Assembly (NCBI RefSeq): GCF_003853705.1 | Contig: NZ_QTQI01000003.1 | Coordinates: 124,001 to 188,000, forward strand | DNA from: Burkholderia sp. Bp8992 | GTDB lineage: Bacteria > Pseudomonadota > Gammaproteobacteria > Burkholderiales > Burkholderiaceae | Length of the DNA stretch: 64,000 bases | Direction: 5' to 3' | Shown: piece by piece, positions 1-64,000 of the stretch | How positions within the stretch are numbered: position 1 is the stretch's first letter | How the letters are laid out: every line of letters starts with the position of its first letter | The notes under the pieces: model-generated | Told to the model about the DNA's origin: nothing | The model's database searches: none | The model's input: the letters and a program-made list of their open reading frames with translations, nothing else | Program-made: the position numbers and the translations under genes

Positions 1-163
1 CGAGCCAGGCCCAGTCGTAACGGCCGGGCTCCGGCTCCATCCGGCTCCACGCGAATTCGGCGATCCGCACGCGCGTCAGGCCCAGTTCGGCCATGCGCTG
101 TGCATCGCGCTCCCATTGTTCGCGCGGCCAGTGTTCGGGGTAGTAGCAAACGCCGAGGTGCAT
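1..163 (-). CDS. GH42 beta-galactosidase, N-terminal part (cut by window edge)
   Basis: Reverse-strand reading from an ATG at 163 gives [17 protein letters not shown] and then a segment with [19 protein letters not shown]. The YYPEHW and [10 protein letters not shown] signatures are typical of the first strand and helix of the (beta/alpha)8 barrel of glycoside hydrolase family 42. These enzymes hydrolyse terminal beta-galactosides in the cytoplasm. About 54 codons are visible; the catalytic acids lie outside the window. The gene starts 36 bases after the second permease of a sugar ABC importer and on the same strand, so it is probably the last or a late gene of that operon and acts on the imported oligosaccharide. 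Substrate (lactose, galactan fragment or other) cannot be told from this piece. Confidence 0.85.
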
Positions 164-199
164 CGTGGATTCCTTGCTGAAGAAAGAGGATGGGACAGA

Positions 200-1051
200 T
201 CAGCCCTTCGTCGCGCCGAACGTGAGCCCCGCGACGAAGTGCTTCTGCATCGCGAAGAACATCGCGACCGACGGCAGCGCGGCGAGCACCGAGCCGGCCG
301 ACACGAAGTTCCAGGCGGTCGTCCACTGCCCTTTGAGCGCGGCGACGCCGACGGTGATCGGCGCCGCGTCGTCGCCTTGCGTGAGGCACAGTGCCCAGAA
401 GTAGTCGTTCCACACGAACGTGAACACGAGGATCGCGAGCGCCGCCAGCGCGGGCCGCACGAGCGGCAGCACGACGCGCCAGTAGATCGCCCACTCGGAC
501 GCGCCTTCGACGCGCGCGGCCTCGATCAGCTCGAACGGCAGTTCGCGGATGAAATTGCGCAGGAACAGCGTGCAGAAGCCGGTCTGGAACGCGGTATGGA
601 ACAGCACGAGCGCCCACACGGTGTTGTACAGGCCGACGCCGAGCATGATCTGCCGCACCGGAATCATCAGGATCTGGATCGGCACGAAGTTGCCGGCGAC
701 GAACAGCCCGAGCAGCGCGAGGTTGCCGCGGAACCGGTAGTTCGCGAGCGCGTGCCCGGCGAGCGACGCGAGCAGGATCGACGCGGCGACCGACGGCACC
801 GTGATCAGGAGGCTGTTCGCGAAGTAATGCAGCATCGGCGTCTGCGTGAGCGCGGCGCCATAGTTGTCGAGCAGCGCGAACTGCTTCGGCCAGCTCCAGT
901 AATGACCGGCCATGATCTCGTCGGTCGAGCGGATCGACGTGACGAGCACCGCGAGCAGCGGCACGAGCCACAGCGCGAGCGCGCACGGCAGCGACAGCCG
1001 GTACAGCAGGCGGGCGGGACGTCCCCAGCGGGACACGGGCATCGGGTACAT
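200..1051 (-). CDS. Sugar ABC transporter permease, MalG/CUT1 type
   Basis: The protein has 283 residues. Inner-membrane permease with about six hydrophobic segments and the inner-membrane loop EAARVEGASEWAIYWRVVLP, which matches the EAA motif that docks on the ATPase. The periplasmic stretch before the second helix and the C-terminal end in the form seen in MalG-like carbohydrate permeases support CUT1 membership. I chose the ATG at 1051 because AAGGAT lies just upstream and the previous gene stops at 1063, leaving an 11-base gap that suggests coupled translation. It forms the translocation channel together with the permease encoded at 1063-1980. The neighbouring GH42 gene suggests a galactoside substrate, which is inference. 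Confidence 0.93.
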   Translation of the reverse strand: MYPMPVSRWGRPARLLYRLSLPCALALWLVPLLAVLVTSIRSTDEIMAGHYWSWPKQFALLDNYGAALTQTPMLHYFANSLLITVPSVAASILLASLAGHALANYRFRGNLALLGLFVAGNFVPIQILMIPVRQIMLGVGLYNTVWALVLFHTAFQTGFCTLFLRNFIRELPFELIEAARVEGASEWAIYWRVVLPLVRPALAALAILVFTFVWNDYFWALCLTQGDDAAPITVGVAALKGQWTTAWNFVSAGSVLAALPSVAMFFAMQKHFVAGLTFGATKG

Positions 1052-1062
1052 GTTGGTTATCC

Positions 1063-1980
1063 TTACGACTCGACGCGCACCAGCTTGCGCAGCTGCCACA
1101 CGATATAGACGAGCATGATCGCGAACAGCACGACGGCGATCGCGGCCGAATAGCCTTCGCGGTAGTACTTGATCGCCTGGTCGACCATGAAGTACGCGAG
1201 CACGGTCGAGCTGTCGAACGGGCCGCCGCCCGTCATCACCGAAATCAGGTCGAAGCTGCGCAGCGCGCCGATCACGGTCAGCACCACCGCCATGAAGGTC
1301 GCGGGCCGCAGTTGCGGCAGGATCACGTGCCACAGCAGCGTGAAGCCGCGCGCGCCTTCCATCCGTGCCGCTTCGACGATCTCGCCGTTGATGCCGGTGA
1401 GCCCGGTCAGGTACAGGATCATGCAGAACGGGATCTGCGGCCACAGCGCGGCGGCGATCACGCCGTAGGTCGCATAGCGCGGATCGCCGAGCACCGGGAT
1501 CCCGTGCCCGACGATCAGCTTCAGCAGCCCGAACGTCGGGTCGTAGAACCACGAGAACACGAGACCGACCACGACGCCCGGCAGCACGAACGGTGCGAAG
1601 AACAGCGACTTCACGAGCCGGATGCCGAACACGTTCTGGTTCAGGTACAGCGCGAGCGCGAGGCCGAGCGGCGGCGCGGCGAGGAACAGCACGAGCCACA
1701 GCACGTTGTTCTTCAGCGCGACGTAGAACGTGTCGGACTGCAGCAGCTCGCGATAGTTGTCGAGCCCGGCGAACGTCATCGGCGTCATGCCGTCCCACTG
1801 ATGGAAGCTCAGCCAGATGCTGCTGACGATCGGATACAGCACGAACACGGTGAATAGCGTGAAACCCGGCAGCACGAACCACAGGGCCGCGCGGTTGCGC
1901 CGCCGCGCGAGCGACGCGCGCACGGGCCGCCGTGGGCCGGCATCGCGGCGCGCGGCGCTTTCGGACAGGCTGGTTGACAT
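1063..1980 (-). CDS. Sugar ABC transporter permease, MalF/CUT1 type
   Basis: The protein has 305 residues. A basic N-terminus precedes a first transmembrane helix around residues 34-56 (WFVLPGFTLFTVFVLYP is characteristic of this permease group). The EAA loop reads EAARMEGARGFTLLWHVILP, and several further helices follow. It pairs with the second permease to make the import channel. The start ATG at 1980 begins MSTSLSESAARRD; longer upstream reading adds only low-complexity residues. An 82-base spacer separates it from the binding-protein gene. No oddities seen. Confidence 0.93.
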   Translation of the reverse strand: MSTSLSESAARRDAGPRRPVRASLARRRNRAALWFVLPGFTLFTVFVLYPIVSSIWLSFHQWDGMTPMTFAGLDNYRELLQSDTFYVALKNNVLWLVLFLAAPPLGLALALYLNQNVFGIRLVKSLFFAPFVLPGVVVGLVFSWFYDPTFGLLKLIVGHGIPVLGDPRYATYGVIAAALWPQIPFCMILYLTGLTGINGEIVEAARMEGARGFTLLWHVILPQLRPATFMAVVLTVIGALRSFDLISVMTGGGPFDSSTVLAYFMVDQAIKYYREGYSAAIAVVLFAIMLVYIVWQLRKLVRVES

Positions 1981-2062
1981 GAGATGGCCTTCGATGAAAC
2001 GAACGTGACGGTGACGACGCAGCGCCGGACCGACATCCTCGCCGGCCCGGGCGCGCGGCGCA

Positions 2063-3301
2063 TTACTTGCGGTAGATGCGCTTGCGGGTCTGCTCGAGGC
2101 GCTGCAGGATCTCATCGAGCTGCGTCGGGTCGGACAGGAACTGCTGCATCGCCTTCATCCCCTCATCGGCCATTTCCTTCGTCATGTCGCGGTCGTAGAA
2201 CTGCGCGATCCCGCCCGGCGTCGTCGCCAGCGTATGGAAGCCGATCTTCGAGATCGGATCCTGCGGCTCGGGCGCCTTGTTGTTCGACGGCAGCTGCCCC
2301 ATTCCCTTCGCGAACTCGCCGCTGATCGCCGGTTGCCCCATGAATGCGAGGAAGCGTCGCGCATCGGCCTTGTTGTGTGCCTTCGCGGGGACGATCAGCA
2401 CGTTGACCGGTCCGTCCTCGGCGAGCGGCACCGACGCGTCGATCACCGGGAAGCGGAAGAAGCTGATCGGGTTGCGCGTCGCGCTCAGCAGTCCTGCCGA
2501 ATACCAGGTGCCCATCAGCGTCATCGCGGCCTGACCGTTGACGATCAGCGGGCTCAGCGAATCGACGTCGTAGGACAGCGCGTTGTCGATGAAATACTTG
2601 TCGTCGATCAGCTTCTTCCATGCCGCATACACGGCCCGCACGCGCGGATCGGTATAGGCGACGTCGCCGGCCATCAGCTTCTGGTGGAACGCATAGCCGT
2701 TGATCCGCAGGTCGAGGTAGTCGAACCACGCAGCGAGCGTCCACGCATCGCGCGCGGCCACCGCGATCGGCGCGATGCCGGCCGCCTTCAGCTTGCGGCA
2801 CGCATCCAGAAACTGCGGCCAGTCGGCCGGCTCGCCGTGAATGCCGGCCTTCTCGAACAGGTCCTTGCGATAGAACAACCCGTACGCGTCATAGCCGAGC
2901 GGCAGACTATAGAGCTTGCCGCCGTAAGTCGACGACTGCTTGACGGACGCATACGTATCGGTCCAGCCGTTCTTCTGCCAGTCCGCGCTCAGGTCCTCGA
3001 TCAGCCCGCGCTTCGCGAAATACGCGAGCCGCTCGCCGTTGTTCCAGCTCAGCACGTCGGGCGGATCGGTCGCGAGCCAGCCGGACATCTGCACCTTGTA
3101 CGCCTCCTCGCCGACGTAGCTGACCTTCAGGTCGATGTCCGGATTCGCCTTGTGGAACTGGTCGAACGCTGCCTGCCACGTCGCGCGCTGGTTGCCGCGC
3201 GCGGCGACGTTCACTTTCAGCGTGCCCGCATCGGCCGTGCCCGCGGCGCACGCCGCGGCAGTCGTCAGGGCAAGCAGCAGTCGGCTCGCACGAAGTCTCA
3301 T
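2063..3301 (-). CDS. Extracellular sugar-binding protein of the ABC importer
   Basis: The protein has 412 residues. A Sec signal peptide (MRLRASRLLLALTTAAACA, cleavage near ADAG at about residue 26) is followed by a family-1 solute-binding fold. Recognisable features are the early strand LKVNVAARG, the WQAAFDQFHKANPDI helix, and DVLSWNNGERLAYF. These are typical of periplasmic oligosaccharide receptors that deliver sugars to CUT1 transporters. Length is normal for the family. It lies between the ATPase and permease genes in one minus-strand operon. There is no lipobox, so it should be a soluble periplasmic protein, as expected in a Gram-negative. Confidence 0.93.
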   Translation of the reverse strand: MRLRASRLLLALTTAAACAAGTADAGTLKVNVAARGNQRATWQAAFDQFHKANPDIDLKVSYVGEEAYKVQMSGWLATDPPDVLSWNNGERLAYFAKRGLIEDLSADWQKNGWTDTYASVKQSSTYGGKLYSLPLGYDAYGLFYRKDLFEKAGIHGEPADWPQFLDACRKLKAAGIAPIAVAARDAWTLAAWFDYLDLRINGYAFHQKLMAGDVAYTDPRVRAVYAAWKKLIDDKYFIDNALSYDVDSLSPLIVNGQAAMTLMGTWYSAGLLSATRNPISFFRFPVIDASVPLAEDGPVNVLIVPAKAHNKADARRFLAFMGQPAISGEFAKGMGQLPSNNKAPEPQDPISKIGFHTLATTPGGIAQFYDRDMTKEMADEGMKAMQQFLSDPTQLDEILQRLEQTRKRIYRK

Positions 3302-3364
3302 CGTTGTCTCCTGGTATTGGTGTGTTGAATGCCGCGTCGCACGCGGCGGGTCGGCATGGCGCCG

Positions 3365-4519
3365 CTACGCGAACGCCGCTTCGGCGTGAACGGCCGGCAA
3401 CGCGATGCCGGCTTCGTCGAACAGGTGGCAGCTCGACGGCTGCACGCAAAACGCGTGGCGCTCGCCGCGCCGCAACGCGGCCTGCCCCGGCAGTTTCGCG
3501 AGCAGCGACGCACCGGCGGGCTGGTCGAGATGCACGTACGCGGCTTCGCCGAGCTGCTCGACGAGCGCGATGTCGCGGACGATCGACGGCAAGCCGGCAT
3601 CGCCGGACGTCGCGACCGTCAGGTGCTCGGGACGAATCCCCAGCGTCACGCGCGCCCCGCGACCGACGTGGCGCGGCAACGGTCGATCGCGCAGCGTCAG
3701 CGTTTCGCCGGTGCCTTCCAGCGTCAGCCGGCAGCCATCAGCATCGCTCGCGTCGACGACGGCTGGCAGAAAGTTCATCCGCGGCGAGCCGATGAAGCCG
3801 GCGACGAAGCGGTTGGCCGGCCGGTGATACAGCTCGAGCGGCGCACCGGCCTGCGCGATGCTGCCGAAACGCGCGACGTCGTCGCCCGCATGCAGCAGCA
3901 CGATCCGGTCGGCGAGCGTCATCGCCTCGATCTGGTCGTGCGTGACGTAGACCGAACTCGATTGCGTGAAGCGCGCGTGCAGCCGCGCGATTTCGACGCG
4001 CGTCTGGCCGCGCAGCGTCGCGTCGAGGTTCGACAGCGGCTCGTCGAACAGGAACACGCGCGGCTCGCGCACGATCGCGCGGCCGATCGCGACGCGCTGG
4101 CGCTGCCCGCCGGACAGTGCCTTCGGCTTGCGATCGAGCAGCGCTTCAAGCTGCAGCACGCGCGCGGCCTCGGTCACGCGGCGGCGGACCTCGTCCTTCG
4201 GCGTGCCGGCGATCCGCAGCCCGAAACCGATGTTGTCGAACACGGTCATGTGCGGAAACAGCGCGTAGCTCTGGAACACCATCGCGACGCCGCGCTCCGC
4301 GGGCGGTGTGTCGTTCATCCGCGCGCCGCCGATCCGCAGCTCGCCCTCGGTCACGTCCTCGAGACCGGCGATCATCCGCAACAGCGTGGATTTTCCGCAG
4401 CCCGACGGACCGAGAAACACGCAGAATTCGTGCGACGCGATCTCGAGATTCACGTCGCGCAGCACCGGCGCATGGTCGCCGTAGCGCTTCGATACTTCCT
4501 TCAATGAAATGGCGGTCAT
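3365..4519 (-). CDS. Sugar ABC transporter ATPase, MalK/UgpC type
   Basis: The protein has 384 residues. Nucleotide-binding domain with Walker [10 protein letters not shown] near residue 38, Q-loop in [12 protein letters not shown], signature [14 protein letters not shown], Walker [13 protein letters not shown] and the switch histidine in [15 protein letters not shown]. The C-terminal third is the TOBE/regulatory domain found in MalK-like subunits ([13 protein letters not shown]). It hydrolyses ATP at the cytoplasmic face to drive sugar import. It is the first large gene of the operon; its start at 4519 lies downstream of the operator and the small leader ORF described separately. Confidence 0.95.
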
Positions 4520-4538
4520 CGCGCTCTCCTCTCGCCTG

Positions 4539-4610
4539 TCACACGCATCGGAGCGGAAAATTTAAACGCTTAAATTTTGATGGCGCAATTCGCCCGGTTC
4601 GCCGTACCAT
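4539..4610 (-). CDS. Possible 23-residue leader peptide ahead of the sugar importer operon
   Basis: An ATG at 4610 on the minus strand is preceded by a very strong Shine-Dalgarno sequence (AGGAAGGAG, about 6 bases upstream) and opens 23 sense codons, [10 protein letters not shown]...LRCV, ending in TGA at 4539-4541, just before the ATPase start at 4519. The palindromic operator at 4557-4578 lies inside this reading frame. What is seen: a good ribosome site and a short ORF. What is inferred: it may be translated as a leader, or the site may be a relic of an older gene start. The amino-acid sequence resembles no family I recognise. Confidence 0.35.
4557..4578. promoter_or_regulatory. LacI-family operator palindrome
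   Basis: The 22 bases have 9-bp arms AAAATTTAA / TTAAATTTT that are perfect reverse complements around a centre ACGC, with CG exactly at the dyad axis. A central CpG within an even-length palindrome is the usual form of LacI/GalR-family operators, and the gene for such a regulator starts 177 bases away on the other strand. It is strikingly AT-rich in GC-rich DNA. It lies about 55 bases downstream of the proposed operon promoter, so repression would be by roadblock; that placement is inferred. Confidence 0.8.
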
Positions 4611-4637
4611 GTCGTCTCCTTCCTCTGATGTGTCGAG

Positions 4638-4666
4638 AAATTAGCGTATCGGCTGTCCCTGTGCAA
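4638..4666 (-). promoter_or_regulatory. Candidate sigma-70 promoter of the sugar importer operon
   Basis: On the minus strand TTGCAC (4666-4661) and TAATTT (4643-4638) are separated by 17 bases. The -35 element is close to consensus and the -10 element is weak. Transcription would start near 4631, about 20 bases before the leader ORF start at 4610. The call rests on pattern alone. Confidence 0.4.
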
Positions 4667-4754
4667 CTTGTGGGACACACTCCCAGAATATGAGCAGACA
4701 CCCTCCCGCTTCCCTTCCGCTGCCCCCTGCCAACAGGCCGCTCGGAGGCCGCGC

Positions 4755-5768
4755 ATGGTGACGCTCGCGCAAGTCGCACAGCGCGCGAACGTCACGGCGG
4801 CGACCGTCTCGAATGTGCTGCGCAATCCTCAGAAGGTGAAGCCGGCGACCGTCGAACGCGTGATGGCGGCGATCCGCGAACTCGGCTATCGGCCGAACCT
4901 GACCGCACGCGCACTCGCGGAGGGCCGTACGTCGACGCTCGCGCTGATGCTGTCGAACATCACGAACCCGTTCTACCCGGAGTTCGTGCTGGCCGCCGAA
5001 CGCGAGGCGCGCAAGCGCGGCCATTACCTGCTCGTCTCCAATACCGACGACGATCCGGCGATCACGCGCAACTACCTCGAGCGGATCGCGGGGACGCTCG
5101 CGGCCGGCGCGATCGTGATGAACACCGATCTCGCCGAAGCGGAGCTCGCCGACATCGCGCGGCACGGCGCATCGATCGTGCTCTGCATGTGGGAACACGT
5201 GCATGCATCGCGTACGTTGCCGTGCGTGACCGTCGATTTCGCGGCGGCGGGCGCGCTGGCGGCCGCGCATCTGTCCGGACTGCGGCATCGCGCGTTCGGC
5301 GCGCTCGTCGGCAAGGGGTCGGGCGGTCCGCAGTCGGTGCGGCTGCGCGGTTTCGCCGACGAACTCGCGGCCCGCGGCCATCCGGCCGACGCGCTGACGA
5401 CCGTGTCGACGCACGATTCGATCGAAGGCGGCTACGAAGCGGCCGCCGCGCTGCTGCGCGAGAAACCCGGCCTCACCGCGCTATTCGCGACCAACGACCT
5501 GATGGCGATCGGCGCGATGCAGGCGGCCGCCGATCTCGGGCTGCGCGTGCCGGCCGATCTGTCGGTGGTCGGCATGACCGATATCCAGCTCGCGCACCAG
5601 TTCCGCCCCGCGCTGACGACCGTGCGGTTCCCGACGGCGCAGATCGCCGCGCGGGCGATCGCGCTGACGCTCGATATGATCGACGGGATCGAGCCGGCCG
5701 CGGCCGTGCATACGATCGGCTCGCCCGAGCTCGTCGTGCGAGAGTCGACCGGAACGGCGCCGGACTGA
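4755..5768 (+). CDS. LacI/GalR-family transcriptional regulator
   Basis: The protein has 337 residues. The N-terminus carries the LacI helix-turn-helix and hinge: [20 protein letters not shown], then a YRPN hinge helix near residue 43. The rest is a periplasmic-binding-protein-like effector domain with [17 protein letters not shown] and the closing [15 protein letters not shown] and [13 protein letters not shown] segments. The start at 4755 is set by GGAGG at 4744-4748; reading further upstream adds unrelated residues. It is divergent from the sugar importer operon and presumably represses it through the palindrome at 4557-4578, being released by the imported sugar. Confidence 0.93.
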
Positions 5769-5906
5769 CGGTTCGATATGCGCCCGCTTGCGCGCGTGGC
5801 GTGCAGCGTATGCGTCGGGAATGAACGGCGTGGCGTGGGTCGCGCGGGTGCTGTTTTCTCGAATCTGAAAACCAGCCATCACCGAACCATCGACCAACGA
5901 TCGATC

Positions 5907-5936
5907 GGCCGCTCACGCCCCCCATCGCGAGCGGCC
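5907..5936. terminator. Hairpin between convergent lacI-type gene and autotransporter gene
   Basis: GGCCGCTC at 5907-5914 pairs with GAGCGGCC at 5929-5936 around a 14-base loop. It lies between two convergent stop codons (5768 on plus, 5943 on minus). No clear T-run follows on either strand, so it may only stabilise 3' ends. Confidence 0.5.
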
Positions 5937-5942
5937 ACCCCC

Positions 5943-8900
5943 TTAGAACTTCCACAACAGATTGCCGTACAGCGCGTGATCGCTGACGTGCCCGCCAAGC
6001 TGGCCGCTGTACGACAGGCCGAGCGACAGGTTCTTCGTCACGGCTGCATCGACGCCGACCTCGAGCACCGCCGCATCGCGTGCGATCGGCACGCCGACCA
6101 CGCTGAACGGCGACCCGCCACTCGCGAACGACAACGTCGACGCCGGTTGCGTATTGCCGAATGCATGCCGCCAGCCGATCGTGCCGAAGGCCGTGACCTT
6201 GCCCTTCGTCGTGACCGCGAGGTCCGTCGAGGCCCGCACGCCGAGTGTCGAGAAGCCGAGGCTCGTCGTGTCGGAATCGCCCTGCAGGGCCGCCGCGCCG
6301 CCGTTCTCCTTGAAACCGCCGGTGTGCAGGCTCGCATACGCGAGCCCGACAAACGGTTCGAGCGCGATGTTGCGAATCGCCGTCGAGTAGCCGATTTCCG
6401 TGAACACCTGCGTCGCGTTCGCGTCGTAGCTGGCCGTGTCGTGATCGGCGAAACTGCCGAACGACGGATTGCGTTCGCTATGCACGCGGTACCACGACTG
6501 CGACACGCCACCGCGCACGTTCCACGCATCGTACCGGCCGCTGGCGTACAGCGCGATCGTCTCGCCGTTGACCTTCGCCGACTCGTTCTGGTCGGTATTG
6601 AGCTGGCTGCGCGATGCACCGCCCGCGATACCGACGCGCCAGTGGCTGCTGACTTCCGCATCCGTCCCGACGACGAAGCCGTACAGGTTGCGATCGATCG
6701 AAGCGACGCTATCGCCGTCGAACCGGCTATGCGAGCCGTACAGCCGGCCCCACACCGCCGGCTTGTACGACCTGGCGGGCGTGCAGCCGTTCTCCGCGGC
6801 CATGCGCCGGTCGAGCGCCGCCGCGTGATCGTCCGCCGACACCGGCGCCTCGCATCCGCACAGCGCCCCGCCCGGCTGCGAACCGAGCCGCGCACGATCG
6901 AGCACCGCGTCGCGCACGTAGCGGCTATCCGACAGCAGCACGCTTCGCGTACTCGGATACAGATCGCCGGCGAGTTGCGTGAATGCGCGGTTCGCGGTCT
7001 TCGAATCCGACGTCAGCACCGTATCGAACAGCGGATTGCCGGCGCCGAGCGTGCCGACCGCGCCCGCCGCCGCTCGCCCGTCGGGCGTCGTCGCAACCGA
7101 CGCGAACGGCGTGCCGTTCGGGGCCAGCGACATCAGCACCTGCGCCGGGTTGTACGTGAGCGTCGGCGTGAGGAACGCATAGGTCGAGTTCACCGCGCTG
7201 AACTGCCCTTGCACGCCCGCGCCGGCATTCACGATGGTGTAGAGCTTGCCCGGCTGGTATTGCCCGGCCGCCGCGACGACCTGTACCGACCCGCCGTTGA
7301 GCGTGGCGGAGCCGGTCACGTCGAGGCCGCCGCTCTGCTGCGGCGTGGCGCCGACCTGCAGCGTCGAACCCGGCTGGAACGTCGCGTTGCCCGCGACCTT
7401 CAGCGTCTGCCCGGGCTGGAGGACCGATGCGGTGCCGCCGCCCGACACGGCCAGGCCGCCGATCGTGCCCGTGCCCGTGACGGTCGCGCCGCTGCCGACG
7501 GTCACCGGCGAGCCGGCCAGCGAACCCGTGACGGCGAGCGTGCCGCCGGTCACGGTCGTCGGCCCGGACAGCGTGTTCGTCCCGCTCAGCACCTGCGCAC
7601 CCGTGCCGGCCAGCGTCAGCGGGCCGGTACCCGACAGCGTGCCCGCGAACGAGCTGGTGCCCGCGGTATTGACCGTCAGCGGCGTGCTGCCGAGATTCAC
7701 GTTCGAGCCCGTCGTACCCGACAGCGTGCCGATCGACTGCGGCACGGCCGCAGCCGCCAGGTTCAGCGTCGCGCCGCTGCCCGCGAGCATCACCGGGCTC
7801 GTCGGCGCGAGGCTGCCTGCGCCGGCGAGCGCGAGCATGCTGCCGCTGCCGATCGTCGTGCTGCCGGTGTATGTGTTAGCGCCCGTCAGCGTCTGCGTGC
7901 CACCGCCCTGCACCGCGAAGCCGCCGGTGCCCGCGATCGTGCCGCCGAAGGAGCCGCCCGTCGGTCCGGCCACGGTCAGCGTGTTGCCGCCGAGATTCAC
8001 GGTCGAACCGGCGGCGCCCGACAGCGCGCTCGCCGCCTGCGGCGTCCTGGCCGCGCCGACATCGAGCGTCGCGCCGTTGCCGGCCAGCGTCAGTGCGCTG
8101 CCCGCCGACAGGCTGCCGTTGCCGCCGACCGCCAGCGTGCTGCCGTTGCCGATCGTCGTGCCGCCCGTGTACGAGTTCGCACCGCTGAGGGTCGTCGTAG
8201 ACGGGCCGCTCACCGCCAGGTTGCCGCCGCCCGAGATCGCGCCGCTCAACCCGAGGTTGTTGGCGCCGCCGACCGTCAGCGTCGAGCCCGTGCCGAGGTT
8301 CACCGCATTGCCGAGCGTCGTGCCCGCGACGCTGGTGCCGAGCGTGCCGCCGTTGCCACCAACGCTCAGCGTGCCGCTGCCGAGCGCGGTCGGCGTGCCG
8401 GCGACCAGCGTGCCGCCGCCGGTGACGCTCGTGCCGCCGGTGTAGGTGTTCGCACCCGACAGCGTCGTCGTCGCCGGGCCGGCGATCGACAGATTGCCGT
8501 TGCCGGAAATCGCACCGGTCAGGCCGAGGCTGTTCGGGCCGCCCACCGTCAGCGTCGAACCCGTCCCGAGGTTCACCGCATTGGCCAGCGTCGTGCCCGG
8601 CGTGCCGGCCGCCAGCGTGCCGCCTGCGCCGCCCGCGTTCAGCGCGCCGGTACCGAGCGCCGTGTTGCTGCCCGCGACCAGCGTGCCGCCACCGGTCAGG
8701 TTCGTGCCGCCCGAATACGTGTTCGGACCGGTCAGCGTCTCGGTGCCCGTGCCGCCCAGCGTCAGGCTGCCGCCCGTGCCGGCGATCGTGCCGCCGAACG
8801 TGCCGCTGCCCGACCCGCCGAGCGTCAGGTTGTTCGCACCGAGGTTCACCGTCGAACCGGTCACGCCTGACAGCGCGGTCGTCGTTTGCGGCGTCGTCGC

Positions 8901-11900
8901 CCCGCTGACGTCGAAGGTTGCGCCCGCACCGGCCAGGTTCAGCGGGCTGCTGCCGGAGAGGCTGCCGCCCGCGCCGATCGCGAGCGTGCCGCTGTTGATC
9001 GTCGTCGCGCCGGTGTACGTGTTGGCCCCCGTCAGCGTTTGCGTGCCGCTGCCCGACAACGTCAAGCCGCCCGTGCCGGCGACGGTGCCGCCGTACGTGC
9101 CGTTACCGGAACCACCCAGCGTCAGCGTGTTGCTGCCCAGATTCACGGTCGAACCCGACACGCCCGACACCGCGCCCGTGGTCTGCGGCGTCGTCGCAGC
9201 GCTCAGGTCCAGCGTGGCGCCCGTCCCGGACAAATCGACCGCGCTGCCCGCCGACAGGCTGCCGCCCGCGCCGACCGCCAGCGTGCTGCCGTTGCCGATC
9301 GTCGTGCTGCCGGTGTACGAGCTAGCGCCCGTGAGCGTCGTCGTCGACGGACCGTTCACCGCGAGGTTGCCGCTGCCGCCGATCGCGCCGCCCAGGCCAA
9401 GATTGTTCGCACCGCCAACGGTGAGCGTCGACCCCGCGCCGAGATTGATCGTGTTGGTCAGCGTCGTGCCGGCCACGCTGGTGCCGAGCGTGCCGCCCGC
9501 GCCGCTGGTGTTCAACGCGCCGGTGCCGAGCGCCGAACCGTTGCCGGCGAGCAGCATGCCGCCGCCGCTCAGGGTCGTGCCGCCCGTGTACGTGTTCGTC
9601 CCGTTCAGCGTTTCGGTGCCCGTGCCCGCCAGCGTCAGGCTGCCGCCCGTGCCGGCGATCGTGCCGCCGTACGTGCCGCTGCCGGAACCGCCGAGCGTCA
9701 GCGCGTTGCCGCCGAGGTTCACCGTCGAACCCGACACGCCCGACAACGCGCCGGTCGACTGCGGCGTCGTGGCGCTGCTCAGATCGAGCGTTGCCCCTGC
9801 GCCGGCCAGATTGACCGCGCTGCCGCCCGACAGGCTGCCGCCCGCGCCGACCGCCAGCGTGCTGCCGTTGCCGATCGTCGTGTTGCCGGTGTACGCGCTC
9901 GCGCCGGTCAGCGTCGTCGTCGACGGACCGTTCACCGCGAGATTGCCGCTGCCGGTGATCGCGCCGCCGAGGCCGAGGTTGTTCGCGCCGCCGACCGTCA
10001 GCGTCGAGCCTGCGCCGAGATTCATCGCGTTGCCGAGCGTCGTGCCGGCCACGCTGGTGCCGAGCGTGCCGCCTGCGCCGCTCGTGTTCAACGCGCCGGT
10101 GCCGAGCGCCGCGCCGTTGCCGGCGATCAGCGTGCCTCCGCCCGTCAGGCTCGTACCACCCGTATAGGTGTTGATGCCCGTCAACGTTTCGGTGCCCGTG
10201 CCCGCCAGCGTGAGGCTGCCGCCCGCGCCCGCGATCGTGCCGTCGTACGTGCCGCTACCCGTGCCGCCGAGCGTCAGGCTGTTGCCGCCGAGGTTCACCG
10301 TCGAACCCGCGACGCCCGACAGCGTGCCGGTCGTCTGAGGCGTGGTCGCGCCGCTCAGGTCGAAGGTTGCGCCCGCACCCGTCAGGCTCACAGGCGTCGT
10401 CCCCGACAGGCTGCCACCCGCGCCGATCGCGAGCGTGCCGCTGTTGATCGTCGTCGCCCCCGTATAGGAGTTCGCGCCCGTCAGCGTTTCGGTGCCCGTG
10501 CCGTTCATCGTCACGCCACCGGTGCCGGCGATGTTGCCCGCATAGGTGCCGCTGCTCGTGCCGCCGAGCGTCAGGTTGTTGTTGCCCAGGTTCACCGTCG
10601 AGCCGGCCACGCCCGAGATCGCGCCGGTCGATTGCGGCGACGACGCGCCGCTCAGGTCGAGCGTCGCGCCCGACGCCGTCAGGCTGACCGGGCTGCTCGA
10701 CGACAGGCTGCCGTTGCCGCTGATCGCCAGCGTGCCGCTGTTGATCGTCGTCGCGCCGGTGTACGTGTTGGTCCCCGTCAGCGTTTCGGTGCCGGTACCC
10801 GACAGCGTCAACCCGCCCGTGCCGCCGATCACGCCCCCGTATGTGCCGCTGCCTGCGCCGCCGAGCGTGAGCGTATTGCCGCCCAGGTTGACGTTCGTGC
10901 CCGCGCCGCCGGACAGCGCGCCCGTCGTCTGCGCGGAGGTGGCCGCGCTCAGGTCGAGCGTGGCGCCAGTGCCGGCGAGGTCGATCGCGCTGCCGCCCGA
11001 CAGGCTGCCGCCCGCGCCGACCGCCAGCGTGCTGCCGTTGCCGATCGTCGTGCTGCCGGTGTACGAGCTGGCACCCGTGAGCGTCGTCGTCGACGGGCCG
11101 TTCACCGCGAGGTTGCCGCTGCCCGAGATTCCGCCGCCCAGGCCCAGGTTGTTCGCACCGCCAACTGTCAGCGTCGAACCCGCGCCGAGATTCACGGCGT
11201 TGCCGAGCGTCGTGCCGGGCGTGCCCGCGGCCAGCGTGCCGCCTGCGCCGCTCGTGTTCAGCGCGCCCGTGCCGAGCGCCGAGCCGCTGCCCGCGATCAA
11301 CGTGCCGCCACCCGTCAGGCTCGTACCACCCGTATAGGTGTTGTTGCCCGTCAGCGTTTCGGTACCGGTGCCCGACAACGTCAGGCTGCCGCCCGTACCG
11401 GCGATCGTGCCGCCGTACGTGCCGTTGCCCGTGCCGCCGAGCGTCAGGTTATTGCCGCCGAGGTTCACCGTCGAACCGGCGACGCCCGACAGCGTGCCCG
11501 TCGTCAGCGGCGTGGTCGCGCCGCTGACGTCGAAGGTTGCGCCCGCACCGGCCAGATTCACCGGGCTGCTGGCCGACAGGCTGCCGCCTGCGCCAATCGC
11601 CAGCGTGCCGCTGTTGATCGTCGTCGCGCCGGTGTACGTGTTGGTGCCCGTCAGCGTTTCCGTGCCGGTGCCCGACAGCGTCAGGCCACCCGTGCCGCCG
11701 ACCGTTCCGCCGAACGTGCCGCTGCCGGAACCGCCGAGCGTCAGCGTATTGCCGCCGAGATTCACCGCCGAACCCGCTGCGCCCGACAGCGTGCCGGTCG
11801 TCTGCGGCGACGTGGCCGCGCTCACGTCCAGCGTCGAGCCCGCGCCGGCCAGGTTGATCGCGCTGCCGCCCGACAGGCTGCCGCCCGCGCCGACCGCCAG

Positions 11901-14900
11901 CGTGCTGCCGCCGCCGATCGTCGTGTTGCCGGTGTACGTGCCGGCGCCGGTCAGCGTCGTCGTCGACGGGCCGTTCACCGCGAGGTTGCCGCTGCCCGCG
12001 ATCGCGCCGCCGAGGCCCAGATTGTTCGCACCGCCAACCGTCAGCGTCGAGCTCGCGCCGAGATCGATCGCGTTGGTCAGCGTCGTACCGGCCACGCTCG
12101 TACCGAGCGTGCCGCCCGCGCCGCTGGTATGCAGCGCGCCTGTGCCGAGCGCGGAACCGCTGCCTGCGAGCAACGTGCCGCCGCCGCTCAGGGTCGTGCC
12201 GCCCGTGTACGTGTTGTTGCCCGTCAGCGTTTCGGTACCCGTGCCCGACAACGTGAGGCTGCCGCCCGTGCCGGCAATCGTGCCGCCGTACGTGCCGCTG
12301 CCGGAACCTCCGAGCGTCAAGTTGTTGCCGCCGAGGTTCACCGTCGAACCGGCCACGCCCGACAGCGTGCCCGTCGTCTGCGGCGTGGTCGCGCCGCTGA
12401 CGTCGAAGGTTGCGCCCGCACCGGCCAGATTCACCGCGCTGCTGCCCGACAGGCTGCCGCCTGCGCCAATCGCCAGCGTGCCGCTGTTGATCGTCGTCGC
12501 GCCCGTGTACGTGTTGGTCCCCGTCAGCGTTTCCGTGCCCGTACCGGACATCGTCAGCCCGCCGGTGCCGCCGATCGTCCCCGCGTAGCTGCCGTTGCCC
12601 GTGCCGGCCAGCGTCAGCGTGTTGCCGCCGAGATTCACGTTCGTGCCCGCTACGCCGGACAGCATCCCGCTCGTTTGCGGCGTGGTCGCCGCGCTGATGT
12701 CGAGCTTCGCGCCCGTGCCCGCGAGGTCGAGCGCGCTGCCCGCCGACAGGCTGCCGCCCGCGCCGACCGCCAGCGTGCTGCCGCCGCCGATCGTCGTATT
12801 GCCGGTATAGGTGTTCACGCCCGTGAGCGTCGTCGTCGATGGGCCGCTGACCGACAGGCCACCGCTGCCCGAGATCGCGCCACCCAGCCCGAGATCGTTC
12901 GCACCCCCAACGGTCAGCGTCGACCCTGCACCGAGATTCACCGCATTGCCGAGCGTCGTGCCGCCGACGTTCGTGCCGAGCGAACCGCCCGCGCCCGTCA
13001 CGTTCAGTGCACCGGAGCCCAGTGCGCTGCCGTTGCCTGCAATGAGCCCGCCGCCACTCAGCGTGGTGCCGCCGCCATAGGTGTTCGTGCCCGTGAGCGT
13101 CGTCGTGCCCGTGCCAGTCTGTGCAAGCCCGCCGCTGCCAGAAATCGTGCCGCTCAGGCCGAGATCGTTCGCGCCGTTCAGCCCGAGCGTCGCGCCCGCG
13201 CCGAGCGTGACCGCATTGCCGAGCGTCGTGCCGCTCACGCTCGCGTTCAACGTGCCGTTGCCGGTCACGTTCAATGCGCCGGAGCCGAGCGCGGTGTTGC
13301 TGCCGACGCTCAGCCCGCCGCTGTTCAGCGTCGTTCCGCCGCCGTACGTGTTCGCGCCGCCGAGCGTGGTCGTGCCCGTGCCGGACTGCACCACGCCGCC
13401 TGCACCGGAAATGACGCCGCTCAGGCCGAAGTCGAACGCGCCGCCGAGATTCAGCGACGAACCGGCGCCCAGGCCGATGGCATTCGCCAGCAGCAGGTTC
13501 GCGGTGCTCGCGCTGACTGTCCCGCCGGCGCCGGTGACGCTGAGCGCGCCCGTGCCGAGCGCCGTGTTGCTGCCGATCGACAGGCCGCCGGCACTCAGCG
13601 TCGTGCCGCCTGTGTAGGTGTTCGCGCCGGTGAGCGTGGTCGTTCCGCTGCCGGTTTGCGCGAGACTGCCGCCGCCGGCGATGACGCCGCCGAGGCCCAG
13701 GTCGTTCGTGCCGCCGAGCGTCAGTGCCGAAGCGGTGCCGAGATTCACCGCGTTGTTCAGGGTCGTGCCGGCGATGCTCGTGCCGAGCGAGCCGCCTGCG
13801 CCGGCGACGTTCAACGCGCCCGTGCCGAGTGCCGCACCGTTGCCGGCGAGCAGCGTGCCGCCACCGGTGAGGTTCGTGCCGCCCGTGTACGTGTTGACCC
13901 CGTTCAGCGTTTCGGTGCCCGTGCCCGACAGCGTGAGGCTGCCGCCTGCCCCCGCGAGCGTGCCGCCGAACGTGCCGCTGCCGGCACCGCCCAGCGTCAG
14001 GCCGTTGCCGCCGAGGTTCACCGTCGAACCGGCCACGCCCGACAGCGTGCCGATCGCCTGCGGCAACCCTGCACCGCTCAGGTCGAAGGTCGCGCCGGCG
14101 CCGCCCAGATTCACTGCGCCGCTGGCTGCGAGGCTGCCGCCGGCGCCGATCGCCAGCGTGCCGCCGTTGATCGTCGTGCCGCCCGTGTACGTGTTCGCGC
14201 CGGTCAGCGTCTCCGTGCCGGTGCCTGCCAGCGTCAGCCCGCCGGCCCCGCCGATCGTGCCGCCGAACGTGCCGCTGCCGGAACCGCCGAGCGTCAACGT
14301 ATTGCCGCCGAGATTCACCGCCGAGCCGGCGGTACCGACCAGCCCGCCCGTCGTCTGCGGCGACGTGGCCGCGCTCAGGTCGAGCGTCGCGCCCGCGCCG
14401 GCCAGATCGAACAGGCTGCCGCCCGACAGGCTCCCGCCCGCGCCGACCGCCAGCGTGCTGCCGATGCCGATCGTCGTGCCGCCGGTGTACGACCCGGCGC
14501 CGGTCAGCATCGTTGTCGACGGGCCGCTCACCGCGAGATTGCCGCCGCCCGAAATCGCGCCGCCGAGACCGATGTTGTTCGCGCCGCCGACCGTCAACGT
14601 CGCGCCCGTGCCGAGATTCACAGCGTTGCCGAGCACCGTGCCGCCGACGCTCGTGCCGAGCGAGCCGCCCGCGCCGGCGACGTTCAACGCGCCCGTGCCG
14701 AGCGCCGAGGCGTTGCCGGCGATGAGCCCGCCGCCGCTCAGTGTCGTGCCGCCGGTAAACGTGTTCGCGCCGAGCAGCGTCGTCGTGCCGCTGCCGGTTT
14801 GCGCAAGGCCGCCGTTGCCGGAGATCGTACCGCCCAGGCTCAGATCGGCCGCGCCGTTCAGGCCGAGCGTCGCGCCCGCACCAAGGTTCACCGCGTTGCC

Positions 14901-17900
14901 GAGCACCGTGCCGGCGACGTTCGTGGCAAGCGTGCCGCCCGTGCCCGCGACGCTCAGCGCGCCCGTGCCGAGCGCCGCGCCATTGCCGGCGATCAGCCCG
15001 CCGCCGCTCAGTGTGGTGCCGCCCGAGAACGTGTTCGCCCCGAGCAGCGTCGTCGTGCCGGCTCCGGTTTGCGCGAGGCTGCCGGTTCCGGCGATCGTGC
15101 CGCTCAGGCCGAGATCGTTCGCGCCGTTCAGCCCCAGCGTGACACCAGCACCGAGATTGACCGCGTTGCCGAGCGTCACGCCCGGCACGCTCGCGCCGAG
15201 CGACGCCGAGCCGTTGACATCGAGTGCACCCAGGCCGAGCGCCGCGCCGCTGCCGACGACCAGGCTGCCGCCCGTCAGCGCGGTGCCGCCCGCATACGTG
15301 TTGTTGCCGGTCAGCGCCTGCGAACCGGTGCCGGACAGCGTCAGCCCGCCCGCACCGCCGATGTTGCCGGCGAAGACGCCGCTGCCGCTGCCAGCCAGCG
15401 TCAGGTGATTCGAACCGAGATCGATCGCCGAACCCGCGACACCCGAAAGCGTGCCGATCGACTGCGGCGTGGTCGCACCGGCGATGTTGAACTGCGCCCC
15501 GGCGCCGGTCAGGTTGACCGGGCTCGACGCGGCGAGGCTGCCGCCTGCGCCGATCGCGAGCGTGCCGCTGCCGATCGTGGTGCCGCCGGTGAACGTCTCG
15601 GCCGCGGTGAGCGTCGTCGTGCCCGGGCCGTTCACGGACAAGCCGCCGGTACCGGAAATGATCCCGCCCAGCCCGAGATCGTTCGCACCCCCAACCGTCA
15701 GGGCCGCGCCCGCGCCGAGCTGGATCGCGTTGCCGAGTACCGTGCCGCCGACGGTCGTGCCGAGCGAGCCGCCCGCGCCGGTCACGTTCAGCGCGCCCGT
15801 ACCCAGCGCGGCGCCGTTGCCCGCGAGGATGCCGCCGCCGCTCAGCGTCGTGCCGCCCGAGAACGTGTTCGTCCCGGTCAACGTCGTGATACCCGAGCCG
15901 ATTTGCGCGAGCCCGCCGTTACCGGCAATCGTGCCGCTCAGGCCGAGATCGTTCGCGCCGGTCAACCCGAGCGTCGCGCCCGCGTTCAGGTTCACCGCGT
16001 TGCCCAGCGCGATGCCGTTCACGCTCGCGCCGAGCGCGCCGCCCGTACCGGCGACGTTCAGCGCGCCGCTGCCCAGCGCCGAGTTGTTGCCTGCGAGCAG
16101 CGTGCCGGCGCTCAGCGTCGTGCCGCCGCCGAAGGAGTTCGCGCCGGACAGCGTCGTCGTCCCGTTGCCGCTCAGCACGAGACCGCCGCTACCGCCGATC
16201 GCGCCGCTCAGGCCGAGGTCGTGCGCGCCGTTCAGCGTGAGCGCCGCGCCGTTCAGGTTGATCGTGTTCGCCAGTGTCGCACCGGCGGCCAGATCCGCGC
16301 TCAGCGACCCGCCCAGGCCGCTCACGTTCAAAGCGCCGCCAATGCCGAGCGCCGTGCCGCCTTCGACGATCAGGCTGCCGCCACCCGTCAGGCTCGCGCC
16401 GCCGGTGAAGGTGTTCGCGCCGGACAGCGTCGTGGCGCCGGTACCGCCGAGCGCGAGGCCGCCTGCCCCGGAAATCACGCCGCTCAGGCCCAGATCGGCC
16501 GCGCCGTTCAGGCCGAGCGTCGCGCCCGCACCGAGGTTCACGGTATTGTCGAGCACCGTGCCGCTGGCATTCGTGGCCAGCGAGCCGCCCGCGCCGGTCA
16601 CGTTCAGTGCGCCCGTGCCCAATGCCACGACGTTGCCGGCGATGAGGCCGCCGCCGCTCAGCACCGTGCCGCCCGTGAAGGTGTTCGGGCCGAGCAGCGT
16701 CGTCGTGCCGGCCCCGGTTTGCGCCAGTTGGCCGTTCCCGCCGATCGCGCCGCGCAGGCTCAGGTCGGCCGAGCCGTTCAGGCTGAGCGTGGCGCCCGCG
16801 CCCAGGTTCACCAGATTGTCGAGCACCGTGCCGCCGACGCTTGTCGCGAGCGTGCCGCCCGTGCCGGTCACGCTCAGCGCGCCCGTGCCGAGCGCCGCGC
16901 CATTGCCGGCGATCAACCCGCCGCCGCTCAGTGCGGTGCCGCCCGAGAACGTGTTCACGCCGAGCAGCGTCGTCGTGCCCGTGCCGCTTTGCGCGAGGCC
17001 GCCGTTACCGGCGATCGATCCGCCGAGGCTCAGGCCTGCCGCACCGTTCAGGCCCAGCGTGGCCCCTGCATCGAGATTCACCGCATTGCCGAGCACCATG
17101 CCGGTCGCATTCGCCGCAAGCGAGCCGCCCGCACCGGTCACGTGCAGCGCGCCGGTGCCGAGCGCCGAACCGTTGCCCGCGATCAGGCCGCCGCCGCTCA
17201 GCGCCGTGCCGCCGGTGAACGTGTTCGCGCCGAACAGCGTCGTCGCCCCCGTCCCGGTTTGCGCAAGGCCGCCATTGCCTGCGATCGTGCCGATCAGGCC
17301 GAGATTGGCCGAACCGTTCAGGCCCAGCGTCACGCCGGTATCGAGATTCACTGCATTGCCGAGTAGCGTGCCGCTGACGCTGGTGCCGAGCGTGCCGCCC
17401 GCGCCGCTCACGTGCAGCGCGCCCGTGCCGAGCGCCACGCCGGTGCCGACGACGAGCCCGCCGCCGCCCGACAGGTTCGTCCCCCCCGTGAACGCATTGG
17501 CGCCGTTGAGTGTCAGCGTGCCGGTGCCGCTCGCGTTCAGCGCGCCGCTGCCGCTGATCGAGCCCGACAGCGCGAGACCGGTCGCACCGTCGACCGTCAG
17601 GCCCGCGTCGAGCGTCACGTCGTTGAGGAGATTCACGCCGGCCGTGCCTGCCTCGAGCGTGCCCCCGCCACCGACGATCGTGCCCGTGCCCAGCGCGCCG
17701 GTGCCGTTGACGATCGCGGTGCCGCCGGTCAGCGACGCGTTCGATGCGCTCGACGTGCCGGTGATGTTCCAGGTGCCGCCCTGCACCGCGAGATTCGTGA
17801 AATTGCCGTACGTATCGACCGCAATGGTGCCGCTCGTGGGGCTGCCGGTCGCGGTGTTCTGCTGCAGATTGAGCGTGTTGTTGCCGCCCAGGCCCGCATC

Positions 17901-18653
17901 GACACCGAGCCCGACCGATGACCCGGTCATCGCGTTGAACGTGTTGGCCGTGCCGAGCGCCGCGCCCAGCGACACGTTGCCCGTCACGGTTCCGCCGTTG
18001 GTAAACGTATTGCCGGTGCCGGCCAGGGTGCTGGGCGCAAGCACGATGGAGCCGTTGATCGCGCCGCCGCTCACGTTCGTGAAGTTGACTTGCGCGCCCC
18101 CCGACGTGGTGACGACCTGCGCCGTAGGCCCGGCGGAAAAGCCGAGCAGCCCCGTCGTGCCGATCGTGCCGGCATTCGTGATGTTCGTCGTGCCGCCCGT
18201 GCCGTTGTATACGGTCAATGCCGGGCCGTTCAGCAGCGAACTCGTCGACCCCATCATCACGCCCGTGCTCGCGTTCGTGACGTTGACGGTGCTCGCCGAT
18301 GCGATATTGCCGACGACGGTGCCGTTCGATACGAAACTCAGGCCGGACAACGCCGGGTCGATTCTGCCGTTGTTGGTCAGCGTGACGCCGCTGCCTGTCA
18401 GCGACAACGCGGTGCCGCCGATCAGCGGCACCACGGATACGGTCGCGCCGGGCGCAACGGTCAGGTTGAGATTGTTCGTGCCGTTCGAATAGGTGGTGTT
18501 GGCCCCGGTACAGGTGATGGTCGTCGTTCCGGTGCAGGCGGCCAATGCATCGACGGGAACGATCCCCGCGCCGACCAGCGCGACCAGCATGCCGGTCGGG
18601 ACAAGGAGTTTCGGACGTGCTTCCGCGCGCTTTTTATTCGAACCCGTACGCAT
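5943..18653 (-). CDS. Giant repeat autotransporter (type Va), 4236 residues
   Basis: The secreted or surface-displayed passenger is carried by a C-terminal outer-membrane barrel. A long charged N-region (MRTGSNKKRAEARPK) and a hydrophobic core end in VDALA, giving a signal peptide of about 38 residues. Residues about 355-3725 are some 36 copies of the autotransporter-associated beta-strand repeat. Each has the core T(L)xGxNTYTGGTT followed by GxLxxGxGxALGTGALxV or GSLxxxSxVxLxGxGAxxD. The last 270 residues start near PAVWGRLYGSHSRFDGD and end in GNLLWKF, with the terminal aromatic needed for barrel assembly. No protease or lipase motif is visible in the passenger, so an adhesin or biofilm matrix role is the best guess. 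The ATG at 18653 has GGGAAGG upstream; longer readings add nothing signal-like. Confidence 0.92.
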   Translation of the reverse strand: MRTGSNKKRAEARPKLLVPTGMLVALVGAGIVPVDALAACTGTTTITCTGANTTYSNGTNNLNLTVAPGATVSVVPLIGGTALSLTGSGVTLTNNGRIDPALSGLSFVSNGTVVGNIASASTVNVTNASTGVMMGSTSSLLNGPALTVYNGTGGTTNITNAGTIGTTGLLGFSAGPTAQVVTTSGGAQVNFTNVSGGAINGSIVLAPSTLAGTGNTFTNGGTVTGNVSLGAALGTANTFNAMTGSSVGLGVDAGLGGNNTLNLQQNTATGSPTSGTIAVDTYGNFTNLAVQGGTWNITGTSSASNASLTGGTAIVNGTGALGTGTIVGGGGTLEAGTAGVNLLNDVTLDAGLTVDGATGLALSGSISGSGALNASGTGTLTLNGANAFTGGTNLSGGGGLVVGTGVALGTGALHVSGAGGTLGTSVSGTLLGNAVNLDTGVTLGLNGSANLGLIGTIAGNGGLAQTGTGATTLFGANTFTGGTALSGGGLIAGNGSALGTGALHVTGAGGSLAANATGMVLGNAVNLDAGATLGLNGAAGLSLGGSIAGNGGLAQSGTGTTTLLGVNTFSGGTALSGGGLIAGNGAALGTGALSVTGTGGTLATSVGGTVLDNLVNLGAGATLSLNGSADLSLRGAIGGNGQLAQTGAGTTTLLGPNTFTGGTVLSGGGLIAGNVVALGTGALNVTGAGGSLATNASGTVLDNTVNLGAGATLGLNGAADLGLSGVISGAGGLALGGTGATTLSGANTFTGGASLTGGGSLIVEGGTALGIGGALNVSGLGGSLSADLAAGATLANTINLNGAALTLNGAHDLGLSGAIGGSGGLVLSGNGTTTLSGANSFGGGTTLSAGTLLAGNNSALGSGALNVAGTGGALGASVNGIALGNAVNLNAGATLGLTGANDLGLSGTIAGNGGLAQIGSGITTLTGTNTFSGGTTLSGGGILAGNGAALGTGALNVTGAGGSLGTTVGGTVLGNAIQLGAGAALTVGGANDLGLGGIISGTGGLSVNGPGTTTLTAAETFTGGTTIGSGTLAIGAGGSLAASSPVNLTGAGAQFNIAGATTPQSIGTLSGVAGSAIDLGSNHLTLAGSGSGVFAGNIGGAGGLTLSGTGSQALTGNNTYAGGTALTGGSLVVGSGAALGLGALDVNGSASLGASVPGVTLGNAVNLGAGVTLGLNGANDLGLSGTIAGTGSLAQTGAGTTTLLGANTFSGGTTLSGGGLIAGNGAALGTGALSVAGTGGTLATNVAGTVLGNAVNLGAGATLGLNGAADLSLGGTISGNGGLAQTGSGTTTLLGANTFTGGTTLSGGGLIAGNASALGTGALNVAGAGGSLGTSVGGTVLGNAVNLGTGATLTVGGANNIGLGGAISGGGNLAVSGPSTTMLTGAGSYTGGTTIGIGSTLAVGAGGSLSGGSLFDLAGAGATLDLSAATSPQTTGGLVGTAGSAVNLGGNTLTLGGSGSGTFGGTIGGAGGLTLAGTGTETLTGANTYTGGTTINGGTLAIGAGGSLAASGAVNLGGAGATFDLSGAGLPQAIGTLSGVAGSTVNLGGNGLTLGGAGSGTFGGTLAGAGGSLTLSGTGTETLNGVNTYTGGTNLTGGGTLLAGNGAALGTGALNVAGAGGSLGTSIAGTTLNNAVNLGTASALTLGGTNDLGLGGVIAGGGSLAQTGSGTTTLTGANTYTGGTTLSAGGLSIGSNTALGTGALSVTGAGGTVSASTANLLLANAIGLGAGSSLNLGGAFDFGLSGVISGAGGVVQSGTGTTTLGGANTYGGGTTLNSGGLSVGSNTALGSGALNVTGNGTLNASVSGTTLGNAVTLGAGATLGLNGANDLGLSGTISGSGGLAQTGTGTTTLTGTNTYGGGTTLSGGGLIAGNGSALGSGALNVTGAGGSLGTNVGGTTLGNAVNLGAGSTLTVGGANDLGLGGAISGSGGLSVSGPSTTTLTGVNTYTGNTTIGGGSTLAVGAGGSLSAGSALDLAGTGAKLDISAATTPQTSGMLSGVAGTNVNLGGNTLTLAGTGNGSYAGTIGGTGGLTMSGTGTETLTGTNTYTGATTINSGTLAIGAGGSLSGSSAVNLAGAGATFDVSGATTPQTTGTLSGVAGSTVNLGGNNLTLGGSGSGTYGGTIAGTGGSLTLSGTGTETLTGNNTYTGGTTLSGGGTLLAGSGSALGTGALHTSGAGGTLGTSVAGTTLTNAIDLGASSTLTVGGANNLGLGGAIAGSGNLAVNGPSTTTLTGAGTYTGNTTIGGGSTLAVGAGGSLSGGSAINLAGAGSTLDVSAATSPQTTGTLSGAAGSAVNLGGNTLTLGGSGSGTFGGTVGGTGGLTLSGTGTETLTGTNTYTGATTINSGTLAIGAGGSLSASSPVNLAGAGATFDVSGATTPLTTGTLSGVAGSTVNLGGNNLTLGGTGNGTYGGTIAGTGGSLTLSGTGTETLTGNNTYTGGTSLTGGGTLIAGSGSALGTGALNTSGAGGTLAAGTPGTTLGNAVNLGAGSTLTVGGANNLGLGGGISGSGNLAVNGPSTTTLTGASSYTGSTTIGNGSTLAVGAGGSLSGGSAIDLAGTGATLDLSAATSAQTTGALSGGAGTNVNLGGNTLTLGGAGSGTYGGVIGGTGGLTLSGTGTETLTGTNTYTGATTINSGTLAISGNGSLSSSSPVSLTASGATLDLSGASSPQSTGAISGVAGSTVNLGNNNLTLGGTSSGTYAGNIAGTGGVTMNGTGTETLTGANSYTGATTINSGTLAIGAGGSLSGTTPVSLTGAGATFDLSGATTPQTTGTLSGVAGSTVNLGGNSLTLGGTGSGTYDGTIAGAGGSLTLAGTGTETLTGINTYTGGTSLTGGGTLIAGNGAALGTGALNTSGAGGTLGTSVAGTTLGNAMNLGAGSTLTVGGANNLGLGGAITGSGNLAVNGPSTTTLTGASAYTGNTTIGNGSTLAVGAGGSLSGGSAVNLAGAGATLDLSSATTPQSTGALSGVSGSTVNLGGNALTLGGSGSGTYGGTIAGTGGSLTLAGTGTETLNGTNTYTGGTTLSGGGMLLAGNGSALGTGALNTSGAGGTLGTSVAGTTLTNTINLGAGSTLTVGGANNLGLGGAIGGSGNLAVNGPSTTTLTGASSYTGSTTIGNGSTLAVGAGGSLSAGSAVDLSGTGATLDLSAATTPQTTGAVSGVSGSTVNLGSNTLTLGGSGNGTYGGTVAGTGGLTLSGSGTQTLTGANTYTGATTINSGTLAIGAGGSLSGSSPLNLAGAGATFDVSGATTPQTTTALSGVTGSTVNLGANNLTLGGSGSGTFGGTIAGTGGSLTLGGTGTETLTGPNTYSGGTNLTGGGTLVAGSNTALGTGALNAGGAGGTLAAGTPGTTLANAVNLGTGSTLTVGGPNSLGLTGAISGNGNLSIAGPATTTLSGANTYTGGTSVTGGGTLVAGTPTALGSGTLSVGGNGGTLGTSVAGTTLGNAVNLGTGSTLTVGGANNLGLSGAISGGGNLAVSGPSTTTLSGANSYTGGTTIGNGSTLAVGGNGSLSAGSALTLAGNGATLDVGAARTPQAASALSGAAGSTVNLGGNTLTVAGPTGGSFGGTIAGTGGFAVQGGGTQTLTGANTYTGSTTIGSGSMLALAGAGSLAPTSPVMLAGSGATLNLAAAAVPQSIGTLSGTTGSNVNLGSTPLTVNTAGTSSFAGTLSGTGPLTLAGTGAQVLSGTNTLSGPTTVTGGTLAVTGSLAGSPVTVGSGATVTGTGTIGGLAVSGGGTASVLQPGQTLKVAGNATFQPGSTLQVGATPQQSGGLDVTGSATLNGGSVQVVAAAGQYQPGKLYTIVNAGAGVQGQFSAVNSTYAFLTPTLTYNPAQVLMSLAPNGTPFASVATTPDGRAAAGAVGTLGAGNPLFDTVLTSDSKTANRAFTQLAGDLYPSTRSVLLSDSRYVRDAVLDRARLGSQPGGALCGCEAPVSADDHAAALDRRMAAENGCTPARSYKPAVWGRLYGSHSRFDGDSVASIDRNLYGFVVGTDAEVSSHWRVGIAGGASRSQLNTDQNESAKVNGETIALYASGRYDAWNVRGGVSQSWYRVHSERNPSFGSFADHDTASYDANATQVFTEIGYSTAIRNIALEPFVGLAYASLHTGGFKENGGAAALQGDSDTTSLGFSTLGVRASTDLAVTTKGKVTAFGTIGWRHAFGNTQPASTLSFASGGSPFSVVGVPIARDAAVLEVGVDAAVTKNLSLGLSYSGQLGGHVSDHALYGNLLWKF
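7480..17590 (-). repeat. About 36 tandem coding repeats of the autotransporter passenger
   Basis: Units of roughly 85-100 codons alternate between two types. One type has TTLSGGGLIAGNGAALG followed by VxLGxAVNLGAGATLGLNGAxDLGLSG. The other has TTIGNGSTLAVGAGGSLS followed by SPQTTGxLSGVAGSTVNLGGNxLTLGG. Some segments are nearly identical at the DNA level: the stretches starting about 9250 and 11000 match for more than 60 bases. The 5' part of the gene (15000-17500) uses mostly the first type; the middle (8000-12700) mixes both. This implies growth by unequal recombination and makes copy number likely to vary. Confidence 0.88.
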
Positions 18654-19384
18654 GATCACACCTTCCCATAAGAAAATCGACGACACCGGGCCTCGCCACG
18701 GCACATCAGAATGCCGGGCGTGAATACCGGAATGCGTTATTCGATGCTTTTGAAAAATATCGTCCCGTCGCCGGCCAGAAACTGATCGGCTTGATTGAAG
18801 GAAAACGGAAATTAATTGGCGAGAATTACGTGATCGGCATATTTTACTTTTAAGCCCCCTTGCCCGGTAAATCTCTCCCTGATAGGAAGATGCTGTTTTT
18901 TTAAAATGAAAGGCATTACCCCGGCGACCGCGGGTCATGGTGCGTCTGTCTATACAGGCCGCTCGGCATGCGTGCCGAATCGATGTCCACACGGGCCCGC
19001 TTTCACGACGATCGAGCACCGATTCCGGACCGGCCGAAAAACCGTGTGCCAGTCGCTCCGGGTATCGATTCGTCAGCGCCTGTCGTTCGATCCACATGTC
19101 TCCAGGGGTGATCGCGAGTCAAATATAGGCCTGACTCGCAAACGTTTTCCATGGGTCCGACACGCTTTTGTCAAATATCAACATTCTTTCGTTTTCATTA
19201 ATTCCTTCGAGTTCACGATGAAGGCGATTCACTTTAAATCAATCACGAAAATCATTAAGAAAGGCAAAAAATTAAAATTCGCCCATGCAGAATTTTTCAG
19301 GAATCTGCTTTAATTGATTCAGATCCGCTGCATTGCCTTTCTGCTTCGCGGGCAATAACGAGGTGTCCAAGGGAGACTTTCACG
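18654..19384. other. AT-rich divergent intergenic region, no convincing gene
   Basis: These 731 bases separate the autotransporter start (minus) from the 2Fe-2S subunit start (plus). The stretch at about 18740-18920 and that at 19160-19320 are much richer in A+T than the neighbouring genes, which fits promoters and possibly silencer binding. A weak hairpin, ATTGCC/GGCAAT at 19332-19356, lies just before the ribosome site of the 2Fe-2S gene. A lysine-rich 31-codon ORF at 19218-19313 has no good ribosome site and is not annotated as a gene. Confidence 0.7.
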
Positions 19385-19843
19385 ATGGTGACGCTGAATA
19401 TCAACAACCGGCCGGCCGAGATCGACGCCGATCCGTCGACACCGGTGCTCTGGGTACTGCGCGACAACCTCGGCCTGACCGGCACCAAGTTCGGATGCGG
19501 CACCGGCGACTGCGGCGCCTGCACCGTTCATGTCGACGGGCAGCCGGCCCGAAGCTGCACGCTGGCGCTGTCGGCGGTCGGGAGTGCGCGCATCACGACG
19601 TCCGAACATCTCGCCGACGATGCGGTCGGCAAGGCCGTCCTCGACGCGTGGATCCGGCACGACGTCGCCCAATGCGGCTACTGCCAGAGCGGCCAGATGA
19701 TGAGCGCTGCCGGCCTGCTGCACGGCAACAAGGCGCCGACCGATGCCGACATCGATCGCGCGATGGCCGGCAACCTGTGCCGTTGCGCAACCTACCAGCG
19801 CATTCGTGCCGCGATTCACGACGCGGCCCACGCGCTTGCCTGA
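19385..19843 (+). CDS. 2Fe-2S subunit of a molybdenum hydroxylase (isoquinoline 1-oxidoreductase alpha type)
   Basis: The protein has 152 residues. The N-terminal plant-type ferredoxin domain carries cysteines in FGCGTGDCGACTVHVDG and a fourth in ARSCTLAL. The C-terminal helical domain carries the second cluster in CGYCQSGQMM and GNLCRCATY. This is the standard small subunit of the xanthine oxidase family, which passes electrons from the molybdenum site to an acceptor. GGGAG lies ahead of the ATG at 19385. The gene is followed after 21 bases by the molybdopterin subunit, so the two form an operon. No FAD subunit or cytochrome c subunit gene is adjacent, so the electron acceptor is unknown. 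Confidence 0.93.
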   Translation: MVTLNINNRPAEIDADPSTPVLWVLRDNLGLTGTKFGCGTGDCGACTVHVDGQPARSCTLALSAVGSARITTSEHLADDAVGKAVLDAWIRHDVAQCGYCQSGQMMSAAGLLHGNKAPTDADIDRAMAGNLCRCATYQRIRAAIHDAAHALA

Positions 19844-19864
19844 GCCTGCCGGGAGACATCGACC

Positions 19865-22357
19865 ATGCGTATCCGCACTTTCGGGCGCCCGGCAAGCGCC
19901 GACACCGCCCACCGCGACGCGCTGCCCGTCACCGGAGCCGATGCCCCGATGCCCGGCCGGCGCGGCTTCCTGAAGCTCACGATCGCAGCGGGCGGCTGCC
20001 TCGTGCTGGGGATCGCGCCGACGCGAGTCCGGGCCGAAGCCGGCACGGCCCTCCGGACCTCTCCTCCTCAAGCATTCCTGATCATTGCGCCGGACAACAC
20101 CGTAACGGTCGCCGTCAACCGGACGGAATCCGGCCAGGGCGTCAGCACCGCGCTGCCGATGGCGCTGGCCGACGAACTCGATGCCGACTGGCGCAACGTA
20201 CGCACCGTGCTCGCGCCGGCCGGCGAGCCGTACAAGGATCCGGTGACGGGCATCCAGATGACGGCCGGCTCGACGTCGGTCAATCATTCGTTCGCGCAAT
20301 ACCGCGAACTCGGCGCGGCCGCTCGCGCGATGCTCGTCGCCGCCGCCGCGCAGCGCTGGAACGTCGATCCCGCCACGTGCCGGACGGCGAACGGCGTCGT
20401 GACGTCCGGCAGCTACCGCGCCACGTACGGCGAACTCGCACCGGACGCGATGGCGATGCCGGTACCGCAGCAGGTGCCGTTGAAGTCGCCGGACCAGTTC
20501 CGCATCATCGGCAAGCCGACACCGCGCCTCGACTCACGCGCGATGCTCGATGGCACGCTCAAGTACGGGATGGACTGGCGTCTGCCGGACACGATGGTGG
20601 CCGTGGTCGCGCGCCCGCCGCGCTTCGGCGGCAAGGTCGCGAGCTACGATGCGGCGGCGGCGCGGGCCGTCAAGGGCGTGGTCGAGGTCGTCGAGATCCC
20701 GACCGATCGCGGCGGCACCGGCGTCGCGGTCATCGCCGAGGGCTACTGGCCGGCCAAGCTCGGCCGCGATGCGTTGAAGGTCACATGGAAGGACGCCGGC
20801 TCGACCGTCACGTCCGCCGAACAGATGCAGGCGTACAAGCAGCTCGCCGACACGCCGGGCACCGTGGTGCGCACGGCCGACGCCGGCAACGCGCCGCCGG
20901 CTTCCACGCGAATTAAGAAGGATTACGAATTTCCGTATCTCGCGCACGCGGCGATGGAGCCGCTCAGCTGCACGGTCGACGTCGGCCCGGCGAGCTGCGC
21001 GTGCGGGATCAAGATCTGGGGCGGCTCGTCGCTGCAGACGACCGACCGCGCGGCGGTCGCGAAGGCGCTCGGCGTCGCGCCGGAGAAAGTCCAGATCTTC
21101 ACGCTGACGTCGGGCGGCGACTATGGCCGGCGCTCGACGCCGACGTCGGACTACGTGGTCGAAGCCGCCCACGTATCCGCCGCGTATCTCGCGGCCGGCC
21201 ACCTCGGCCCGGTCAAGACGATCTGGACGCGCGAGGACGATCTGCGCGGCGGCTATTACCGCCCGATGGTGCTGCATCGCGTCGACATCGGCGTGGACGG
21301 CAGCGGCGCCGTGCGCGACTGGCAGCATGTGGTCGTCGGCCAGTCCGTGCTGAAGGGCGCGCCGCTCGAGCGCACGACGATGCTCAAGCGCGGCACCGAT
21401 CCCGGCCTGACCGAAGGCGTGGCGAACAGCCCGTACGGCTTCCCGATGCAGGTATCGGTCCATCAGACCGACGCCGACGTGCCGGTCCAGTCGTGGCGCT
21501 CGGGCGGCCATACGCATACGGCGTTCGTGATGGAAACGCTGGTCGACGAACTCGCGCACTCGGCGCGGCAGGATCCGGTCGCCTACCGGATGGCGCGGCT
21601 GGCCGGGCCCGAGCACACGCCCCATCGCCAGGCGCTCGCGCTGGCCGTCGACAAGTCGGGCTACGGCACGCGCACGCTGCCGGCCGGGCACGCGTGGGGC
21701 GTCGCGATGCACGAAACGGCCGGCTCGGTCGTCGCGTACGTGACGGAAGTGTCGATCGACGCGCAGCAGCCGCGCGTGCATCGCGTGACGGCCGGCGTGT
21801 ATGCGGGCCGCATCGTCAACCCGACCGGCGCGGAAGCGCAGATCCAGGGCGGCGCGCTGTTCGGCCTCGCGACGACGAAGCCGGGCTTCGCGATCGACAT
21901 TGACCACGGCGCGGTCCGCAACGCCGGTTTCGCCGACTATCCGCCCGTGCGCATGCATGAAGCGCCGCCGGTGGATGTCTTCTTCGTTCCGTCGGATGCC
22001 CAGCCGACCGGCTTGAGCGACGCCGGCGTGCCGCCGATCGCGCCGGCGGTGGCCAACGGTGCGTTCGTCCTGACCGGCGAGCGGCTGCATGCGTTGCCGT
22101 TCGCGCCGATGCTGGTCGCAGCGGCCGCCCCCGCGATGTCGCCGGCCCCCGCAGCCGCTGCCGACGAGGATCCGTACGGCGACCTGCCGGCCGGCGGCTG
22201 CCGGATTCCGCACAAGGTCAAGCGGGCCGCGTTGAAGCCCAGGGCCGACCAGAGCCACGCAGGCGTCGGCCAGGCGAGCGCGGTGCCGAAATTCCTGCGG
22301 CCGAAACGGCGCGCCGGCATCCCGTGCATCGATGATCTGAAGAAAGGCACGGTGTGA
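19865..22357 (+). CDS. Molybdopterin-binding subunit of a molybdenum hydroxylase (isoquinoline 1-oxidoreductase beta type), divergent
   Basis: The protein has 830 residues, longer than usual for this subunit. A twin-arginine signal is visible (GRRGFLKLTIAAGG, near residue 36), as in other periplasmic members. Family landmarks include APDNTVTVAVNRTESGQGVSTALPMALADEL split by normal spacing, LTSGGDYGRR (usually GGGFGRR), AGRIVNPTGAEAQIQGGALF and PPIAPAVANGAFVLTGERL. In place of the usual G-x-G-E-P-G catalytic glutamate motif the sequence reads GLSDAGVPP, so Asp stands where Glu is expected. The last 75 or so residues form an Ala/Pro then Lys/Arg-rich tail (DLPAGGCRIPHKVKR...) not typical of the family. 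It probably hydroxylates an N-heterocycle or aldehyde, or has a changed activity. Confidence 0.85.
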   Translation: MRIRTFGRPASADTAHRDALPVTGADAPMPGRRGFLKLTIAAGGCLVLGIAPTRVRAEAGTALRTSPPQAFLIIAPDNTVTVAVNRTESGQGVSTALPMALADELDADWRNVRTVLAPAGEPYKDPVTGIQMTAGSTSVNHSFAQYRELGAAARAMLVAAAAQRWNVDPATCRTANGVVTSGSYRATYGELAPDAMAMPVPQQVPLKSPDQFRIIGKPTPRLDSRAMLDGTLKYGMDWRLPDTMVAVVARPPRFGGKVASYDAAAARAVKGVVEVVEIPTDRGGTGVAVIAEGYWPAKLGRDALKVTWKDAGSTVTSAEQMQAYKQLADTPGTVVRTADAGNAPPASTRIKKDYEFPYLAHAAMEPLSCTVDVGPASCACGIKIWGGSSLQTTDRAAVAKALGVAPEKVQIFTLTSGGDYGRRSTPTSDYVVEAAHVSAAYLAAGHLGPVKTIWTREDDLRGGYYRPMVLHRVDIGVDGSGAVRDWQHVVVGQSVLKGAPLERTTMLKRGTDPGLTEGVANSPYGFPMQVSVHQTDADVPVQSWRSGGHTHTAFVMETLVDELAHSARQDPVAYRMARLAGPEHTPHRQALALAVDKSGYGTRTLPAGHAWGVAMHETAGSVVAYVTEVSIDAQQPRVHRVTAGVYAGRIVNPTGAEAQIQGGALFGLATTKPGFAIDIDHGAVRNAGFADYPPVRMHEAPPVDVFFVPSDAQPTGLSDAGVPPIAPAVANGAFVLTGERLHALPFAPMLVAAAAPAMSPAPAAAADEDPYGDLPAGGCRIPHKVKRAALKPRADQSHAGVGQASAVPKFLRPKRRAGIPCIDDLKKGTV

Positions 22358-22406
22358 CGTAGACGATCCGGCAAGCGTCGGCCGCCGGCACGGGCCGGCG
22401 ACCATC

Positions 22407-22436
22407 GCCACGGCGGGCACGATGTCCCGCCGTGGC
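22407..22436. terminator. Strong hairpin between convergent molybdenum hydroxylase and araC-type genes
   Basis: GCCACGGCGGG at 22407-22417 pairs perfectly with CCCGCCGTGGC at 22426-22436 around an 8-base loop. It lies between stop codons at 22357 (plus) and 22439 (minus), so it can serve both transcripts. No T-run is present. Confidence 0.65.
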
Positions 22437-22438
22437 GT

Positions 22439-23464
22439 TCACCCCCGCCCGCGCCGCATCCTCAGCGTCGCCGACGGCGATTCGCCGAACGCCCGCTTGT
22501 ACTCGATCGCGAACCGCCCGAGGTGCGCGAAACCCCATTTCAGCGCGACATCCGTCACCGACGCGAGCCCCGGCGTCGCGTCGGCCAGCAATTCCTCGCG
22601 CACATGTTGCAGCCGCAACTGCCGCACGAAGCCCATCGGCGTGATCCCGTGACGATTGCGAAAACCGGCGAACAGCGTACTCGGGCTGACGCCGGCGAGT
22701 TCGGCAAGCCGTTCGATCGTCAGCGGCTCGTCGAGATGCGCGCGGATGTATTCCTCGACGCGTCGCACGTAGAACGGCGCGAGCACCACCGGCAAGTGCC
22801 GCGTGCCGTTGCGCGCGCTGTTCGGGTGGCCGTGCAGCAGCAGGTTGAGCAGCGTCGATTCGAGCTGCTCGAATGCGAGCGGATGGCGCAGCGGATGCGC
22901 ATCCGTCGAGATCGCGCCGGCGAGGACCGGCAACAGCTGCGCCAGACACGTCCCTTGCGGCGACGACAGGCTGAACGCCGGCTCGAATTCGACCGGCGCA
23001 CGCCGGTCATCGCCGAAATGCCGTTGCGCATGCCGCTCCATCATTTCGCGCTCGATGCGCAGGATCACCTGCGGGCATGCATCGCCCCACTGCATCTTCA
23101 GCGGCAGCGTCGGCGAGATCAGCGACGCGGTGCCGGGCGACGACACGAAGCGCGTCGAGCCGCATTCGATCTCGGCGTCGCCGCGCAGCGGGATCTGCAA
23201 CAGGAAGAAGTGTTCGAGCGGCCCCGGCTCGATGCTGACGCCGCCGCCGTAATCGAGCAGGTTCAGCGACAGGTTGCCCCAGCGCGCGTGATGCATGCAG
23301 CTGTGCAGCGCACGCGATTCGCCGGTCGGCGTCAGGCGGTGCGGCTTGAACACGTCGGCAACGCGCGCGCGCACCTCGTCGACGTCGTTCGACTCCAGCA
23401 GCAGCGTGTCGTGATTGAAACAGGCGGCGTCGGCCAGCCAGCCGGTTTCGGAAAATTGCGCCAT
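22439..23464 (-). CDS. AraC-family transcriptional regulator of the aromatic-oxidation operon
   Basis: The protein has 341 residues. The N-terminal two thirds match the AraC-binding-like domain of XylS/AndR-type activators. The C-terminal part has the two helix-turn-helix motifs: LTIERLAELAGVSPSTLFAG and SVTDVALKWGFAHLGRFAIE, then YKRAFGESPSATLR. The ATG at 23464 has GGGAG nearby; an in-frame ATG 24 codons upstream lacks a ribosome site. The gene is divergent from the DLH-SnoaL/SDR/monooxygenase operon, and two pairs of direct repeats in the spacer look like its binding sites. iif indole clusters also carry an AraC-type regulator, so activation by indole or a related aromatic is a reasonable inference. 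Confidence 0.9.
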   Translation of the reverse strand: MAQFSETGWLADAACFNHDTLLLESNDVDEVRARVADVFKPHRLTPTGESRALHSCMHHARWGNLSLNLLDYGGGVSIEPGPLEHFFLLQIPLRGDAEIECGSTRFVSSPGTASLISPTLPLKMQWGDACPQVILRIEREMMERHAQRHFGDDRRAPVEFEPAFSLSSPQGTCLAQLLPVLAGAISTDAHPLRHPLAFEQLESTLLNLLLHGHPNSARNGTRHLPVVLAPFYVRRVEEYIRAHLDEPLTIERLAELAGVSPSTLFAGFRNRHGITPMGFVRQLRLQHVREELLADATPGLASVTDVALKWGFAHLGRFAIEYKRAFGESPSATLRMRRGRG

Positions 23465-23536
23465 CGAAGTTCTCCCGTCATGCTCGATCGCACTCGCGCC
23501 GTGCATGCGTTCCCGGTATTGGGGAATCCTCTGCAC

Positions 23537-23562
23537 GATCCGGACAGCGCCCGGAGTATCCG
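23537..23562 (-). promoter_or_regulatory. Candidate AraC operator pair facing the regulator gene
   Basis: ATCCGGACAG occurs at 23538-23547 and again at 23558-23567, a direct repeat with an exact 20-base period. On the minus strand each copy contains CGGAT(A/C). The pair lies about 75-105 bases upstream of the regulator start. A repeat pair about two helical turns apart is the usual site for an AraC-family dimer. Confidence 0.55.
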
Positions 23563-23726
23563 GACAGTCTGCCCCTCAAAACACGCAAGTCCCGCGCAAA
23601 CGACGCAAGAAGCGGACCGTTCGCGCATCGTAGAAAACTGTGCGGGCCTTCCGCATCCGCACATACCCGCAGTCAGCCGCGCGCCTGCCCACGCGCGGCG
23701 GCCGGTGCAACAGGTTTCCGGAATTC

Positions 23727-23753
23727 GCGGATACCGGCCGAAGAAAGCGGATA
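23727..23753 (+). promoter_or_regulatory. Candidate AraC operator pair facing the catabolic operon
   Basis: GCGGATA occurs at 23727-23733 and 23747-23753, again with a 20-base period. The core CGGATA is the same as in the oppositely oriented pair at 23537-23562. The pair ends 64 bases before the first structural gene, a position suited to activation beside a -35 region. Confidence 0.6.
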
Positions 23754-23816
23754 GAAGCGTGCTTTTCGGCTGCCAATACTGGGCCCGTCACAGAGATGAA
23801 CCGACTGGAGGGACAC

Positions 23817-25064
23817 ATGAAAGGACGTCACATCGAGATTCCGTCGCCGGACGGCGGCGCGTTCCGCGCGTACCTGAGCACGCCGGCCGGCGGCACGGGG
23901 CCGGGCATCGTGCTCTGTCACGAGATCTTCGGCGCGAATGCGACGATGCGCGAAACGGCCGACTACTACGCGGAGGAAGGCTATACGGTGCTCGTGCCCG
24001 ACCTGTTCTGGCGTCAGTCGCCGGGAGTCGAGCTGGGCTATACGGCCGCCGATTCCGAGCGCGCGATGGCCCTTTATCGCGAATACGACGAGGACAAGGG
24101 CGTCGAGGACGTCCGCGTCGCGCTGAACGCGCTCAGGCAGCGGCCGGAATGCACGGGCGAAGCCGGCGTGCTCGGCTACTGCCTCGGCGGCAAGCTCGCG
24201 TATCTCGCCGCGTGCCGGCTGCCGGACGTGGCCGCGGCGGTCAGCTACTACGGCGTCGGCATCGAGCACGCGCTGGACGAGGCGGCCCACTTGCGCGGGC
24301 GGCTCGTGCTGCAGATCGCGGGGCAAGACCGCTTCTGCCCGCCCGACGCGCAGCAGCGCATCGCCGACGCGCTGTCCGCGCGCGACGGCGTCGAGGTATA
24401 CGTGTATCCGGGCGTCGATCACGCATTCGCCCGCGCCGGCGGCGATCATTTCGACAAGGCCGCCGCGATCATGGCGCACCAGCGCGCGATCGCCGCATTC
24501 CGCGCCGCGCTCGGCCCGCACTACGACCTGTCCGCACTGTGGGAAGCCCATCTGAAGCACGAATTCGACACGCGCAACGTCGACGCGACGATGGCCACGA
24601 TGGTCGCCGAGCCGTACGTCAACCATATTCCGACGCTGACGGGCGGCGTCGGCCACGACGAGCTGAAGCGCTTCTATACGCATCACTTCGTGCATGCGAA
24701 CCCGCCCGACACGACGATCACGCCGATCTCGCGCACGATCGGTGCGAGCCAGATCGTCGACGAACTGCTGTTCTGCTTCACGCACACCACCGAGATCGAC
24801 TGGATGCTGCCGGGCGTCGCGCCGACCGGCAAGCGGGTCGAGATCCCGCTCGTCGCGATCGTCAAGTTTCGCGGCGACAAGCTGTATCACGAGCATATCT
24901 ACTGGGACCAGGCGAGCGTGCTCGTGCAGGTCGGCCTGCTCGATCCGGCCGGGCTGCCGGTAGCCGGCGTCGACACGGCCCGCAAGCTGCTCGACGAAAC
25001 CGTGCCGTCGAACGGCCTGATGCGCCGCTGGCACGACAGCGAGCCGTCGCCGGGTGCGCGCTGA
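23817..25064 (+). CDS. Dienelactone hydrolase fused to a SnoaL-like domain
   Basis: The protein has 415 residues. Residues 1-235 are a dienelactone hydrolase: Glu36 in HEIFG, nucleophile Cys122 in GYCLGG, Asp171 in GQDRF and His202 in DHAFAR occupy the positions of the classical catalytic set. Residues about 240-400 form an NTF2/SnoaL-like domain (YVNHIPTLTGGVGHDELKRF, KFRGDKLYHEHIYWDQAS), the fold used by ester cyclases and by cofactor-free enzymes of indole and indole-acetate pathways. The start at 23817 follows GGAGG by 5 bases. It is first in an operon with an SDR, a flavin monooxygenase and its reductase. I infer that it completes ring opening of the oxidised product; which half acts on what is not known. 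Confidence 0.9.
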   Translation: MKGRHIEIPSPDGGAFRAYLSTPAGGTGPGIVLCHEIFGANATMRETADYYAEEGYTVLVPDLFWRQSPGVELGYTAADSERAMALYREYDEDKGVEDVRVALNALRQRPECTGEAGVLGYCLGGKLAYLAACRLPDVAAAVSYYGVGIEHALDEAAHLRGRLVLQIAGQDRFCPPDAQQRIADALSARDGVEVYVYPGVDHAFARAGGDHFDKAAAIMAHQRAIAAFRAALGPHYDLSALWEAHLKHEFDTRNVDATMATMVAEPYVNHIPTLTGGVGHDELKRFYTHHFVHANPPDTTITPISRTIGASQIVDELLFCFTHTTEIDWMLPGVAPTGKRVEIPLVAIVKFRGDKLYHEHIYWDQASVLVQVGLLDPAGLPVAGVDTARKLLDETVPSNGLMRRWHDSEPSPGAR

Positions 25065-25104
25065 CGCGCCCCTTCCCTCACTCAACGATTCCGGGAGACA
25101 CCCC

Positions 25105-25893
25105 ATGACCGCCCTTGCAGGCAAAGTCGCGATCGTCACCGGCGGCGCCACGCTGATCGGCGCCGCGGTCGCGCAGGACCTGATCCGCGCCGGCGCGCAC
25201 GTCGCGATCCTCGATCTCGATGCGCAGAACGGCGCACGCGTGGCCGATTCGCTCGGCGAACGTGCGCTGTTCGTCGCGCTCGACATCACAGACGACCGCG
25301 CGATCGAGCGCGCGATCGCGGCGATCGTCGAACGCTTCGCTGCGATCGACGTGCTCGTCAACCTCGCGTGCAGCTACGTCGACAACGGCATCCACGCAAC
25401 CCGCAACGACTGGCTCGCCGCGATGGACGTCAACGTTGTGTCCGCCGCGATGCTCGCGAAGGCCGTGCATCCGCACATGGCACGGCGCGGCGGCGGCGCG
25501 ATCGTGAACTTCAGCTCGATCTCCGCGCAGTGCGCGCAAACCGGCCGCTGGCTGTATCCGACGTCCAAGGCCGCGATCCGCCAGCTCACGCGCAGCATGG
25601 CGATGGATCTCGCGCCCGATCGCATTCGCGTCAACTCGGTGTCGCCGGGGTGGACGTGGTCGCGCGTGATGGACGAGATGACGCACGGCGACCGTGCGAA
25701 GACCGACCGGGTCGCCGCGCCGTTCCACCTGCTCGGCCGCGTCGGCGATCCGTCCGAGGTCGCGCAGGTCGTGACGTTCCTGTGCAGCGACGCTGCGAGC
25801 TTCGTGACCGGCGCCGATTACGCAGTGGACGGCGGCTACGCCGCGATGGGCCCCGAACAGGCGCTGCCGGCCATTCCGCGTCTGGCGGAGTGA
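25105..25893 (+). CDS. Short-chain dehydrogenase, IifB-like
   Basis: The protein has 262 residues. Rossmann fold with a nucleotide loop TGGATLIG (the usual middle glycine is leucine), NLAC in place of NNAG, catalytic Ser in NFSSISA, and Tyr/Lys in YPTSK. The C-terminal GRVGDPSEVAQVVTFLCSD and FVTGADYAVDGGY are standard for classical SDRs. Asp in LDLD at the end of the second strand suggests NAD preference. The gene follows the DLH-SnoaL fusion after 40 bases and precedes the monooxygenase. In iif indole pathways an SDR oxidises the dihydrodiol of indole to 3-hydroxyindolin-2-one; the same role here is inference from context. Confidence 0.88.
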   Translation: MTALAGKVAIVTGGATLIGAAVAQDLIRAGAHVAILDLDAQNGARVADSLGERALFVALDITDDRAIERAIAAIVERFAAIDVLVNLACSYVDNGIHATRNDWLAAMDVNVVSAAMLAKAVHPHMARRGGGAIVNFSSISAQCAQTGRWLYPTSKAAIRQLTRSMAMDLAPDRIRVNSVSPGWTWSRVMDEMTHGDRAKTDRVAAPFHLLGRVGDPSEVAQVVTFLCSDAASFVTGADYAVDGGYAAMGPEQALPAIPRLAE

Positions 25894-25957
25894 CCGTTTC
25901 GCGTCGCCCCTTCACGCAATCATTCCGGCCGCCACGCGGCCAACCAAGGACATTTCC

Positions 25958-27196
25958 ATGAGACGCATCGCTATCGTCGGCGCCGGCCAGTCCGGCCTGC
26001 AACTCGCCTTCGCCCTGCTCGACCAGGGCTATCACGTCACGCTCTCGACCAACCGCGACGCGGAGCAGATCCGCACGGGCAAGGTCATGTCGAGCCAGTG
26101 CATGTTCCATACCGCGCTGCAGATCGAGCGCGACCTCGGCCTGAATGCATGGGAGGAAGCGTGCCCGTCCGTCGAGGGGATCGGCGTCGCGGTGCCGCAT
26201 CCGGACGGCAACGGCCGCAAGGCGATCGACTGGTCGTCGCGGCTGACGCGCTATGCGCAATCGGTCGATCAGCGCGTGAAGATGGCCGACTGGCTCGACG
26301 GCGTCCGGCGCCGCGGCGCGGACGTGCGCATCGGCGATGTCGGCGTACCCGAGCTCGAGGAACTGGCGCGCAGTCACGATCTCGTGCTGCTCGCGGCCGG
26401 CAAGGGCGACATCGTCAACCTGCTCGGCCGCGACGACGCGCGCAGCGCGTTCGACCGCCCGCAACGCGCGCTGGCGCTCACCTACGTGAAGGGCATGACG
26501 CCGAGCCAGCCGTATTCGCGCGTGCGCTTCAACCTGCTGCCCGGCATCGGCGAATACTTCGTGTTCCCCGCGCTGACCACGACGGGCCCGTGCGAAATCA
26601 TGGTGTTCGAAGGCATTCCGGGCGGCCCGCTCGACTGCTGGGCCGACGTGAAGACGCCCGAGCAGCATCTGGACCGCAGCCTGTCGTTCCTGCGGCAATA
26701 CGTGCCGTGGGAATTCGAGCGCTGCCGCGACGTCGAGCTGACCGATTCGAACGGCACGCTGGCCGGGCGCTTCGCGCCGACGGTGCGCAAGCCGTTCTTC
26801 CGGTTGCCGTCGGGCCGCACGGTGTTCGGGATGGCCGATGCGGTGGTCGTCAACGATCCGATCACGGGCCAGGGATCGAACAACGCCGCGAAGTGCGCGA
26901 AGGCGTATTTCGACGCGATCGTCGCGCGCGAAACCGCGCCCTTCGGCGAAGACTGGATGCAGCAGACGTTCGAAGGCTACTGGGCCTACGCGCAGCATGT
27001 GGTGCGCTGGACCAACTCGCTGCTCACGCCGCCGCCGCCGCACATCCTCGAACTGCTCGGCGCGGCCGGCCAGCTGCCGTCGCTCGCCGCGGCGATCGTC
27101 GACGGCTTCGACGATCCGCGCCGGTTCTCGCCGTGGTGGTTCGAGCCGTCGGCCTGCGCGGCGATGATCCGCGAGCACAGCGTGCGGGCGGCGTGA
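25958..27196 (+). CDS. FAD-dependent styrene/indole monooxygenase, StyA/IifC-like
   Basis: The protein has 412 residues, close to the size of StyA (group E two-component monooxygenases). It has the FAD-binding GAGQSGLQLA at residue 8, the family-typical MSSQCMFHTALQIERDLGLN, and the late FAD motif VVNDPITGQGSNNAAKCAK. Such enzymes use reduced FAD from a partner reductase to epoxidise styrene or the indole 2,3-bond. The reductase gene follows immediately. With the AraC regulator, SDR and SnoaL domain nearby, indole is the more likely substrate than styrene, since the styrene aldehyde route genes (styC, styD) are missing. Confidence 0.9.
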   Translation: MRRIAIVGAGQSGLQLAFALLDQGYHVTLSTNRDAEQIRTGKVMSSQCMFHTALQIERDLGLNAWEEACPSVEGIGVAVPHPDGNGRKAIDWSSRLTRYAQSVDQRVKMADWLDGVRRRGADVRIGDVGVPELEELARSHDLVLLAAGKGDIVNLLGRDDARSAFDRPQRALALTYVKGMTPSQPYSRVRFNLLPGIGEYFVFPALTTTGPCEIMVFEGIPGGPLDCWADVKTPEQHLDRSLSFLRQYVPWEFERCRDVELTDSNGTLAGRFAPTVRKPFFRLPSGRTVFGMADAVVVNDPITGQGSNNAAKCAKAYFDAIVARETAPFGEDWMQQTFEGYWAYAQHVVRWTNSLLTPPPPHILELLGAAGQLPSLAAAIVDGFDDPRRFSPWWFEPSACAAMIREHSVRAA

Positions 27197-27201
27197 CCGA
27201 C

Positions 27202-27729
27202 ATGGAAACGATCATGACCGACCGTCCTGCCATCGACCCGATGCAATTGCGCGACGCGTTCGGGCAGTTCCCGACCGGCGTCACCGTGATCACCACCTGC
27301 GCGGCCGACGGTCGCAAGGTGGGCCTCACCGCCAATTCGTTCTCGTCGCTGTCGCTCGACCCGCCGCTCGTGCTGTGGAGTCTTCGCAAGGTCGCGCCGA
27401 GCCGGCCGGATTTCATCGCGGCCACCCACTTCGCGATCAACATCCTCGCGCACGACCAGATCGACCTGTCGCGCCGCTTCGCGACGCCCAGCGCCGACAA
27501 GTTCGACGGCGTGCTGCACGTCGAATCGGATCGCGGCGGCGTGCCCTGCCTCGACGGCGCGAGCGCGCGCTTCGTGTGCCGCAACGTCGGTCACTACGAA
27601 GGCGGCGATCACCTGCTCTTCATCGGCGAGATCGAGCAGTTCGACACCTACGACAAGGCGCCGCTCGTGTTCCATGCCGGCCAGTATCGTGCGATCGCCG
27701 ATCATCCCGATCTTTTACGTGCCATTTGA
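27202..27729 (+). CDS. Flavin reductase partner of the monooxygenase, StyB/IifD-like
   Basis: The protein has 175 residues with the flavin-reductase-like split-barrel: FGQFPTGVTVITT near residue 15, LTANSFSSLSLDPPLVLWSL, and FAINILAHDQIDLSRRFA. It reduces FAD with NADH and supplies it to the monooxygenase. The gene starts within a few bases of the monooxygenase stop. The start is uncertain: ATG 27202, ATG 27214 (after a weak GGAAA) and GTG 27193 are all in frame; the domain is complete with any of them. Confidence 0.88.
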   Translation: METIMTDRPAIDPMQLRDAFGQFPTGVTVITTCAADGRKVGLTANSFSSLSLDPPLVLWSLRKVAPSRPDFIAATHFAINILAHDQIDLSRRFATPSADKFDGVLHVESDRGGVPCLDGASARFVCRNVGHYEGGDHLLFIGEIEQFDTYDKAPLVFHAGQYRAIADHPDLLRAI

Positions 27730-27765
27730 TTAGTTATACAGATAAATAACCAGGAGGTGGTGAAC

Positions 27766-28722
27766 ATGAAACTCGGCTCTCGCCTGCTCGTCGTCGCAGG
27801 CCTCGCGCTCGCCGGCATCGCCGGAAGCGCGCCGGCCCATGCGGCCGACCTGCCGCCGGTCAACCTCGGCATGACCAGTTTCCTCGACGGGATGCCGCCG
27901 GCCGGCTCCGGCTGGTACGGCACGCAGTACCTGCAGTACTACACGGCCGGCCGCGTCAACGACAATGCGGGCAACAAGGTCGGGCTGCCGAAGCAGGACA
28001 TCGACCTGTTCGCGGGGCTGAGCCAGCTCGTCTATCAGTCGCCGCTGACGTTCGCGGGCATGCATCCGGGCCTCGACGTGATCCTGCCGTGGATCGCGTC
28101 CGCGCGGACCGACGACGGCATCGGCAACGTCGCGCTGAATGCGCGCGCCGGGTTCGGCGACCTGTTGATCGGCCCGTTCATCCAGTTCGACCCGGTGATG
28201 GGTGCGCAGGGCCCGCGCTTCGCGCAGCGCGTGGAATTCCAGTTCATCGCGCCGACCGGCGCGTACGATCCGTCGCGCGCGATCAATCCGGGCAGTCATT
28301 TCTGGTCGTTCGACCCGTACTGGGCGGCGACGCTGTGGCTCACGCCGAAATGGACCGTGTCGTGGAGGCTGCACTATCTGTGGAACGCGACCAACCATCG
28401 GCCGGCCACGTCGCTCGGCCCCGACGTGACGTCGACGCAGGCCGGCCAGGCGATCCACGTGAACTTCGCGACCGAGTACGAAGTGCGCCCGGGCCTGCGC
28501 CTGGGGCTCAACGGCTACTGGCTGCGCCAGACCACCGACATGAAGGAGAACGGGCAGGACGTGCCCGGCACGCGGGAGGCCGTGTTCGCGATCGGGCCGG
28601 GCGCCATGTATAGCTTCTCGCCGCACGACCACCTGTTGTTCAACACGTACTTCGAGACCCATGCGCGCAACCGGCCGCAGGGGACGCGGATGGTGCTGCG
28701 CTACGTGCATCACTTCCAGTGA
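27766..28722 (+). CDS. Outer-membrane channel of the phenol-degradation meta-pathway (SphA-like) family
   Basis: The protein has 318 residues. A signal peptide (MKLGSRLLVVAGLALAG, cleavage at AHAAD near residue 27) precedes a beta-strand-rich protein that ends MVLRYVHHFQ. Segments such as DVILPWIASARTDDG, GDLLIGPFIQFDP and FQFIAPTGAYDPSRAINPGSHFWSFDP are typical of the MetA-pathway/SphA family of putative barrels encoded in aromatic degradation operons. It probably admits the hydrophobic substrate. AGGAGG is 8 bases before the ATG. A short AT-rich spacer after the reductase gene may carry an extra promoter. It is the last gene of the operon. Confidence 0.85.
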   Translation: MKLGSRLLVVAGLALAGIAGSAPAHAADLPPVNLGMTSFLDGMPPAGSGWYGTQYLQYYTAGRVNDNAGNKVGLPKQDIDLFAGLSQLVYQSPLTFAGMHPGLDVILPWIASARTDDGIGNVALNARAGFGDLLIGPFIQFDPVMGAQGPRFAQRVEFQFIAPTGAYDPSRAINPGSHFWSFDPYWAATLWLTPKWTVSWRLHYLWNATNHRPATSLGPDVTSTQAGQAIHVNFATEYEVRPGLRLGLNGYWLRQTTDMKENGQDVPGTREAVFAIGPGAMYSFSPHDHLLFNTYFETHARNRPQGTRMVLRYVHHFQ

Positions 28723-28735
28723 TGCGGGGGCGGCG

Positions 28736-28761
28736 CGCGCCGCGTTCGCTCACGCGGCGCG
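28736..28761. terminator. Hairpin between convergent channel and P-type ATPase genes
   Basis: CGCGCCGCG at 28736-28744 pairs with CGCGGCGCG at 28753-28761 around 8 bases. The loop contains the stop codon of the minus-strand ATPase. The spacer between the two convergent genes is only 27 bases, so this hairpin must serve both transcripts if it terminates. Confidence 0.55.
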
Positions 28762-30690
28762 AACAGGTTCGTCGATCCGCAGCAGCCGGCCCGCGTTGGC
28801 GATCACGATGAACGTGCCGACGTTGTGCAGGATCGCGGCCCACACCGCGCCAAGCACACCGGTCGCGGCCAGCGCGATCACCGCGAGCGTCCACGCGAGC
28901 CCGATCGCCGCGTTGGTCGTCGCCGTGCGCCGGCAATGGCGGCCGAGGCGGATGCAGGTCGGAATCCGCTTCAGGTCGTCACCGAGCAGCACGACGTCGG
29001 CCGACGCGATCGCGATGTCGACACCGCGTTCGCCCATCGCGATGCTGGTCGAGCCGGCCTTGATCGCCAGCACGTCATTGAGCCCGTCGCCGACGACGAG
29101 CGGATGCAGGCCGGCGCCAATCTCGCGCATCACGTAATCGAGCTTGTCGTGCGGGAGCGCCTGCGCGACCACCGTATCGATGCCGGTCTCGGCGGCGACC
29201 TTGCGCGCGACGGGCTCGCGGTCGCCCGTCAGCAGCGTCTGGCGCGCGAGGCCGAGCGCACGCAGCTCCGCGAGCGCCTCGTGCGCGTCGGGCCGCAGCG
29301 TGTCGGCGAAACCGAACCAGGCGAGCAGCCGCCCGTCGAGCACGAGGCCGACGAGCGGCCCGTCGAAACCCTCGGGCGGCGGCGGCAACGCGCCGGCATG
29401 ATCGGCCAGCAGCGCGGGCCGGCCGAGTACGGCCGTGCCGTCCGGCGTATCGGCGACGACGCCGAGCCCGCGCAACTCCCGCGTGCGTTCGAACGGTGCA
29501 ACGGCCGCGCCCACGAGGCCGGATGCGACGGCATCGCGTACGAGCGCGCGGCTCGCCGGATGCGCGCTGCCCTCGCCGAGCCGGGCGGCCAGCGTGCGCG
29601 CGTGCGTTCCGTCGACACCCGGTTGCAGCCACACCTGCCGGACCTGCAGTTCGCCGCGGGTGAGCGTGCCCGTCTTGTCGATCACGAGCGCGTCGACCTC
29701 GGCGATCTTGTCGAGGAACGCGGCATTGCGAAACAGGATCCCGTGCCGCGCGCCGACGGCGATGCCGGCGATGGCCGTGGACGGCGCGGCGAGCACCAGC
29801 GCGCACGGGCATGCGGCCACGATCACCGCGAGCATCGCCGCTGCGTTCGCCGACGTGAACCACACGATCGCCGCGATCAGCAGCACGAGCGCGAGATACG
29901 CGCCCATGTGCCGCTCGAGCACCTGCGTGACGGGCGGCTTCGCCTGTTCCGCGTGCTGCATCAGCGCGATGATCTTGCCGAGCGTCGAATCCTTGCCGGT
30001 GTGCGTGACCTCGATCCGCAACACGCCGTCGAGATTCAGCGCGCCGCCGTAGACAGCGCTGCCGGCGTCGACGTCGAGCGGCACGGATTCGCCGGTGATC
30101 GGTCCGTTGTCGACGCTCGACGCACCGGCCGTCACGATGCCGTCGACCGGAATGCGCGCGCCGGCGACCACCTCGATGCAGTCGCCCGCGTGCAGCGCGT
30201 CGTACGCGACTTCGGCGACGCTGCCGTCGGCGCCGATGCGGCGCACGCGGCCGGCCGTCAGGCGACCGAGCGCGCGGATCGCTTCCTGCGAGCCGAGCAC
30301 GCTGCGCTCCTCGAGCGCATGGCCGAACGTCATCACGATCGGCAGCAGCGCGGCCGTCGTCATGTCGCCGATGGCCCACGCCGCCAGCATCGCGAGCGCG
30401 ATCAGGCGGTCGGTCACGCCGTGCAGGCTCGGCGCGCGCAGGCTGTGCCACGCGCTCGCGAACACGGGCCCTGCGACGATCAGCGACGCGAGCGCGGCCA
30501 GCAGCTGCGCGAGCGTGTCGCCGCCGGGCGACAGCGCGCGCCACGCGAACGACAGCACCAGCAGCCCGCCTGCGAGCAGCGCCAGCGCGATCTGCCGCGT
30601 GATCGTGCGACGTTCGTCGGCGGACAGCGCGTAAGCCGTCGCCGACGGCGCGGGTTCCGGCGCGGCAGCCGGTTCGGCGAGCGTATTCAT
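28750..30690 (-). CDS. P1B-type metal-transporting ATPase without N-terminal metal-binding domain
   Basis: The protein has 646 residues. About eight membrane helices; the metal-site helix has the CPC motif in AACPCALVLAAPSTAIAG (residues about 292-294). The phosphorylated Asp is in DKTGTLTRG (about 336), the P1B-specific HP pair in SAHPASRAL, the TGD loop and GDGLND follow. There is no GMTCxxC domain at the N-terminus. The last helices read AAIGLAWTLAVIALAA and ILHNVGTFIVIANAGRLL; the Lys and Asp that mark Zn/Cd pumps are replaced, with His in the last helix, so the ion cannot be assigned. The start overlaps the stop of the SPFH gene upstream by 4 bases (ATGA), which shows tight coupling. Confidence 0.92.
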   Translation of the reverse strand: MNTLAEPAAAPEPAPSATAYALSADERRTITRQIALALLAGGLLVLSFAWRALSPGGDTLAQLLAALASLIVAGPVFASAWHSLRAPSLHGVTDRLIALAMLAAWAIGDMTTAALLPIVMTFGHALEERSVLGSQEAIRALGRLTAGRVRRIGADGSVAEVAYDALHAGDCIEVVAGARIPVDGIVTAGASSVDNGPITGESVPLDVDAGSAVYGGALNLDGVLRIEVTHTGKDSTLGKIIALMQHAEQAKPPVTQVLERHMGAYLALVLLIAAIVWFTSANAAAMLAVIVAACPCALVLAAPSTAIAGIAVGARHGILFRNAAFLDKIAEVDALVIDKTGTLTRGELQVRQVWLQPGVDGTHARTLAARLGEGSAHPASRALVRDAVASGLVGAAVAPFERTRELRGLGVVADTPDGTAVLGRPALLADHAGALPPPPEGFDGPLVGLVLDGRLLAWFGFADTLRPDAHEALAELRALGLARQTLLTGDREPVARKVAAETGIDTVVAQALPHDKLDYVMREIGAGLHPLVVGDGLNDVLAIKAGSTSIAMGERGVDIAIASADVVLLGDDLKRIPTCIRLGRHCRRTATTNAAIGLAWTLAVIALAATGVLGAVWAAILHNVGTFIVIANAGRLLRIDEPVRAA

Positions 30691-31730
30691 CGGGCGCTCC
30701 CGGGCAGGATCAGGTTCGAGGTGTCGTGCGGATCGATCGTCGTCACGCGCCCGGCTTTCGACAGCACACGCTGCACGCGATCGCGATAGAGCCGCGCCAG
30801 CAGCCCCGGGTCGCCGTTCTCGCGCGCCGTCGCGTCGAGCTGCCGGATTTCCAGCGTGTCGGTCTGCGCGGTCGCGACGCGTTCGGTCGCGCGTGCCTGC
30901 GCGTCCTGGACGATCCGGTCGGCGTCCTGCTGCGCGTCCTGCCGCCGCTGTTCGGCGGCGGTGCGTGCTTCCGCGATGGTCCGTTCGACGAGTTGCAGCG
31001 ACGTCAGCACCGCGTTGAACGCATCGGCCGCCGCGCCGGGAAACGCCGGCTGCACGTCGACGCGGGCGACTTCGACGCCGAGCCCCGCGTGCGCCGCGTC
31101 CAGCGCGCGCAGGTGCCGTGCGACGGCGTCGGCGAGGTCGCCGCGCAGCCGTTCCCGGCGGGCCGCCATCTGCCGGTCCGCGGCCAGTTGCTCGGGGCGC
31201 GCGACCAGGATCGCATCGAGATCGCGGGTCGCCGCGACCTCGACGGCCGACGCGGACACGATCCGCTCGAGCGCGGCGTCGAGGCGGTCCTGCTGCAGCA
31301 CGTAGGCATACGGATCGCTGACCCGGTAATAGAGCACCGCGCTCAACGCGACGGCACCGCCATCGCCGGTCATCACGTAGCCGGAACCGGCCAGCGCGTC
31401 GGGCAGCCGCGCGACGCCCTGCGCGGACGGCGCGAGCGCCCGCGGATCGCGATCGAGCGAGCGGATCCGCCGTTCGAGCACGCGCGCGGCGCCCGGCACG
31501 AGCAGGACCGATTCGAACGGCTGCGGCCACGCGATCACGAGCCCGGCGTCCTGCGTGCGCACGAGTGCGCCGAAGCGCATCACGACCGCGCGGCTGTCCG
31601 CCGGAATCCGCCGGATGTTCGAGCCGGCCCATGCGCACGCGGCCAGCACCGCGACCGCGGCGACGAACCAGAACGACAGGCGCACGGCCTGTGCGCCGGG
31701 CCCGAGCGGCGGGACAGGCTGTGCACTCAT
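30687..31730 (-). CDS. SPFH-domain (HflC/HflK-like) membrane protein
   Basis: The protein has 347 residues. One N-terminal membrane helix (LSFWFVAAVAVLAACAWAG, residues about 18-36) is followed by the SPFH/band-7 core (SRAVVMRFGALVRTQDAGLV) and a long Ala/Arg/Gln coiled-coil with TAAEQRRQDAQQDADRIVQD. These proteins oligomerise into membrane-anchored cages; HflK and HflC restrain the FtsH protease. Here no ftsH is near. Both ends overlap the neighbouring genes by 4 bases, so expression is coupled to the second SPFH protein and the metal ATPase. Function in metal transport is inferred from context only. Confidence 0.85.
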   Translation of the reverse strand: MSAQPVPPLGPGAQAVRLSFWFVAAVAVLAACAWAGSNIRRIPADSRAVVMRFGALVRTQDAGLVIAWPQPFESVLLVPGAARVLERRIRSLDRDPRALAPSAQGVARLPDALAGSGYVMTGDGGAVALSAVLYYRVSDPYAYVLQQDRLDAALERIVSASAVEVAATRDLDAILVARPEQLAADRQMAARRERLRGDLADAVARHLRALDAAHAGLGVEVARVDVQPAFPGAAADAFNAVLTSLQLVERTIAEARTAAEQRRQDAQQDADRIVQDAQARATERVATAQTDTLEIRQLDATARENGDPGLLARLYRDRVQRVLSKAGRVTTIDPHDTSNLILPGSAR

Positions 31731-32764
31731 CGGGCCGCCTTGCGCGGCTTCGACGCCGGCGCAGCCTGCGCCGCCGCATCGGCCGGGCCCTGCACGAGCA
31801 CGCGGAACGGCGCGGCATCGGTGCGCAGGATCAGGTTCGTATTGGTGCCGACCACCGTGTTCAGCGTGTCGAGCGAGCGCAGCATCGTGTACAGGTGCGG
31901 GTTGCCCGCATAGCTCTTGCCGTAGATGTCGGCCGCGTCCTTGCGCGATTGCGCCTCGATGCCGGCCGCCTTGACGTTCGCATCGGCCAGCGCGATGCGC
32001 GCGTCGCGCTCGGCGTCCGAGCGGATCTGCGCGGCTTCGCGATTGCCGTCCGCGGTGCGCTGCGCGGCCACCGTTTCGCGTTCCGCGCTCATTCGCTCGA
32101 CGGTCGCGGCGAGCGTGACGGCCGGCAGCGTGAGCCGCTCGAGCCCGACCTGGGCCACGCGCACGCCATAGGCCGCATAGAGCTGCGCATCGATCTGCCG
32201 GCGCAGCGTGTCCTCGAATTCGCCGGTCTTCACCCGGGACGGATCGGTGTTGACCAGCGACGCGAGGTCGTACCCGGCGGACGTCGTCTGCAGCGCGGAA
32301 CCGACGAGCGAGCGGATCTGCCGCGCCGCTTCGTCCGGCTCGTTGCCGACCGCGCGCATGAAGCGCCCGATGTCGCGCGCGTCGGCCGGCACGCGCCACG
32401 CGACGTACGCCTCGACGATGATGCGCAGCCCGTCGCGCGTGCCGACGTCCTGCAGGCCGCTCGACGTCGTGTGCAGGCGCAGGTCGACCGGCGTCACCGC
32501 GTCGATCGGCGCCGGCAGGCGCCACGCGAGCCCCGGTTCGAGCAGCACGCGCACGGGACGCCCGAAACGCGTGATCACCGAGGCCTCGCCGGCGCGCACC
32601 TGCACGAAGCTCGCGACCGCGAGCGCGACGAGCACGCACAGCAGCGCGACGGCGACGCGCAGGCGGAAGGCGCCGGACGGCTGCGGTGTGCCGTGATGCG
32701 CATGGTGGTCGTGGCCATGGCCGTGGTGCGCATGATCATGCGCGTGCGAATGAAACAGACTCAC
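31727..32764 (-). CDS. SPFH-domain protein with histidine-rich cytoplasmic N-terminus (HflC-like)
   Basis: The protein has 345 residues and a GTG start at 32764. Residues 5-24 are dominated by His, with Asp, Gly and Ala (HSHAHDHAHHGHGHDHHAHH), a plausible Zn/Ni/Cu-binding tail. A membrane helix (VALLCVLVALAVASFVQV, about 39-56) and SPFH core (EASVITRFGRPVRVLLEPGL) follow, then a helical region with ERETVAAQRTADGNREAAQI. The match to HflC extends along the whole length. Its start overlaps the stop of the small ORF upstream and its end overlaps the next SPFH gene. The His tail next to a metal ATPase suggests metal sensing or buffering, which is inference. Confidence 0.87.
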   Translation of the reverse strand: MSLFHSHAHDHAHHGHGHDHHAHHGTPQPSGAFRLRVAVALLCVLVALAVASFVQVRAGEASVITRFGRPVRVLLEPGLAWRLPAPIDAVTPVDLRLHTTSSGLQDVGTRDGLRIIVEAYVAWRVPADARDIGRFMRAVGNEPDEAARQIRSLVGSALQTTSAGYDLASLVNTDPSRVKTGEFEDTLRRQIDAQLYAAYGVRVAQVGLERLTLPAVTLAATVERMSAERETVAAQRTADGNREAAQIRSDAERDARIALADANVKAAGIEAQSRKDAADIYGKSYAGNPHLYTMLRSLDTLNTVVGTNTNLILRTDAAPFRVLVQGPADAAAQAAPASKPRKAAR

Positions 32765-32856
32765 GATGTCGCCCCGGATGCGGTGTCGCCCGCGTGCGGC
32801 GCGGCGGCACGCGCTGCCGCCGTGGTGCGCCGCCCGCGCGGAACGCGCCGCGTCAT
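32761..32856 (-). CDS. Possible 31-residue ORF bridging two SPFH genes
   Basis: An ATG at 32856, one base after the upstream gene's TGA, opens 31 codons (MTRRVPRGRRTTAAARAAAP...) and ends in a TGA that overlaps the GTG start of the next gene. The exact tiling of the gap between two genes fits translational re-initiation. There is no separate Shine-Dalgarno sequence, and an Arg/Ala-rich product is what GC-rich DNA gives by chance, so it may be only a coupling device or nothing. Confidence 0.3.
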   Translation of the reverse strand: MTRRVPRGRRTTAAARAAAPHAGDTASGATS

Positions 32857-32857
32857 G

Positions 32858-34747
32858 TCAATGAATGCCGGCCAGATCGCCGGCGGGAGTGTTGCGCAGA
32901 TCGACGGTTGCCCGCGTGCCGTCGGCCAGCCGGTCGTCGATGATCGTCATGCGTGCGTTGCGCAGCCCGCGTTGCAGCCGGTCAAGGTAATACTCGAATG
33001 GAAACGCGGGGCCGCCGAGCCGGTACGCGACCAGGTCGGCATCGAAATCGATCTGTTGCACGCGTGCCGACGACAGCGTGTCGCCCGCCTGCGCTTCGGC
33101 CTGTGCGATCCGCGCGAGCGCCTGCTGCCGTGCGTTGCCGAGCAGGCCGGCCGCGAAGCCGCGCGCCTGCGCGACACTGCCCTGCGCGCGGATCTGCGCG
33201 GCCTGCACGTCGTGAAAGGCGGCCGCCGCGCCGGTCGGCGGGTGCACGCTCTCGATCACGACCGCGATCACGTCGACCCCGCTCTGCAGGCGGTCGAGCT
33301 GCTGCTGGATGGCGCGCTTCAACTGATCGGCCATCGCGGCCTGATCGGTTTCGAGCAGCGATTCGAGCGTATGCGACGCGAGGTAGTGGACCAGTTCGCG
33401 ATTCGCGTTCACGCGCACCGTGCTTTCCGGATCGATCGTGCGATAGAGCGCCGCGCGGGCGTCGGCGTCGGTCGGCCCGAGACGATAATCGACCCGCACG
33501 TCGGCGTTGACGATCTGGAAGTTCTGGCGATCGCCGTTCGCGCCGGCGATCACCTGGGTGGTTTCCTGCGGATGCGGGGTATCCCACAGGCGGTTGATGG
33601 CTTCGGGTGTCGGGCCGTCGGCCGGCGCGGCACGCGTGTCGGCGCCGCCGTCGTTCGCGTTGCCCGCGATCGCGACCTGGTGCACGGCGCCGTTGTCGAC
33701 GATGCGCGCGCGCCCGAACGGCCAGGGCAGCCCGATGTGCAGCCCCGGCTGCCAGACGGCGACCGGCGCGCCGAAACGTTCATAGACCGCGCGCTGTTCG
33801 GGGCTCAGCACGACGACGGCCGTGAGCAGCCACGCAGCGGCGACGGTCGCGCCGAGCGCACCCGGCAGCAGCCGCACAAAGCTGCGCCATCCCCAGCTCT
33901 GCCGTAAATCGATGCCGTAGCGATGCCGCAGCTCGGCGCCGAGCGACGCGAACGGCGACGGGCGCCGGCTCAGCAGGCCGGCAATCGCGCTGGTCGGCAC
34001 GACGGCGCCGCGCGGCCCCGCAAACCACGACAGCACGCCGCGAACGGCCAATTCGGCCGCTACGGCGGCGTTGAGCAGCGCGGCCGCATGCACGAGCCAA
34101 TCGGCCGTGCGATGCCGGAATGCGAACCATGCGGCGGCCAGCACGCCCGCGAGCGCGGTGACGAGCGCCACGCGCAGCATCCGCGTGAGCGATGCGGACA
34201 CGGCCGAGCGATCCGCGGCGGCCGCGTGGTGACGTTCGGTGACGAGTGTAAGAAACGCGAGCACCAGGCAGGCGGCGCCGACCGCGAGCGTGGGTTCGGG
34301 TGCGGCCATCGCGCGGATCAGCATCACCGGCGACGGCGGTTGCCACGCGAGCGCGGCCATCGCGACGGAAAGCATGGCACCCGCGGTGACGGCCCACGGC
34401 CGCCAGTCGATCGCGGCGGCAATGGCCGGCCAAGGATTGTCGGCTTGCTCCGGCTCCTGCTCCTGCTTGCGACGGAATGCGCTGCGCAGCCAGTCGGCGA
34501 GCAGGCCCTGCGGCAGGTCGCGGCGCGCGCGACCGGCGAGCAGCACGCCGATCGCGACGACGAGCACGTTGCACCATGCGCTGGCGAGCGGTGCGCACCA
34601 GCGCAGGTCGACCGGCAGGAAGTCGACTGCGCTCAGCGTGCCGAGCGTGACGGCCAGCAACGCGGCGGCCCCTGCAACCGGCGCGAGGGCGTCACTGCCG
34701 GCCGGGCTGTCGGGAATGTCGTCGTGGCCTTCCGGCTGTTGCCCCAT
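32858..34747 (-). CDS. Large SPFH-domain protein with polytopic N-terminus (HflK-like)
   Basis: The protein has 629 residues, well above the roughly 400 of HflK. The first 290 residues hold about six hydrophobic segments (for example WCNVLVVAIGVLLAG and VALVTALAGVLAAAWFAF). A further helix (LGATVAAAWLLTAVVVL, around 300) leads into the HflK-like core: SPEQRAVYERFGAPVAVWQP, LPWPFGRARIVD, and VDYRLGPTDADARAALYRTI. The end has IDFDADLVAYRLGGPAFPFE and YYLDRLQRGLRNARMTIIDD, as in HflK. It begins the four-gene SPFH/ATPase operon. The added membrane domain is unlike classical HflK and its role is unknown. Confidence 0.85.
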   Translation of the reverse strand: MGQQPEGHDDIPDSPAGSDALAPVAGAAALLAVTLGTLSAVDFLPVDLRWCAPLASAWCNVLVVAIGVLLAGRARRDLPQGLLADWLRSAFRRKQEQEPEQADNPWPAIAAAIDWRPWAVTAGAMLSVAMAALAWQPPSPVMLIRAMAAPEPTLAVGAACLVLAFLTLVTERHHAAAADRSAVSASLTRMLRVALVTALAGVLAAAWFAFRHRTADWLVHAAALLNAAVAAELAVRGVLSWFAGPRGAVVPTSAIAGLLSRRPSPFASLGAELRHRYGIDLRQSWGWRSFVRLLPGALGATVAAAWLLTAVVVLSPEQRAVYERFGAPVAVWQPGLHIGLPWPFGRARIVDNGAVHQVAIAGNANDGGADTRAAPADGPTPEAINRLWDTPHPQETTQVIAGANGDRQNFQIVNADVRVDYRLGPTDADARAALYRTIDPESTVRVNANRELVHYLASHTLESLLETDQAAMADQLKRAIQQQLDRLQSGVDVIAVVIESVHPPTGAAAAFHDVQAAQIRAQGSVAQARGFAAGLLGNARQQALARIAQAEAQAGDTLSSARVQQIDFDADLVAYRLGGPAFPFEYYLDRLQRGLRNARMTIIDDRLADGTRATVDLRNTPAGDLAGIH

Positions 34748-35393
34748 CGGGGTTCCTTACGTACGCGTTACAGGATGCGCAGGTGCCCGCGCGGAATTCT
34801 GCGAGCGGCAATGTAGCGCGGCGGATGATGAAACTCAAGGCATCGATGCGATTGACGCGAGGGAGGAAACGGTCGCGCGGACCGGATGGGCCGCGCGCGT
34901 CGCAATGTCGGAGCCGGCGGCGCGTCGGTCCTGTCGTCAAGGTGATGGGTATCCGCGATTCGCGGAGGGAAAACCGGGCGCGATCGGGTTCGGGGATCGC
35001 GACCTGCCGCGCCACCGGCGCGAACGTGGCTATCGGATCGTCTTTGCGTCGCGCCGGATAGCGCACGCAGACGTCCGAACCGGTATTCGAAGATGCATTG
35101 ACTCGACGGCGGCGGGCTCATCCCTGCGACATCGCGTTCGATCGTGCCGCGCGATGCCGGCAGCGCCGCTTCACGGGTTAGCAGTAGGGGGCAGCCGGCA
35201 AGGCGGTGGACTACGGCTTGTTCCATGGCCGACCATGGGTCCAGGATGCATTGACGCCGCTATGGTCGACCTGTCTCGCGGCGCCGCCTGGGGAGGGAGC
35301 CTCCATGAAGCCTGTTGCCGTGCCGGCCGGCGGGTAGGCCGCGCTGCACGTTCATCCTTTATCGGCCGTCCCGGCGCAACGCCGGTTCGCCGC
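34748..35393. other. Gene-free region between the SPFH operon and the Tad locus
   Basis: These 646 bases lie upstream of the minus-strand SPFH operon and downstream of the last Tad gene. I see no ORF with a ribosome site or recognisable product. A perfect short hairpin (CCGGCG-CAA-CGCCGG, 35371-35385) lies just after the tadC stop and could end the Tad transcript, though no T-run follows. The part next to 34747 must hold the SPFH promoter, but no clear -35/-10 pair stands out. Confidence 0.6.
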
Positions 35394-36374
35394 TCACTGC
35401 GTGACGCCAACGAACGTCGGCAGCAGCACGCGATACACGTGGATCATTGCCGGGCCGAGCAGCACCATCATCAGCGCGGGGAAGATGCAGAAGATCAGCG
35501 GGAACAGCAGCTTCAGCGCGATCTTCGCTGCCCGCTCCTCCGCACGCATCCGGCGCCGCGTGCGCAGCATGTCCGACAGCACGCGCAGCGATTCGCTGAT
35601 GCTCGTGCCGAAGCGGTCGGCCTGGATCAGCATCGCGCAGAACGACTCGATGTCCTCGACGCCGGTCCGCAGTGCGAGATTGCGCAGCGCCGTCTCTTTC
35701 GTGAAACCCGAGCGCATCTCGAGCAGCAGCAGGTCGAGTTCGCTTGCGACCACGTCGCTGCTGAAGCGCAGTTCCTCGCTCACCTTCATCAGCGCCGCGT
35801 CGAGCCCGAGCCCCGCTTCGACGCACACGGTCAGCAGGTCGAGCGCATCCGGGAAATCCTCGAAGATCGTCCGCTGGCGCACCTTGACCCGCTGCGACAG
35901 CACGATGTTCGGGATGTAGTAGCCGATCCCGGCGAGCGCGACGAGGATGACCGACAGCAGCGCGCGCTCGTTGCCGAGCGACGTCGTGATCAGTACCAGC
36001 AGCGCTGCGCACGGCAACCCGAGCGCAAGCCCCGTCTTCGCCGTGAAATACAGCGCGGCCGCGCTCTGGTTGCGCCAGCCGGCGTTCATCATCCGGATGC
36101 GCAGCGGCGAATTCTCCCAGCCCTCCTTCGGCACCGACAGCTTCGAGATCGGCGTGGACAGCTCGACCAGCTTCGCGACCCAGCGCGACGCCATGTCGTC
36201 GCCCGCGCCCGCCCCTCCGACGACGGTCCCGCCCGCCCCGGCCGCGCCAGCCTGCTGGAGCCGGCGCTGGATGCTGCGCGGCGCGAACAGCAGCATCGCG
36301 ATGAGCACGCCGCCGGCCACGAAGATGAACAAGCCGCCCAGCATCACGGCCTGGATCACGCTCAGGTTTTGCAT
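35394..36374 (-). CDS. tadC: Tad pilus inner-membrane platform protein TadC
   Basis: The protein has 326 residues. A type II secretion F-domain protein with an N-terminal helix (LGGLFIFVAGGVLIAMLLF), a pair of central helices, and a C-terminal pair (KLLFPLIFCIFPALMMVLLG). The conserved stretch DALDLLTVCVEAGLGLDAAL and LRMRRRMRAEERAAKIALKL-like basic segment (here written RTRRRMRAEERAAKI) identify TadC. With TadB it forms the platform on which the ATPase assembles Flp pilin. It is the last gene of the locus, 36 bases after tadB. Confidence 0.93.
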   Translation of the reverse strand: MQNLSVIQAVMLGGLFIFVAGGVLIAMLLFAPRSIQRRLQQAGAAGAGGTVVGGAGAGDDMASRWVAKLVELSTPISKLSVPKEGWENSPLRIRMMNAGWRNQSAAALYFTAKTGLALGLPCAALLVLITTSLGNERALLSVILVALAGIGYYIPNIVLSQRVKVRQRTIFEDFPDALDLLTVCVEAGLGLDAALMKVSEELRFSSDVVASELDLLLLEMRSGFTKETALRNLALRTGVEDIESFCAMLIQADRFGTSISESLRVLSDMLRTRRRMRAEERAAKIALKLLFPLIFCIFPALMMVLLGPAMIHVYRVLLPTFVGVTQ

Positions 36375-36410
36375 GACAACCTCGCAACGGTTCGTTATTC
36401 GGCACTCACG

Positions 36411-37388
36411 TCAGACGCGAATGCGGACAATACGACGGATCCAGAACAGGCCGAACAGCATCGACACCAGCATCGTGCCGACCATCCTGATCCCGGCCGG
36501 ATCCTCCCAGAGCACGGACAGGAATTCGCGGTTCAGCAGCGCCATGACCGCGGCGGTACCGAACGGCAGCAGCCCGAGAATCCATGCCGACAGCCGCCCC
36601 TCCGCCGACAGCACGCGCACCTTGTCGAACAGCTTGAAGCGCTCACGGATCAGCGCGGCGATGCTGTCGAGCAGCTCGGCCAGGTTGCCGCCCGTCTCGC
36701 GCTGGATCAGCACCGCGATCACGAAGTAGCGCAGGTCCTGCACCGGCACGCGCGTCGTGAGGTTCATCAGCGCATCGTGCAGCGACACGCCGTAGTTGAC
36801 CTCGTCGAACGTGACGCGGAATTCGCCGCCCATCGGATCGGGAAACTCGTCGCCGACCATCCCGAGCGTGCTCGTGAACGAGTGACCGGAACGCAGCGCT
36901 CGCGCGATCATGTCGCAGATCTCCGGCAACTGCCGCTCGAGCCTGCGCAACCGGCGCCCACGGCACCGCATCACGTACATCAGCGGCAGGCAGCCGGCGA
37001 ACAGCGCGACCGGCAGCGCGGCGAGCTGCATGCGCGAGGCGAAGCTCGTCACGATCCACGCGAATGCCGCGAACACCACGCTGAGCATGATCAGCTTCGG
37101 CAGCGTCCAGTCGAGGCCCGATTGCTGGATCATGAGATCGAGCGCCTGCACGCGCGGCATGCGCAGCAGCATCCGGTCAAACGGCTTCGACTCGTCGAGC
37201 ATCCGCTTCTTCAGGATCGACAGCCGCTCCTGCTGCACGTTGCCGCCGGCCGACATCGCGCGGATGCGCGCTTCGATCCGGCGCGCGGCGCTGCCGTGCC
37301 GCGCGTTCCACCATTGATAGGCGCCTTCGATCGCGAGCACCACCGCGACGAAGGTGAGAATCACAAAACCGTAAAAGATCGTGTTCAT
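36411..37388 (-). CDS. tadB: Tad pilus inner-membrane platform protein TadB
   Basis: The protein has 325 residues. N-terminal helix (YGFVILTFVAVVLAIEGAY), two central helices around residues 100-140, the F-domain with RQLPEICDMIARALRSGHSF and IAVLIQRETGGNLAELLDSI (here preceded by RYFV), and a C-terminal helix pair. These are the hallmarks of TadB, partner of TadC. Start ATG at 37388, 32 bases after the ATPase gene. Nothing unusual was seen. Confidence 0.93.
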   Translation of the reverse strand: MNTIFYGFVILTFVAVVLAIEGAYQWWNARHGSAARRIEARIRAMSAGGNVQQERLSILKKRMLDESKPFDRMLLRMPRVQALDLMIQQSGLDWTLPKLIMLSVVFAAFAWIVTSFASRMQLAALPVALFAGCLPLMYVMRCRGRRLRRLERQLPEICDMIARALRSGHSFTSTLGMVGDEFPDPMGGEFRVTFDEVNYGVSLHDALMNLTTRVPVQDLRYFVIAVLIQRETGGNLAELLDSIAALIRERFKLFDKVRVLSAEGRLSAWILGLLPFGTAAVMALLNREFLSVLWEDPAGIRMVGTMLVSMLFGLFWIRRIVRIRV

Positions 37389-37420
37389 GAAGCCTCCCCG
37401 GCAGCGAACGGTGCCTGTCG

Positions 37421-38788
37421 TCAGTTCGTCTCGTACCGCTGGGACGGGTCGTAAAGCGAATCCGGCAGGTTGATGCCGAACGCCTGCAGCCGCTCGACGA
37501 ACTTCGGCCGCACGCCGGTCGCGCAGAAGTGGCCGCGCACCGAGCCGTCGCGGTCCACGCCCGTGCGCTTGAACGTGAAGATCTCCTGCATGTTGATGAT
37601 GTCGCCTTCCATCCCGGTCAGTTCCTGGATGCTGACGATCTTGCGCTTGCCGTCCGTCAGCCGCGCCGCCTGCACGACCACCGAGATCGCCGACGCGATC
37701 TGCTGGCGCATCGTCTTCGGCGGCAGCGTCAGGCCGGCGACGCTGATCATGTTCTCGAGCCGCGTCAGCGCGTCGCGCGGCGTGTTCGCGTGGATCGTCG
37801 CGAGCGAGCCTTCGTGGCCGGTGTTCATCGCGTTGAGCATGTCGAGCGCTTCGGCGCCGCGCACTTCGCCGAGGATGATCCGGTCCGGGCGCATCCGCAG
37901 CGCATTGCGCACCAGCGTGCGCTGCGTGATCTCGCCCTTGCCCTCGATGTTCGGCGGGCGCGTTTCGAGGCGCAGCACGTGCGGCTGCTGGAGTTGCAGC
38001 TCGGCCGCATCCTCGATCGTCACGATCCGCTCGTTGCGCGGAATGAAGCCGGACAGGATGTTGAGCAGCGTCGTCTTGCCGCTGCCGGTGCCGCCCGACA
38101 CCAGCACGTTCACCTTCGCGCGCGACAGCGCGTCGAGCAGCTCGGCCATCGGCGGCGTCAGGCTGTGGTAGCGCACCAGGTCGTCCATCTTCAGCGGGTT
38201 GACCGCGAAGCGCCGGATCGACATCAGCGGCCCGTCGATCGCGGACGGCGGGATGATCGCGTTCACGCGCGAGCCGTCGGGCAGGCGCGCGTCGACCATC
38301 GGGCTCGATTCGTCGATGCGGCGCCCGACGCGCGACACGATCTTCTCGATCACCTTCATCAGGTGCGCGTCATCGTAGAACGTCACGTCGGTCAGTTCGA
38401 GCTGGCCGCAACGTTCGACGTAGACCTGCTGGTACGTATTCACGAGGATGTCGGAAATGCCGGGGTCGCGCAGCAGCGCTTCGAGCGGGCCGAAGCCGAA
38501 CATCTCGTCATACACGTCGACCGCGAGCTGCCGGCGCTCGATGTCGTTCGCCGGGAGCCGCCCCTCGTCGAGGATGCGCGCGATCAGCGCGCCGATTTCC
38601 ATGCGGACCGTATCCTGCGGCAGCCGCGACAGGCGCTCGAGTTCGACGCGTTCGAGTACGGCCAGGTGGATCTCGCGGCGCAGCTTCTGGTAGGCGTCGC
38701 GCACCGACGAATGGGCCGGGCCGGCCGGCTCGTTGCCCGCCACCAGCGGCTGGGCCCGGTGCAACGACATCTGTTCGCGCAATGACAT
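37421..38788 (-). CDS. cpaF: Tad secretion ATPase CpaF/TadA
   Basis: The protein has 455 residues. Cytoplasmic hexameric ATPase that powers Flp pilus assembly. Visible motifs: Walker [14 protein letters not shown] near residue 233, Asp box [12 protein letters not shown], Walker B with [18 protein letters not shown] and the His box [19 protein letters not shown]. The N-terminal domain has [20 protein letters not shown] and [16 protein letters not shown], both typical. Length is normal. It lies 18 bases after cpaE. Confidence 0.96.
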
Positions 38789-38806
38789 GATGGTTCCCCA
38801 AAAGAG

Positions 38807-40015
38807 TTACATGGACTTGAGCTTCGGCGTGGCCTTGCGGCCAAAGAGCCTGGACATCAACGGTTCGCTGTTCACCGCGCTATGCCCGGTGCGCACCTCC
38901 CCGTCGACGAGCTTTTTTGCATACCCCTGCAACGCACGCACGACCGCCGTGCCGCGCGCGAGCCGCGACACCGGATGACCCTGGTTGATCGCCTCGAGCA
39001 CGGTATCGGCATCGTCGGGAATCGTGCAGGCCGCCTGCAGGCCCAGCACTTCCTCGAGCGCGGTGCGGGTTCGCTCGCTGGCGCGTGTCGTGCGGTTCAC
39101 GATCAGCCGCATCTGATCAGTCGAGTAGCCGAGCGACACGAGGATCTCCAGCAGCCGGCGGCCGGCGCGCACGTGCGGCATCGCGGGCTGCAGCACGATC
39201 TGGATCTGGTCGCTGCGATCCAGCGCGACCATCGTCAGCGGATTGATGCCGACGCCGACGTCGAAGATCACGAAGTCGTAGCGCGGCGCGGCGACGCCCA
39301 GGATCCATTCGAGCGCGTCCTCGCGCATCTCCGCGGCCTTGACCGGGTCGCCGGCGCCCGCGAGCACGTGGAAGTTTTCCGTCACGTGCGCGACGCTCGC
39401 GTCGAGAAACGCGCTGTCCAGCCGCTCGATCTGCGCGCAAAGCTGCGGCAGCGTCGACGGCGGGGTTTCGTCGCTGACGAGGAACGCCGCATCCGCGAAC
39501 TGCTGGTTCAGGTCGATCAGCAGCACGCGGCGCTTGAAGCCTTCGGCGATCTCGAATGCGACGTTGCTGGCCGCGAAGCTCGTGCCGACCCCGCCCTTGC
39601 ACGACATGAACGACACGATCCGCGTATCGTCGGTGTCGCGCCGCGTGCTTTGCGCGGCCGCCCGTTCGAGCGCGTTGGCGAGCGCCTGCGGCTCGAGCGG
39701 CCACTGCAGCACGTCGCGCGCGCCTGCGCGCATCGCGTCGAGCAGCACGTGCGGCGATGCGTCCGCCGTCACGAGAATGCAGGTCAGGTTCGCATGTGCA
39801 CGGCAGATGCGCTCGATTGCCGACAGCTCGGACGGGTCGAGCGACGTGCCGTCGACCAGCAGGACATCGAACGCGTCGAGCCCGTCGGTGCGATGCTCGA
39901 TCTGCGACGGGCGGCCGGTCGCGCGTGTCGCGCGATAGCGTCCGCAGTCGGCCACGAGGCGCGCGATCTGCGAGAGGCGCGCGGTGTCGTCGGAAGCTAC
40001 GAGGAGGTTGATCAT
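38807..40015 (-). CDS. cpaE: Tad pilus localisation ATPase CpaE/TadZ
   Basis: The protein has 402 residues. An N-terminal receiver-like domain (FDVLLVDGTSLDP, ILVTADASPHVLLDAMRAGA) is followed by a ParA/MinD-like ATPase with the deviant Walker A SCKGGVGTSFAASN near residue 138. The A' aspartate is in VLLIDLNQQFADA. TadZ proteins mark the pole where the pilus machine is built. In the Walker A the usual GKT/S reads GTS, a change common in TadZ. The receiver domain has lost the typical phospho-acceptor context. Confidence 0.92.
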   Translation of the reverse strand: MINLLVASDDTARLSQIARLVADCGRYRATRATGRPSQIEHRTDGLDAFDVLLVDGTSLDPSELSAIERICRAHANLTCILVTADASPHVLLDAMRAGARDVLQWPLEPQALANALERAAAQSTRRDTDDTRIVSFMSCKGGVGTSFAASNVAFEIAEGFKRRVLLIDLNQQFADAAFLVSDETPPSTLPQLCAQIERLDSAFLDASVAHVTENFHVLAGAGDPVKAAEMREDALEWILGVAAPRYDFVIFDVGVGINPLTMVALDRSDQIQIVLQPAMPHVRAGRRLLEILVSLGYSTDQMRLIVNRTTRASERTRTALEEVLGLQAACTIPDDADTVLEAINQGHPVSRLARGTAVVRALQGYAKKLVDGEVRTGHSAVNSEPLMSRLFGRKATPKLKSM

Positions 40016-40037
40016 GTCGTGTGCCTCGTCTGTTCGA

Positions 40038-40481
40038 TTAGTTGCAGGCGGTGCCGCCCGTCGCGGAAGTCAGGCTTTCGCGCGGCAGTGTCGTCGTGAA
40101 CGGCGGCATCGTCACCGTGACGTTCACGAAAGGGATCATCGTCTTGACGGTGACGTTCGTGACGCTGACGGTCACGAACGCGCAAGAATTCACGTCACAG
40201 CTTGAGGGCGAGTAGTTCACCGACACGTTCGCGTTCGACAGCAGCGGCAGCAGCGATCTCACGCGCTTCACGACGCCGGCCGCGTTCACGTCGCAGACCA
40301 CCGCCGTGCGCGCGCCCAGGCGCACGGCCTCGCTCGCGGTGCTCCAGTAGAACAGCACGCGGCCGAACTCGAAGATGCCGATCAGCAGCATGATCAGCAC
40401 CGACGCGATCAACGCGAACTCGACGATTGCCGCACCGCGCTGGGTGCGCCGGCGTGACGGGAGGGCATGGCGCGCGCTCAT
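40038..40481 (-). CDS. TadE-like pseudopilin
   Basis: The protein has 147 residues. A short basic leader RRRTQRG and the cleavage-type motif GAAIVEFALIASVLIMLLIG, then FEFGRVLFYWSTASEAVRLG, are the TadE signature. The prepilin peptidase should cut after the glycine and methylate the next residue. The rest is a small periplasmic domain with a few Cys. The ATG at 40481 overlaps the stop of the other TadE-like gene by 4 bases. Minor pilins of this type help initiate or cap Flp fibres. Confidence 0.88.
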   Translation of the reverse strand: MSARHALPSRRRTQRGAAIVEFALIASVLIMLLIGIFEFGRVLFYWSTASEAVRLGARTAVVCDVNAAGVVKRVRSLLPLLSNANVSVNYSPSSCDVNSCAFVTVSVTNVTVKTMIPFVNVTVTMPPFTTTLPRESLTSATGGTACN

Positions 40482-41011
40482 GACACTTGCCTCATCACGG
40501 TGACGATGTTGTTGAAGGTGATCGACGGCAGCCCCGGGAACGCGGGGATCGGCTGGTACTTGTAGCCCGTGATCTTCACTTCGACGACGTTGATCGCGCC
40601 CATCGCCGTGCCGCCCGCCGCGTTGTTGTTCGAGTCGTAGGTCGGCAGGTTCGCGAACTGCGACGGATCGGACGCGTCGCTGCAGCCGGTCGTGTGCTGC
40701 GCGTCGCAGATCGTCACCATCGACGTCGTGAGCCCCGGCACCAGCTCGGTGCCGGAAGCACCGCACGTCGTGCTGCCGTAGACGACGAGACACTGCGCCT
40801 GCGACACCGGATATGCGCTGTCGGTCGGCAGCCAGATCGACAGGTAGCGCGCCGCGTCGCGGGTCGCCTTGGTCAGCGTCTCGAACTGGTAGATCGCACG
40901 GCCGAACTCCGCCACGCCGGTCGCGAGCATGATCATCGGCATCAGCACGAGTGCGAACTCGACGGCAACGGCGCCACGGGTGCGCGAACGACGAATCGGG
41001 GGCATTTTCAT
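40478..41011 (-). CDS. TadE/TadF-like pseudopilin
   Basis: The protein has 177 residues. After MKMPPIRRSRTRG comes GAVAVEFALVLMPMIMLATG and VAEFGRAIYQFETLTKATRD, a TadE-type N-terminus with Glu at +5. The periplasmic part contains four to five Cys (CLVVYGSTTC, TICDAQHTTGC), probably disulphide-linked. I placed the start at ATG 41011, eight bases after AGGGAG; a GTG at 41020 is also in frame. It is translationally coupled to the following tadE-like gene. Confidence 0.87.
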   Translation of the reverse strand: MKMPPIRRSRTRGAVAVEFALVLMPMIMLATGVAEFGRAIYQFETLTKATRDAARYLSIWLPTDSAYPVSQAQCLVVYGSTTCGASGTELVPGLTTSMVTICDAQHTTGCSDASDPSQFANLPTYDSNNNAAGGTAMGAINVVEVKITGYKYQPIPAFPGLPSITFNNIVTVMRQVS

Positions 41012-41023
41012 GATCGTCACTCC

Positions 41024-42289
41024 CTATTGGACCAGCATCGGCACCTGGACCCCGGACGCGCTGCCGTCACCAGGCAATCCGTGCGTCGCGCACGGATTGT
41101 TGCCGGAGACGGACGACCCGAGGTATTCGAGGTGGGCGATGACGTTGCCGCTGCCGGCGCTGAAGGGCAACGGATCGAGCATCAGCACGCAGTCCCATTG
41201 CGTGACGTGCACCTTGCCGCTGCTGCCGTTCAGTGTCGAGCAGTCGCCTTCCGGCGCGAGCGCGACCCGGCGGTCGCCGCCGTAACTCTGGTAGTTGCTC
41301 GCGGTCGCGGTGCCGTTGGTGGCGATCCCGCTGCCCGTCGGCGGCGCGCCATCGCCCTGGTAGGACTTGAAAGCAGCGCGGTCGGCTACGAACTGCGTGT
41401 AGGCGTCGCCCTTGATGCCCGCCGTTCCGGGCGGCCCGTAGTTCGGGCCGACATACGCGTAGCCGGTGAAGTCGGGCTGGCCGCTCGAGCCGTTCGCGCC
41501 GTTCGTATAGATGCCGAAGCGCGTATTCCAGGCGCGCAGCGACGCCGACTTCAAGCCGGTGGTGCCGAGGTCGGGCGGGCTCTTGATATTGCAGCTATTG
41601 CCCGACAGCTCGCCCGCGAGCGTCGGCTCGTTCGTCGTGCCGTCGAGCGCCGCCCAGCCGAAATTGCCGGGTCCGTAGGATGAACCGGACGGCGACGTGA
41701 GCCAGTCGCCGACCTTGTAGGCCGGATCGGACGGGCCGCGGCACACGAACACGGGAATCGCGCAGGCCGTCTGCCCGCCGCCGACGGTCGCGATCGCGCT
41801 CGCCGACACTTCCGCGGCGCTCGCGAGCTTCGTGCCCGGCAGCACGTTCAGCACCTCGATGAACCAGTGCGCGATGTTGCTCAGCTTCGTCGCGCACTGC
41901 ACGTACTTGATGTTCGCCGGTGTCGTGACCGAGTTCTTGGTCAGGAACGGGTTGGTCAGCGAATCGCTGAACGTGACGTTCGAATTCGTCGACAACTGCA
42001 CCGACTTGTTCTGGAAAAACACGAAGTTCAGATGGCCGGCGGCGATGCCGTCGGCCTCGGCCACCGACAGGCTGATGGCCGAGGTCAGGTCGCGCGCAGC
42101 CGACAGCGCGCACGCATCGGCGCTGTTCTGCAGTTCGCTGCGCGTGACGTACAGCTTGCCGAGATCCAGCGCGAGCCCGACGAACCCGATCATCACCGCC
42201 AGTGCGAGACCAACGATGATCGCGACGGCACCGCGCTGGCGATGCAGGTTGCGACGCGTGACTTTCGGATAGCGGGCTGCGCTGTTCAT
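41024..42289 (-). CDS. TadG-like pilus assembly protein
   Basis: The protein has 421 residues. The N-terminus RQRGAVAIIVGLALAVMIG with FVGLALDLGKLYVTRSELQN and ADACALSAARDL is the TadG N-terminal domain, which anchors the protein in the inner membrane with a large periplasmic part. No von Willebrand A domain with an intact MIDAS is evident in the remaining 350 residues, which are rich in Gly, Ser, Thr and Asn. The last residues PMLVQ sit next to the following TadE-like gene (12-base gap). Confidence 0.85.
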   Translation of the reverse strand: MNSAARYPKVTRRNLHRQRGAVAIIVGLALAVMIGFVGLALDLGKLYVTRSELQNSADACALSAARDLTSAISLSVAEADGIAAGHLNFVFFQNKSVQLSTNSNVTFSDSLTNPFLTKNSVTTPANIKYVQCATKLSNIAHWFIEVLNVLPGTKLASAAEVSASAIATVGGGQTACAIPVFVCRGPSDPAYKVGDWLTSPSGSSYGPGNFGWAALDGTTNEPTLAGELSGNSCNIKSPPDLGTTGLKSASLRAWNTRFGIYTNGANGSSGQPDFTGYAYVGPNYGPPGTAGIKGDAYTQFVADRAAFKSYQGDGAPPTGSGIATNGTATASNYQSYGGDRRVALAPEGDCSTLNGSSGKVHVTQWDCVLMLDPLPFSAGSGNVIAHLEYLGSSVSGNNPCATHGLPGDGSASGVQVPMLVQ

Positions 42290-42314
42290 GGCGTTCTCCC
42301 TGAGCGTCCTGTCG

Positions 42315-42611
42315 TTACTGGGTGGACTTGCCGATGCCGATCACGAAGGCATTGGCAGGCGGCACGGCTTGCTTGAACGACTTGTCGTAGTTGTCGAGCG
42401 CGGCCGCGGCGGCGGCGCCGTCGACCCCCGATGCCGATGCCGGGTGTTCGCCGGCATGCGGATCGATGATCTGGGCCTGCATCACGGTGCGGACCGAATC
42501 GCCGAAGCGGCTGTCCCACACCGGGGTCGACGACATGCAGCCGGCAAGCGCGAACGCGAGCGGGACGGCGAGCGCCGCGCGGCGCACGAATACGAGGTAG
42601 GCGGATTTCAT
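42315..42611 (-). CDS. Small Tad-locus lipoprotein
   Basis: The protein has 98 residues. The leader MKSAYLVFVRRAALAVPLAF ends in the lipobox LAGC, so Cys near residue 25 should be lipidated. The mature part is short and has QAQIIDPHAGEHPA and FVIGIGKSTQ at the end. The ATG at 42611 follows AAGGGGA. It sits just after the secretin gene; a small lipoprotein at this place could be a pilotin or a CpaD-type partner of the secretin, although it is much shorter than CpaD. Tad loci of Burkholderia often carry such a gene. Confidence 0.82.
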   Translation of the reverse strand: MKSAYLVFVRRAALAVPLAFALAGCMSSTPVWDSRFGDSVRTVMQAQIIDPHAGEHPASASGVDGAAAAAALDNYDKSFKQAVPPANAFVIGIGKSTQ

Positions 42612-42631
42612 GAGTGTCCCCTTGACTGGTT

Positions 42632-44560
42632 TCAACGATCGGTGGACTCGGGGGCCGCGCTCACGTGCGCAACCTGCGCCCGCGCGGCTGCCGGGATCCG
42701 GTGCTTGAGCCGCGCCGCCGGCTGGGCCGGCGTGTCGGGGCCGGCCGCCGCGAGGCGTGCGGCGGTGGCTTCGATGCGCGCGATGCGGGCCGCGTTCGAC
42801 GTGTCGGACAGCGGTGCGGCGGCGACCACCGGCGCGGGCACCTTCTGCGGCTCGGCCAGCACCGGCGACTGCGCATCGGCGCCTTGCGGTGCGCGCGGCG
42901 CGGGCAGCGCGGCGGTCGGACCGGTGGGCACTTCCGATTGCGGAGCCGGTGCCGGAGCCGGCGCCTGGGCCGGTGCCTGCGGTGCCGCGGCTGCGCCGTT
43001 CGCGGGTTGCGCGCCTGCCTTGCGAACCCCGCCACGGCCTTCCATGTTGCCGGTCGCGTACACGTCGGCTTCGTTCGGCTTGGAGAAGCTGTCGGTCGGC
43101 AGCGGCACGTCCGCGGTCTGCAGCGGTTTCACCAGGTGCGGCGTGATCAGGAAGATCAGCTCGGTGCGGTCCTGCTGAAACGATGTGCTGCGGAACAGCG
43201 CGCCGAGCACGGGCACTTCGCCGACGCCGGGGATCGCCTTCAGCGCACCGCTCGCGTTGTCCTTGATCAGCCCGCCGATCGCGAACGATTCGCCGTCACC
43301 CATCTGCACCGTCGTCGACGCGCGCCGCGTCGTGATCAGCGGCAGGATCGACGTGCCGCCGATGTTGGACGCGCTCAGCGTGACGCCCGTCTGCGACAGC
43401 TCCGACACTTCCGGCGCGACCTTCAGGCTGATCCGGCCGTTGGCCAGCACCGTCGGCGTGAACTTCAGCGCGACGCCGAATTCCTCTTCCTGCAGCGTGA
43501 TCGACGAGACGCCGTTGCTGCCGCTCTGCGGGATCGGGATGAAGATCTTGCCGCCGGCGAGGAACGTCGCTTCCTGGCCGCTGATCGTCACGAGATTCGG
43601 CTCCGCGAGGATCTTGACGAGGTTGTCGGTGTTCTGCGCGTCGGCCGCGATGCTGAACGGCTTGTTGTTCGCCTTGTTGAAGACGGCGCCGCTCGCCACG
43701 CCCGCCAGCAGGTTGCTGACCAGCGCGCCGCTCCACGAACCGAACCCGCCCTGGATGTTGAACGCGCTGCCCATCTGGTTGATCAGCGTCTTCGACACCT
43801 CGGCCACCTTCACCTCGAGCATCACCTGCTGCGGCGACGTGACGTTCAGCATGTTCAACACACCGCCGCCGCCCTTGCCGCCCGCGGCCGGGTCGCCGGC
43901 GCTGTCGCCGTACGCATGGGCGATCTGCACGGCCTGCTGCGCGGCCTGCGAGCTCGACACGGTGCCCGCCAGCACGATCGTGCCGGCCGCGGTCGATACG
44001 TGGATGTCGCGCTCGGTCGGCATCAGCTGCAGCAGCGACGCCTGCAAACCGCCGGCGTCCGCGCCGACCGCGACGTCGATCACGCGACAGGCACCGCTCT
44101 TGCCCTGCACGATCATGTTGGTCGTGCCGACGGCAAGCCCGAGGATGTACAGCGTCTGCGGCGACACCATCGTGGCCTGGGCGACGGCCGGGTTGCCGAT
44201 CGTCCGATTGCGGACCGGCTCCGGCATCGGCACCAGCAGCGACTTGCCGAGCGGCACGCTGACGCTGGTCGACTCGCGCACGGCGCCGACGCAGTTCGGC
44301 CCGCGCAACGGCCCCGCCGAGGCGGCGGGCGCGGCGGCCGGCACCGGCGCCATGCTGATCGTCATCTGCATCGGCCCCTTGCCGACCGCGGCCGGCGCGC
44401 TGGCGCCGCCCTTCGTCAGCACGGCCGACTCGACGCCTTCCTGCGCGAGTGCGCCATAAACGGTCAGCCATCCCGTACAGAGGATCGCGGCCATCATCGT
44501 GCCCCGTGCGACGCGCGTCCGCAGCGGGCCGGTACCTGTGCATTGCGGTTTGATCTTCAT
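42632..44560 (-). CDS. cpaC: Tad outer-membrane secretin CpaC/RcpA
   Basis: The protein has 642 residues. A signal peptide (GTMMAAILCTGWLTVYGALA) precedes the N-terminal pilus domain (VPLGKSLLVPMPEPVRNRTI) and a BON-like region (MPTERDIHVSTAAGTIVLAG). The secretin core follows, with VMLEVKVAEVSKTLINQMG, GQEATFLAGGKIFIPIPQ and DRTELIFLITPHLVKPL. It forms the channel through which the pilus leaves. The C-terminal 130 residues are a long Ala/Pro-rich tail (APAQAPAPAPAPQSE) that ordinary RcpA proteins lack or have shorter. It is preceded by cpaB at 104 bases. Confidence 0.94.
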   Translation of the reverse strand: MKIKPQCTGTGPLRTRVARGTMMAAILCTGWLTVYGALAQEGVESAVLTKGGASAPAAVGKGPMQMTISMAPVPAAAPAASAGPLRGPNCVGAVRESTSVSVPLGKSLLVPMPEPVRNRTIGNPAVAQATMVSPQTLYILGLAVGTTNMIVQGKSGACRVIDVAVGADAGGLQASLLQLMPTERDIHVSTAAGTIVLAGTVSSSQAAQQAVQIAHAYGDSAGDPAAGGKGGGGVLNMLNVTSPQQVMLEVKVAEVSKTLINQMGSAFNIQGGFGSWSGALVSNLLAGVASGAVFNKANNKPFSIAADAQNTDNLVKILAEPNLVTISGQEATFLAGGKIFIPIPQSGSNGVSSITLQEEEFGVALKFTPTVLANGRISLKVAPEVSELSQTGVTLSASNIGGTSILPLITTRRASTTVQMGDGESFAIGGLIKDNASGALKAIPGVGEVPVLGALFRSTSFQQDRTELIFLITPHLVKPLQTADVPLPTDSFSKPNEADVYATGNMEGRGGVRKAGAQPANGAAAAPQAPAQAPAPAPAPQSEVPTGPTAALPAPRAPQGADAQSPVLAEPQKVPAPVVAAAPLSDTSNAARIARIEATAARLAAAGPDTPAQPAARLKHRIPAAARAQVAHVSAAPESTDR

Positions 44561-44664
44561 TTCGTCTGATCCCCCGAGAGACCGGCGCCGTGCCGGTTTT
44601 CGACTTCCAAGGCCGCCGCACGTTGCCGGCGGCCGATCTGTTTATATGGCTGGTTTGATCTGTT

Positions 44665-45504
44665 TCAGAAACACTCGACGCTGCCCTTCACACCCGTCAG
44701 TACGCCGACGCAGTCGCGCCGTACTTCCGGCCCAGCGTGCGATGCGACGTGCATGCGTACCGGCCGCACGCGGGCGGGAGCCGGCGGCGCTTCGGGTGCG
44801 GGTTCCTTGCCGAGCAGCGTCAGCTTGGTCGCGCCGCCGGTGTTCAGCGTCTTCTGGTCGATCTGGTTGCGCAGCACGAGCGACAGCGTGCCGACGCTGC
44901 GTGCGAGGTCGAGCCGTTCGGCCTGGTCGGGCGTGACTTCCAGCGTCACCGCGTTGACGACCTTCGGTGCGGTGTCGTCGCGGCTCACCTGCTGCGCGAC
45001 GGCCAGCACGAGGATGTGCTCGAGCACGATCTTGGAGATGCTCTGCCCGTCGGTCTTGCCCTGCTGTTCCTGCGTGTTGACGATCACGTCGACGTAATTG
45101 CCCGGCAGCGCGAAACCCGCGACGCCGACCACGTCGTTCACGCGCACCGTGATCGCGCGGCTGCCGTCGGCGATCACCGCGGACAGCCCGCCCTTGGTGC
45201 CAACCGGCGCGAGCTTCGACTCGATCACCGGCTCGTCGCGCGACAGGCTGGTGCGCACGACGCGCCCTTCGAGCGCTTTCGTATCGGTGAACGCGCCTGT
45301 CGGCACGCTGCCCGACGGCCAGTTGACCATGTGGATCTGGTTCGGCCCGAGCGGTTCGCCCAGGTTCAGGTCGGTGGTGGCCACCGCGACCGGCGTGACC
45401 GAATTCGTGGATGTCTGCACCAGCCAGTGGGACGCGAACACGACCGCGGCAAGACCCGCGACCATCGCGACGACCAGCATCATGACCGCTCGACTGTTTT
45501 TCAT
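44665..45504 (-). CDS. cpaB: Tad pilus assembly protein CpaB/RcpC
   Basis: The protein has 279 residues. One N-terminal helix (AVMMLVVAMVAGLAAVVFAS) is followed by a SAF domain (VAVATTDLNLGEPLGPNQI, VVRTSLSRDEPVIESKLAP) and the RcpC domain with FALPGNYVDVIVNTQ and VTLEVTPDQAERLDLARSVG. It is periplasmic and probably links the secretin to peptidoglycan or the platform. The start at 45504 has GAGGAG upstream; an earlier in-frame ATG at 45543 lacks a good site. The end carries two or three Cys (RRDCVGV...VECF). Confidence 0.92.
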   Translation of the reverse strand: MKNSRAVMMLVVAMVAGLAAVVFASHWLVQTSTNSVTPVAVATTDLNLGEPLGPNQIHMVNWPSGSVPTGAFTDTKALEGRVVRTSLSRDEPVIESKLAPVGTKGGLSAVIADGSRAITVRVNDVVGVAGFALPGNYVDVIVNTQEQQGKTDGQSISKIVLEHILVLAVAQQVSRDDTAPKVVNAVTLEVTPDQAERLDLARSVGTLSLVLRNQIDQKTLNTGGATKLTLLGKEPAPEAPPAPARVRPVRMHVASHAGPEVRRDCVGVLTGVKGSVECF

Positions 45505-45539
45505 GGCAATGCTCCTCGACGATTCGTGAAAGAAACGGC

Positions 45540-46940
45540 TCAACCGGTGATGAACGTACGGCCACCGCGTTCGACGGTCGGTGGATGACCGCCGTCACGT
45601 TCGGGCGCCGAACCGAAATAGCTCGCCCATGCGTCGTACAGCGCGTCGTGCGTCACTTCGAGCGGATCGCCGCGATACCGCGCGCCGGCCGCCACGAGAC
45701 GCAGCAGGTCCGACGGAAAACAGGCGAGAAACGCCTTGCCGGTCGGCAGATGCAGCCGATGCAGCAGGTAGTCGAAGGCATCGCTCGCGGAGACGAGCCC
45801 CAGCGATGCGCAGGCCGCGTCGTACACGGCACGGTAGTCTTCGACCGACATCGCGCCCACGTGCAGCTTCGACCCGAGGCGGCGCAGGAACGCGTCGTCG
45901 CAGATCTGCTCCGGCGACAGGTTGCTCGAGAACACCGGCCACACATCGAACGGCATCACGAAGCGATTGCCGGATTCGAGCGTCAGGAAATCGACGCCGC
46001 GATCGAGCGGGCGCAGCCAGCGATTGAGCAGGTCGCGCGGCTCGACGCGCTGGCGGCCGAGATCGTCGACGACGTACATGCCCATGTTGGCCTTCATGTG
46101 CGGCGGCGCCTGGTAGAAACCGGCGGCTTCGTCGCGACGGAGATCGAGCTCGCCGAGCGTCAACTCGCCGCCGGACATCACGATCGGCCGTTCGCACAGG
46201 CGCCAGCGGCGGTCGACCGACTGGCCGCCGGCCCGCGATCCCGCGTCGACATGCACGAGCGGGTCGTAGATCTGGATCACTTCGCCGGCCGCGTGGATCG
46301 CGTACGGCACCGGCACGTGGCCGCGCATCAGCGAGCCGAGCCGCTCGGCGAGGAAGGTCTTGCCGCTGCCGGCCGGACCGTAGATCAGCAGCGGCCGGCC
46401 TGAATTCAGCGCCGCGGCCGCCGCATCGAGGATCGACGTGTCGATCACGATGCCTTCGAACGCGGTCCACACGTCGCTCTGGTTGATCTGCAGCTTGCGT
46501 ACCGAATGCTTGTCCAGGCACGCGAGATACGCGTCGAGCGTCACCGGCGCGGGCCCGCTGTAGCCGCTGCGCGCCCGTTCCTCGAGCGCCAGCACGCGGC
46601 CCGCGTCGGTCAGGCGGAACGACACGTCGAGATCGGTCGCGCCGCGATGGGTGAGCTCGACGAGATGCTCGCGCACCAGGAACGCGAAGACGTCGTCGAG
46701 CACCGCGAGCGGCAGGCAGTGCCGCTCGACCAGGTCGCCGTACGACGGGCGGCCAAGCACCAGCGTCGACTTCAGCACGAGCCCGGCGACGAACGCCATG
46801 CTCAGCCCGGTTTCCTCGAGCGTGCGCGGCGCCGTCGGCAACTGCGTGCCCAGTTTGGTATGGGCTTCCCGAGACGGCAGCGGATCGGGCAGGTGCGCCA
46901 CCTGCGCGTCGCGTCTCGGTTCGGTGTGATTCGTGTTCAT
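45540..46940 (-). CDS. AAA-type ATPase of the Tad locus
   Basis: The protein has 466 residues. Residues 1-160 contain a winged-helix-like region (FRLTDAGRVLALEERARSG). An AAA core follows with Walker A IYGPAGSGKTFLAERL near residue 190, Walker B MYVVDDLGRQ and a sensor-like VFSSNLSPEQICDDAFLRRL. I do not know a described role. It is not the TadA or TadZ ATPase. It lies between the prepilin peptidase and cpaB, so a regulatory or remodelling role in pilus assembly is likely. Genes of this kind occur in some betaproteobacterial Tad loci as I remember them. Confidence 0.85.
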   Translation of the reverse strand: MNTNHTEPRRDAQVAHLPDPLPSREAHTKLGTQLPTAPRTLEETGLSMAFVAGLVLKSTLVLGRPSYGDLVERHCLPLAVLDDVFAFLVREHLVELTHRGATDLDVSFRLTDAGRVLALEERARSGYSGPAPVTLDAYLACLDKHSVRKLQINQSDVWTAFEGIVIDTSILDAAAAALNSGRPLLIYGPAGSGKTFLAERLGSLMRGHVPVPYAIHAAGEVIQIYDPLVHVDAGSRAGGQSVDRRWRLCERPIVMSGGELTLGELDLRRDEAAGFYQAPPHMKANMGMYVVDDLGRQRVEPRDLLNRWLRPLDRGVDFLTLESGNRFVMPFDVWPVFSSNLSPEQICDDAFLRRLGSKLHVGAMSVEDYRAVYDAACASLGLVSASDAFDYLLHRLHLPTGKAFLACFPSDLLRLVAAGARYRGDPLEVTHDALYDAWASYFGSAPERDGGHPPTVERGGRTFITG

Positions 46941-46972
46941 GGTCGCTCCGTCCTCGTTGCGTGTTCGTCGCG

Positions 46973-47512
46973 CTATGCACACGACACGAACAACATGCCC
47001 AGCGTGCCGGCCGCGATCGCCACGCCATACGGCAGCGTGCCGACCGATGCGATTTCCACGGGGCCGCCGGCGGCTTCTCCGTGCGCCCCTTGCAAACGAC
47101 GCGCGATCAGCACGCGAACGTTCACCCACATCTGGCGCATCCGGCCGCGCAGCAGCGCGAACGCGATGGCGCCGATCCCGCCGGCCAGGAACGTGGCCAG
47201 CACGATGTAGAACGTCATTTCCGCCCCGACCCATGCGCCGATCGCGAGCATCAGCTTCACGTCGCCGGCCGCCATCCCGCGCAACAGGTAGAACGGCAGC
47301 AGCAGGCCGAAGCCGGTCGCCGCACCTGCGAGCCACTCGAGTGCGCCGGCCAGGACGCCGTGCAGCATGCACTGCGCGACCAGCGCACCGACGAGCCCGA
47401 CCGCGACGAGGCGGTTCGGAATGCGGCGGCTTGCAATGTCCGTGCTGGCCGCGGCGACGGCGAGCAGCGTCACGCACAACGGGACCGGGTAAGGCGGCGC
47501 AACAGGTAACAT
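46973..47512 (-). CDS. cpaA: Flp prepilin peptidase CpaA/TadV
   Basis: The protein has 179 residues. Aspartic peptidase of the inner membrane that cuts Flp and TadE-type leaders. The two catalytic Asp are in DIASRRIPNRL (about residue 25) and GMAAGDVKLM (about 83), matching the A24 pattern. About five hydrophobic helices. It follows the third pilin gene after 28 bases. There is no methylase domain, as is normal for TadV. Confidence 0.93.
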   Translation of the reverse strand: MLPVAPPYPVPLCVTLLAVAAASTDIASRRIPNRLVAVGLVGALVAQCMLHGVLAGALEWLAGAATGFGLLLPFYLLRGMAAGDVKLMLAIGAWVGAEMTFYIVLATFLAGGIGAIAFALLRGRMRQMWVNVRVLIARRLQGAHGEAAGGPVEIASVGTLPYGVAIAAGTLGMLFVSCA

Positions 47513-47540
47513 GGCGGACCTCTCGGATCGAATCGATGGA

Positions 47541-47747
47541 TCAGGAAACCATTGCCAGCGCGTTGGTTACCGCGGACGTCACGGCCGTGGCAATCACCTC
47601 GTACGTGTCGACAAGCGAGCCTCTCAGCGTGACGACGCTGCCCAGTACCGCGGTGGCGAACATCGCCGCGAGCAACGCATATTCGATCGACGTCACGCCT
47701 TGCTCGTCGGCGATCCAGCGACAGACGGCACGCATCGTGGCTTGCAT
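47541..47747 (-). CDS. Flp-type pilin (third, divergent)
   Basis: The protein has 68 residues. Leader MQATMRAVCRWIADEQG, cut after Gly, then VTSIEYALLAAMFATAVLGS with the Glu-Tyr pair characteristic of type IVb Flp pilins. It differs from the other two in its C-terminal half (LRGSLVDTYEVIATAVTSAV) and lacks the shared DLKTVF segment. It could be a minor pilin. The stop is 28 bases from cpaA. Confidence 0.9.
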   Translation of the reverse strand: MQATMRAVCRWIADEQGVTSIEYALLAAMFATAVLGSVVTLRGSLVDTYEVIATAVTSAVTNALAMVS

Positions 47748-47829
47748 GATGGTCTCCGGTTCCTGGTTGATCGGATGGCCGGGGACGGCTCGAGCACTGC
47801 ACCAGCCGAGCCGTCCGCGGCACGGTCCA

Positions 47830-48021
47830 TCAGATCGCTGCGACCGCCGAATCGAGGTCGTCCGCGATCGTGGTGAACACGGTTTTGAGGTCCTTGCCGA
47901 CCGTCGACAGCGCGGCGATGATGCCGATGGCGATCAGGGCGGCGATCAGGCCGTATTCGATGGCCGTGACGCCGTCTTCATCGCGAACGAAACGGCTGAC
48001 TTGTTGAATGAACTTGGACAT
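47830..48021 (-). CDS. flp: Flp-type pilin (second)
   Basis: The protein has 63 residues. Leader MSKFIQQVSRFVRDEDG, cleavage at Gly, then VTAIEYGLIAALIAIGIIAA and KDLKTVFTTIADDLDSAVAA. It is very close to the first pilin in the mature part and is a classical Flp major pilin by size and sequence. Duplicated flp genes are common in this genus. Confidence 0.94.
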   Translation of the reverse strand: MSKFIQQVSRFVRDEDGVTAIEYGLIAALIAIGIIAALSTVGKDLKTVFTTIADDLDSAVAAI

Positions 48022-48162
48022 GGCGTTCTCCTTGCGTAGTCACTTTCGAAGCCCTCGCGTGCCGGCTGGATCGAATGATCCGGCATCGATACGTCGAGGC
48101 AGGTTGTTGATGCCGTGTGGTGCCGACGAACAGTTCGGAGGAGCCGTCCGCCGTACCGCTCA

Positions 48163-48354
48163 TCAAATTGCTGCTACTACAGAGTCCAGATCGTCGGCGA
48201 CCGTACTGAACACGGTCTTCAGATCCGTACCGACCGTCGTCAGCGCGGCGGCGATGCCGATAGCGATCAGCGCGGCGATCAGACCGTATTCAATGGCCGT
48301 CACACCGTCCTGATCCTCGGCGAACCAGGCGATCTTTTCGATGATTCTCGACAT
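48163..48354 (-). CDS. flp: Flp-type pilin (first, probable major pilin)
   Basis: The protein has 63 residues. Leader MSRIIEKIAWFAEDQDG, then VTAIEYGLIAALIAIGIAAA with the Glu-Tyr pair, and a mature part sharing DLKTVF and the AI C-terminus with the second pilin. Start ATG 48354 has AGGAG 7 bases upstream; a GTG 6 bases earlier is also in frame. It is first in the locus, with a long promoter region ahead, so it is likely the most expressed. Confidence 0.93.
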   Translation of the reverse strand: MSRIIEKIAWFAEDQDGVTAIEYGLIAALIAIGIAAALTTVGTDLKTVFSTVADDLDSVVAAI

Positions 48355-49209
48355 GAGCACTCTCCTTTCGGACTGCTATTAAATACCCTTCGTCGATCAA
48401 GACGTCGGGGTGGGCACCACCGGCACTACACGAAAAAACGGAACGCGACGTTCAGCTGCGGGAACGGGGATGCACACCCCTGTCCGTGCGAACGGGTATC
48501 AGTGAAGCGGAACGCGAGAGAGGCGTATACGGGGCGACCAGCCGGACGAACCGGGCATGCCGACCGACCGGAACGGCACGACGGCCGCTCGACGCATGGA
48601 ATCCAGTTGAACGGGAGACGAGCTCCCGGCACATCCGCAATGTGTCTTTAACGCGGCTTGCGATCCGCGATGTGCTGTGGTCTTTCATTTTTATTCCCCA
48701 TGTGCTGCCATGCCGAATTCTTATTGCCCTGAAGATTCCGGGTCTGCTGGGTCGATCGACGACACGTTTCGCGGTTCGTCGACCTGGCGCTGCGTGTTCC
48801 CCGACGCGCTCCGGTCATCTCTTCCGCAGGTGACTCCGCAGCCGGTTCCGTGTGTCTTTTCGGAACCGCCCGGTCGTCACGTCGCCCGACTGCCGTGCCA
48901 ACGCTTACGCAAAGAGCAGGCCATCCCGAGTGGAATCTCTGCGTATCAAGGGTTCCGGCGATTTCCCCCCTCCCCGGCCCACGGCGCGATGCCCGAAATG
49001 TTTCAAACTTGAACGACCCGCGGCGGCCGGCGCGGCCCGCCCGAATGCCCGCCGCCGCGCTGCACAAAGGGCAGAAAAAATTTCGTCGGGACTTTCCCGG
49101 ATGCGCAACGCCGGTCGCGTGCCGCGCGTTCGGCGGCGTGCGAACCCGGCGAAATTCACCGAATGTTTCAAGCCAGAAACACGAAACCCGATTACCTCGA
49201 TTTTTCATA

Positions 49210-49230
49210 CTTGAAAACACGGTTTTCAAG
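49210..49230. promoter_or_regulatory. Perfect 21-bp inverted repeat
   Basis: CTTGAAAAC and GTTTTCAAG flank ACG. The arms (49210-49218 and 49222-49230) match perfectly. It lies 174 bases before the first GT87 gene and has no T-run, so it is more likely a protein-binding site than a terminator. The binding protein is unknown. Confidence 0.5.
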
Positions 49231-49265
49231 GCCGTCACTCGGCGATCGAAATTCCGGCAGCCAGT

Positions 49266-49283
49266 GCGTGATTTGCATCACGC
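49266..49283. promoter_or_regulatory. CRP/FNR-type site
   Basis: GCGTGAT-TTGC-ATCACGC is a perfect 7-bp palindrome with a 4-base centre. It contains GTGA-N6-TCAC, the core of CRP-family operators. It lies 120 bases upstream of the GT87 gene at 49404. Cyclic-AMP or a related signal could control the divergent genes. Confidence 0.5.
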
Positions 49284-49403
49284 GATTTTTTCTTCAACAA
49301 TGAATTCACCGGACAACGCCGTTTCAACGCGATTCGATCCGCGGGCACGACCACATCAAACGGCTGTGACAGACCACGCAGCCACTACGACAGACGGGGC
49401 ATC

Positions 49404-50642
49404 ATGTACACAGCCAATCGTGAAACGCGCGATCGCGCCATACGCTGTGCTCAATGGCTGACAGCGGACCGGATCATTCCGTACAGCTGCATCATGCTGA
49501 TGCTCTTCGTCGCACTGGTGGTCGTGTGGGGCGTCGTGACCGACGGCTTCACGTCGAACGCCACTGCCCGTCCAGGCACCGACTTCTCGGTCTTCTGGAC
49601 TGCATCGCATCTCGTGTTGCAAGGCCATGCCGCATCGGCCTACGACACTTCGTCATTCACGCAGGCCGAGTTCGCGCACTTCGGTGCGTTTCTGCAACAC
49701 CGGCCGCTTCCCTGGCTCTATCCGCCGACGATGCTGCTGCTCATCGCGCCGGTTGCCCTCGTGCCTTTCCTGCCCGCTTATTTCCTCTTTTTCGCGGGCA
49801 GTCTTTTATGCTACGCGCTCGCCGTCTCGCGGTTGTCGGGATTGCGTGCGCATCTTCCCGTGCCGCGCGCCGCGGCGCTCGTCGTGGTCGCGTACTCGGG
49901 CGTGTGCATGTCCGCGCTGTTCGGGCAGAACAGCATCCTGACCGCCGGCCTCGCCGCGCTTGCGCTGCATCTGCTTGGCAAGCGCCCCGTCGTGGCCGGC
50001 GTGCTGATCGGCCTGCTCGCGATCAAGCCGCAACTGGCCGTGCTGTTCCCGATCGTCCTGGTTGCCACGCGTGCGTGGCGTACGTTCGCGGCGGCGGCGA
50101 TCAGCGCGACGCTGTTCGCGGCAGCCGGTGTCGCACTGACCGGCCCGGCCGCGCTGCACGGGTTGACTCACGCAATGTCGACAGTACGCGCGCAGCATTT
50201 CATGCTCGCGTCGTACTGGCTCGCGTCGCCGACGCCGTTCGCCGCGTTGCGGCTCGCGGGCGCACCGGTTGCCGCCGCGCTGGCCGCACAGGCGGCGGTC
50301 GCGCTGCTCGCGATCGCCGCGGCCGTCAGCGTGTGGCGCCGCACGAACGACATGCGCCTGCGCGGCGCGGTGCTGGCGGTCGCCACGCTGCTGACGACGC
50401 CGTATCTGTGGCACTACGAACTGACGTGGCTCGGCATCGCGGTCTTCTGCCTGATTGCGCACGGTCTCGACGAAGGCTGGCTTCCCGGCGACCAGGGCAT
50501 CCTCGTGCTCGCGTGGCTGCTGCCGCTCTTCGAGATGTTCAACCGGTTGGCGAAGCTGCCGCAGATCGGGCCGGTCGTGCTGCTCGCGGTGCTGTTCGTC
50601 GTGGTGCGTCGCACGGCACTGACGTCACGGAGCGCGCAATGA
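49404..50642 (+). CDS. GT87-type membrane glycosyltransferase (first)
   Basis: The protein has 412 residues. About ten membrane helices. The early periplasmic loop has the acidic GTDFSVFWTASHLVLQGHAA motif of GT87 (DUF2029) polyprenol-sugar-dependent transferases, with LYPPTMLLLIAPV and LLAIKPQLAVLFPIVL following. Such enzymes add sugars to lipid-linked acceptors or surface glycans on the periplasmic side. It is the first gene of a four-gene cluster and overlaps the next by 3-4 bases. The sugar and acceptor are unknown. Confidence 0.85.
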   Translation: MYTANRETRDRAIRCAQWLTADRIIPYSCIMLMLFVALVVVWGVVTDGFTSNATARPGTDFSVFWTASHLVLQGHAASAYDTSSFTQAEFAHFGAFLQHRPLPWLYPPTMLLLIAPVALVPFLPAYFLFFAGSLLCYALAVSRLSGLRAHLPVPRAAALVVVAYSGVCMSALFGQNSILTAGLAALALHLLGKRPVVAGVLIGLLAIKPQLAVLFPIVLVATRAWRTFAAAAISATLFAAAGVALTGPAALHGLTHAMSTVRAQHFMLASYWLASPTPFAALRLAGAPVAAALAAQAAVALLAIAAAVSVWRRTNDMRLRGAVLAVATLLTTPYLWHYELTWLGIAVFCLIAHGLDEGWLPGDQGILVLAWLLPLFEMFNRLAKLPQIGPVVLLAVLFVVVRRTALTSRSAQ

Positions 50643-52018
50643 AAGCGCCTTCGTTCGCCCGCCATGCGCATTCCGCCATCGACGCACATCCGGAACTCCC
50701 GATCGCGGGCCCGCGCCGCTACCCGCACTGGCTCAATCGCGACCGCGTACGCCTCTATGCGGCCGCCGCGCTGCTGACCGAGCTGCTGTTCATCGGCATT
50801 TACTTGATCCGCGTGATCCTGTCGAACCACGGCGCGCCGGAGCCGCTGTCGCCGGATTTCTCGCCGATCTGGAGCGCCGCGTGGCTCGCCGCGCACGGTC
50901 ACGGCGCCGACGCGTGGCATTTCCCCACGCTGTTCGCGGTCCAGAAGCTTGCTGTCCCGACGATGACGCTCACGGACGGCACGCAGCCCTGGCTCTATCC
51001 GCCGACGATGCTGCTGCTCGTGCTGCCGCTCGGCTGGCTGCCGTACACGCTGGCGCTCGTGCTGTGGCTCGCCACCTCATACGCGCTGTTCGCCGTGACG
51101 ATCCGCGCGACGGTGCAACGCGATACCGCCTGGCTGTGCGCACTCGCGTTCCCTGGCGCATTCCTGACCGTGATCGTCGGCCAGAGCAGCCTTTTCACTG
51201 CGATGCTCGCCGGCGCCGGCCTGCTCGCGCTGAACCGCCGCCCCGTCGTCGCAGGCATCTGCTTCGGCTTGCTGACGATGAAGCCGCAACTCGCGGTGCT
51301 GTTCCCGCTCGCGCTGCTGTGCGCGGGCCAGTGGCGCGCGCTGGCCGCGTGGGCCGCGACGATCGCCGGTAGCGCCGCGCTCGCGACGCTCGCGTTCGGC
51401 GTCGGCCCGTGGGTCACGTTCGCGCATGTGATAGGCAACGTCTACGCGGCCGTCGGCACCGGGCACGCGAAGCTCTCGCGCATGCCGTCCGTGTTCGCGT
51501 TCGCGACGATGGCCGGCTGGCCCGTGCTCGTTGCCCACGTCCTGCAACTGCTGTCCGCCACCGCCGCCGCATTCGCCACCGTCTACGCGTGGCGCGGCGC
51601 GTGCTCCTACGCTCTACGCGCCGCAACCCTCGCATGCGCATGCCTGCTCGTCAGCCCGTACCTGTACGACTACGACCTGACCTGGTACGGCCTCGTGATC
51701 GCGTGGTACGCCCGCTATGCATGGACCCACGGCTGGCGGCGCTTCGATCGCGAATGGCTGATGCTGCTGTGGCTGATGCCGCTCGCCGGCCTCACGGTCA
51801 TGCCGCACCTGCCGTTCCAGTTCATGCCGCTCGTCACGCTGGCGTCGCTCGCGCTGCTCGTCAGCCGGATCGCGCAGGAAAGACACGACGTGCCGTCGAT
51901 GCCCGACGCGCGCGACCACTCGACCGACACCGGGTTTGCTCATCCGGTCCGGCCGCACCACCGCCCGGCGTACGGAATGCGCCGCACCGGCCGCCCGACC
52001 ATCGGCGCCGACCGGTGA
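50639..52018 (+). CDS. GT87-type membrane glycosyltransferase (second)
   Basis: The protein has 459 residues. The sequence follows the first GT87 protein closely: LSPDFSPIWSAAWLAAHGHG with the conserved Asp, WLYPPTMLLLVLPLGWLPYT and FGLLTMKPQLAVLFPLAL. So the pair probably arose by tandem duplication. The C-terminal 50 residues are hydrophilic (RPHHRPAYGMRRTGR). The ATG overlaps the previous stop (ATGA), indicating coupled translation. Each enzyme may add a different residue of a glycan. Confidence 0.85.
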   Translation: MKAPSFARHAHSAIDAHPELPIAGPRRYPHWLNRDRVRLYAAAALLTELLFIGIYLIRVILSNHGAPEPLSPDFSPIWSAAWLAAHGHGADAWHFPTLFAVQKLAVPTMTLTDGTQPWLYPPTMLLLVLPLGWLPYTLALVLWLATSYALFAVTIRATVQRDTAWLCALAFPGAFLTVIVGQSSLFTAMLAGAGLLALNRRPVVAGICFGLLTMKPQLAVLFPLALLCAGQWRALAAWAATIAGSAALATLAFGVGPWVTFAHVIGNVYAAVGTGHAKLSRMPSVFAFATMAGWPVLVAHVLQLLSATAAAFATVYAWRGACSYALRAATLACACLLVSPYLYDYDLTWYGLVIAWYARYAWTHGWRRFDREWLMLLWLMPLAGLTVMPHLPFQFMPLVTLASLALLVSRIAQERHDVPSMPDARDHSTDTGFAHPVRPHHRPAYGMRRTGRPTIGADR

Positions 52019-52042
52019 CGCGTCATTACAAGGGGAATCATC

Positions 52043-53086
52043 ATGCGGGAACCACTCTATACACCGCTCGTTTCGCTGGTCGTGCCGTTCTACAACGAAG
52101 GCGAGGCCGTCGAGCGCTTCTTCGACGTCGTGATTCCGTTGCTGACGGCCATCGACGCGATCCGCTTCGAGATCGTCTGCGTGAACGACGGCAGCCGCGA
52201 CGACACGCTCGAGCGCCTGGTCCGGATCAGCGCCGCCGAACGGCGCGTGCGCGTGATCGACCTTACGCGCAACTTCGGCAAGGAAGCGGCGCTGACGGCC
52301 GGCCTCGACGAAGCGTCCGGCGACGCGGTGATTCCGCTCGACGCCGACCTGCAGGATCCGCCGAGCCTGATCCCCGTGATGATCGAACACTGGCGCGACG
52401 GTGCGGAAGTCGTGGCCGCGAAACGCAGCAGCCGCGCGTGCGATTCGTTCGCGAAGCGCACCGCCGCCGCGATCTACTACCGCGTGCACAACATCCTGTC
52501 GGACGTGAAGCTGCCGGAGAACGTCGGCGATTTCCGGTTGATGGACCGCAAGGTCGTGAATGCGCTGCGCAGCCTGCCCGAGCGGCACCGCTTCATGAAG
52601 GGGTTGTTCGCGTGGGTCGGCTACAAGACCGTGATCGTCGAATACCAGCGCGATCCGCGCAGCGCCGGGCACTCGAAGTTCTCCGGCTGGAAGCTGTGGA
52701 ATTTCGCGCTGGAAGGCATCACCAGCTTCAGCACCGTGCCGCTGCGCAGCTGGACCTACATCGGCCTCGGCATCGCCGCGCTCGCGTTCCTGTACGGCTC
52801 GTTCATCATCTTCCGCACGCTGCTGTTCGGCAATCCGGTGCTCGGCTACGCGTCGCTGATCTCGGTCACGCTGTTCATCGGCGGCATCGAGCTGATCGGG
52901 ATCGGTGTCGTCGGCGAATACGTCGGACGAATCTACGACGAGTCGAAGCAACGGCCCGTCTACCTGATTCGCCGCCGCTACCAGGCGCACGGCAAGGTGA
53001 TCGAGCTTCCGGTTGCGCGCGATGCGCGCCGCCTGGCCCCCCGCCGCCGCGCGCAGCCGACCCGCGCGCGGATCGGCGCCCGCTGA
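52043..53086 (+). CDS. GtrB/DPM1-like polyprenyl-phosphate glycosyltransferase
   Basis: The protein has 347 residues. GT2 domain with VSLVVPFYNEGEAVERFFD, VNDGSRDDTLE, the DADLQDPPSLIP metal and substrate motif, and AGHSKFSGWKLWNFALEG. Two membrane helices follow near the C-terminus (YIGLGIAALAFLYGSFIIF and LFIGGIELIGIGVVGEYVG). It loads a sugar onto undecaprenyl phosphate on the cytoplasmic side. Together with GtrA and GT87 enzymes it makes a flip-and-transfer set. The basic C-terminal tail (ARRLAPRRRAQPTRARIGAR) is longer than usual. Confidence 0.92.
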   Translation: MREPLYTPLVSLVVPFYNEGEAVERFFDVVIPLLTAIDAIRFEIVCVNDGSRDDTLERLVRISAAERRVRVIDLTRNFGKEAALTAGLDEASGDAVIPLDADLQDPPSLIPVMIEHWRDGAEVVAAKRSSRACDSFAKRTAAAIYYRVHNILSDVKLPENVGDFRLMDRKVVNALRSLPERHRFMKGLFAWVGYKTVIVEYQRDPRSAGHSKFSGWKLWNFALEGITSFSTVPLRSWTYIGLGIAALAFLYGSFIIFRTLLFGNPVLGYASLISVTLFIGGIELIGIGVVGEYVGRIYDESKQRPVYLIRRRYQAHGKVIELPVARDARRLAPRRRAQPTRARIGAR

Positions 53087-53101
53087 CGCACACGTGCCGC
53101 C

Positions 53102-53485
53102 ATGATCGACCTGCTCTGCGCCGAACGCACGCGGCTCGTGCGCTTCGGCGTGTCCGGACTTTTCTCGACCGCGATCCACACGCTGGTCGCCGCGGCGCTG
53201 TTCACGCTGTTCGATGCGACGCTGGTGACCGCGAACGCGGTCGCCTTCCTGTGCGCGACGGCGTTCTCGTATCTCGCGAACACGCTGTGGAGCTTCTCGT
53301 CGACGGTGCACACGCGCAACGTGGTGCGCTTTCTCGCGGTCACGCTGGCCGGCTTCGTCGAGACGATGCTGCTGGCGCGCGGCGCCGAAGCGCTCGACCT
53401 GTCGCGCGGGACGAGCATCGCCGCGATCGCGCTGCTGATCCCGCCGACGACGTTCGTGCTGCACCGGCTGTGGACGTACCGGTAA
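53102..53485 (+). CDS. GtrA-like flippase
   Basis: The protein has 127 residues and four helices. LVRFGVSGLFSTAIHTLVAA at the N-terminus and ANAVAFLCATAFSYLANTLW with SFSSTVHTRNVVRFLAVT are typical of the GtrA family. These proteins are proposed to flip lipid-linked sugars made by GtrB. The gene is 15 bases downstream of gtrB-like gene and ends the cluster. Confidence 0.88.
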   Translation: MIDLLCAERTRLVRFGVSGLFSTAIHTLVAAALFTLFDATLVTANAVAFLCATAFSYLANTLWSFSSTVHTRNVVRFLAVTLAGFVETMLLARGAEALDLSRGTSIAAIALLIPPTTFVLHRLWTYR

Positions 53486-53787
53486 GCGGCTTCCCCGCCT
53501 TTCCTCTCCCCCGCAGATAATCGGCCAATCGATTAACAGATTCAATGTCGCTATATTTATGTAGCGTATCGATTCGATTGATTCCGATTTCAAAATTAAT
53601 AATACAGATAATATTGGCGACCTGTTTACTTTTACAGCTTCCACGATTAACCAAACGGGATAACCTGCATTCGCCGTCGCTTCAGCACCTGCCGATTCCG
53701 CAGCGAAGCCTTGCGGCACAAGGCGATGGCGGCCGCACGAAGCAATTCGCGCAACGATAAGTCCCATTACTTAAAACGGGAGCTTCT
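53486..53787. other. AT-rich promoter region of the aidA-lectin pair
   Basis: These 302 bases are clearly richer in A+T than the surroundings, mainly 53520-53660, and have no gene. They contain a lux-box-like site (listed separately). A weak -10-like TAACCT at 53661-53666 lies about 24 bases after it. A transcription start near 53672 would leave a leader of about 115 bases. Confidence 0.7.
53620..53639. promoter_or_regulatory. lux box, probable CepR-type quorum-sensing site
   Basis: The 20 bases are ACCTGTTTACTTTTACAGCT: CTGT at 53622-53625 and ACAG at 53634-53637 with 8 bases between. CTGT-N8-ACAG is the lux-box dyad, and CCTGT and CAG fall at the same positions as in the cepI site as I remember it. 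Known AidA genes of the cepacia complex are strongly CepR-dependent. The box ends about 150 bases upstream of the aidA start. Confidence 0.72.
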
Positions 53788-54291
53788 ATGTCACGCGTTA
53801 CCGATGTGCTCGTTTCGTTCGATACCGAAACCATTCTCAAAAAATATCCGAATCCCAGCAGGAACCCGGCCGCACCGACGCTGATCGACTGGCATTACGT
53901 CTATATGGTGACCAACCAGGACAACGTGATCTCCGGGCAGGCGGGCGGCGAGCTCGATCTGAAAGCGCAGGTCGGCGACCTGATCCGCTGGCGCGAAACG
54001 AGCCTGTCGCTGGGCTTCGAGAACCAGGTGGTGTTCTACAAGTTCATCGGCAACGTCGGCAACGACCTGATCTCGACGCCGACGCCGCGCGTCGCGGAAG
54101 CGTCGATCCCGGTGCCGAACACCAGCAAGCCGGAAGTGCCGACGTGCCAGAAAGTCGCGAACTACTACTGGTCGTCGGAATGCCTGAAGGTCGGCCGCGT
54201 GACCTACCACTTCCAGTTCCAGATCATCGATCGCAACTGTCAGAGCCAGGGCTGCTTCTCGTGGGATCCGTTCATCTCGATCCATAACTGA
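53788..54291 (+). CDS. aidA: AidA/PixA-family inclusion-body protein
   Basis: The protein has 167 residues. The N-terminal VTDVLVSFDTETILKKYPNP, YVYMVTNQDNVISGQAGGEL and the late RVTYHFQFQIIDRNCQSQGC with FSWDPFISI match the PixA/AidA family. No signal peptide is evident. In the cepacia complex AidA is quorum-sensing dependent and linked with slow killing of nematodes; the biochemical action is not known. The lux box upstream supports such control here. The gene is followed after 65 bases by a protein with the same domain plus a lectin. Confidence 0.9.
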   Translation: MSRVTDVLVSFDTETILKKYPNPSRNPAAPTLIDWHYVYMVTNQDNVISGQAGGELDLKAQVGDLIRWRETSLSLGFENQVVFYKFIGNVGNDLISTPTPRVAEASIPVPNTSKPEVPTCQKVANYYWSSECLKVGRVTYHFQFQIIDRNCQSQGCFSWDPFISIHN

Positions 54292-54356
54292 TCGCGGCAG
54301 GCGGGCGGCCGCGCGACGGCCGTCCGCGCCGCCCCCTTGTTGCGGAGGAGGTGCCC

Positions 54357-55247
54357 ATGTCTGGTCTTCGTTGCGATGTGCTCGCAGTCATCGACGCCGT
54401 CACGCTGCTGTCGACCTACCCCGATGCAAGCCGGGACGCCGATGCGCCGACCGTGATCGACGGCCGGCACATCTACGTGCTGAGCCCCGGCGACGCCGGG
54501 CAGGTCGGCCACAACGACAACCGGTTGTTTGCCGGCTTGTCGCCGGGCGACCAGCTTCACCTGCGCGAGACCGCACTGGCGCTGCGCGCCGAGGTGAGCG
54601 TGCTGTTCGTCCGGTTCGTCTTGAAGGACGCCGGCATCGTCGCGCCGATCGAAGCGGAAGTCCGCGATGCCGCCACGCCGGTGCCGGACGGCGACGACCT
54701 GCTTCAGCCGTCGTGCCGGCCGATGAAAGACCATTTCTGGCGCAGCGAGGTGCTCGCTGCCGGCACCACCGCCTGCACGGCCGATTTCGCGGTGCTCGAC
54801 CGCGACGGCGCCGTGTCGGGCTACTTCCGCTGGGAAACGACCATCGAGATCGCCGGCAGCCATCCGGACACGAAGCAGCCCGGTTTCAAGCCGTCGTCCG
54901 ACCGCAACGGCCACTTCACGCTGCCGCCGAATACCGATTTCAAAGCGACCTTCTACGCGAATGCCGCCGACCGGCAGGACCTGAAGCTGTTCATCGACGA
55001 CGCGACGGAACCGGCCGCGTCGTTCGCCGGCAACGGCGACGACGGCGTCAGGCAGTTCACGCTGAACTCGCGGGGCGGCAGGATCCGGATCGACGCGTCG
55101 GCCAATGGCAAACCATCCGCGACCGATGCGCGGCTCGCGCCGCTGTCCGCCGGCGATACGGTCTGGCTCGGCTGGCTCGGCGCCGAAGACGGCGCCGACC
55201 GCGACTACAACGACGGGATCGTGATCCTGCAGTGGCCGATCACGTGA
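54357..55247 (+). CDS. AidA-like domain fused to a LecB/BC2L-type mannose-fucose lectin (BC2L-D-like)
   Basis: The protein has 296 residues. Residues about 1-170 are an AidA-like domain (VIDAVTLLSTYPDASRDADA, RWETTIEIAG). Residues about 185-296 are a LecB-type lectin: FTLPPNTDFKATFYANAAD, VNGK-like ANGKPSATDARLAP, and the calcium loop EDGADRDYNDGIVILQWP. The Glu, Asp and Asn ligands of both calcium ions are kept. The C-terminus is Thr (QWPIT) where LecB and BC2L-A end in Gly, whose carboxylate helps bind calcium in the partner subunit. The start at 54357 has GGAGGAGG upstream. Cepacia-complex BC2L-D is my best match from memory. It is probably co-transcribed with aidA. Confidence 0.88.
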   Translation: MSGLRCDVLAVIDAVTLLSTYPDASRDADAPTVIDGRHIYVLSPGDAGQVGHNDNRLFAGLSPGDQLHLRETALALRAEVSVLFVRFVLKDAGIVAPIEAEVRDAATPVPDGDDLLQPSCRPMKDHFWRSEVLAAGTTACTADFAVLDRDGAVSGYFRWETTIEIAGSHPDTKQPGFKPSSDRNGHFTLPPNTDFKATFYANAADRQDLKLFIDDATEPAASFAGNGDDGVRQFTLNSRGGRIRIDASANGKPSATDARLAPLSAGDTVWLGWLGAEDGADRDYNDGIVILQWPIT

Positions 55248-55266
55248 GCGGCGCCGCGTGCGGCAC

Positions 55267-56205
55267 TCAGGTGCGCGGCAATCCCGGTGGATTGGTCTGC
55301 GACTGGTCGATCGCTTCGGCATCGAGGCTCCAGCGTCCAAGCACCTTCCGGTAGCTGCCGTTCGCGATCAGCGCATTGATCGCGAGCGTCAGCGGATCGG
55401 CGAGCCCGCTGCCCTTGCGCGTCGTGATCGCGATGTCCGCGGTACGCGGCCAGCCTCCGCTCACGGTGCCGATCAGCTTCGCGTCGCCGCGCAGCGACGC
55501 CTGGTACGCGAGCATCGAGTTCACGCTGAAGATCGTGTCGACGCGGCCCGACTGCAGCGCGACCCAGCGCTCCGCCGCGTCGGGGTAGTACTGGATCTCG
55601 ACCGGCGCGAGGCCGCGTGCGACATTCTGGCGATTCCATTCGAGCAGGATCTTTTCCTGGTTCGTGCCCGAATCGGTCACGACGCGCAGCCCGGCGACAT
55701 CCTTCGGTTCGCGGATCGCGGCAAGCTTGCTGCCGTTCTTCACGTAGAAGCCGACCTGATCCTTCCGGTAGGTCGAGAAGTCGAACTTCTCCTTGCGCTG
55801 CTCGGTGACCGTCACGTTCGAGATCACCGCGTCGACCTTGCCGGACTGCAGCGCGAGCGGCCAGTCGGCCCACGCGAGCGCCACGATCTTCAACTTGCGG
55901 CCGATACTGTCCGCGATCAGTTGCGCGAGATCGGGATCGAAGCCGACCACCGTCCGCGCATCCGTCGCATACGTGCTGAGCGGCGGCAGGTTCGGCGCGA
56001 TGCCGATCGTCAGCGTGTCCGCTTCGGCAAACTTGAAGCCGCCCGGCACCGCCCGCTCGACCGCCGGGTTCACGGTGCCGCGCTGCCGGCCCGGCTGCTC
56101 GGGGCTCAGGTCGAACGTCGCGGCCTGCGCGGCGACACTGCCGCCGATCGCGATCGCGGCCAGCATGCGAGCGATGCGCGCAACGGGGAAAGTCGTTCTT
56201 CTCAT
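55267..56205 (-). CDS. Amino-acid ABC transporter binding protein
   Basis: The protein has 312 residues. A signal peptide (VARIARMLAAIAIGGSVAAQ, cleavage near AQAA) is followed by the family-3 solute-binding fold: LTIGIAPNLPPLSTYA, VVGFDPDLAQLIADSIGRKL, VDAVISNVTVTEQRKEKFDF and VAGLRVVTDSGTNQEKILLE. Polar amino acids are the usual ligands. No permease or ATPase genes are near, so it must use another transporter or act as a sensor. It lies 93 bases after the 2OG-oxygenase gene on the same strand, and probably belongs to that cluster. Confidence 0.88.
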   Translation of the reverse strand: MRRTTFPVARIARMLAAIAIGGSVAAQAATFDLSPEQPGRQRGTVNPAVERAVPGGFKFAEADTLTIGIAPNLPPLSTYATDARTVVGFDPDLAQLIADSIGRKLKIVALAWADWPLALQSGKVDAVISNVTVTEQRKEKFDFSTYRKDQVGFYVKNGSKLAAIREPKDVAGLRVVTDSGTNQEKILLEWNRQNVARGLAPVEIQYYPDAAERWVALQSGRVDTIFSVNSMLAYQASLRGDAKLIGTVSGGWPRTADIAITTRKGSGLADPLTLAINALIANGSYRKVLGRWSLDAEAIDQSQTNPPGLPRT

Positions 56206-56298
56206 GTCTTTTGCAATCCTTTGTAATTCGACGATGTGTCGGGCATTCTCGAGTGGGGCAGGCGACGTGTCGCGCGTGTCGCCGCCTCGTCCGGTCTT

Positions 56299-57420
56299 TC
56301 ACGCGGGCGTCGCCTCGAGTTCGGCCGCGGCCGCGCGCTGCGGCGCCGGCTGCACGACGCGCGACGGCTGCCTCGCTTGCGCCGGGTCACCCGCGTACAG
56401 CGCTTTCGGATCGAACACGCGCGCCTGCAGCGGCGTGAACGAGCGGAAATTCCACAGGCTGCGCGCGACGAACACGCGCTGCACCCAGCGGTATGCACGA
56501 TCGTTCTCGTCGTACTGCGGATCGAAACGGTCGCGCGAATGCAGCGTGAAATGGTTGTTGATCAGCACCAGCTTGCCCGGCGACACCTGGACGCCGAACG
56601 ACACCTCGCGCACCGCGCGGTACAGGTTCGCCAGCGCCTCCTGCGCGCGCGTGTTGACGGCCAGCACCATGTCCGGATAGAACGCGACCGTCACGCGCGG
56701 CGCGTCGAGCGGCCCCGACAGCACGGCGCTCAGGTCGGTGTTGTCGCGCGGCGTCGGCGCGGCCCCGCGCCACCGGTACGGCACACGGATGATGTAGTGC
56801 TCGCCGTACAGTTGCGCGATGTCGTCCGGCGACAGCCGTTCCAGCGCGCGGCGCGCATCGGCGAGCCGCGTGTACGGGCCGCCGCCGGCTTCGCTGCGTA
56901 CGCCGAGCAGCAGCAGCGCGAACGGTGACGTATCGCCTTCCGGCATGTGCGCCTGCGCGGCGTTCTCGATATGGAAATCCAGCTCGACCTCGGAGCCGAG
57001 GCCCGTGTACTCGCGTGCGGTTGCCTTGTGCGGCGTCAGGTTGTTCACGAGCTCGCGGCCTTCGTGCGCGATCGAATACGGCTCGCCGGCCAGCGTGCTC
57101 AGCGCGACCAGCACGTTCTCGCTCAGCACGCCGGCCTTGAACGAGCGGCCGGTTTCCTCGAACCGTGGGCTGCCCTTCACGTCGTCGTCGATCGGCAGGT
57201 TGTCGATCTCGATCGAACCGTGCGCGTCCGCGGTCGGCGCCTTCGCGCGGTCGAACGCGTCGACGATGCGGTCGGGAAACGCGTTGTACGCGAGCTTGCG
57301 CACCGCACTGATATAGCCGGCGCCGCCGGCCGGATCGTAGGCCAGCGCGCCGAGTGTCCTGCGGATGTGAGCGGATTCCACTGCCGTCAAGGCGACGCGT
57401 TCATCTGCGAGATAGGTCAT
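56299..57420 (-). CDS. Clavaminate-synthase-like Fe(II)/2-oxoglutarate oxygenase, probable amino-acid hydroxylase
   Basis: The protein has 373 residues. The iron-binding His-x-Glu is visible in GLGSEVELDFHIENAA (about residue 155), and the distal His and the 2-oxoglutarate Arg are in NNHFTLHSRDRF (about 310). Overall it resembles the VioC/AsnO/lysine-hydroxylase group of the clavaminate synthase family, which hydroxylate free amino acids such as Arg, Asn and Lys. The length fits. It is divergent from the MFS exporter and shares the AT-rich promoter region. Which amino acid it uses cannot be read off the sequence. Confidence 0.85.
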   Translation of the reverse strand: MTYLADERVALTAVESAHIRRTLGALAYDPAGGAGYISAVRKLAYNAFPDRIVDAFDRAKAPTADAHGSIEIDNLPIDDDVKGSPRFEETGRSFKAGVLSENVLVALSTLAGEPYSIAHEGRELVNNLTPHKATAREYTGLGSEVELDFHIENAAQAHMPEGDTSPFALLLLGVRSEAGGGPYTRLADARRALERLSPDDIAQLYGEHYIIRVPYRWRGAAPTPRDNTDLSAVLSGPLDAPRVTVAFYPDMVLAVNTRAQEALANLYRAVREVSFGVQVSPGKLVLINNHFTLHSRDRFDPQYDENDRAYRWVQRVFVARSLWNFRSFTPLQARVFDPKALYAGDPAQARQPSRVVQPAPQRAAAAELEATPA

Positions 57421-57867
57421 AGGTCTCTCGTATAAAGATTCTGGGTCGAAGAGCGGTAGCGCACCACCGCCGCGCTCGGCCGTCCTCGGTGCGAAGCGCT
57501 CGACAAGACTAGGAGACCGTCATTGCATTGCGAAATGATATTAATTCGATTGCAAACAAAAATTATCGATATAAGTTCAGCAACGCAGCCGCGCTCGGCC
57601 GCACCGATCGAGCCGGCCTTTAACACGAATACTTGTTAAAAAATCGCTGGTTATTATTTGTATTCGCTAGCGGGTCGATGCTAGTTTTCTGTCGGATTCG
57701 ACGACGCGGCCGGCGCCCGACGCGCAGCCGCCTCCCCTCATCCGCCCTACGGGAACCCGCCAGATGAATCGATGCCGCCTGCCGCGCTGCTGCTTCTTCG
57801 AGGACGCCGGATACGACGTGACGTTGCCGGTGTACCGCCGCCCCGACCATCCGGCCAGGGAGCCGCA
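57421..57867. other. Divergent AT-rich control region of the ATP-grasp/oxygenase cluster
   Basis: These 447 bases separate the oxygenase (minus) and MFS (plus) genes. The part 57510-57670 is AT-rich and holds AAATGATAT at 57533-57541, the reverse of the ATATCATTT found twice in the promoter of the LysR gene. Also seen is the inverted pair CGAATAC (57626-57632) / GTATTCG (57660-57666). No gene is supported in the interval. Confidence 0.65.
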
Positions 57868-59301
57868 ATGAGCGACCGTGCCGCGGCGCTCGACAGCGCA
57901 CCGGCCGCCGCCGCGCCGGCATCGCGCACGTCGCTGCGTGCGATCCTCCCGACCGTCGCGGCCGCGAGCCTCGGCTTCGCGATCGTCCAGCTCGACGTGA
58001 CCGTCGTCAACGTCGCCATTCCGAGCCTCGGCCACTCCTTCGGCTCGCGCGTTCACGGGCTGCAGTGGATCGTCGATGCGTACACACTGTCGTTCGCCGC
58101 GTTGCTGCTGACGTCCGGCACGCTGGCCGACCGCTTCGGCAGCCGCCGGCTGTTCGCATACGGCCTCGCGCTGTTCCTGCTCGCGTCGCTCGGCTGCGCG
58201 CTCGCGCCGTCGCTCGTCGCGCTGATCGCCGCGCGGGTCGCACAAGGCGTCGGCGCCGCGATGATCCTGCCCACGTCGCTCGCGCTCATCACGCATGCGT
58301 GCGCGAACGACACTGCCGCGCGCGTGAAAGCCGTCGCGTGGTGGAGCGCGACCGGCGGTGCGATCAGCGCGGCCGGGCCGACGCTCGGCGGCCTGCTGAT
58401 CGATTCGCTCGGCTGGCGCGCGATCTTCTTCATCAACCTGCCGATCTGCGCGATCGGGCTGTGGCTCACGCTGCGCCACGTGCAGGATTCGGCTGCCGCG
58501 CGCACGCGGCTGTTCGATCCGGCCGGCCAGATCGTCGCGGTGCTGGTACTCGGTCTGCTGACGGGCGGGATCATCCGGGCGGGCGCGCAAGGTGTCGGCG
58601 ATCCGTATGCGGCCGGCGCGCTGATCGCGTCGGCCGTGCTCGGCACGCTGTTCGTCGCGATCGAACGGCGCGTGGCCGCGCCGATGCTGCAGCTTGCGTT
58701 CTTCCGGATCGCGCGCGTGCCGGGCGTGCTGGCGATCGGCGCGGTCACGAACGCCGCGTTCTACGGGCTGATCTTCTCGCTCAGCCTCTATTTCCAGAAC
58801 GCGCGCGGCTTCACGGCGACCGAATCGGGGCTCGCGCTCGCGCCGCTCACGATCATCATGCTCGCCAACATCGCGAGCGCGCGGCTCGCGGTACGGTACG
58901 GATTCCGCGCGACCGTCGTCATCGGCCTCGCCGTGACGCTCGCGGGCTACCTGTGGCTGTGGCGCACGCTCGCCGCGCATACGCCGTACGTCCTGCTGGC
59001 GCCGGGGCTCGCGGCGATGGCGATCGGCGGCGGCATCGCGATTCCCGCGCTGACGTCGACGATGCTCGGCAGCGTCGAGGCCGGCCGCTCGGCAACAGCT
59101 TCCGCGATCCTCAATACCGCGCGCCAGGTGGGCGCCGCGATCGGCGTCGCGGCACTCGGCGCGCTGGTCGCGGGCCAGGGCGCGGCGATCGTGGCCGGCG
59201 CGGCGCACGCGTTCGCCGTCGCGGCCGTGCTCGTCGCGGTCTGCATCGTGGTGGCCTTGCGCTGGCCCGGCGACGCACCCGATACCGGCGCGCGGGCCTG
59301 A
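57868..59301 (+). CDS. MFS drug/metabolite exporter, DHA2 type (14 helices)
   Basis: The protein has 477 residues. Residue-1 side signatures ILPTVAAASLGFAIVQLDVT and TVVNVAIPSLGHSFG, then LLLTSGTLADRFGSRRLFAY (motif A) and LPTSLALITHACANDTAAR, define DHA2 antiporters. It probably exports the product of the neighbouring biosynthetic genes and gives self-protection. The start at 57868 follows GGGAG; an in-frame ATG 32 codons earlier has no site. It is followed after 52 bases by an ATP-grasp gene. Confidence 0.9.
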   Translation: MSDRAAALDSAPAAAAPASRTSLRAILPTVAAASLGFAIVQLDVTVVNVAIPSLGHSFGSRVHGLQWIVDAYTLSFAALLLTSGTLADRFGSRRLFAYGLALFLLASLGCALAPSLVALIAARVAQGVGAAMILPTSLALITHACANDTAARVKAVAWWSATGGAISAAGPTLGGLLIDSLGWRAIFFINLPICAIGLWLTLRHVQDSAAARTRLFDPAGQIVAVLVLGLLTGGIIRAGAQGVGDPYAAGALIASAVLGTLFVAIERRVAAPMLQLAFFRIARVPGVLAIGAVTNAAFYGLIFSLSLYFQNARGFTATESGLALAPLTIIMLANIASARLAVRYGFRATVVIGLAVTLAGYLWLWRTLAAHTPYVLLAPGLAAMAIGGGIAIPALTSTMLGSVEAGRSATASAILNTARQVGAAIGVAALGALVAGQGAAIVAGAAHAFAVAAVLVAVCIVVALRWPGDAPDTGARA

Positions 59302-59353
59302 GCCGTCGCCGACCGACACCCTTCAACCGATCCCACAGCCGAGCGAGGAACCC

Positions 59354-60622
59354 ATGCAGCATCGCTTCATCGATACCGTCCTGATCGTCGACGGCGCGTC
59401 GACCGCCGCCTACCTGGCGCCCGCGTTTCGTGCGTACGGCATCCGTTGCGCGCACGTGATCAGCGATCCCGACCTGCCGGAAATCTACCGGAACCAGTTC
59501 GTGGCGTCCGACTACATCCGCCAGGTCCAGCACCGCGGCGACATCGACGCGACGCTCGCGCAGCTGGGCGACCTGCGGATCGGCGCGGTGCTGCACGGCC
59601 TCGATGCGGCGCTGGAGCTGGCCGACACGCTGGCCGAGCGGCTCGACGTGCCTTACCGCAACCCGCTCGCGACGTCGGCCGCGCGGCGCGACAAGTTCGC
59701 GATGAACGAACGCATCCGCCAGGCCGGCCTGCGCGCACCGGCACACTTTCACAGCACGTCGGTCGATGAAGCGCTCGAATGGGCGCGCGCGCAGCGCACG
59801 CTGCCGCTCGTCGTGAAGCCGGCGCGCAGCGCGGGCGTCACCGGCGTGAAGATCTGCCGGACGCTCGCGCAGGTCGAGGCTGCCGCGCGCGACGTGCTGG
59901 CCACCCGTTCGCTGTACAACCAGCCGAACGACGACATCGTGATCCAGAGCTATTCCGAGGGGCAGGAATACATCGTCGATTCGGTGTCGTTCGAGGGCCG
60001 TCATCGCGTGGTCAGCCTGTGGGAAGTGCATCGCGACCGTACGCACGCGCCGCGGCTCGACAAGATGCTGGTGCTGAATCACGCGGACCCGCGCTACGCG
60101 CCGCTGCTCGACTACGCGGCCGACGTACTCGACGCGCTCGACGTGCGCTTCGGGCCGACCCACCTCGAGCTGTTCGATACGGCTGACGGCCCGACGATCG
60201 TCGAGCTGAACGCGCGACTGCACGGTAGCCTGGACCCGCGCCTGACGAGTGCGGTCAGCGGCGAGAATCACGTATCGGCCGCCGTCGAAGCCGTGCTGCA
60301 TCCGGAGCGGCTGTTCGGCGAAGCGGCCGCGCCGACGGATTTCCGCGGCTATTGCGGGCACGTGCTGCTGCTGTCGTCACGTAACGGCGTGCTGCGGCAG
60401 GACTTCACGTGGCAGGCGATCCAGGCGCTGCCGTCGTTCGTCGGGCTCAAGCAGTGGATCAAGGTAGGCGATACGCTGCGCGTGACCACCGACCTGCAGA
60501 CGGCGCTCGGCACCGTCGGCCTCTACAGTCCGACGTTCGAGCGGCTGCTCGAGGATTGCCGGCGCATCCGCGAGATCGAAGCCGATTTCTTCGCGGACGA
60601 ACGCGCGGTTGTGCCGGCCTAG
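59354..60622 (+). CDS. ATP-grasp ligase (first)
   Basis: The protein has 422 residues. ATP-grasp fold with LPLVVKPARSAGVTGVKICR (ATP-binding lysine, near residue 155), EGQEYIVDSVSFEGRH and GPTHLELFDTADGPTIVELN with ARLHGSLDP, the metal-binding end. The type is the L-amino-acid ligase/carboxylate-amine ligase group used in dipeptide and natural-product pathways. It lies in an operon with the MFS gene. It ends in TAG that shares the CTAG with the stop of the convergent LysR gene, so the two overlap by 4 bases. Confidence 0.87.
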   Translation: MQHRFIDTVLIVDGASTAAYLAPAFRAYGIRCAHVISDPDLPEIYRNQFVASDYIRQVQHRGDIDATLAQLGDLRIGAVLHGLDAALELADTLAERLDVPYRNPLATSAARRDKFAMNERIRQAGLRAPAHFHSTSVDEALEWARAQRTLPLVVKPARSAGVTGVKICRTLAQVEAAARDVLATRSLYNQPNDDIVIQSYSEGQEYIVDSVSFEGRHRVVSLWEVHRDRTHAPRLDKMLVLNHADPRYAPLLDYAADVLDALDVRFGPTHLELFDTADGPTIVELNARLHGSLDPRLTSAVSGENHVSAAVEAVLHPERLFGEAAAPTDFRGYCGHVLLLSSRNGVLRQDFTWQAIQALPSFVGLKQWIKVGDTLRVTTDLQTALGTVGLYSPTFERLLEDCRRIREIEADFFADERAVVPA

Positions 60623-61494
60623 CGCGCGAGCAGCGCACCCGCCTGCCGGCCGAGCACCGCGCGCAGCGCATCGAGTTCGGGCAGCGCGGGCGCTTCGTCG
60701 GGCGTGACGAGGTAGGTCGTCACGCTGTCGAGGTCGTCGAATGCATGCGCGCGCAATTCCTTGCGCGCGACGTACTCGGTCGTGATCCGCTTCGGCAGGA
60801 TCGCGACGCCCATCCCGGCCGCCACGCAGCCGAGGATCGCGCCGAACGTGCCGAACGACGACACCGATTCGATCGCGACGCCGCGCGCCTTCAGCCAGTG
60901 CTCCGCGACCGCGCGGTACGGGCAGCCGTCGTGAAACGCGAGCAGCCGCACCGAGTTGTCGGCCAGCAGTTGCCGGCGCGTGACCGTGGCCGCGCCGACC
61001 AGCACCATCTCTTCGGCAAACGCGGGCTCGTAACGCAACCCTGGCCGGACGACCGCGCGCGCGGTGAGCGCGGTATCGATCCGGCCGCGCAGCAGTGCGT
61101 CGGCCAGCTCCGGCTCGCTGCCGATCTGGACCGCGAGACCGAGCGCCGGCTCGCGCTCCTTCAACGCGGCGGCCAGCGCCGGCAGCCGCGTGGCCGCCGT
61201 GCTTTCCATCGAACCGAGCCGGAAGCTGCGTGCGACCGGCGTATCGCGCACCACCTGCGTCGCTTCGTCGACAAGGCGCAGGATGCGGTCGCAATACGGC
61301 ATCAGCCGGCGTCCCGCATCGTTCAGCACCAGCCGCTTGCCGTGCCGGTCGAACAGCGGCGCGTCGAGCGACTCTTCGAGCTGGCGCAGCCTCGCGGTGA
61401 CGTTCGATTGCGTGCAGCCGAGCCGCTCGGCCGCGCGCAACGCGCTGCCTTCCTGAACAACGGCACGAAAGGTTTCGAGCAGAGGGATGTTCAT
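60619..61494 (-). CDS. LysR-family transcriptional regulator
   Basis: The protein has 291 residues. N-terminal winged helix (MNIPLLETFRAVVQEGSALR, RLGCTQSNVTARLRQLEESL) and a C-terminal effector domain of normal length. The gene is divergent from the BASS-type transporter and convergent with the first ATP-grasp gene. Its own promoter region carries two copies of ATATCATTT, the first overlapping the start codon, consistent with self-regulation. The same 9-mer in the other promoter region of the cluster suggests that it controls the whole set. Confidence 0.93.
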   Translation of the reverse strand: MNIPLLETFRAVVQEGSALRAAERLGCTQSNVTARLRQLEESLDAPLFDRHGKRLVLNDAGRRLMPYCDRILRLVDEATQVVRDTPVARSFRLGSMESTAATRLPALAAALKEREPALGLAVQIGSEPELADALLRGRIDTALTARAVVRPGLRYEPAFAEEMVLVGAATVTRRQLLADNSVRLLAFHDGCPYRAVAEHWLKARGVAIESVSSFGTFGAILGCVAAGMGVAILPKRITTEYVARKELRAHAFDDLDSVTTYLVTPDEAPALPELDALRAVLGRQAGALLAR

Positions 61495-61533
61495 ATCATT
61501 TTCTCTTGTTACCGATTCAGTTTATATCATTTT
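61493..61533. promoter_or_regulatory. Direct repeat ATATCATTTT in the lysR promoter
   Basis: ATATCATTTT occurs at 61493-61502 and at 61524-61533, a 31-base period (three helical turns). The AT-rich interval between the LysR gene and the BASS gene is only 165 bases. The 9-mer recurs as AAATGATAT at 57533-57541. A binding site of the LysR protein is the likely meaning. Confidence 0.5.
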
Positions 61534-61659
61534 ACTTCGCCAATCATCCGGATTAGCCTAGCGGATATTCGGTGCCGGCCGCTCTTTCCGAGGAATCCGC
61601 ATGCCATCCGCTGTCTGCTCCGGCTTCACCAACGTTCGCCGCCGGCCCGAGGTTCGCCC

Positions 61660-62604
61660 GTGCGCGCACTGATCGCCGCGACGGTGCGGCGCGGGCCTAC
61701 CGTGCTCGCGTGCGGCGTCGTCCTCGGGCTGCTGGTGCCGCCGCTCGCGGGTCTCGCGCGGCCGTTGATGCCTGTCACCGTGTTCCTGTTCGTGCTCGGC
61801 ACGCTGCTGCGCGTCGAGCCCAGCGCCGTGCGCGCGGTTGCGCGCCGGCCGGCCGTGTCGCTGCTGCTGCCGGCCGCGACGATGATCGTGTGCCCGGTCG
61901 CGCTCGGTATCGCCGCGCGGCTCGCCGGCATGCCGTACGACTGGGTCGTCGCGCTGGTGATCGCGTACTGCGCGCCGCCGTCGAGCGGCACGTCGACGAT
62001 CGCGCGGATGTTGTCGCTCGACGCGAGCGTCGCCCTCGTCGCGACCCTCGCGTCGATGGTGTTCGTGCCGCTCACCGCGCCGCTGCTGACGGCCTGGTTC
62101 AGCCACGATGCCGCGGTGTCGATCTCGCCATTGAGTCTCGCGTTGCGGCTCGCGCTGCTGATCGGCAGTGCCGAGGGTGTCGCGCTGCTCGTGCGACGCT
62201 TTGCCGGTTCGCGACTCGACCGCCATGCGACGCCGATCGACGCGACCGTCGTGGTCGCGCTGCTGGTGTTCGCGCTCGGCACGATGGCCGGCATGCAGCA
62301 ATCGATCATCGATGCGCCGCACCGCGCGCTGAGCGCGATCGTGCTCGCGTTCGCGGTCAATGCCGGCTTCCAGGTCCTCGCGTACGGGCTCACGCCCGGC
62401 GACGTCCGCACGCGGCTCAACGTCGCGCTGATCGTCGCCAATCGCAACGTCGGCCTGATGTGGGCCGCGCTCGGGCTGGCCGCGACGCCGACCATGGCAC
62501 TCGTGTTCACGTGCGCGCAGTTGCCGATCTATACGCTGCCGCGCGTCGTCCAGCACCTGCTGCCGCGCCTCGAAGCGCAGCGCCTGCGCCGGCGCGCGCG
62601 CTGA
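61660..62604 (+). CDS. BASS/bile-acid-sodium-symporter-like transporter
   Basis: The protein has 314 residues from a GTG at 61660 (GAGG about 6 bases upstream); no in-frame ATG is near. About nine or ten helices; PVTVFLFVLGTLLRVEPSAV near the N-terminus and VIAYCAPPSSGTSTIARMLS, then VALIVANRNVGLMWAALGLA, fit the BASS/Acr3-like fold. The conserved Glu/Gln sodium-site residues could not be assigned. It may import a precursor or export a product. It lies between the LysR gene and the second ATP-grasp gene. Confidence 0.75.
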   Translation: MRALIAATVRRGPTVLACGVVLGLLVPPLAGLARPLMPVTVFLFVLGTLLRVEPSAVRAVARRPAVSLLLPAATMIVCPVALGIAARLAGMPYDWVVALVIAYCAPPSSGTSTIARMLSLDASVALVATLASMVFVPLTAPLLTAWFSHDAAVSISPLSLALRLALLIGSAEGVALLVRRFAGSRLDRHATPIDATVVVALLVFALGTMAGMQQSIIDAPHRALSAIVLAFAVNAGFQVLAYGLTPGDVRTRLNVALIVANRNVGLMWAALGLAATPTMALVFTCAQLPIYTLPRVVQHLLPRLEAQRLRRRAR

Positions 62605-62641
62605 CCGGCCCTACTCCTCCGTTCCCGATCAAGGACCCGAC

Positions 62642-63895
62642 ATGAAGCGACTCATCGTGATCGGCGCGCGCGCCACCGGCAGCAGCGTTGCGCTGGTCCG
62701 CGCCGCGCTGGCACGCCAGCTGGCCGTCACCGTCATCACCGCGCCCGGCCATCGTCTCGACGGCGTGTTTCCCGACGCCGTCGAGACCGTCAACCTCGAG
62801 CCCGATGCCGGCCGGCTCGCCGGCTGGCTGCGCACGCGCTTTCCCGGCGAACTCGATACGCTGCGCGTGACGACCGCCCACGACACCTATGCGCGCACCG
62901 CCGCGTGGGTTGCCGACGCGCTCGGCCTGCCCGGCCCCGACGCGCGGCACGTCGCGCACGCGGTATCGAAATCGAACCAGAAGGCGCTGCTCGCCGCGCA
63001 CGGCATCCCGGCCGCCCGGTTCGTCACGGGCACGCTGGCCGCGCCGGCAGCGCTTGCGGCCGCGGCCGATCCGCTGCGCCTTCCGGTCGTCGTCAAGCCG
63101 TCGGAAGGCTCGGCGAGCGATGGTGTGCGGCGCTGCGAGGACATCGCCGACGTACGAGCGCAGCTCGACGCGCTCGCGGTCGCGGCCGCGCAAGCCGACG
63201 CGCAGTCGCTCGCAAACGAACGCGTCGTGATCGAGGAATTCCTGAGCGGCAGCGAATACTGCGTCGAGTATTTCGACGGCCGCTATGTCGGCGCGCTGCG
63301 CAAGCTGAAGCGGCATGGCGCCGGTTTTCTCGAACGCGGCTATACGTCCGAACTCGATCTCGATGGCGACACGCTGCGCGCGCTGATCGACGTCGGCACG
63401 CGCGCGACCGCGGCGGCCGGGCTCACGTGGGGGCCCGTGCACCTCGACTGCATCGTGCACGACGGCGTGCCGCACGTGATCGAGCTGAATCCGCGCATCG
63501 CGGGCAGCTTCATCTGCGACATCGTGCGCGACGGGTACGGCTTCAACGTCGTCGAAGCACTGCTCGACAAGCTCGACGGGCGTGCGGTGACGATCCCCGA
63601 GCTGTTCGAGCCGCACGCGTATGCACGCGCCGAATTCCTGCTCGACAGCGATCCGAGCGCGTGGCGCTTCGCGCAGGCCGGCGAACTGAACGACGGCGCG
63701 GTCACGCTCAGTTACGGGCCTCAAGTGCTGCCCGATCGCGAACGGCGCGCGTTTCTTTATGTACGGGTTGCGTTGCCGGCTGCGCACGGTTCGGCGGAAC
63801 ACGCGGAATCGTCGGCCGAGCGCGGTGAGGTCGTACAGCCGACGCAGGCTGCGGCATCTTCTGATCTGGAGCCTTCAACCGGAAAGGTTGGCTGA
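62642..63895 (+). CDS. ATP-grasp ligase (second)
   Basis: The protein has 417 residues. LPVVVKPSEGSASDGVRRCE near residue 150 and SGSEYCVEYFDGRYVGALRK, then GPVHLDCIVHDGVPHVIELN with PRIAGSFICDIV, show an intact ATP-grasp fold of the carboxylate-amine ligase group. It is only distantly similar to the first ATP-grasp protein, so the two probably join different partners. The gene is 37 bases after the transporter gene. A Ser/Glu-rich tail (HGSAEHAESSAERGEVVQ) lies beyond the domain. Confidence 0.87.
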   Translation: MKRLIVIGARATGSSVALVRAALARQLAVTVITAPGHRLDGVFPDAVETVNLEPDAGRLAGWLRTRFPGELDTLRVTTAHDTYARTAAWVADALGLPGPDARHVAHAVSKSNQKALLAAHGIPAARFVTGTLAAPAALAAAADPLRLPVVVKPSEGSASDGVRRCEDIADVRAQLDALAVAAAQADAQSLANERVVIEEFLSGSEYCVEYFDGRYVGALRKLKRHGAGFLERGYTSELDLDGDTLRALIDVGTRATAAAGLTWGPVHLDCIVHDGVPHVIELNPRIAGSFICDIVRDGYGFNVVEALLDKLDGRAVTIPELFEPHAYARAEFLLDSDPSAWRFAQAGELNDGAVTLSYGPQVLPDRERRAFLYVRVALPAAHGSAEHAESSAERGEVVQPTQAAASSDLEPSTGKVG

Positions 63896-63916
63896 TACGT
63901 CATAGGGTGTTCCGGA

Positions 63917-64000
63917 ATGGCTGCGACGGTGCTTGAGCGCATCCGCGTCGCACTTCACGCGCAGTCACGCGCGCTGTTCGTCGATGTGCGCACGGATACG
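63917..64000 (+). CDS. Start of an unidentified gene (cut by window edge)
   Basis: An ATG at 63917 opens MAATVLERIRVALHAQSRAL and remains open for 28 codons to the window end. It is 21 bases after the second ATP-grasp stop and on the same strand, so it would be the next gene of the operon. The piece is too short to name a family. The upstream GGGTG is a weak ribosome site. Confidence 0.5.
   Translation, partial: MAATVLERIRVALHAQSRALFVDVRTDT

Follow-up and report, generated by a model that had tools for sequence, protein, structure and literature searches.

The dapdiamide cluster (dda) of Pantoea includes an MFS exporter, and the tabtoxin cluster of Pseudomonas syringae has a clavaminate-synthase-like enzyme and an exporter. 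Both provide precedents for ATP-grasp ligases, namely DdaF and the dipeptide ligase TabS, and E-64 provides one for the combination of an oxygenase with an ATP-grasp ligase, according to the accessible parts of two papers (PMC12568646, PMC13338154). The reference list of the former names an Fe(II)/2-oxoglutarate oxygenase, DdaC, of the dapdiamide cluster, and its accessible parts assign a 2-oxoglutarate oxygenase, an ATP-grasp enzyme and a second amide-forming enzyme to the E-64 pathway (cp1/cp2) (PMC12568646). In Pantoea agglomerans Eh318, a seven-gene cluster encodes an MFS protein, an ATP-grasp enzyme, a sulfotransferase and an aminotransferase, as far as the accessible part of its description goes (PMC4010436). 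In the accessible part of another study, antiSMASH missed the PNP-1, PNP-2 and pantocin A clusters, and PNP-3 in one of two strains (PMC7744662).

Here we describe a seven-gene Burkholderia locus that, on our analysis, is best read as following dapdiamide or tabtoxin logic while belonging to neither family. Like the dapdiamide cluster, it has stand-alone amide ligases, one of which (ligase 1) is related to DdaF (211 bits). However, ligase 1 misses the DdaF cut-off of 840, the oxygenase is of the clavaminate synthase group, and a DdaG-type adenylating ligase, a carrier protein and a diaminopropionate enzyme are all absent from the seven profiled genes. The likeness to the tabtoxin cluster is drawn by gene content, not by sequence, and the seven genes lack a beta-lactam synthetase. 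The E-64 pathway differs in being fungal and in its fumarate epoxidase and ANL-family ligase. The Eh318 cluster, compared by description only, is likewise small and shares an MFS gene and one ATP-grasp gene, but starts with pnp1B-D homologs, and the words "oxygenase" and "dioxygenase" are absent from the main text of PMC4010436. A search of the open-access literature, with most subscription journals outside it, found no described pathway with this gene set. The sequence-only reading had proposed an undescribed biosynthetic locus. Support for this proposal comes from enzymes that are inherited together or not at all, from purifying selection, from a promoter element common to both halves of the locus and from a core that is also found in other genera.

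Organization of the locus

Profile searches place the seven-gene set at 55.3-63.9 kb of the window, the whole 64,000-nt stretch of DNA that was analysed, which comes from a member of the Burkholderia cepacia complex (Table 1). The oxygenase, exporter, two ATP-grasp ligases, LysR regulator and binding protein listed in the sequence-only reading were all recovered. The same reading had seen the start of one more gene at the window end and suggested looking past position 64,000. That gene is not conserved. In the relatives, where the genes past this position were read, none is common to all loci; the most widespread downstream gene family occurs in at most 8 of the 17 loci compared, and the last 105 bp of the window match 4 of 42 loci (L001, L002, L016 and L026). 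Since no downstream gene is common to all relatives, we take the cluster to end with ligase 2. An Rfam search of 56200-64000 gave no match, and PADLOC anti-phage models gave 0 matches for the five of the seven proteins searched (all but the exporter and LysR).

Table 1. Features of the seven-gene locus, in window coordinates
Feature	Position	Strand	Basis
Family-3 solute-binding protein (accessory)	55267..56205	-	SBP_bac_3
Fe(II)/2-oxoglutarate oxygenase, clavaminate synthase / AsnO / VioC group	56299..57420	-	Profiles, alignment
15-bp element copy TTAATATCATTTCGC, oxygenase/exporter intergenic region	57530..57544	-	Shared with LysR/BASS promoter
Palindrome TTAACA-N8-TGTTAA, oxygenase/exporter intergenic region	57620..57639	.	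Perfect arms
MFS exporter, DHA2-like	57868..59301	+	Profiles, start comparison
ATP-grasp ligase 1, PRK07206 / DdaF-like	59354..60622	+	NCBIfam, solved relative
LysR-type regulator	60619..61494	-	Profiles
15-bp element copy TTTATATCATTTTAC, LysR/BASS divergent promoter	61521..61535	+	Shared with oxygenase/exporter region
Putative 23-codon upstream ORF overlapping BASS-like gene start	61601..61672	+	Length conservation
BASS/SBF-like membrane transporter, weak family match	61660..62604	+	Pfam SBF below cut-off
ATP-grasp ligase 2, last conserved cluster gene	62642..63895	+	NCBIfam, solved relative

The oxygenase and the two ligases

The oxygenase, first noted as intact and clavaminate-synthase-like, matches Pfam TauD with 41.9 bits (cut-off 27), which places it in the TauD/clavaminate-synthase-like superfamily, and its frame is open over 371-374 codons in all 16 relatives read. 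Its facial triad, assigned by alignment to H150, E152 and H294, shows no variation across the 9 sequences aligned, and this HxE...H triad lines up with the AsnO motifs. The best NCBIfam models are GntD (82.8 bits, equivalog cut-off 345), clavaminate synthase CS1 (78.4 bits, 450) and VioC (59.2 bits, 418.6), and the scores lie far under the cut-offs of all three, outside these equivalogs. Sequence relatives include AsnO (E 1.6e-24), KDO1 (E 7.3e-18) and OrfP (E 1.1e-15); the amino-acid hydroxylases VioC, OrfP, AsnO and KDO1 share related sequence and the HxE...H triad, but are remote. In AsnO, OrfP and KDO1, a strand Asp contacts the substrate, and this Asp (RVD / RLD / VFD) appears, by alignment, to fall at or beside an invariant FYP stretch of the present oxygenase family. 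The AlphaFold model of the oxygenase (pLDDT 53) was too poor for use. Relatives of the oxygenase with no ligases in the fetched stretch occur in G022 (71%, beside a LysR gene and a different MFS gene), G480 (69-71%), G496 (48%) and G415 (38-39%), and the oxygenase may therefore serve another pathway.

In agreement with the sequence-only reading, the two ligases are distinct ATP-grasp enzymes; both have intact catalytic motifs. Their Pfam ATP-grasp_4 scores of 40.3 and 65.6 bits (cut-off 27) place both in the superfamily. K155, E272, E284 and N286 of ligase 1 are invariant across a 6-sequence alignment, as are K152, D269, E281 and N283 of ligase 2 across an 8-sequence alignment, and we take these Lys, Glu/Asp, Glu and Asn residues to be the ATP/Mg residues of the ATP-grasp superfamily. 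Ligase 1 belongs to PRK07206 (NF005543; 310.1 bits, cut-off 302), a "hypothetical protein" subfamily, and ligase 2 (66.8 bits) falls outside it. With the DdaF model (NF041595), ligase 2 scores 32.2 bits, and neither ligase reaches the cut-off of any function-assigned NCBIfam family, ligase 2 staying far under all of them. A solved relative of ligase 1 is 30vh, an "L-amino acid ligase" (E 1.7e-50), and one of ligase 2 is 3vot, the L-amino acid ligase BL00235 (E 2.4e-15); ligase 2 also resembles the N-terminal part of PRK02186 (146 bits, cut-off 625).

Ligase 1 ends at 422 codons in 15 of the 16 relatives read. The L001 copy, with 445 codons and an altered C-terminal end, and the Rahnella copy, which matches in two pieces, both look damaged. 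Ligase 2 was flagged with internal stops in 7 of the 24 cluster genomes, but its being a pseudogene there was rejected: all 24 sequences read (the 7 flagged plus 17 other loci, not the same set as the 24 cluster genomes) have their first stop at codon 402-419, where a tail of variable length normally ends. Distant ligase-1 relatives (33-34% identity) lie on Rhizobium rhizogenes and Streptomyces plasmids, in gene contexts where we recognised no described pathway.

Transporters, binding protein and promoter elements

The exporter exceeds the Pfam MFS_1 cut-off (178.2 bits, 33.4) and stays below that of the DHA2 model TIGR00711 (201.2 bits, 230.2), and we describe it as DHA2-like; its conserved start, compared across loci, is an ATG. 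The gene announced as a BASS-type transporter is present, yet its family match is weak, with 20.2 bits against the Pfam SBF cut-off of 24.3. This gene starts with GTG, replaced by ATG in L006, L008 and L013, and is outside the core; the upstream ORF overlapping its start has the same length in 16 of 16 loci, with uncertain coding status. The amino-acid binding protein was verified by its SBP_bac_3 match (95.6 bits). It was matched in 13 of 14 loci, the stretch for the remaining one, L010, ending short of the gene, and no match lies beside the cluster in L015 (B. pyrrocinia), L017, L018, L037 or L038; by sequence comparison it is accessory and outside the core.

A 15-bp element, TTWATATCATTTYRC, noticed on visual inspection of the window sequence, is common to both divergent promoters of the locus. 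It has 38 exact matches in 65 Burkholderia genomes, every one at the cluster locus, whereas about 0.1 would be expected by chance and the reversed-sequence control gave 0. All 24 cluster genomes carry at least one copy, as does one LysR-BASS remnant, and the exact element occupies both sites in only 13 of the 24. Its conservation inside each promoter owes partly to common descent. Additionally, all 16 loci aligned retain the palindrome between the oxygenase and exporter genes.

Distribution and relatives in other genera

The cluster is common to many Burkholderia cepacia complex bacteria, and BCAS0286-0291 may be the orthologs of its genes in B. cenocepacia J2315. Of 65 Burkholderia genomes, 24 have the oxygenase (at least 92%), 24 have ligase 1 and 24 have ligase 2, and the set of genomes is the same each time. 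The six genes measured, which do not include the exporter, are under purifying selection, with dN/dS of 0.05-0.24 (5 or 6 comparisons per gene). Ligase 2 of L009 and the exporter of L002 and L006 were left out, since the stretches taken crossed a stop or lost the frame. Because the three enzymes co-occur in this way and dN/dS is in this range, the locus is a real unit, beyond chance.

The oxygenase-MFS-two-ligase core is also adjacent in two further genomes of Burkholderia's family (L037 in G600 and L038 in G502) and on plasmids of Pantoea (L017) and Rahnella (L018), and a third plasmid cluster, L021, is annotated like the latter two. The plasmid clusters are those of Pantoea alfalfae CQ10, P. 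agglomerans FL1 and Rahnella sikkimica, and these Enterobacterales relatives come from plant, flour and soil samples. Identities of L017 and L018 to the window are 65% for the oxygenase, 49-50% for the exporter, 53-54% for ligase 2 and 52% for ligase 1. Distinct from the window, the plasmid clusters add a third ATP-grasp enzyme, an AOS-family PLP enzyme (PRK07505) and an FMN monooxygenase (TIGR03860), carry TetR in place of LysR, and have no BASS-like match. We found no description of them in the open-access literature. Identity of the Pantoea relative with PNP-1 to PNP-5 or the pantocins was considered and rejected, as judged by paper text alone, not sequence: neither PMC11350110 nor PMC7744662 uses "ATP-grasp", "TauD" or "dioxygenase" in its main text, a ferredoxin reductase is among the PNP-2 genes (PMC11350110), and PNP-1, in the accessible part of its description, has an MFS gene and a formyltransferase, the ATP-grasp gene in the table being carB (PMC4010436). 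We tentatively suggest that the cepacia complex and Pantoea/Rahnella clusters may form one undescribed pathway family for a new class of oligopeptide antimetabolites made free of ribosome and NRPS, in which product length would be set by whether a cluster has two or three ligases.

Proposed pathway and alternative explanations

With moderate confidence, we propose that the locus is an NRPS-independent biosynthetic cluster in which an oxidised amino acid is built into a small peptide and then exported. In the order proposed here, the 2-oxoglutarate oxygenase would oxidise a free amino acid by hydroxylation, or possibly desaturation, and the two ATP-grasp ligases would make two amide bonds by way of carboxylates activated to acyl phosphates, yielding a di- or tripeptide or a peptide-like antimetabolite. 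The MFS pump would export this product, the BASS-like protein is likely to carry a precursor or to protect the producing cell, and LysR may co-ordinate both halves of the locus by binding the 15-bp element at both divergent promoters. The product predicted by the sequence-only reading, a dipeptide or tripeptide that contains a hydroxylated amino acid, is what the enzyme families most economically suggest; the oxygenase might instead desaturate or epoxidise, and the ligases score below known-function cut-offs.

Gamma-glutamylation serves putrescine breakdown, and the locus might similarly act in amino-acid or polyamine uptake and catabolism, the binding protein and BASS-like carrier importing a compound that the oxygenase and ligases modify for breakdown and that LysR senses. 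Nearest NCBIfam models fit such a role, namely the putrescine-utilisation regulator PtrR for LysR (201 bits, cut-off 400) and Lys/Arg/Orn TIGR01096 for the binding protein (105 bits, cut-off 256), as does the LysR-oxygenase-MFS arrangement of G022, whose MFS is nearest to phosphoglycerate/galactonate transporter models, far under their cut-offs. We consider this unlikely, given that the seven genes include no aminotransferase, dehydrogenase or hydrolase, that an MFS related to the exporter is present in every ligase-bearing cluster compared, and that the binding protein is missing from distant clusters. A role in making a small metal chelator or signal, which the MFS pump would release and the BASS-like carrier take back, is quite improbable. 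Export and possible import carriers lie under one shared element, and the AidA/PixA pair that adjoins the cluster has B. cenocepacia counterparts, BCAS0293/BCAS0292, that are strongly CepR-dependent in the accessible part of PMC2753556; however, the seven genes include no TonB receptor or ABC importer, and AidA/PixA were not matched in 6 of 14 loci (L005, L006, L008, L010, L011 and L013, the stretch fetched for L010 containing an insertion).

The two divergent promoters also allow the locus to be read as two independent neighbours, oxygenase-exporter-ligase 1 and LysR-transporter-ligase 2, brought together by chance. An insertion between ligase 1 and LysR sets these halves about 14 kb apart in G019 (probably B. 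lata), and G050 retains LysR and the BASS-like gene only. By Pfam, eight ORFs taken from the G019 insertion comprise an alcohol dehydrogenase, a response regulator, two DUF2827 proteins, OmpA, one sub-threshold fimbrial match and two without a match. Against two independent loci, both ligases occur in the identical 24 genomes, the 15-mer is common to both promoters, and the ligases are adjacent in Pantoea, Rahnella, G600 and G502, which makes a chance assembly highly improbable.

Implications

Gene clusters that lack both NRPS and PKS easily escape notice. The compact set described here, found in 24 of 65 Burkholderia genomes and with relatives on Enterobacterales plasmids, offers a tractable route to a predicted new secreted metabolite. 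The two new ligases and the oxygenase are candidates for biocatalysis, and the shared promoter element makes the putative regulon directly testable.

Gene content of the locus

Profile searches confirm the enzymes proposed in the sequence-only reading, namely an oxygenase and two different ATP-grasp ligases, within a locus of seven genes. The BASS transporter of that reading stands in part: a BASS/SBF-like membrane gene is present, but its match is weak, at 20.2 bits where the cut-off is 24.3. A further gene past 63895, also counted in that reading, drops out of the conserved part, as downstream gene families are common to at most 8 of the 17 loci compared.

Features of the window and the basis of their assignment
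Feature	Coordinates	Strand	Basis
SBP_bac_3 binding protein	55267-56205	-	profile search
TauD/clavaminate-type oxygenase	56299-57420	-	profile search
MFS exporter	57868-59301	+	profile search; start set by comparison with relatives
ATP-grasp ligase 1	59354-60622	+	profile search
LysR	60619-61494	-	profile search
BASS/SBF-like membrane protein	61660-62604	+	weak match; start set from relatives
ATP-grasp ligase 2	62642-63895	+	profile search
15-mer, oxygenase/exporter side	57530-57544	-	sequence match
15-mer, LysR/BASS side	61521-61535	+	sequence match
Palindrome	57620-57639		
23-codon ORF	61601-61672		
AidA/PixA-type pair	53788-55247		
4384-aa open frame	5943-19097	-	
Tad/Flp pilus cluster	35394-44560	-	

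The window also holds an AidA/PixA-type pair, the second member of which is fused to a PA-IIL lectin domain; the match to this member stops at about residue 192-199, short of the lectin part, in compared loci L003, L004 (B. cenocepacia) and L012. B. cenocepacia aidA and BCAS0292 are described in one paper as strongly CepR-dependent (PMC2753556). The giant open frame encodes an autotransporter-like protein with 19 passenger-associated transport repeats, and the Tad/Flp cluster encodes T2SSE, two T2SSF, AAA, Tad and secretin proteins.

The seven-gene locus is one unit

Among 65 Burkholderia genomes, the oxygenase matches in 25 (24 at 92-98% and G022 at 71%), whereas ligase 1 and ligase 2 each match in 24, which are the same 24 that carry the 92-98% oxygenase. 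G022 apart, all three are missing from the remaining 40 genomes at the thresholds used. Searching genome contigs with ligase 2 returned 14 loci at 85-91% identity, every one on a record titled Burkholderia and two on records titled chromosome 3. Within the fetched stretch, the seven genes keep their order in 13 of these 14 loci; L010 (B. lata) shows LysR, the BASS-like gene and ligase 2 only. In G019, probably B. lata and probably the same genome as L010, the exporter and ligase 1 lie approximately 14 kb off, beyond an insertion. This insertion of about 14 kb (3.1-17.3 kb of locus L043) separates ligase 1 from LysR and encodes an alcohol dehydrogenase, OmpA, a response regulator and two DUF2827 genes. 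In the plasmid collection, three Burkholderia records (L015, L016 and L022) span at least 80% of the locus, L016 with all seven genes and L015 without the binding protein.

The reading frames are maintained as well. Compared with the window, and after three comparisons were dropped, the six genes covered (all except the exporter) have dN/dS values of 0.05-0.24. The oxygenase frame is open in all 16 relatives read, ligase 1 terminates at codon 422 in 15 of 16 (L001 has an altered end), and ligase 2 stays open until a stop at codon 402-419 in 24 of 24 sequences.

In wider samples, the oxygenase matches in 30 genomes out of 398 from the family and in 2 out of 398 from the phylum, one of these 2 being G001; ligase 1 (profile A4) matches in 4 genomes out of 369 from the class, again with G001 among them. 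The core of oxygenase, exporter and two ligases is adjacent in G600 (79%, 68%, 72% for ligase 1 and 47% for ligase 2), where a BASS-like gene of 64% identity follows some 2.7 kb beyond it, and in G502 (71%, 53%, 52% and 51%, respectively). Plasmids of Pantoea alfalfae and Rahnella sikkimica carry the oxygenase (65%), exporter (49-50%), ligase 2-like (53-54%) and ligase 1-like (52%) genes, and differ by the addition of TetR, a PLP enzyme, an FMN monooxygenase and a third ATP-grasp protein, about 44% like ligase 2; the Rahnella ligase 1 match is split into two pieces. P. agglomerans FL1 is annotated like these plasmid clusters, and the 'aminotransferase' annotated in L017 is an AOS-type PRK07505 protein.

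Against the reading as a small-peptide cluster stand several of the oxygenase loci fetched for comparison (six divergent or partial, plus G022 and G415). G022 has only LysR (54%), the oxygenase and a different MFS protein; in G480, G496 and G415 the fetched stretch holds the oxygenase but no ligases; G583 and G710 have fragments. On a Vibrio mediterranei plasmid (L019, 10001-10549), a fragment matches the oxygenase over its C-terminal half at 38% identity, and the incomplete annotation lists no ligase genes nearby.

Enzyme chemistry

Solved relatives of the oxygenase are AsnO, L-lysine 3-hydroxylase, L-arginine hydroxylases and clavaminate synthase, and the iron ligands assigned by alignment, H150, E152 and H294, do not vary among the 9 sequences aligned. 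Window-type oxygenases have an invariant F-Y-P stretch where the strand of AsnO, OrfP and KDO1 has a substrate-contacting Asp, so the window oxygenase likely acts on a different substrate from these enzymes. The closest solved chains are 30vh, an 'L-amino acid ligase', for ligase 1 (E 1.7e-50) and 3vot, BL00235, for ligase 2 (E 2.4e-15). The residues that serve ATP and Mg binding in the ATP-grasp fold are invariant in both ligase alignments.

Promoter elements

Across 16 aligned loci, both divergent intergenic regions contain strongly conserved AT-rich blocks, and both contain the 15-mer TTWATATCATTTYRC. No further copy occurs in the window at one mismatch or fewer, and 100 shuffles gave 0. 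The 65 Burkholderia genomes hold 38 exact matches, compared with about 0.1 expected from base composition. Every one of the 24 cluster genomes has one or more of them, 13 with both sites exact, and G050 has one. No exact match occurs in the other 40 genomes, among them G022, whose LysR-oxygenase pair is more distant, and the reversed control also gave 0. Because the pattern was picked once both sites were known, the fact that it is conserved inside each promoter does not count as independent evidence; what is informative is that it is common to two promoters 4 kb apart and missing from the other Burkholderia genomes.

G050 (L045) retains LysR and the BASS-like gene at 94-95% identity, adjoining PixA genes, and keeps the 15-mer. 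Its LysR match stops at residue 284 of 291. The binding protein, oxygenase, exporter and ligases have no match in the 14 kb fetched, nor do the oxygenase and either ligase in the whole genome at the thresholds used. LysR may be the binder of TTWATATCATTTYRC.

In L044 (G059), at 2356-3923, the region between oxygenase and exporter exceeds its counterpart in the window by about 1.2 kb and lacks the exact oxygenase-side 15-mer. The same region of the window contains a palindrome, TTAACA-N8-TGTTAA, whose arms are kept in 16 of 16 aligned loci. The 23-codon ORF has a constant length in 16 of 16 loci, and its stop overlaps the start of the BASS-like gene; its 40 non-synonymous and 25 synonymous distinct changes, at a neutral synonymous fraction of 0.27, weakly support a possible coding role.

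Searches of an open-access library gave no published description of this cluster. On balance, the locus is probably a conserved NRPS-independent small-peptide cluster.
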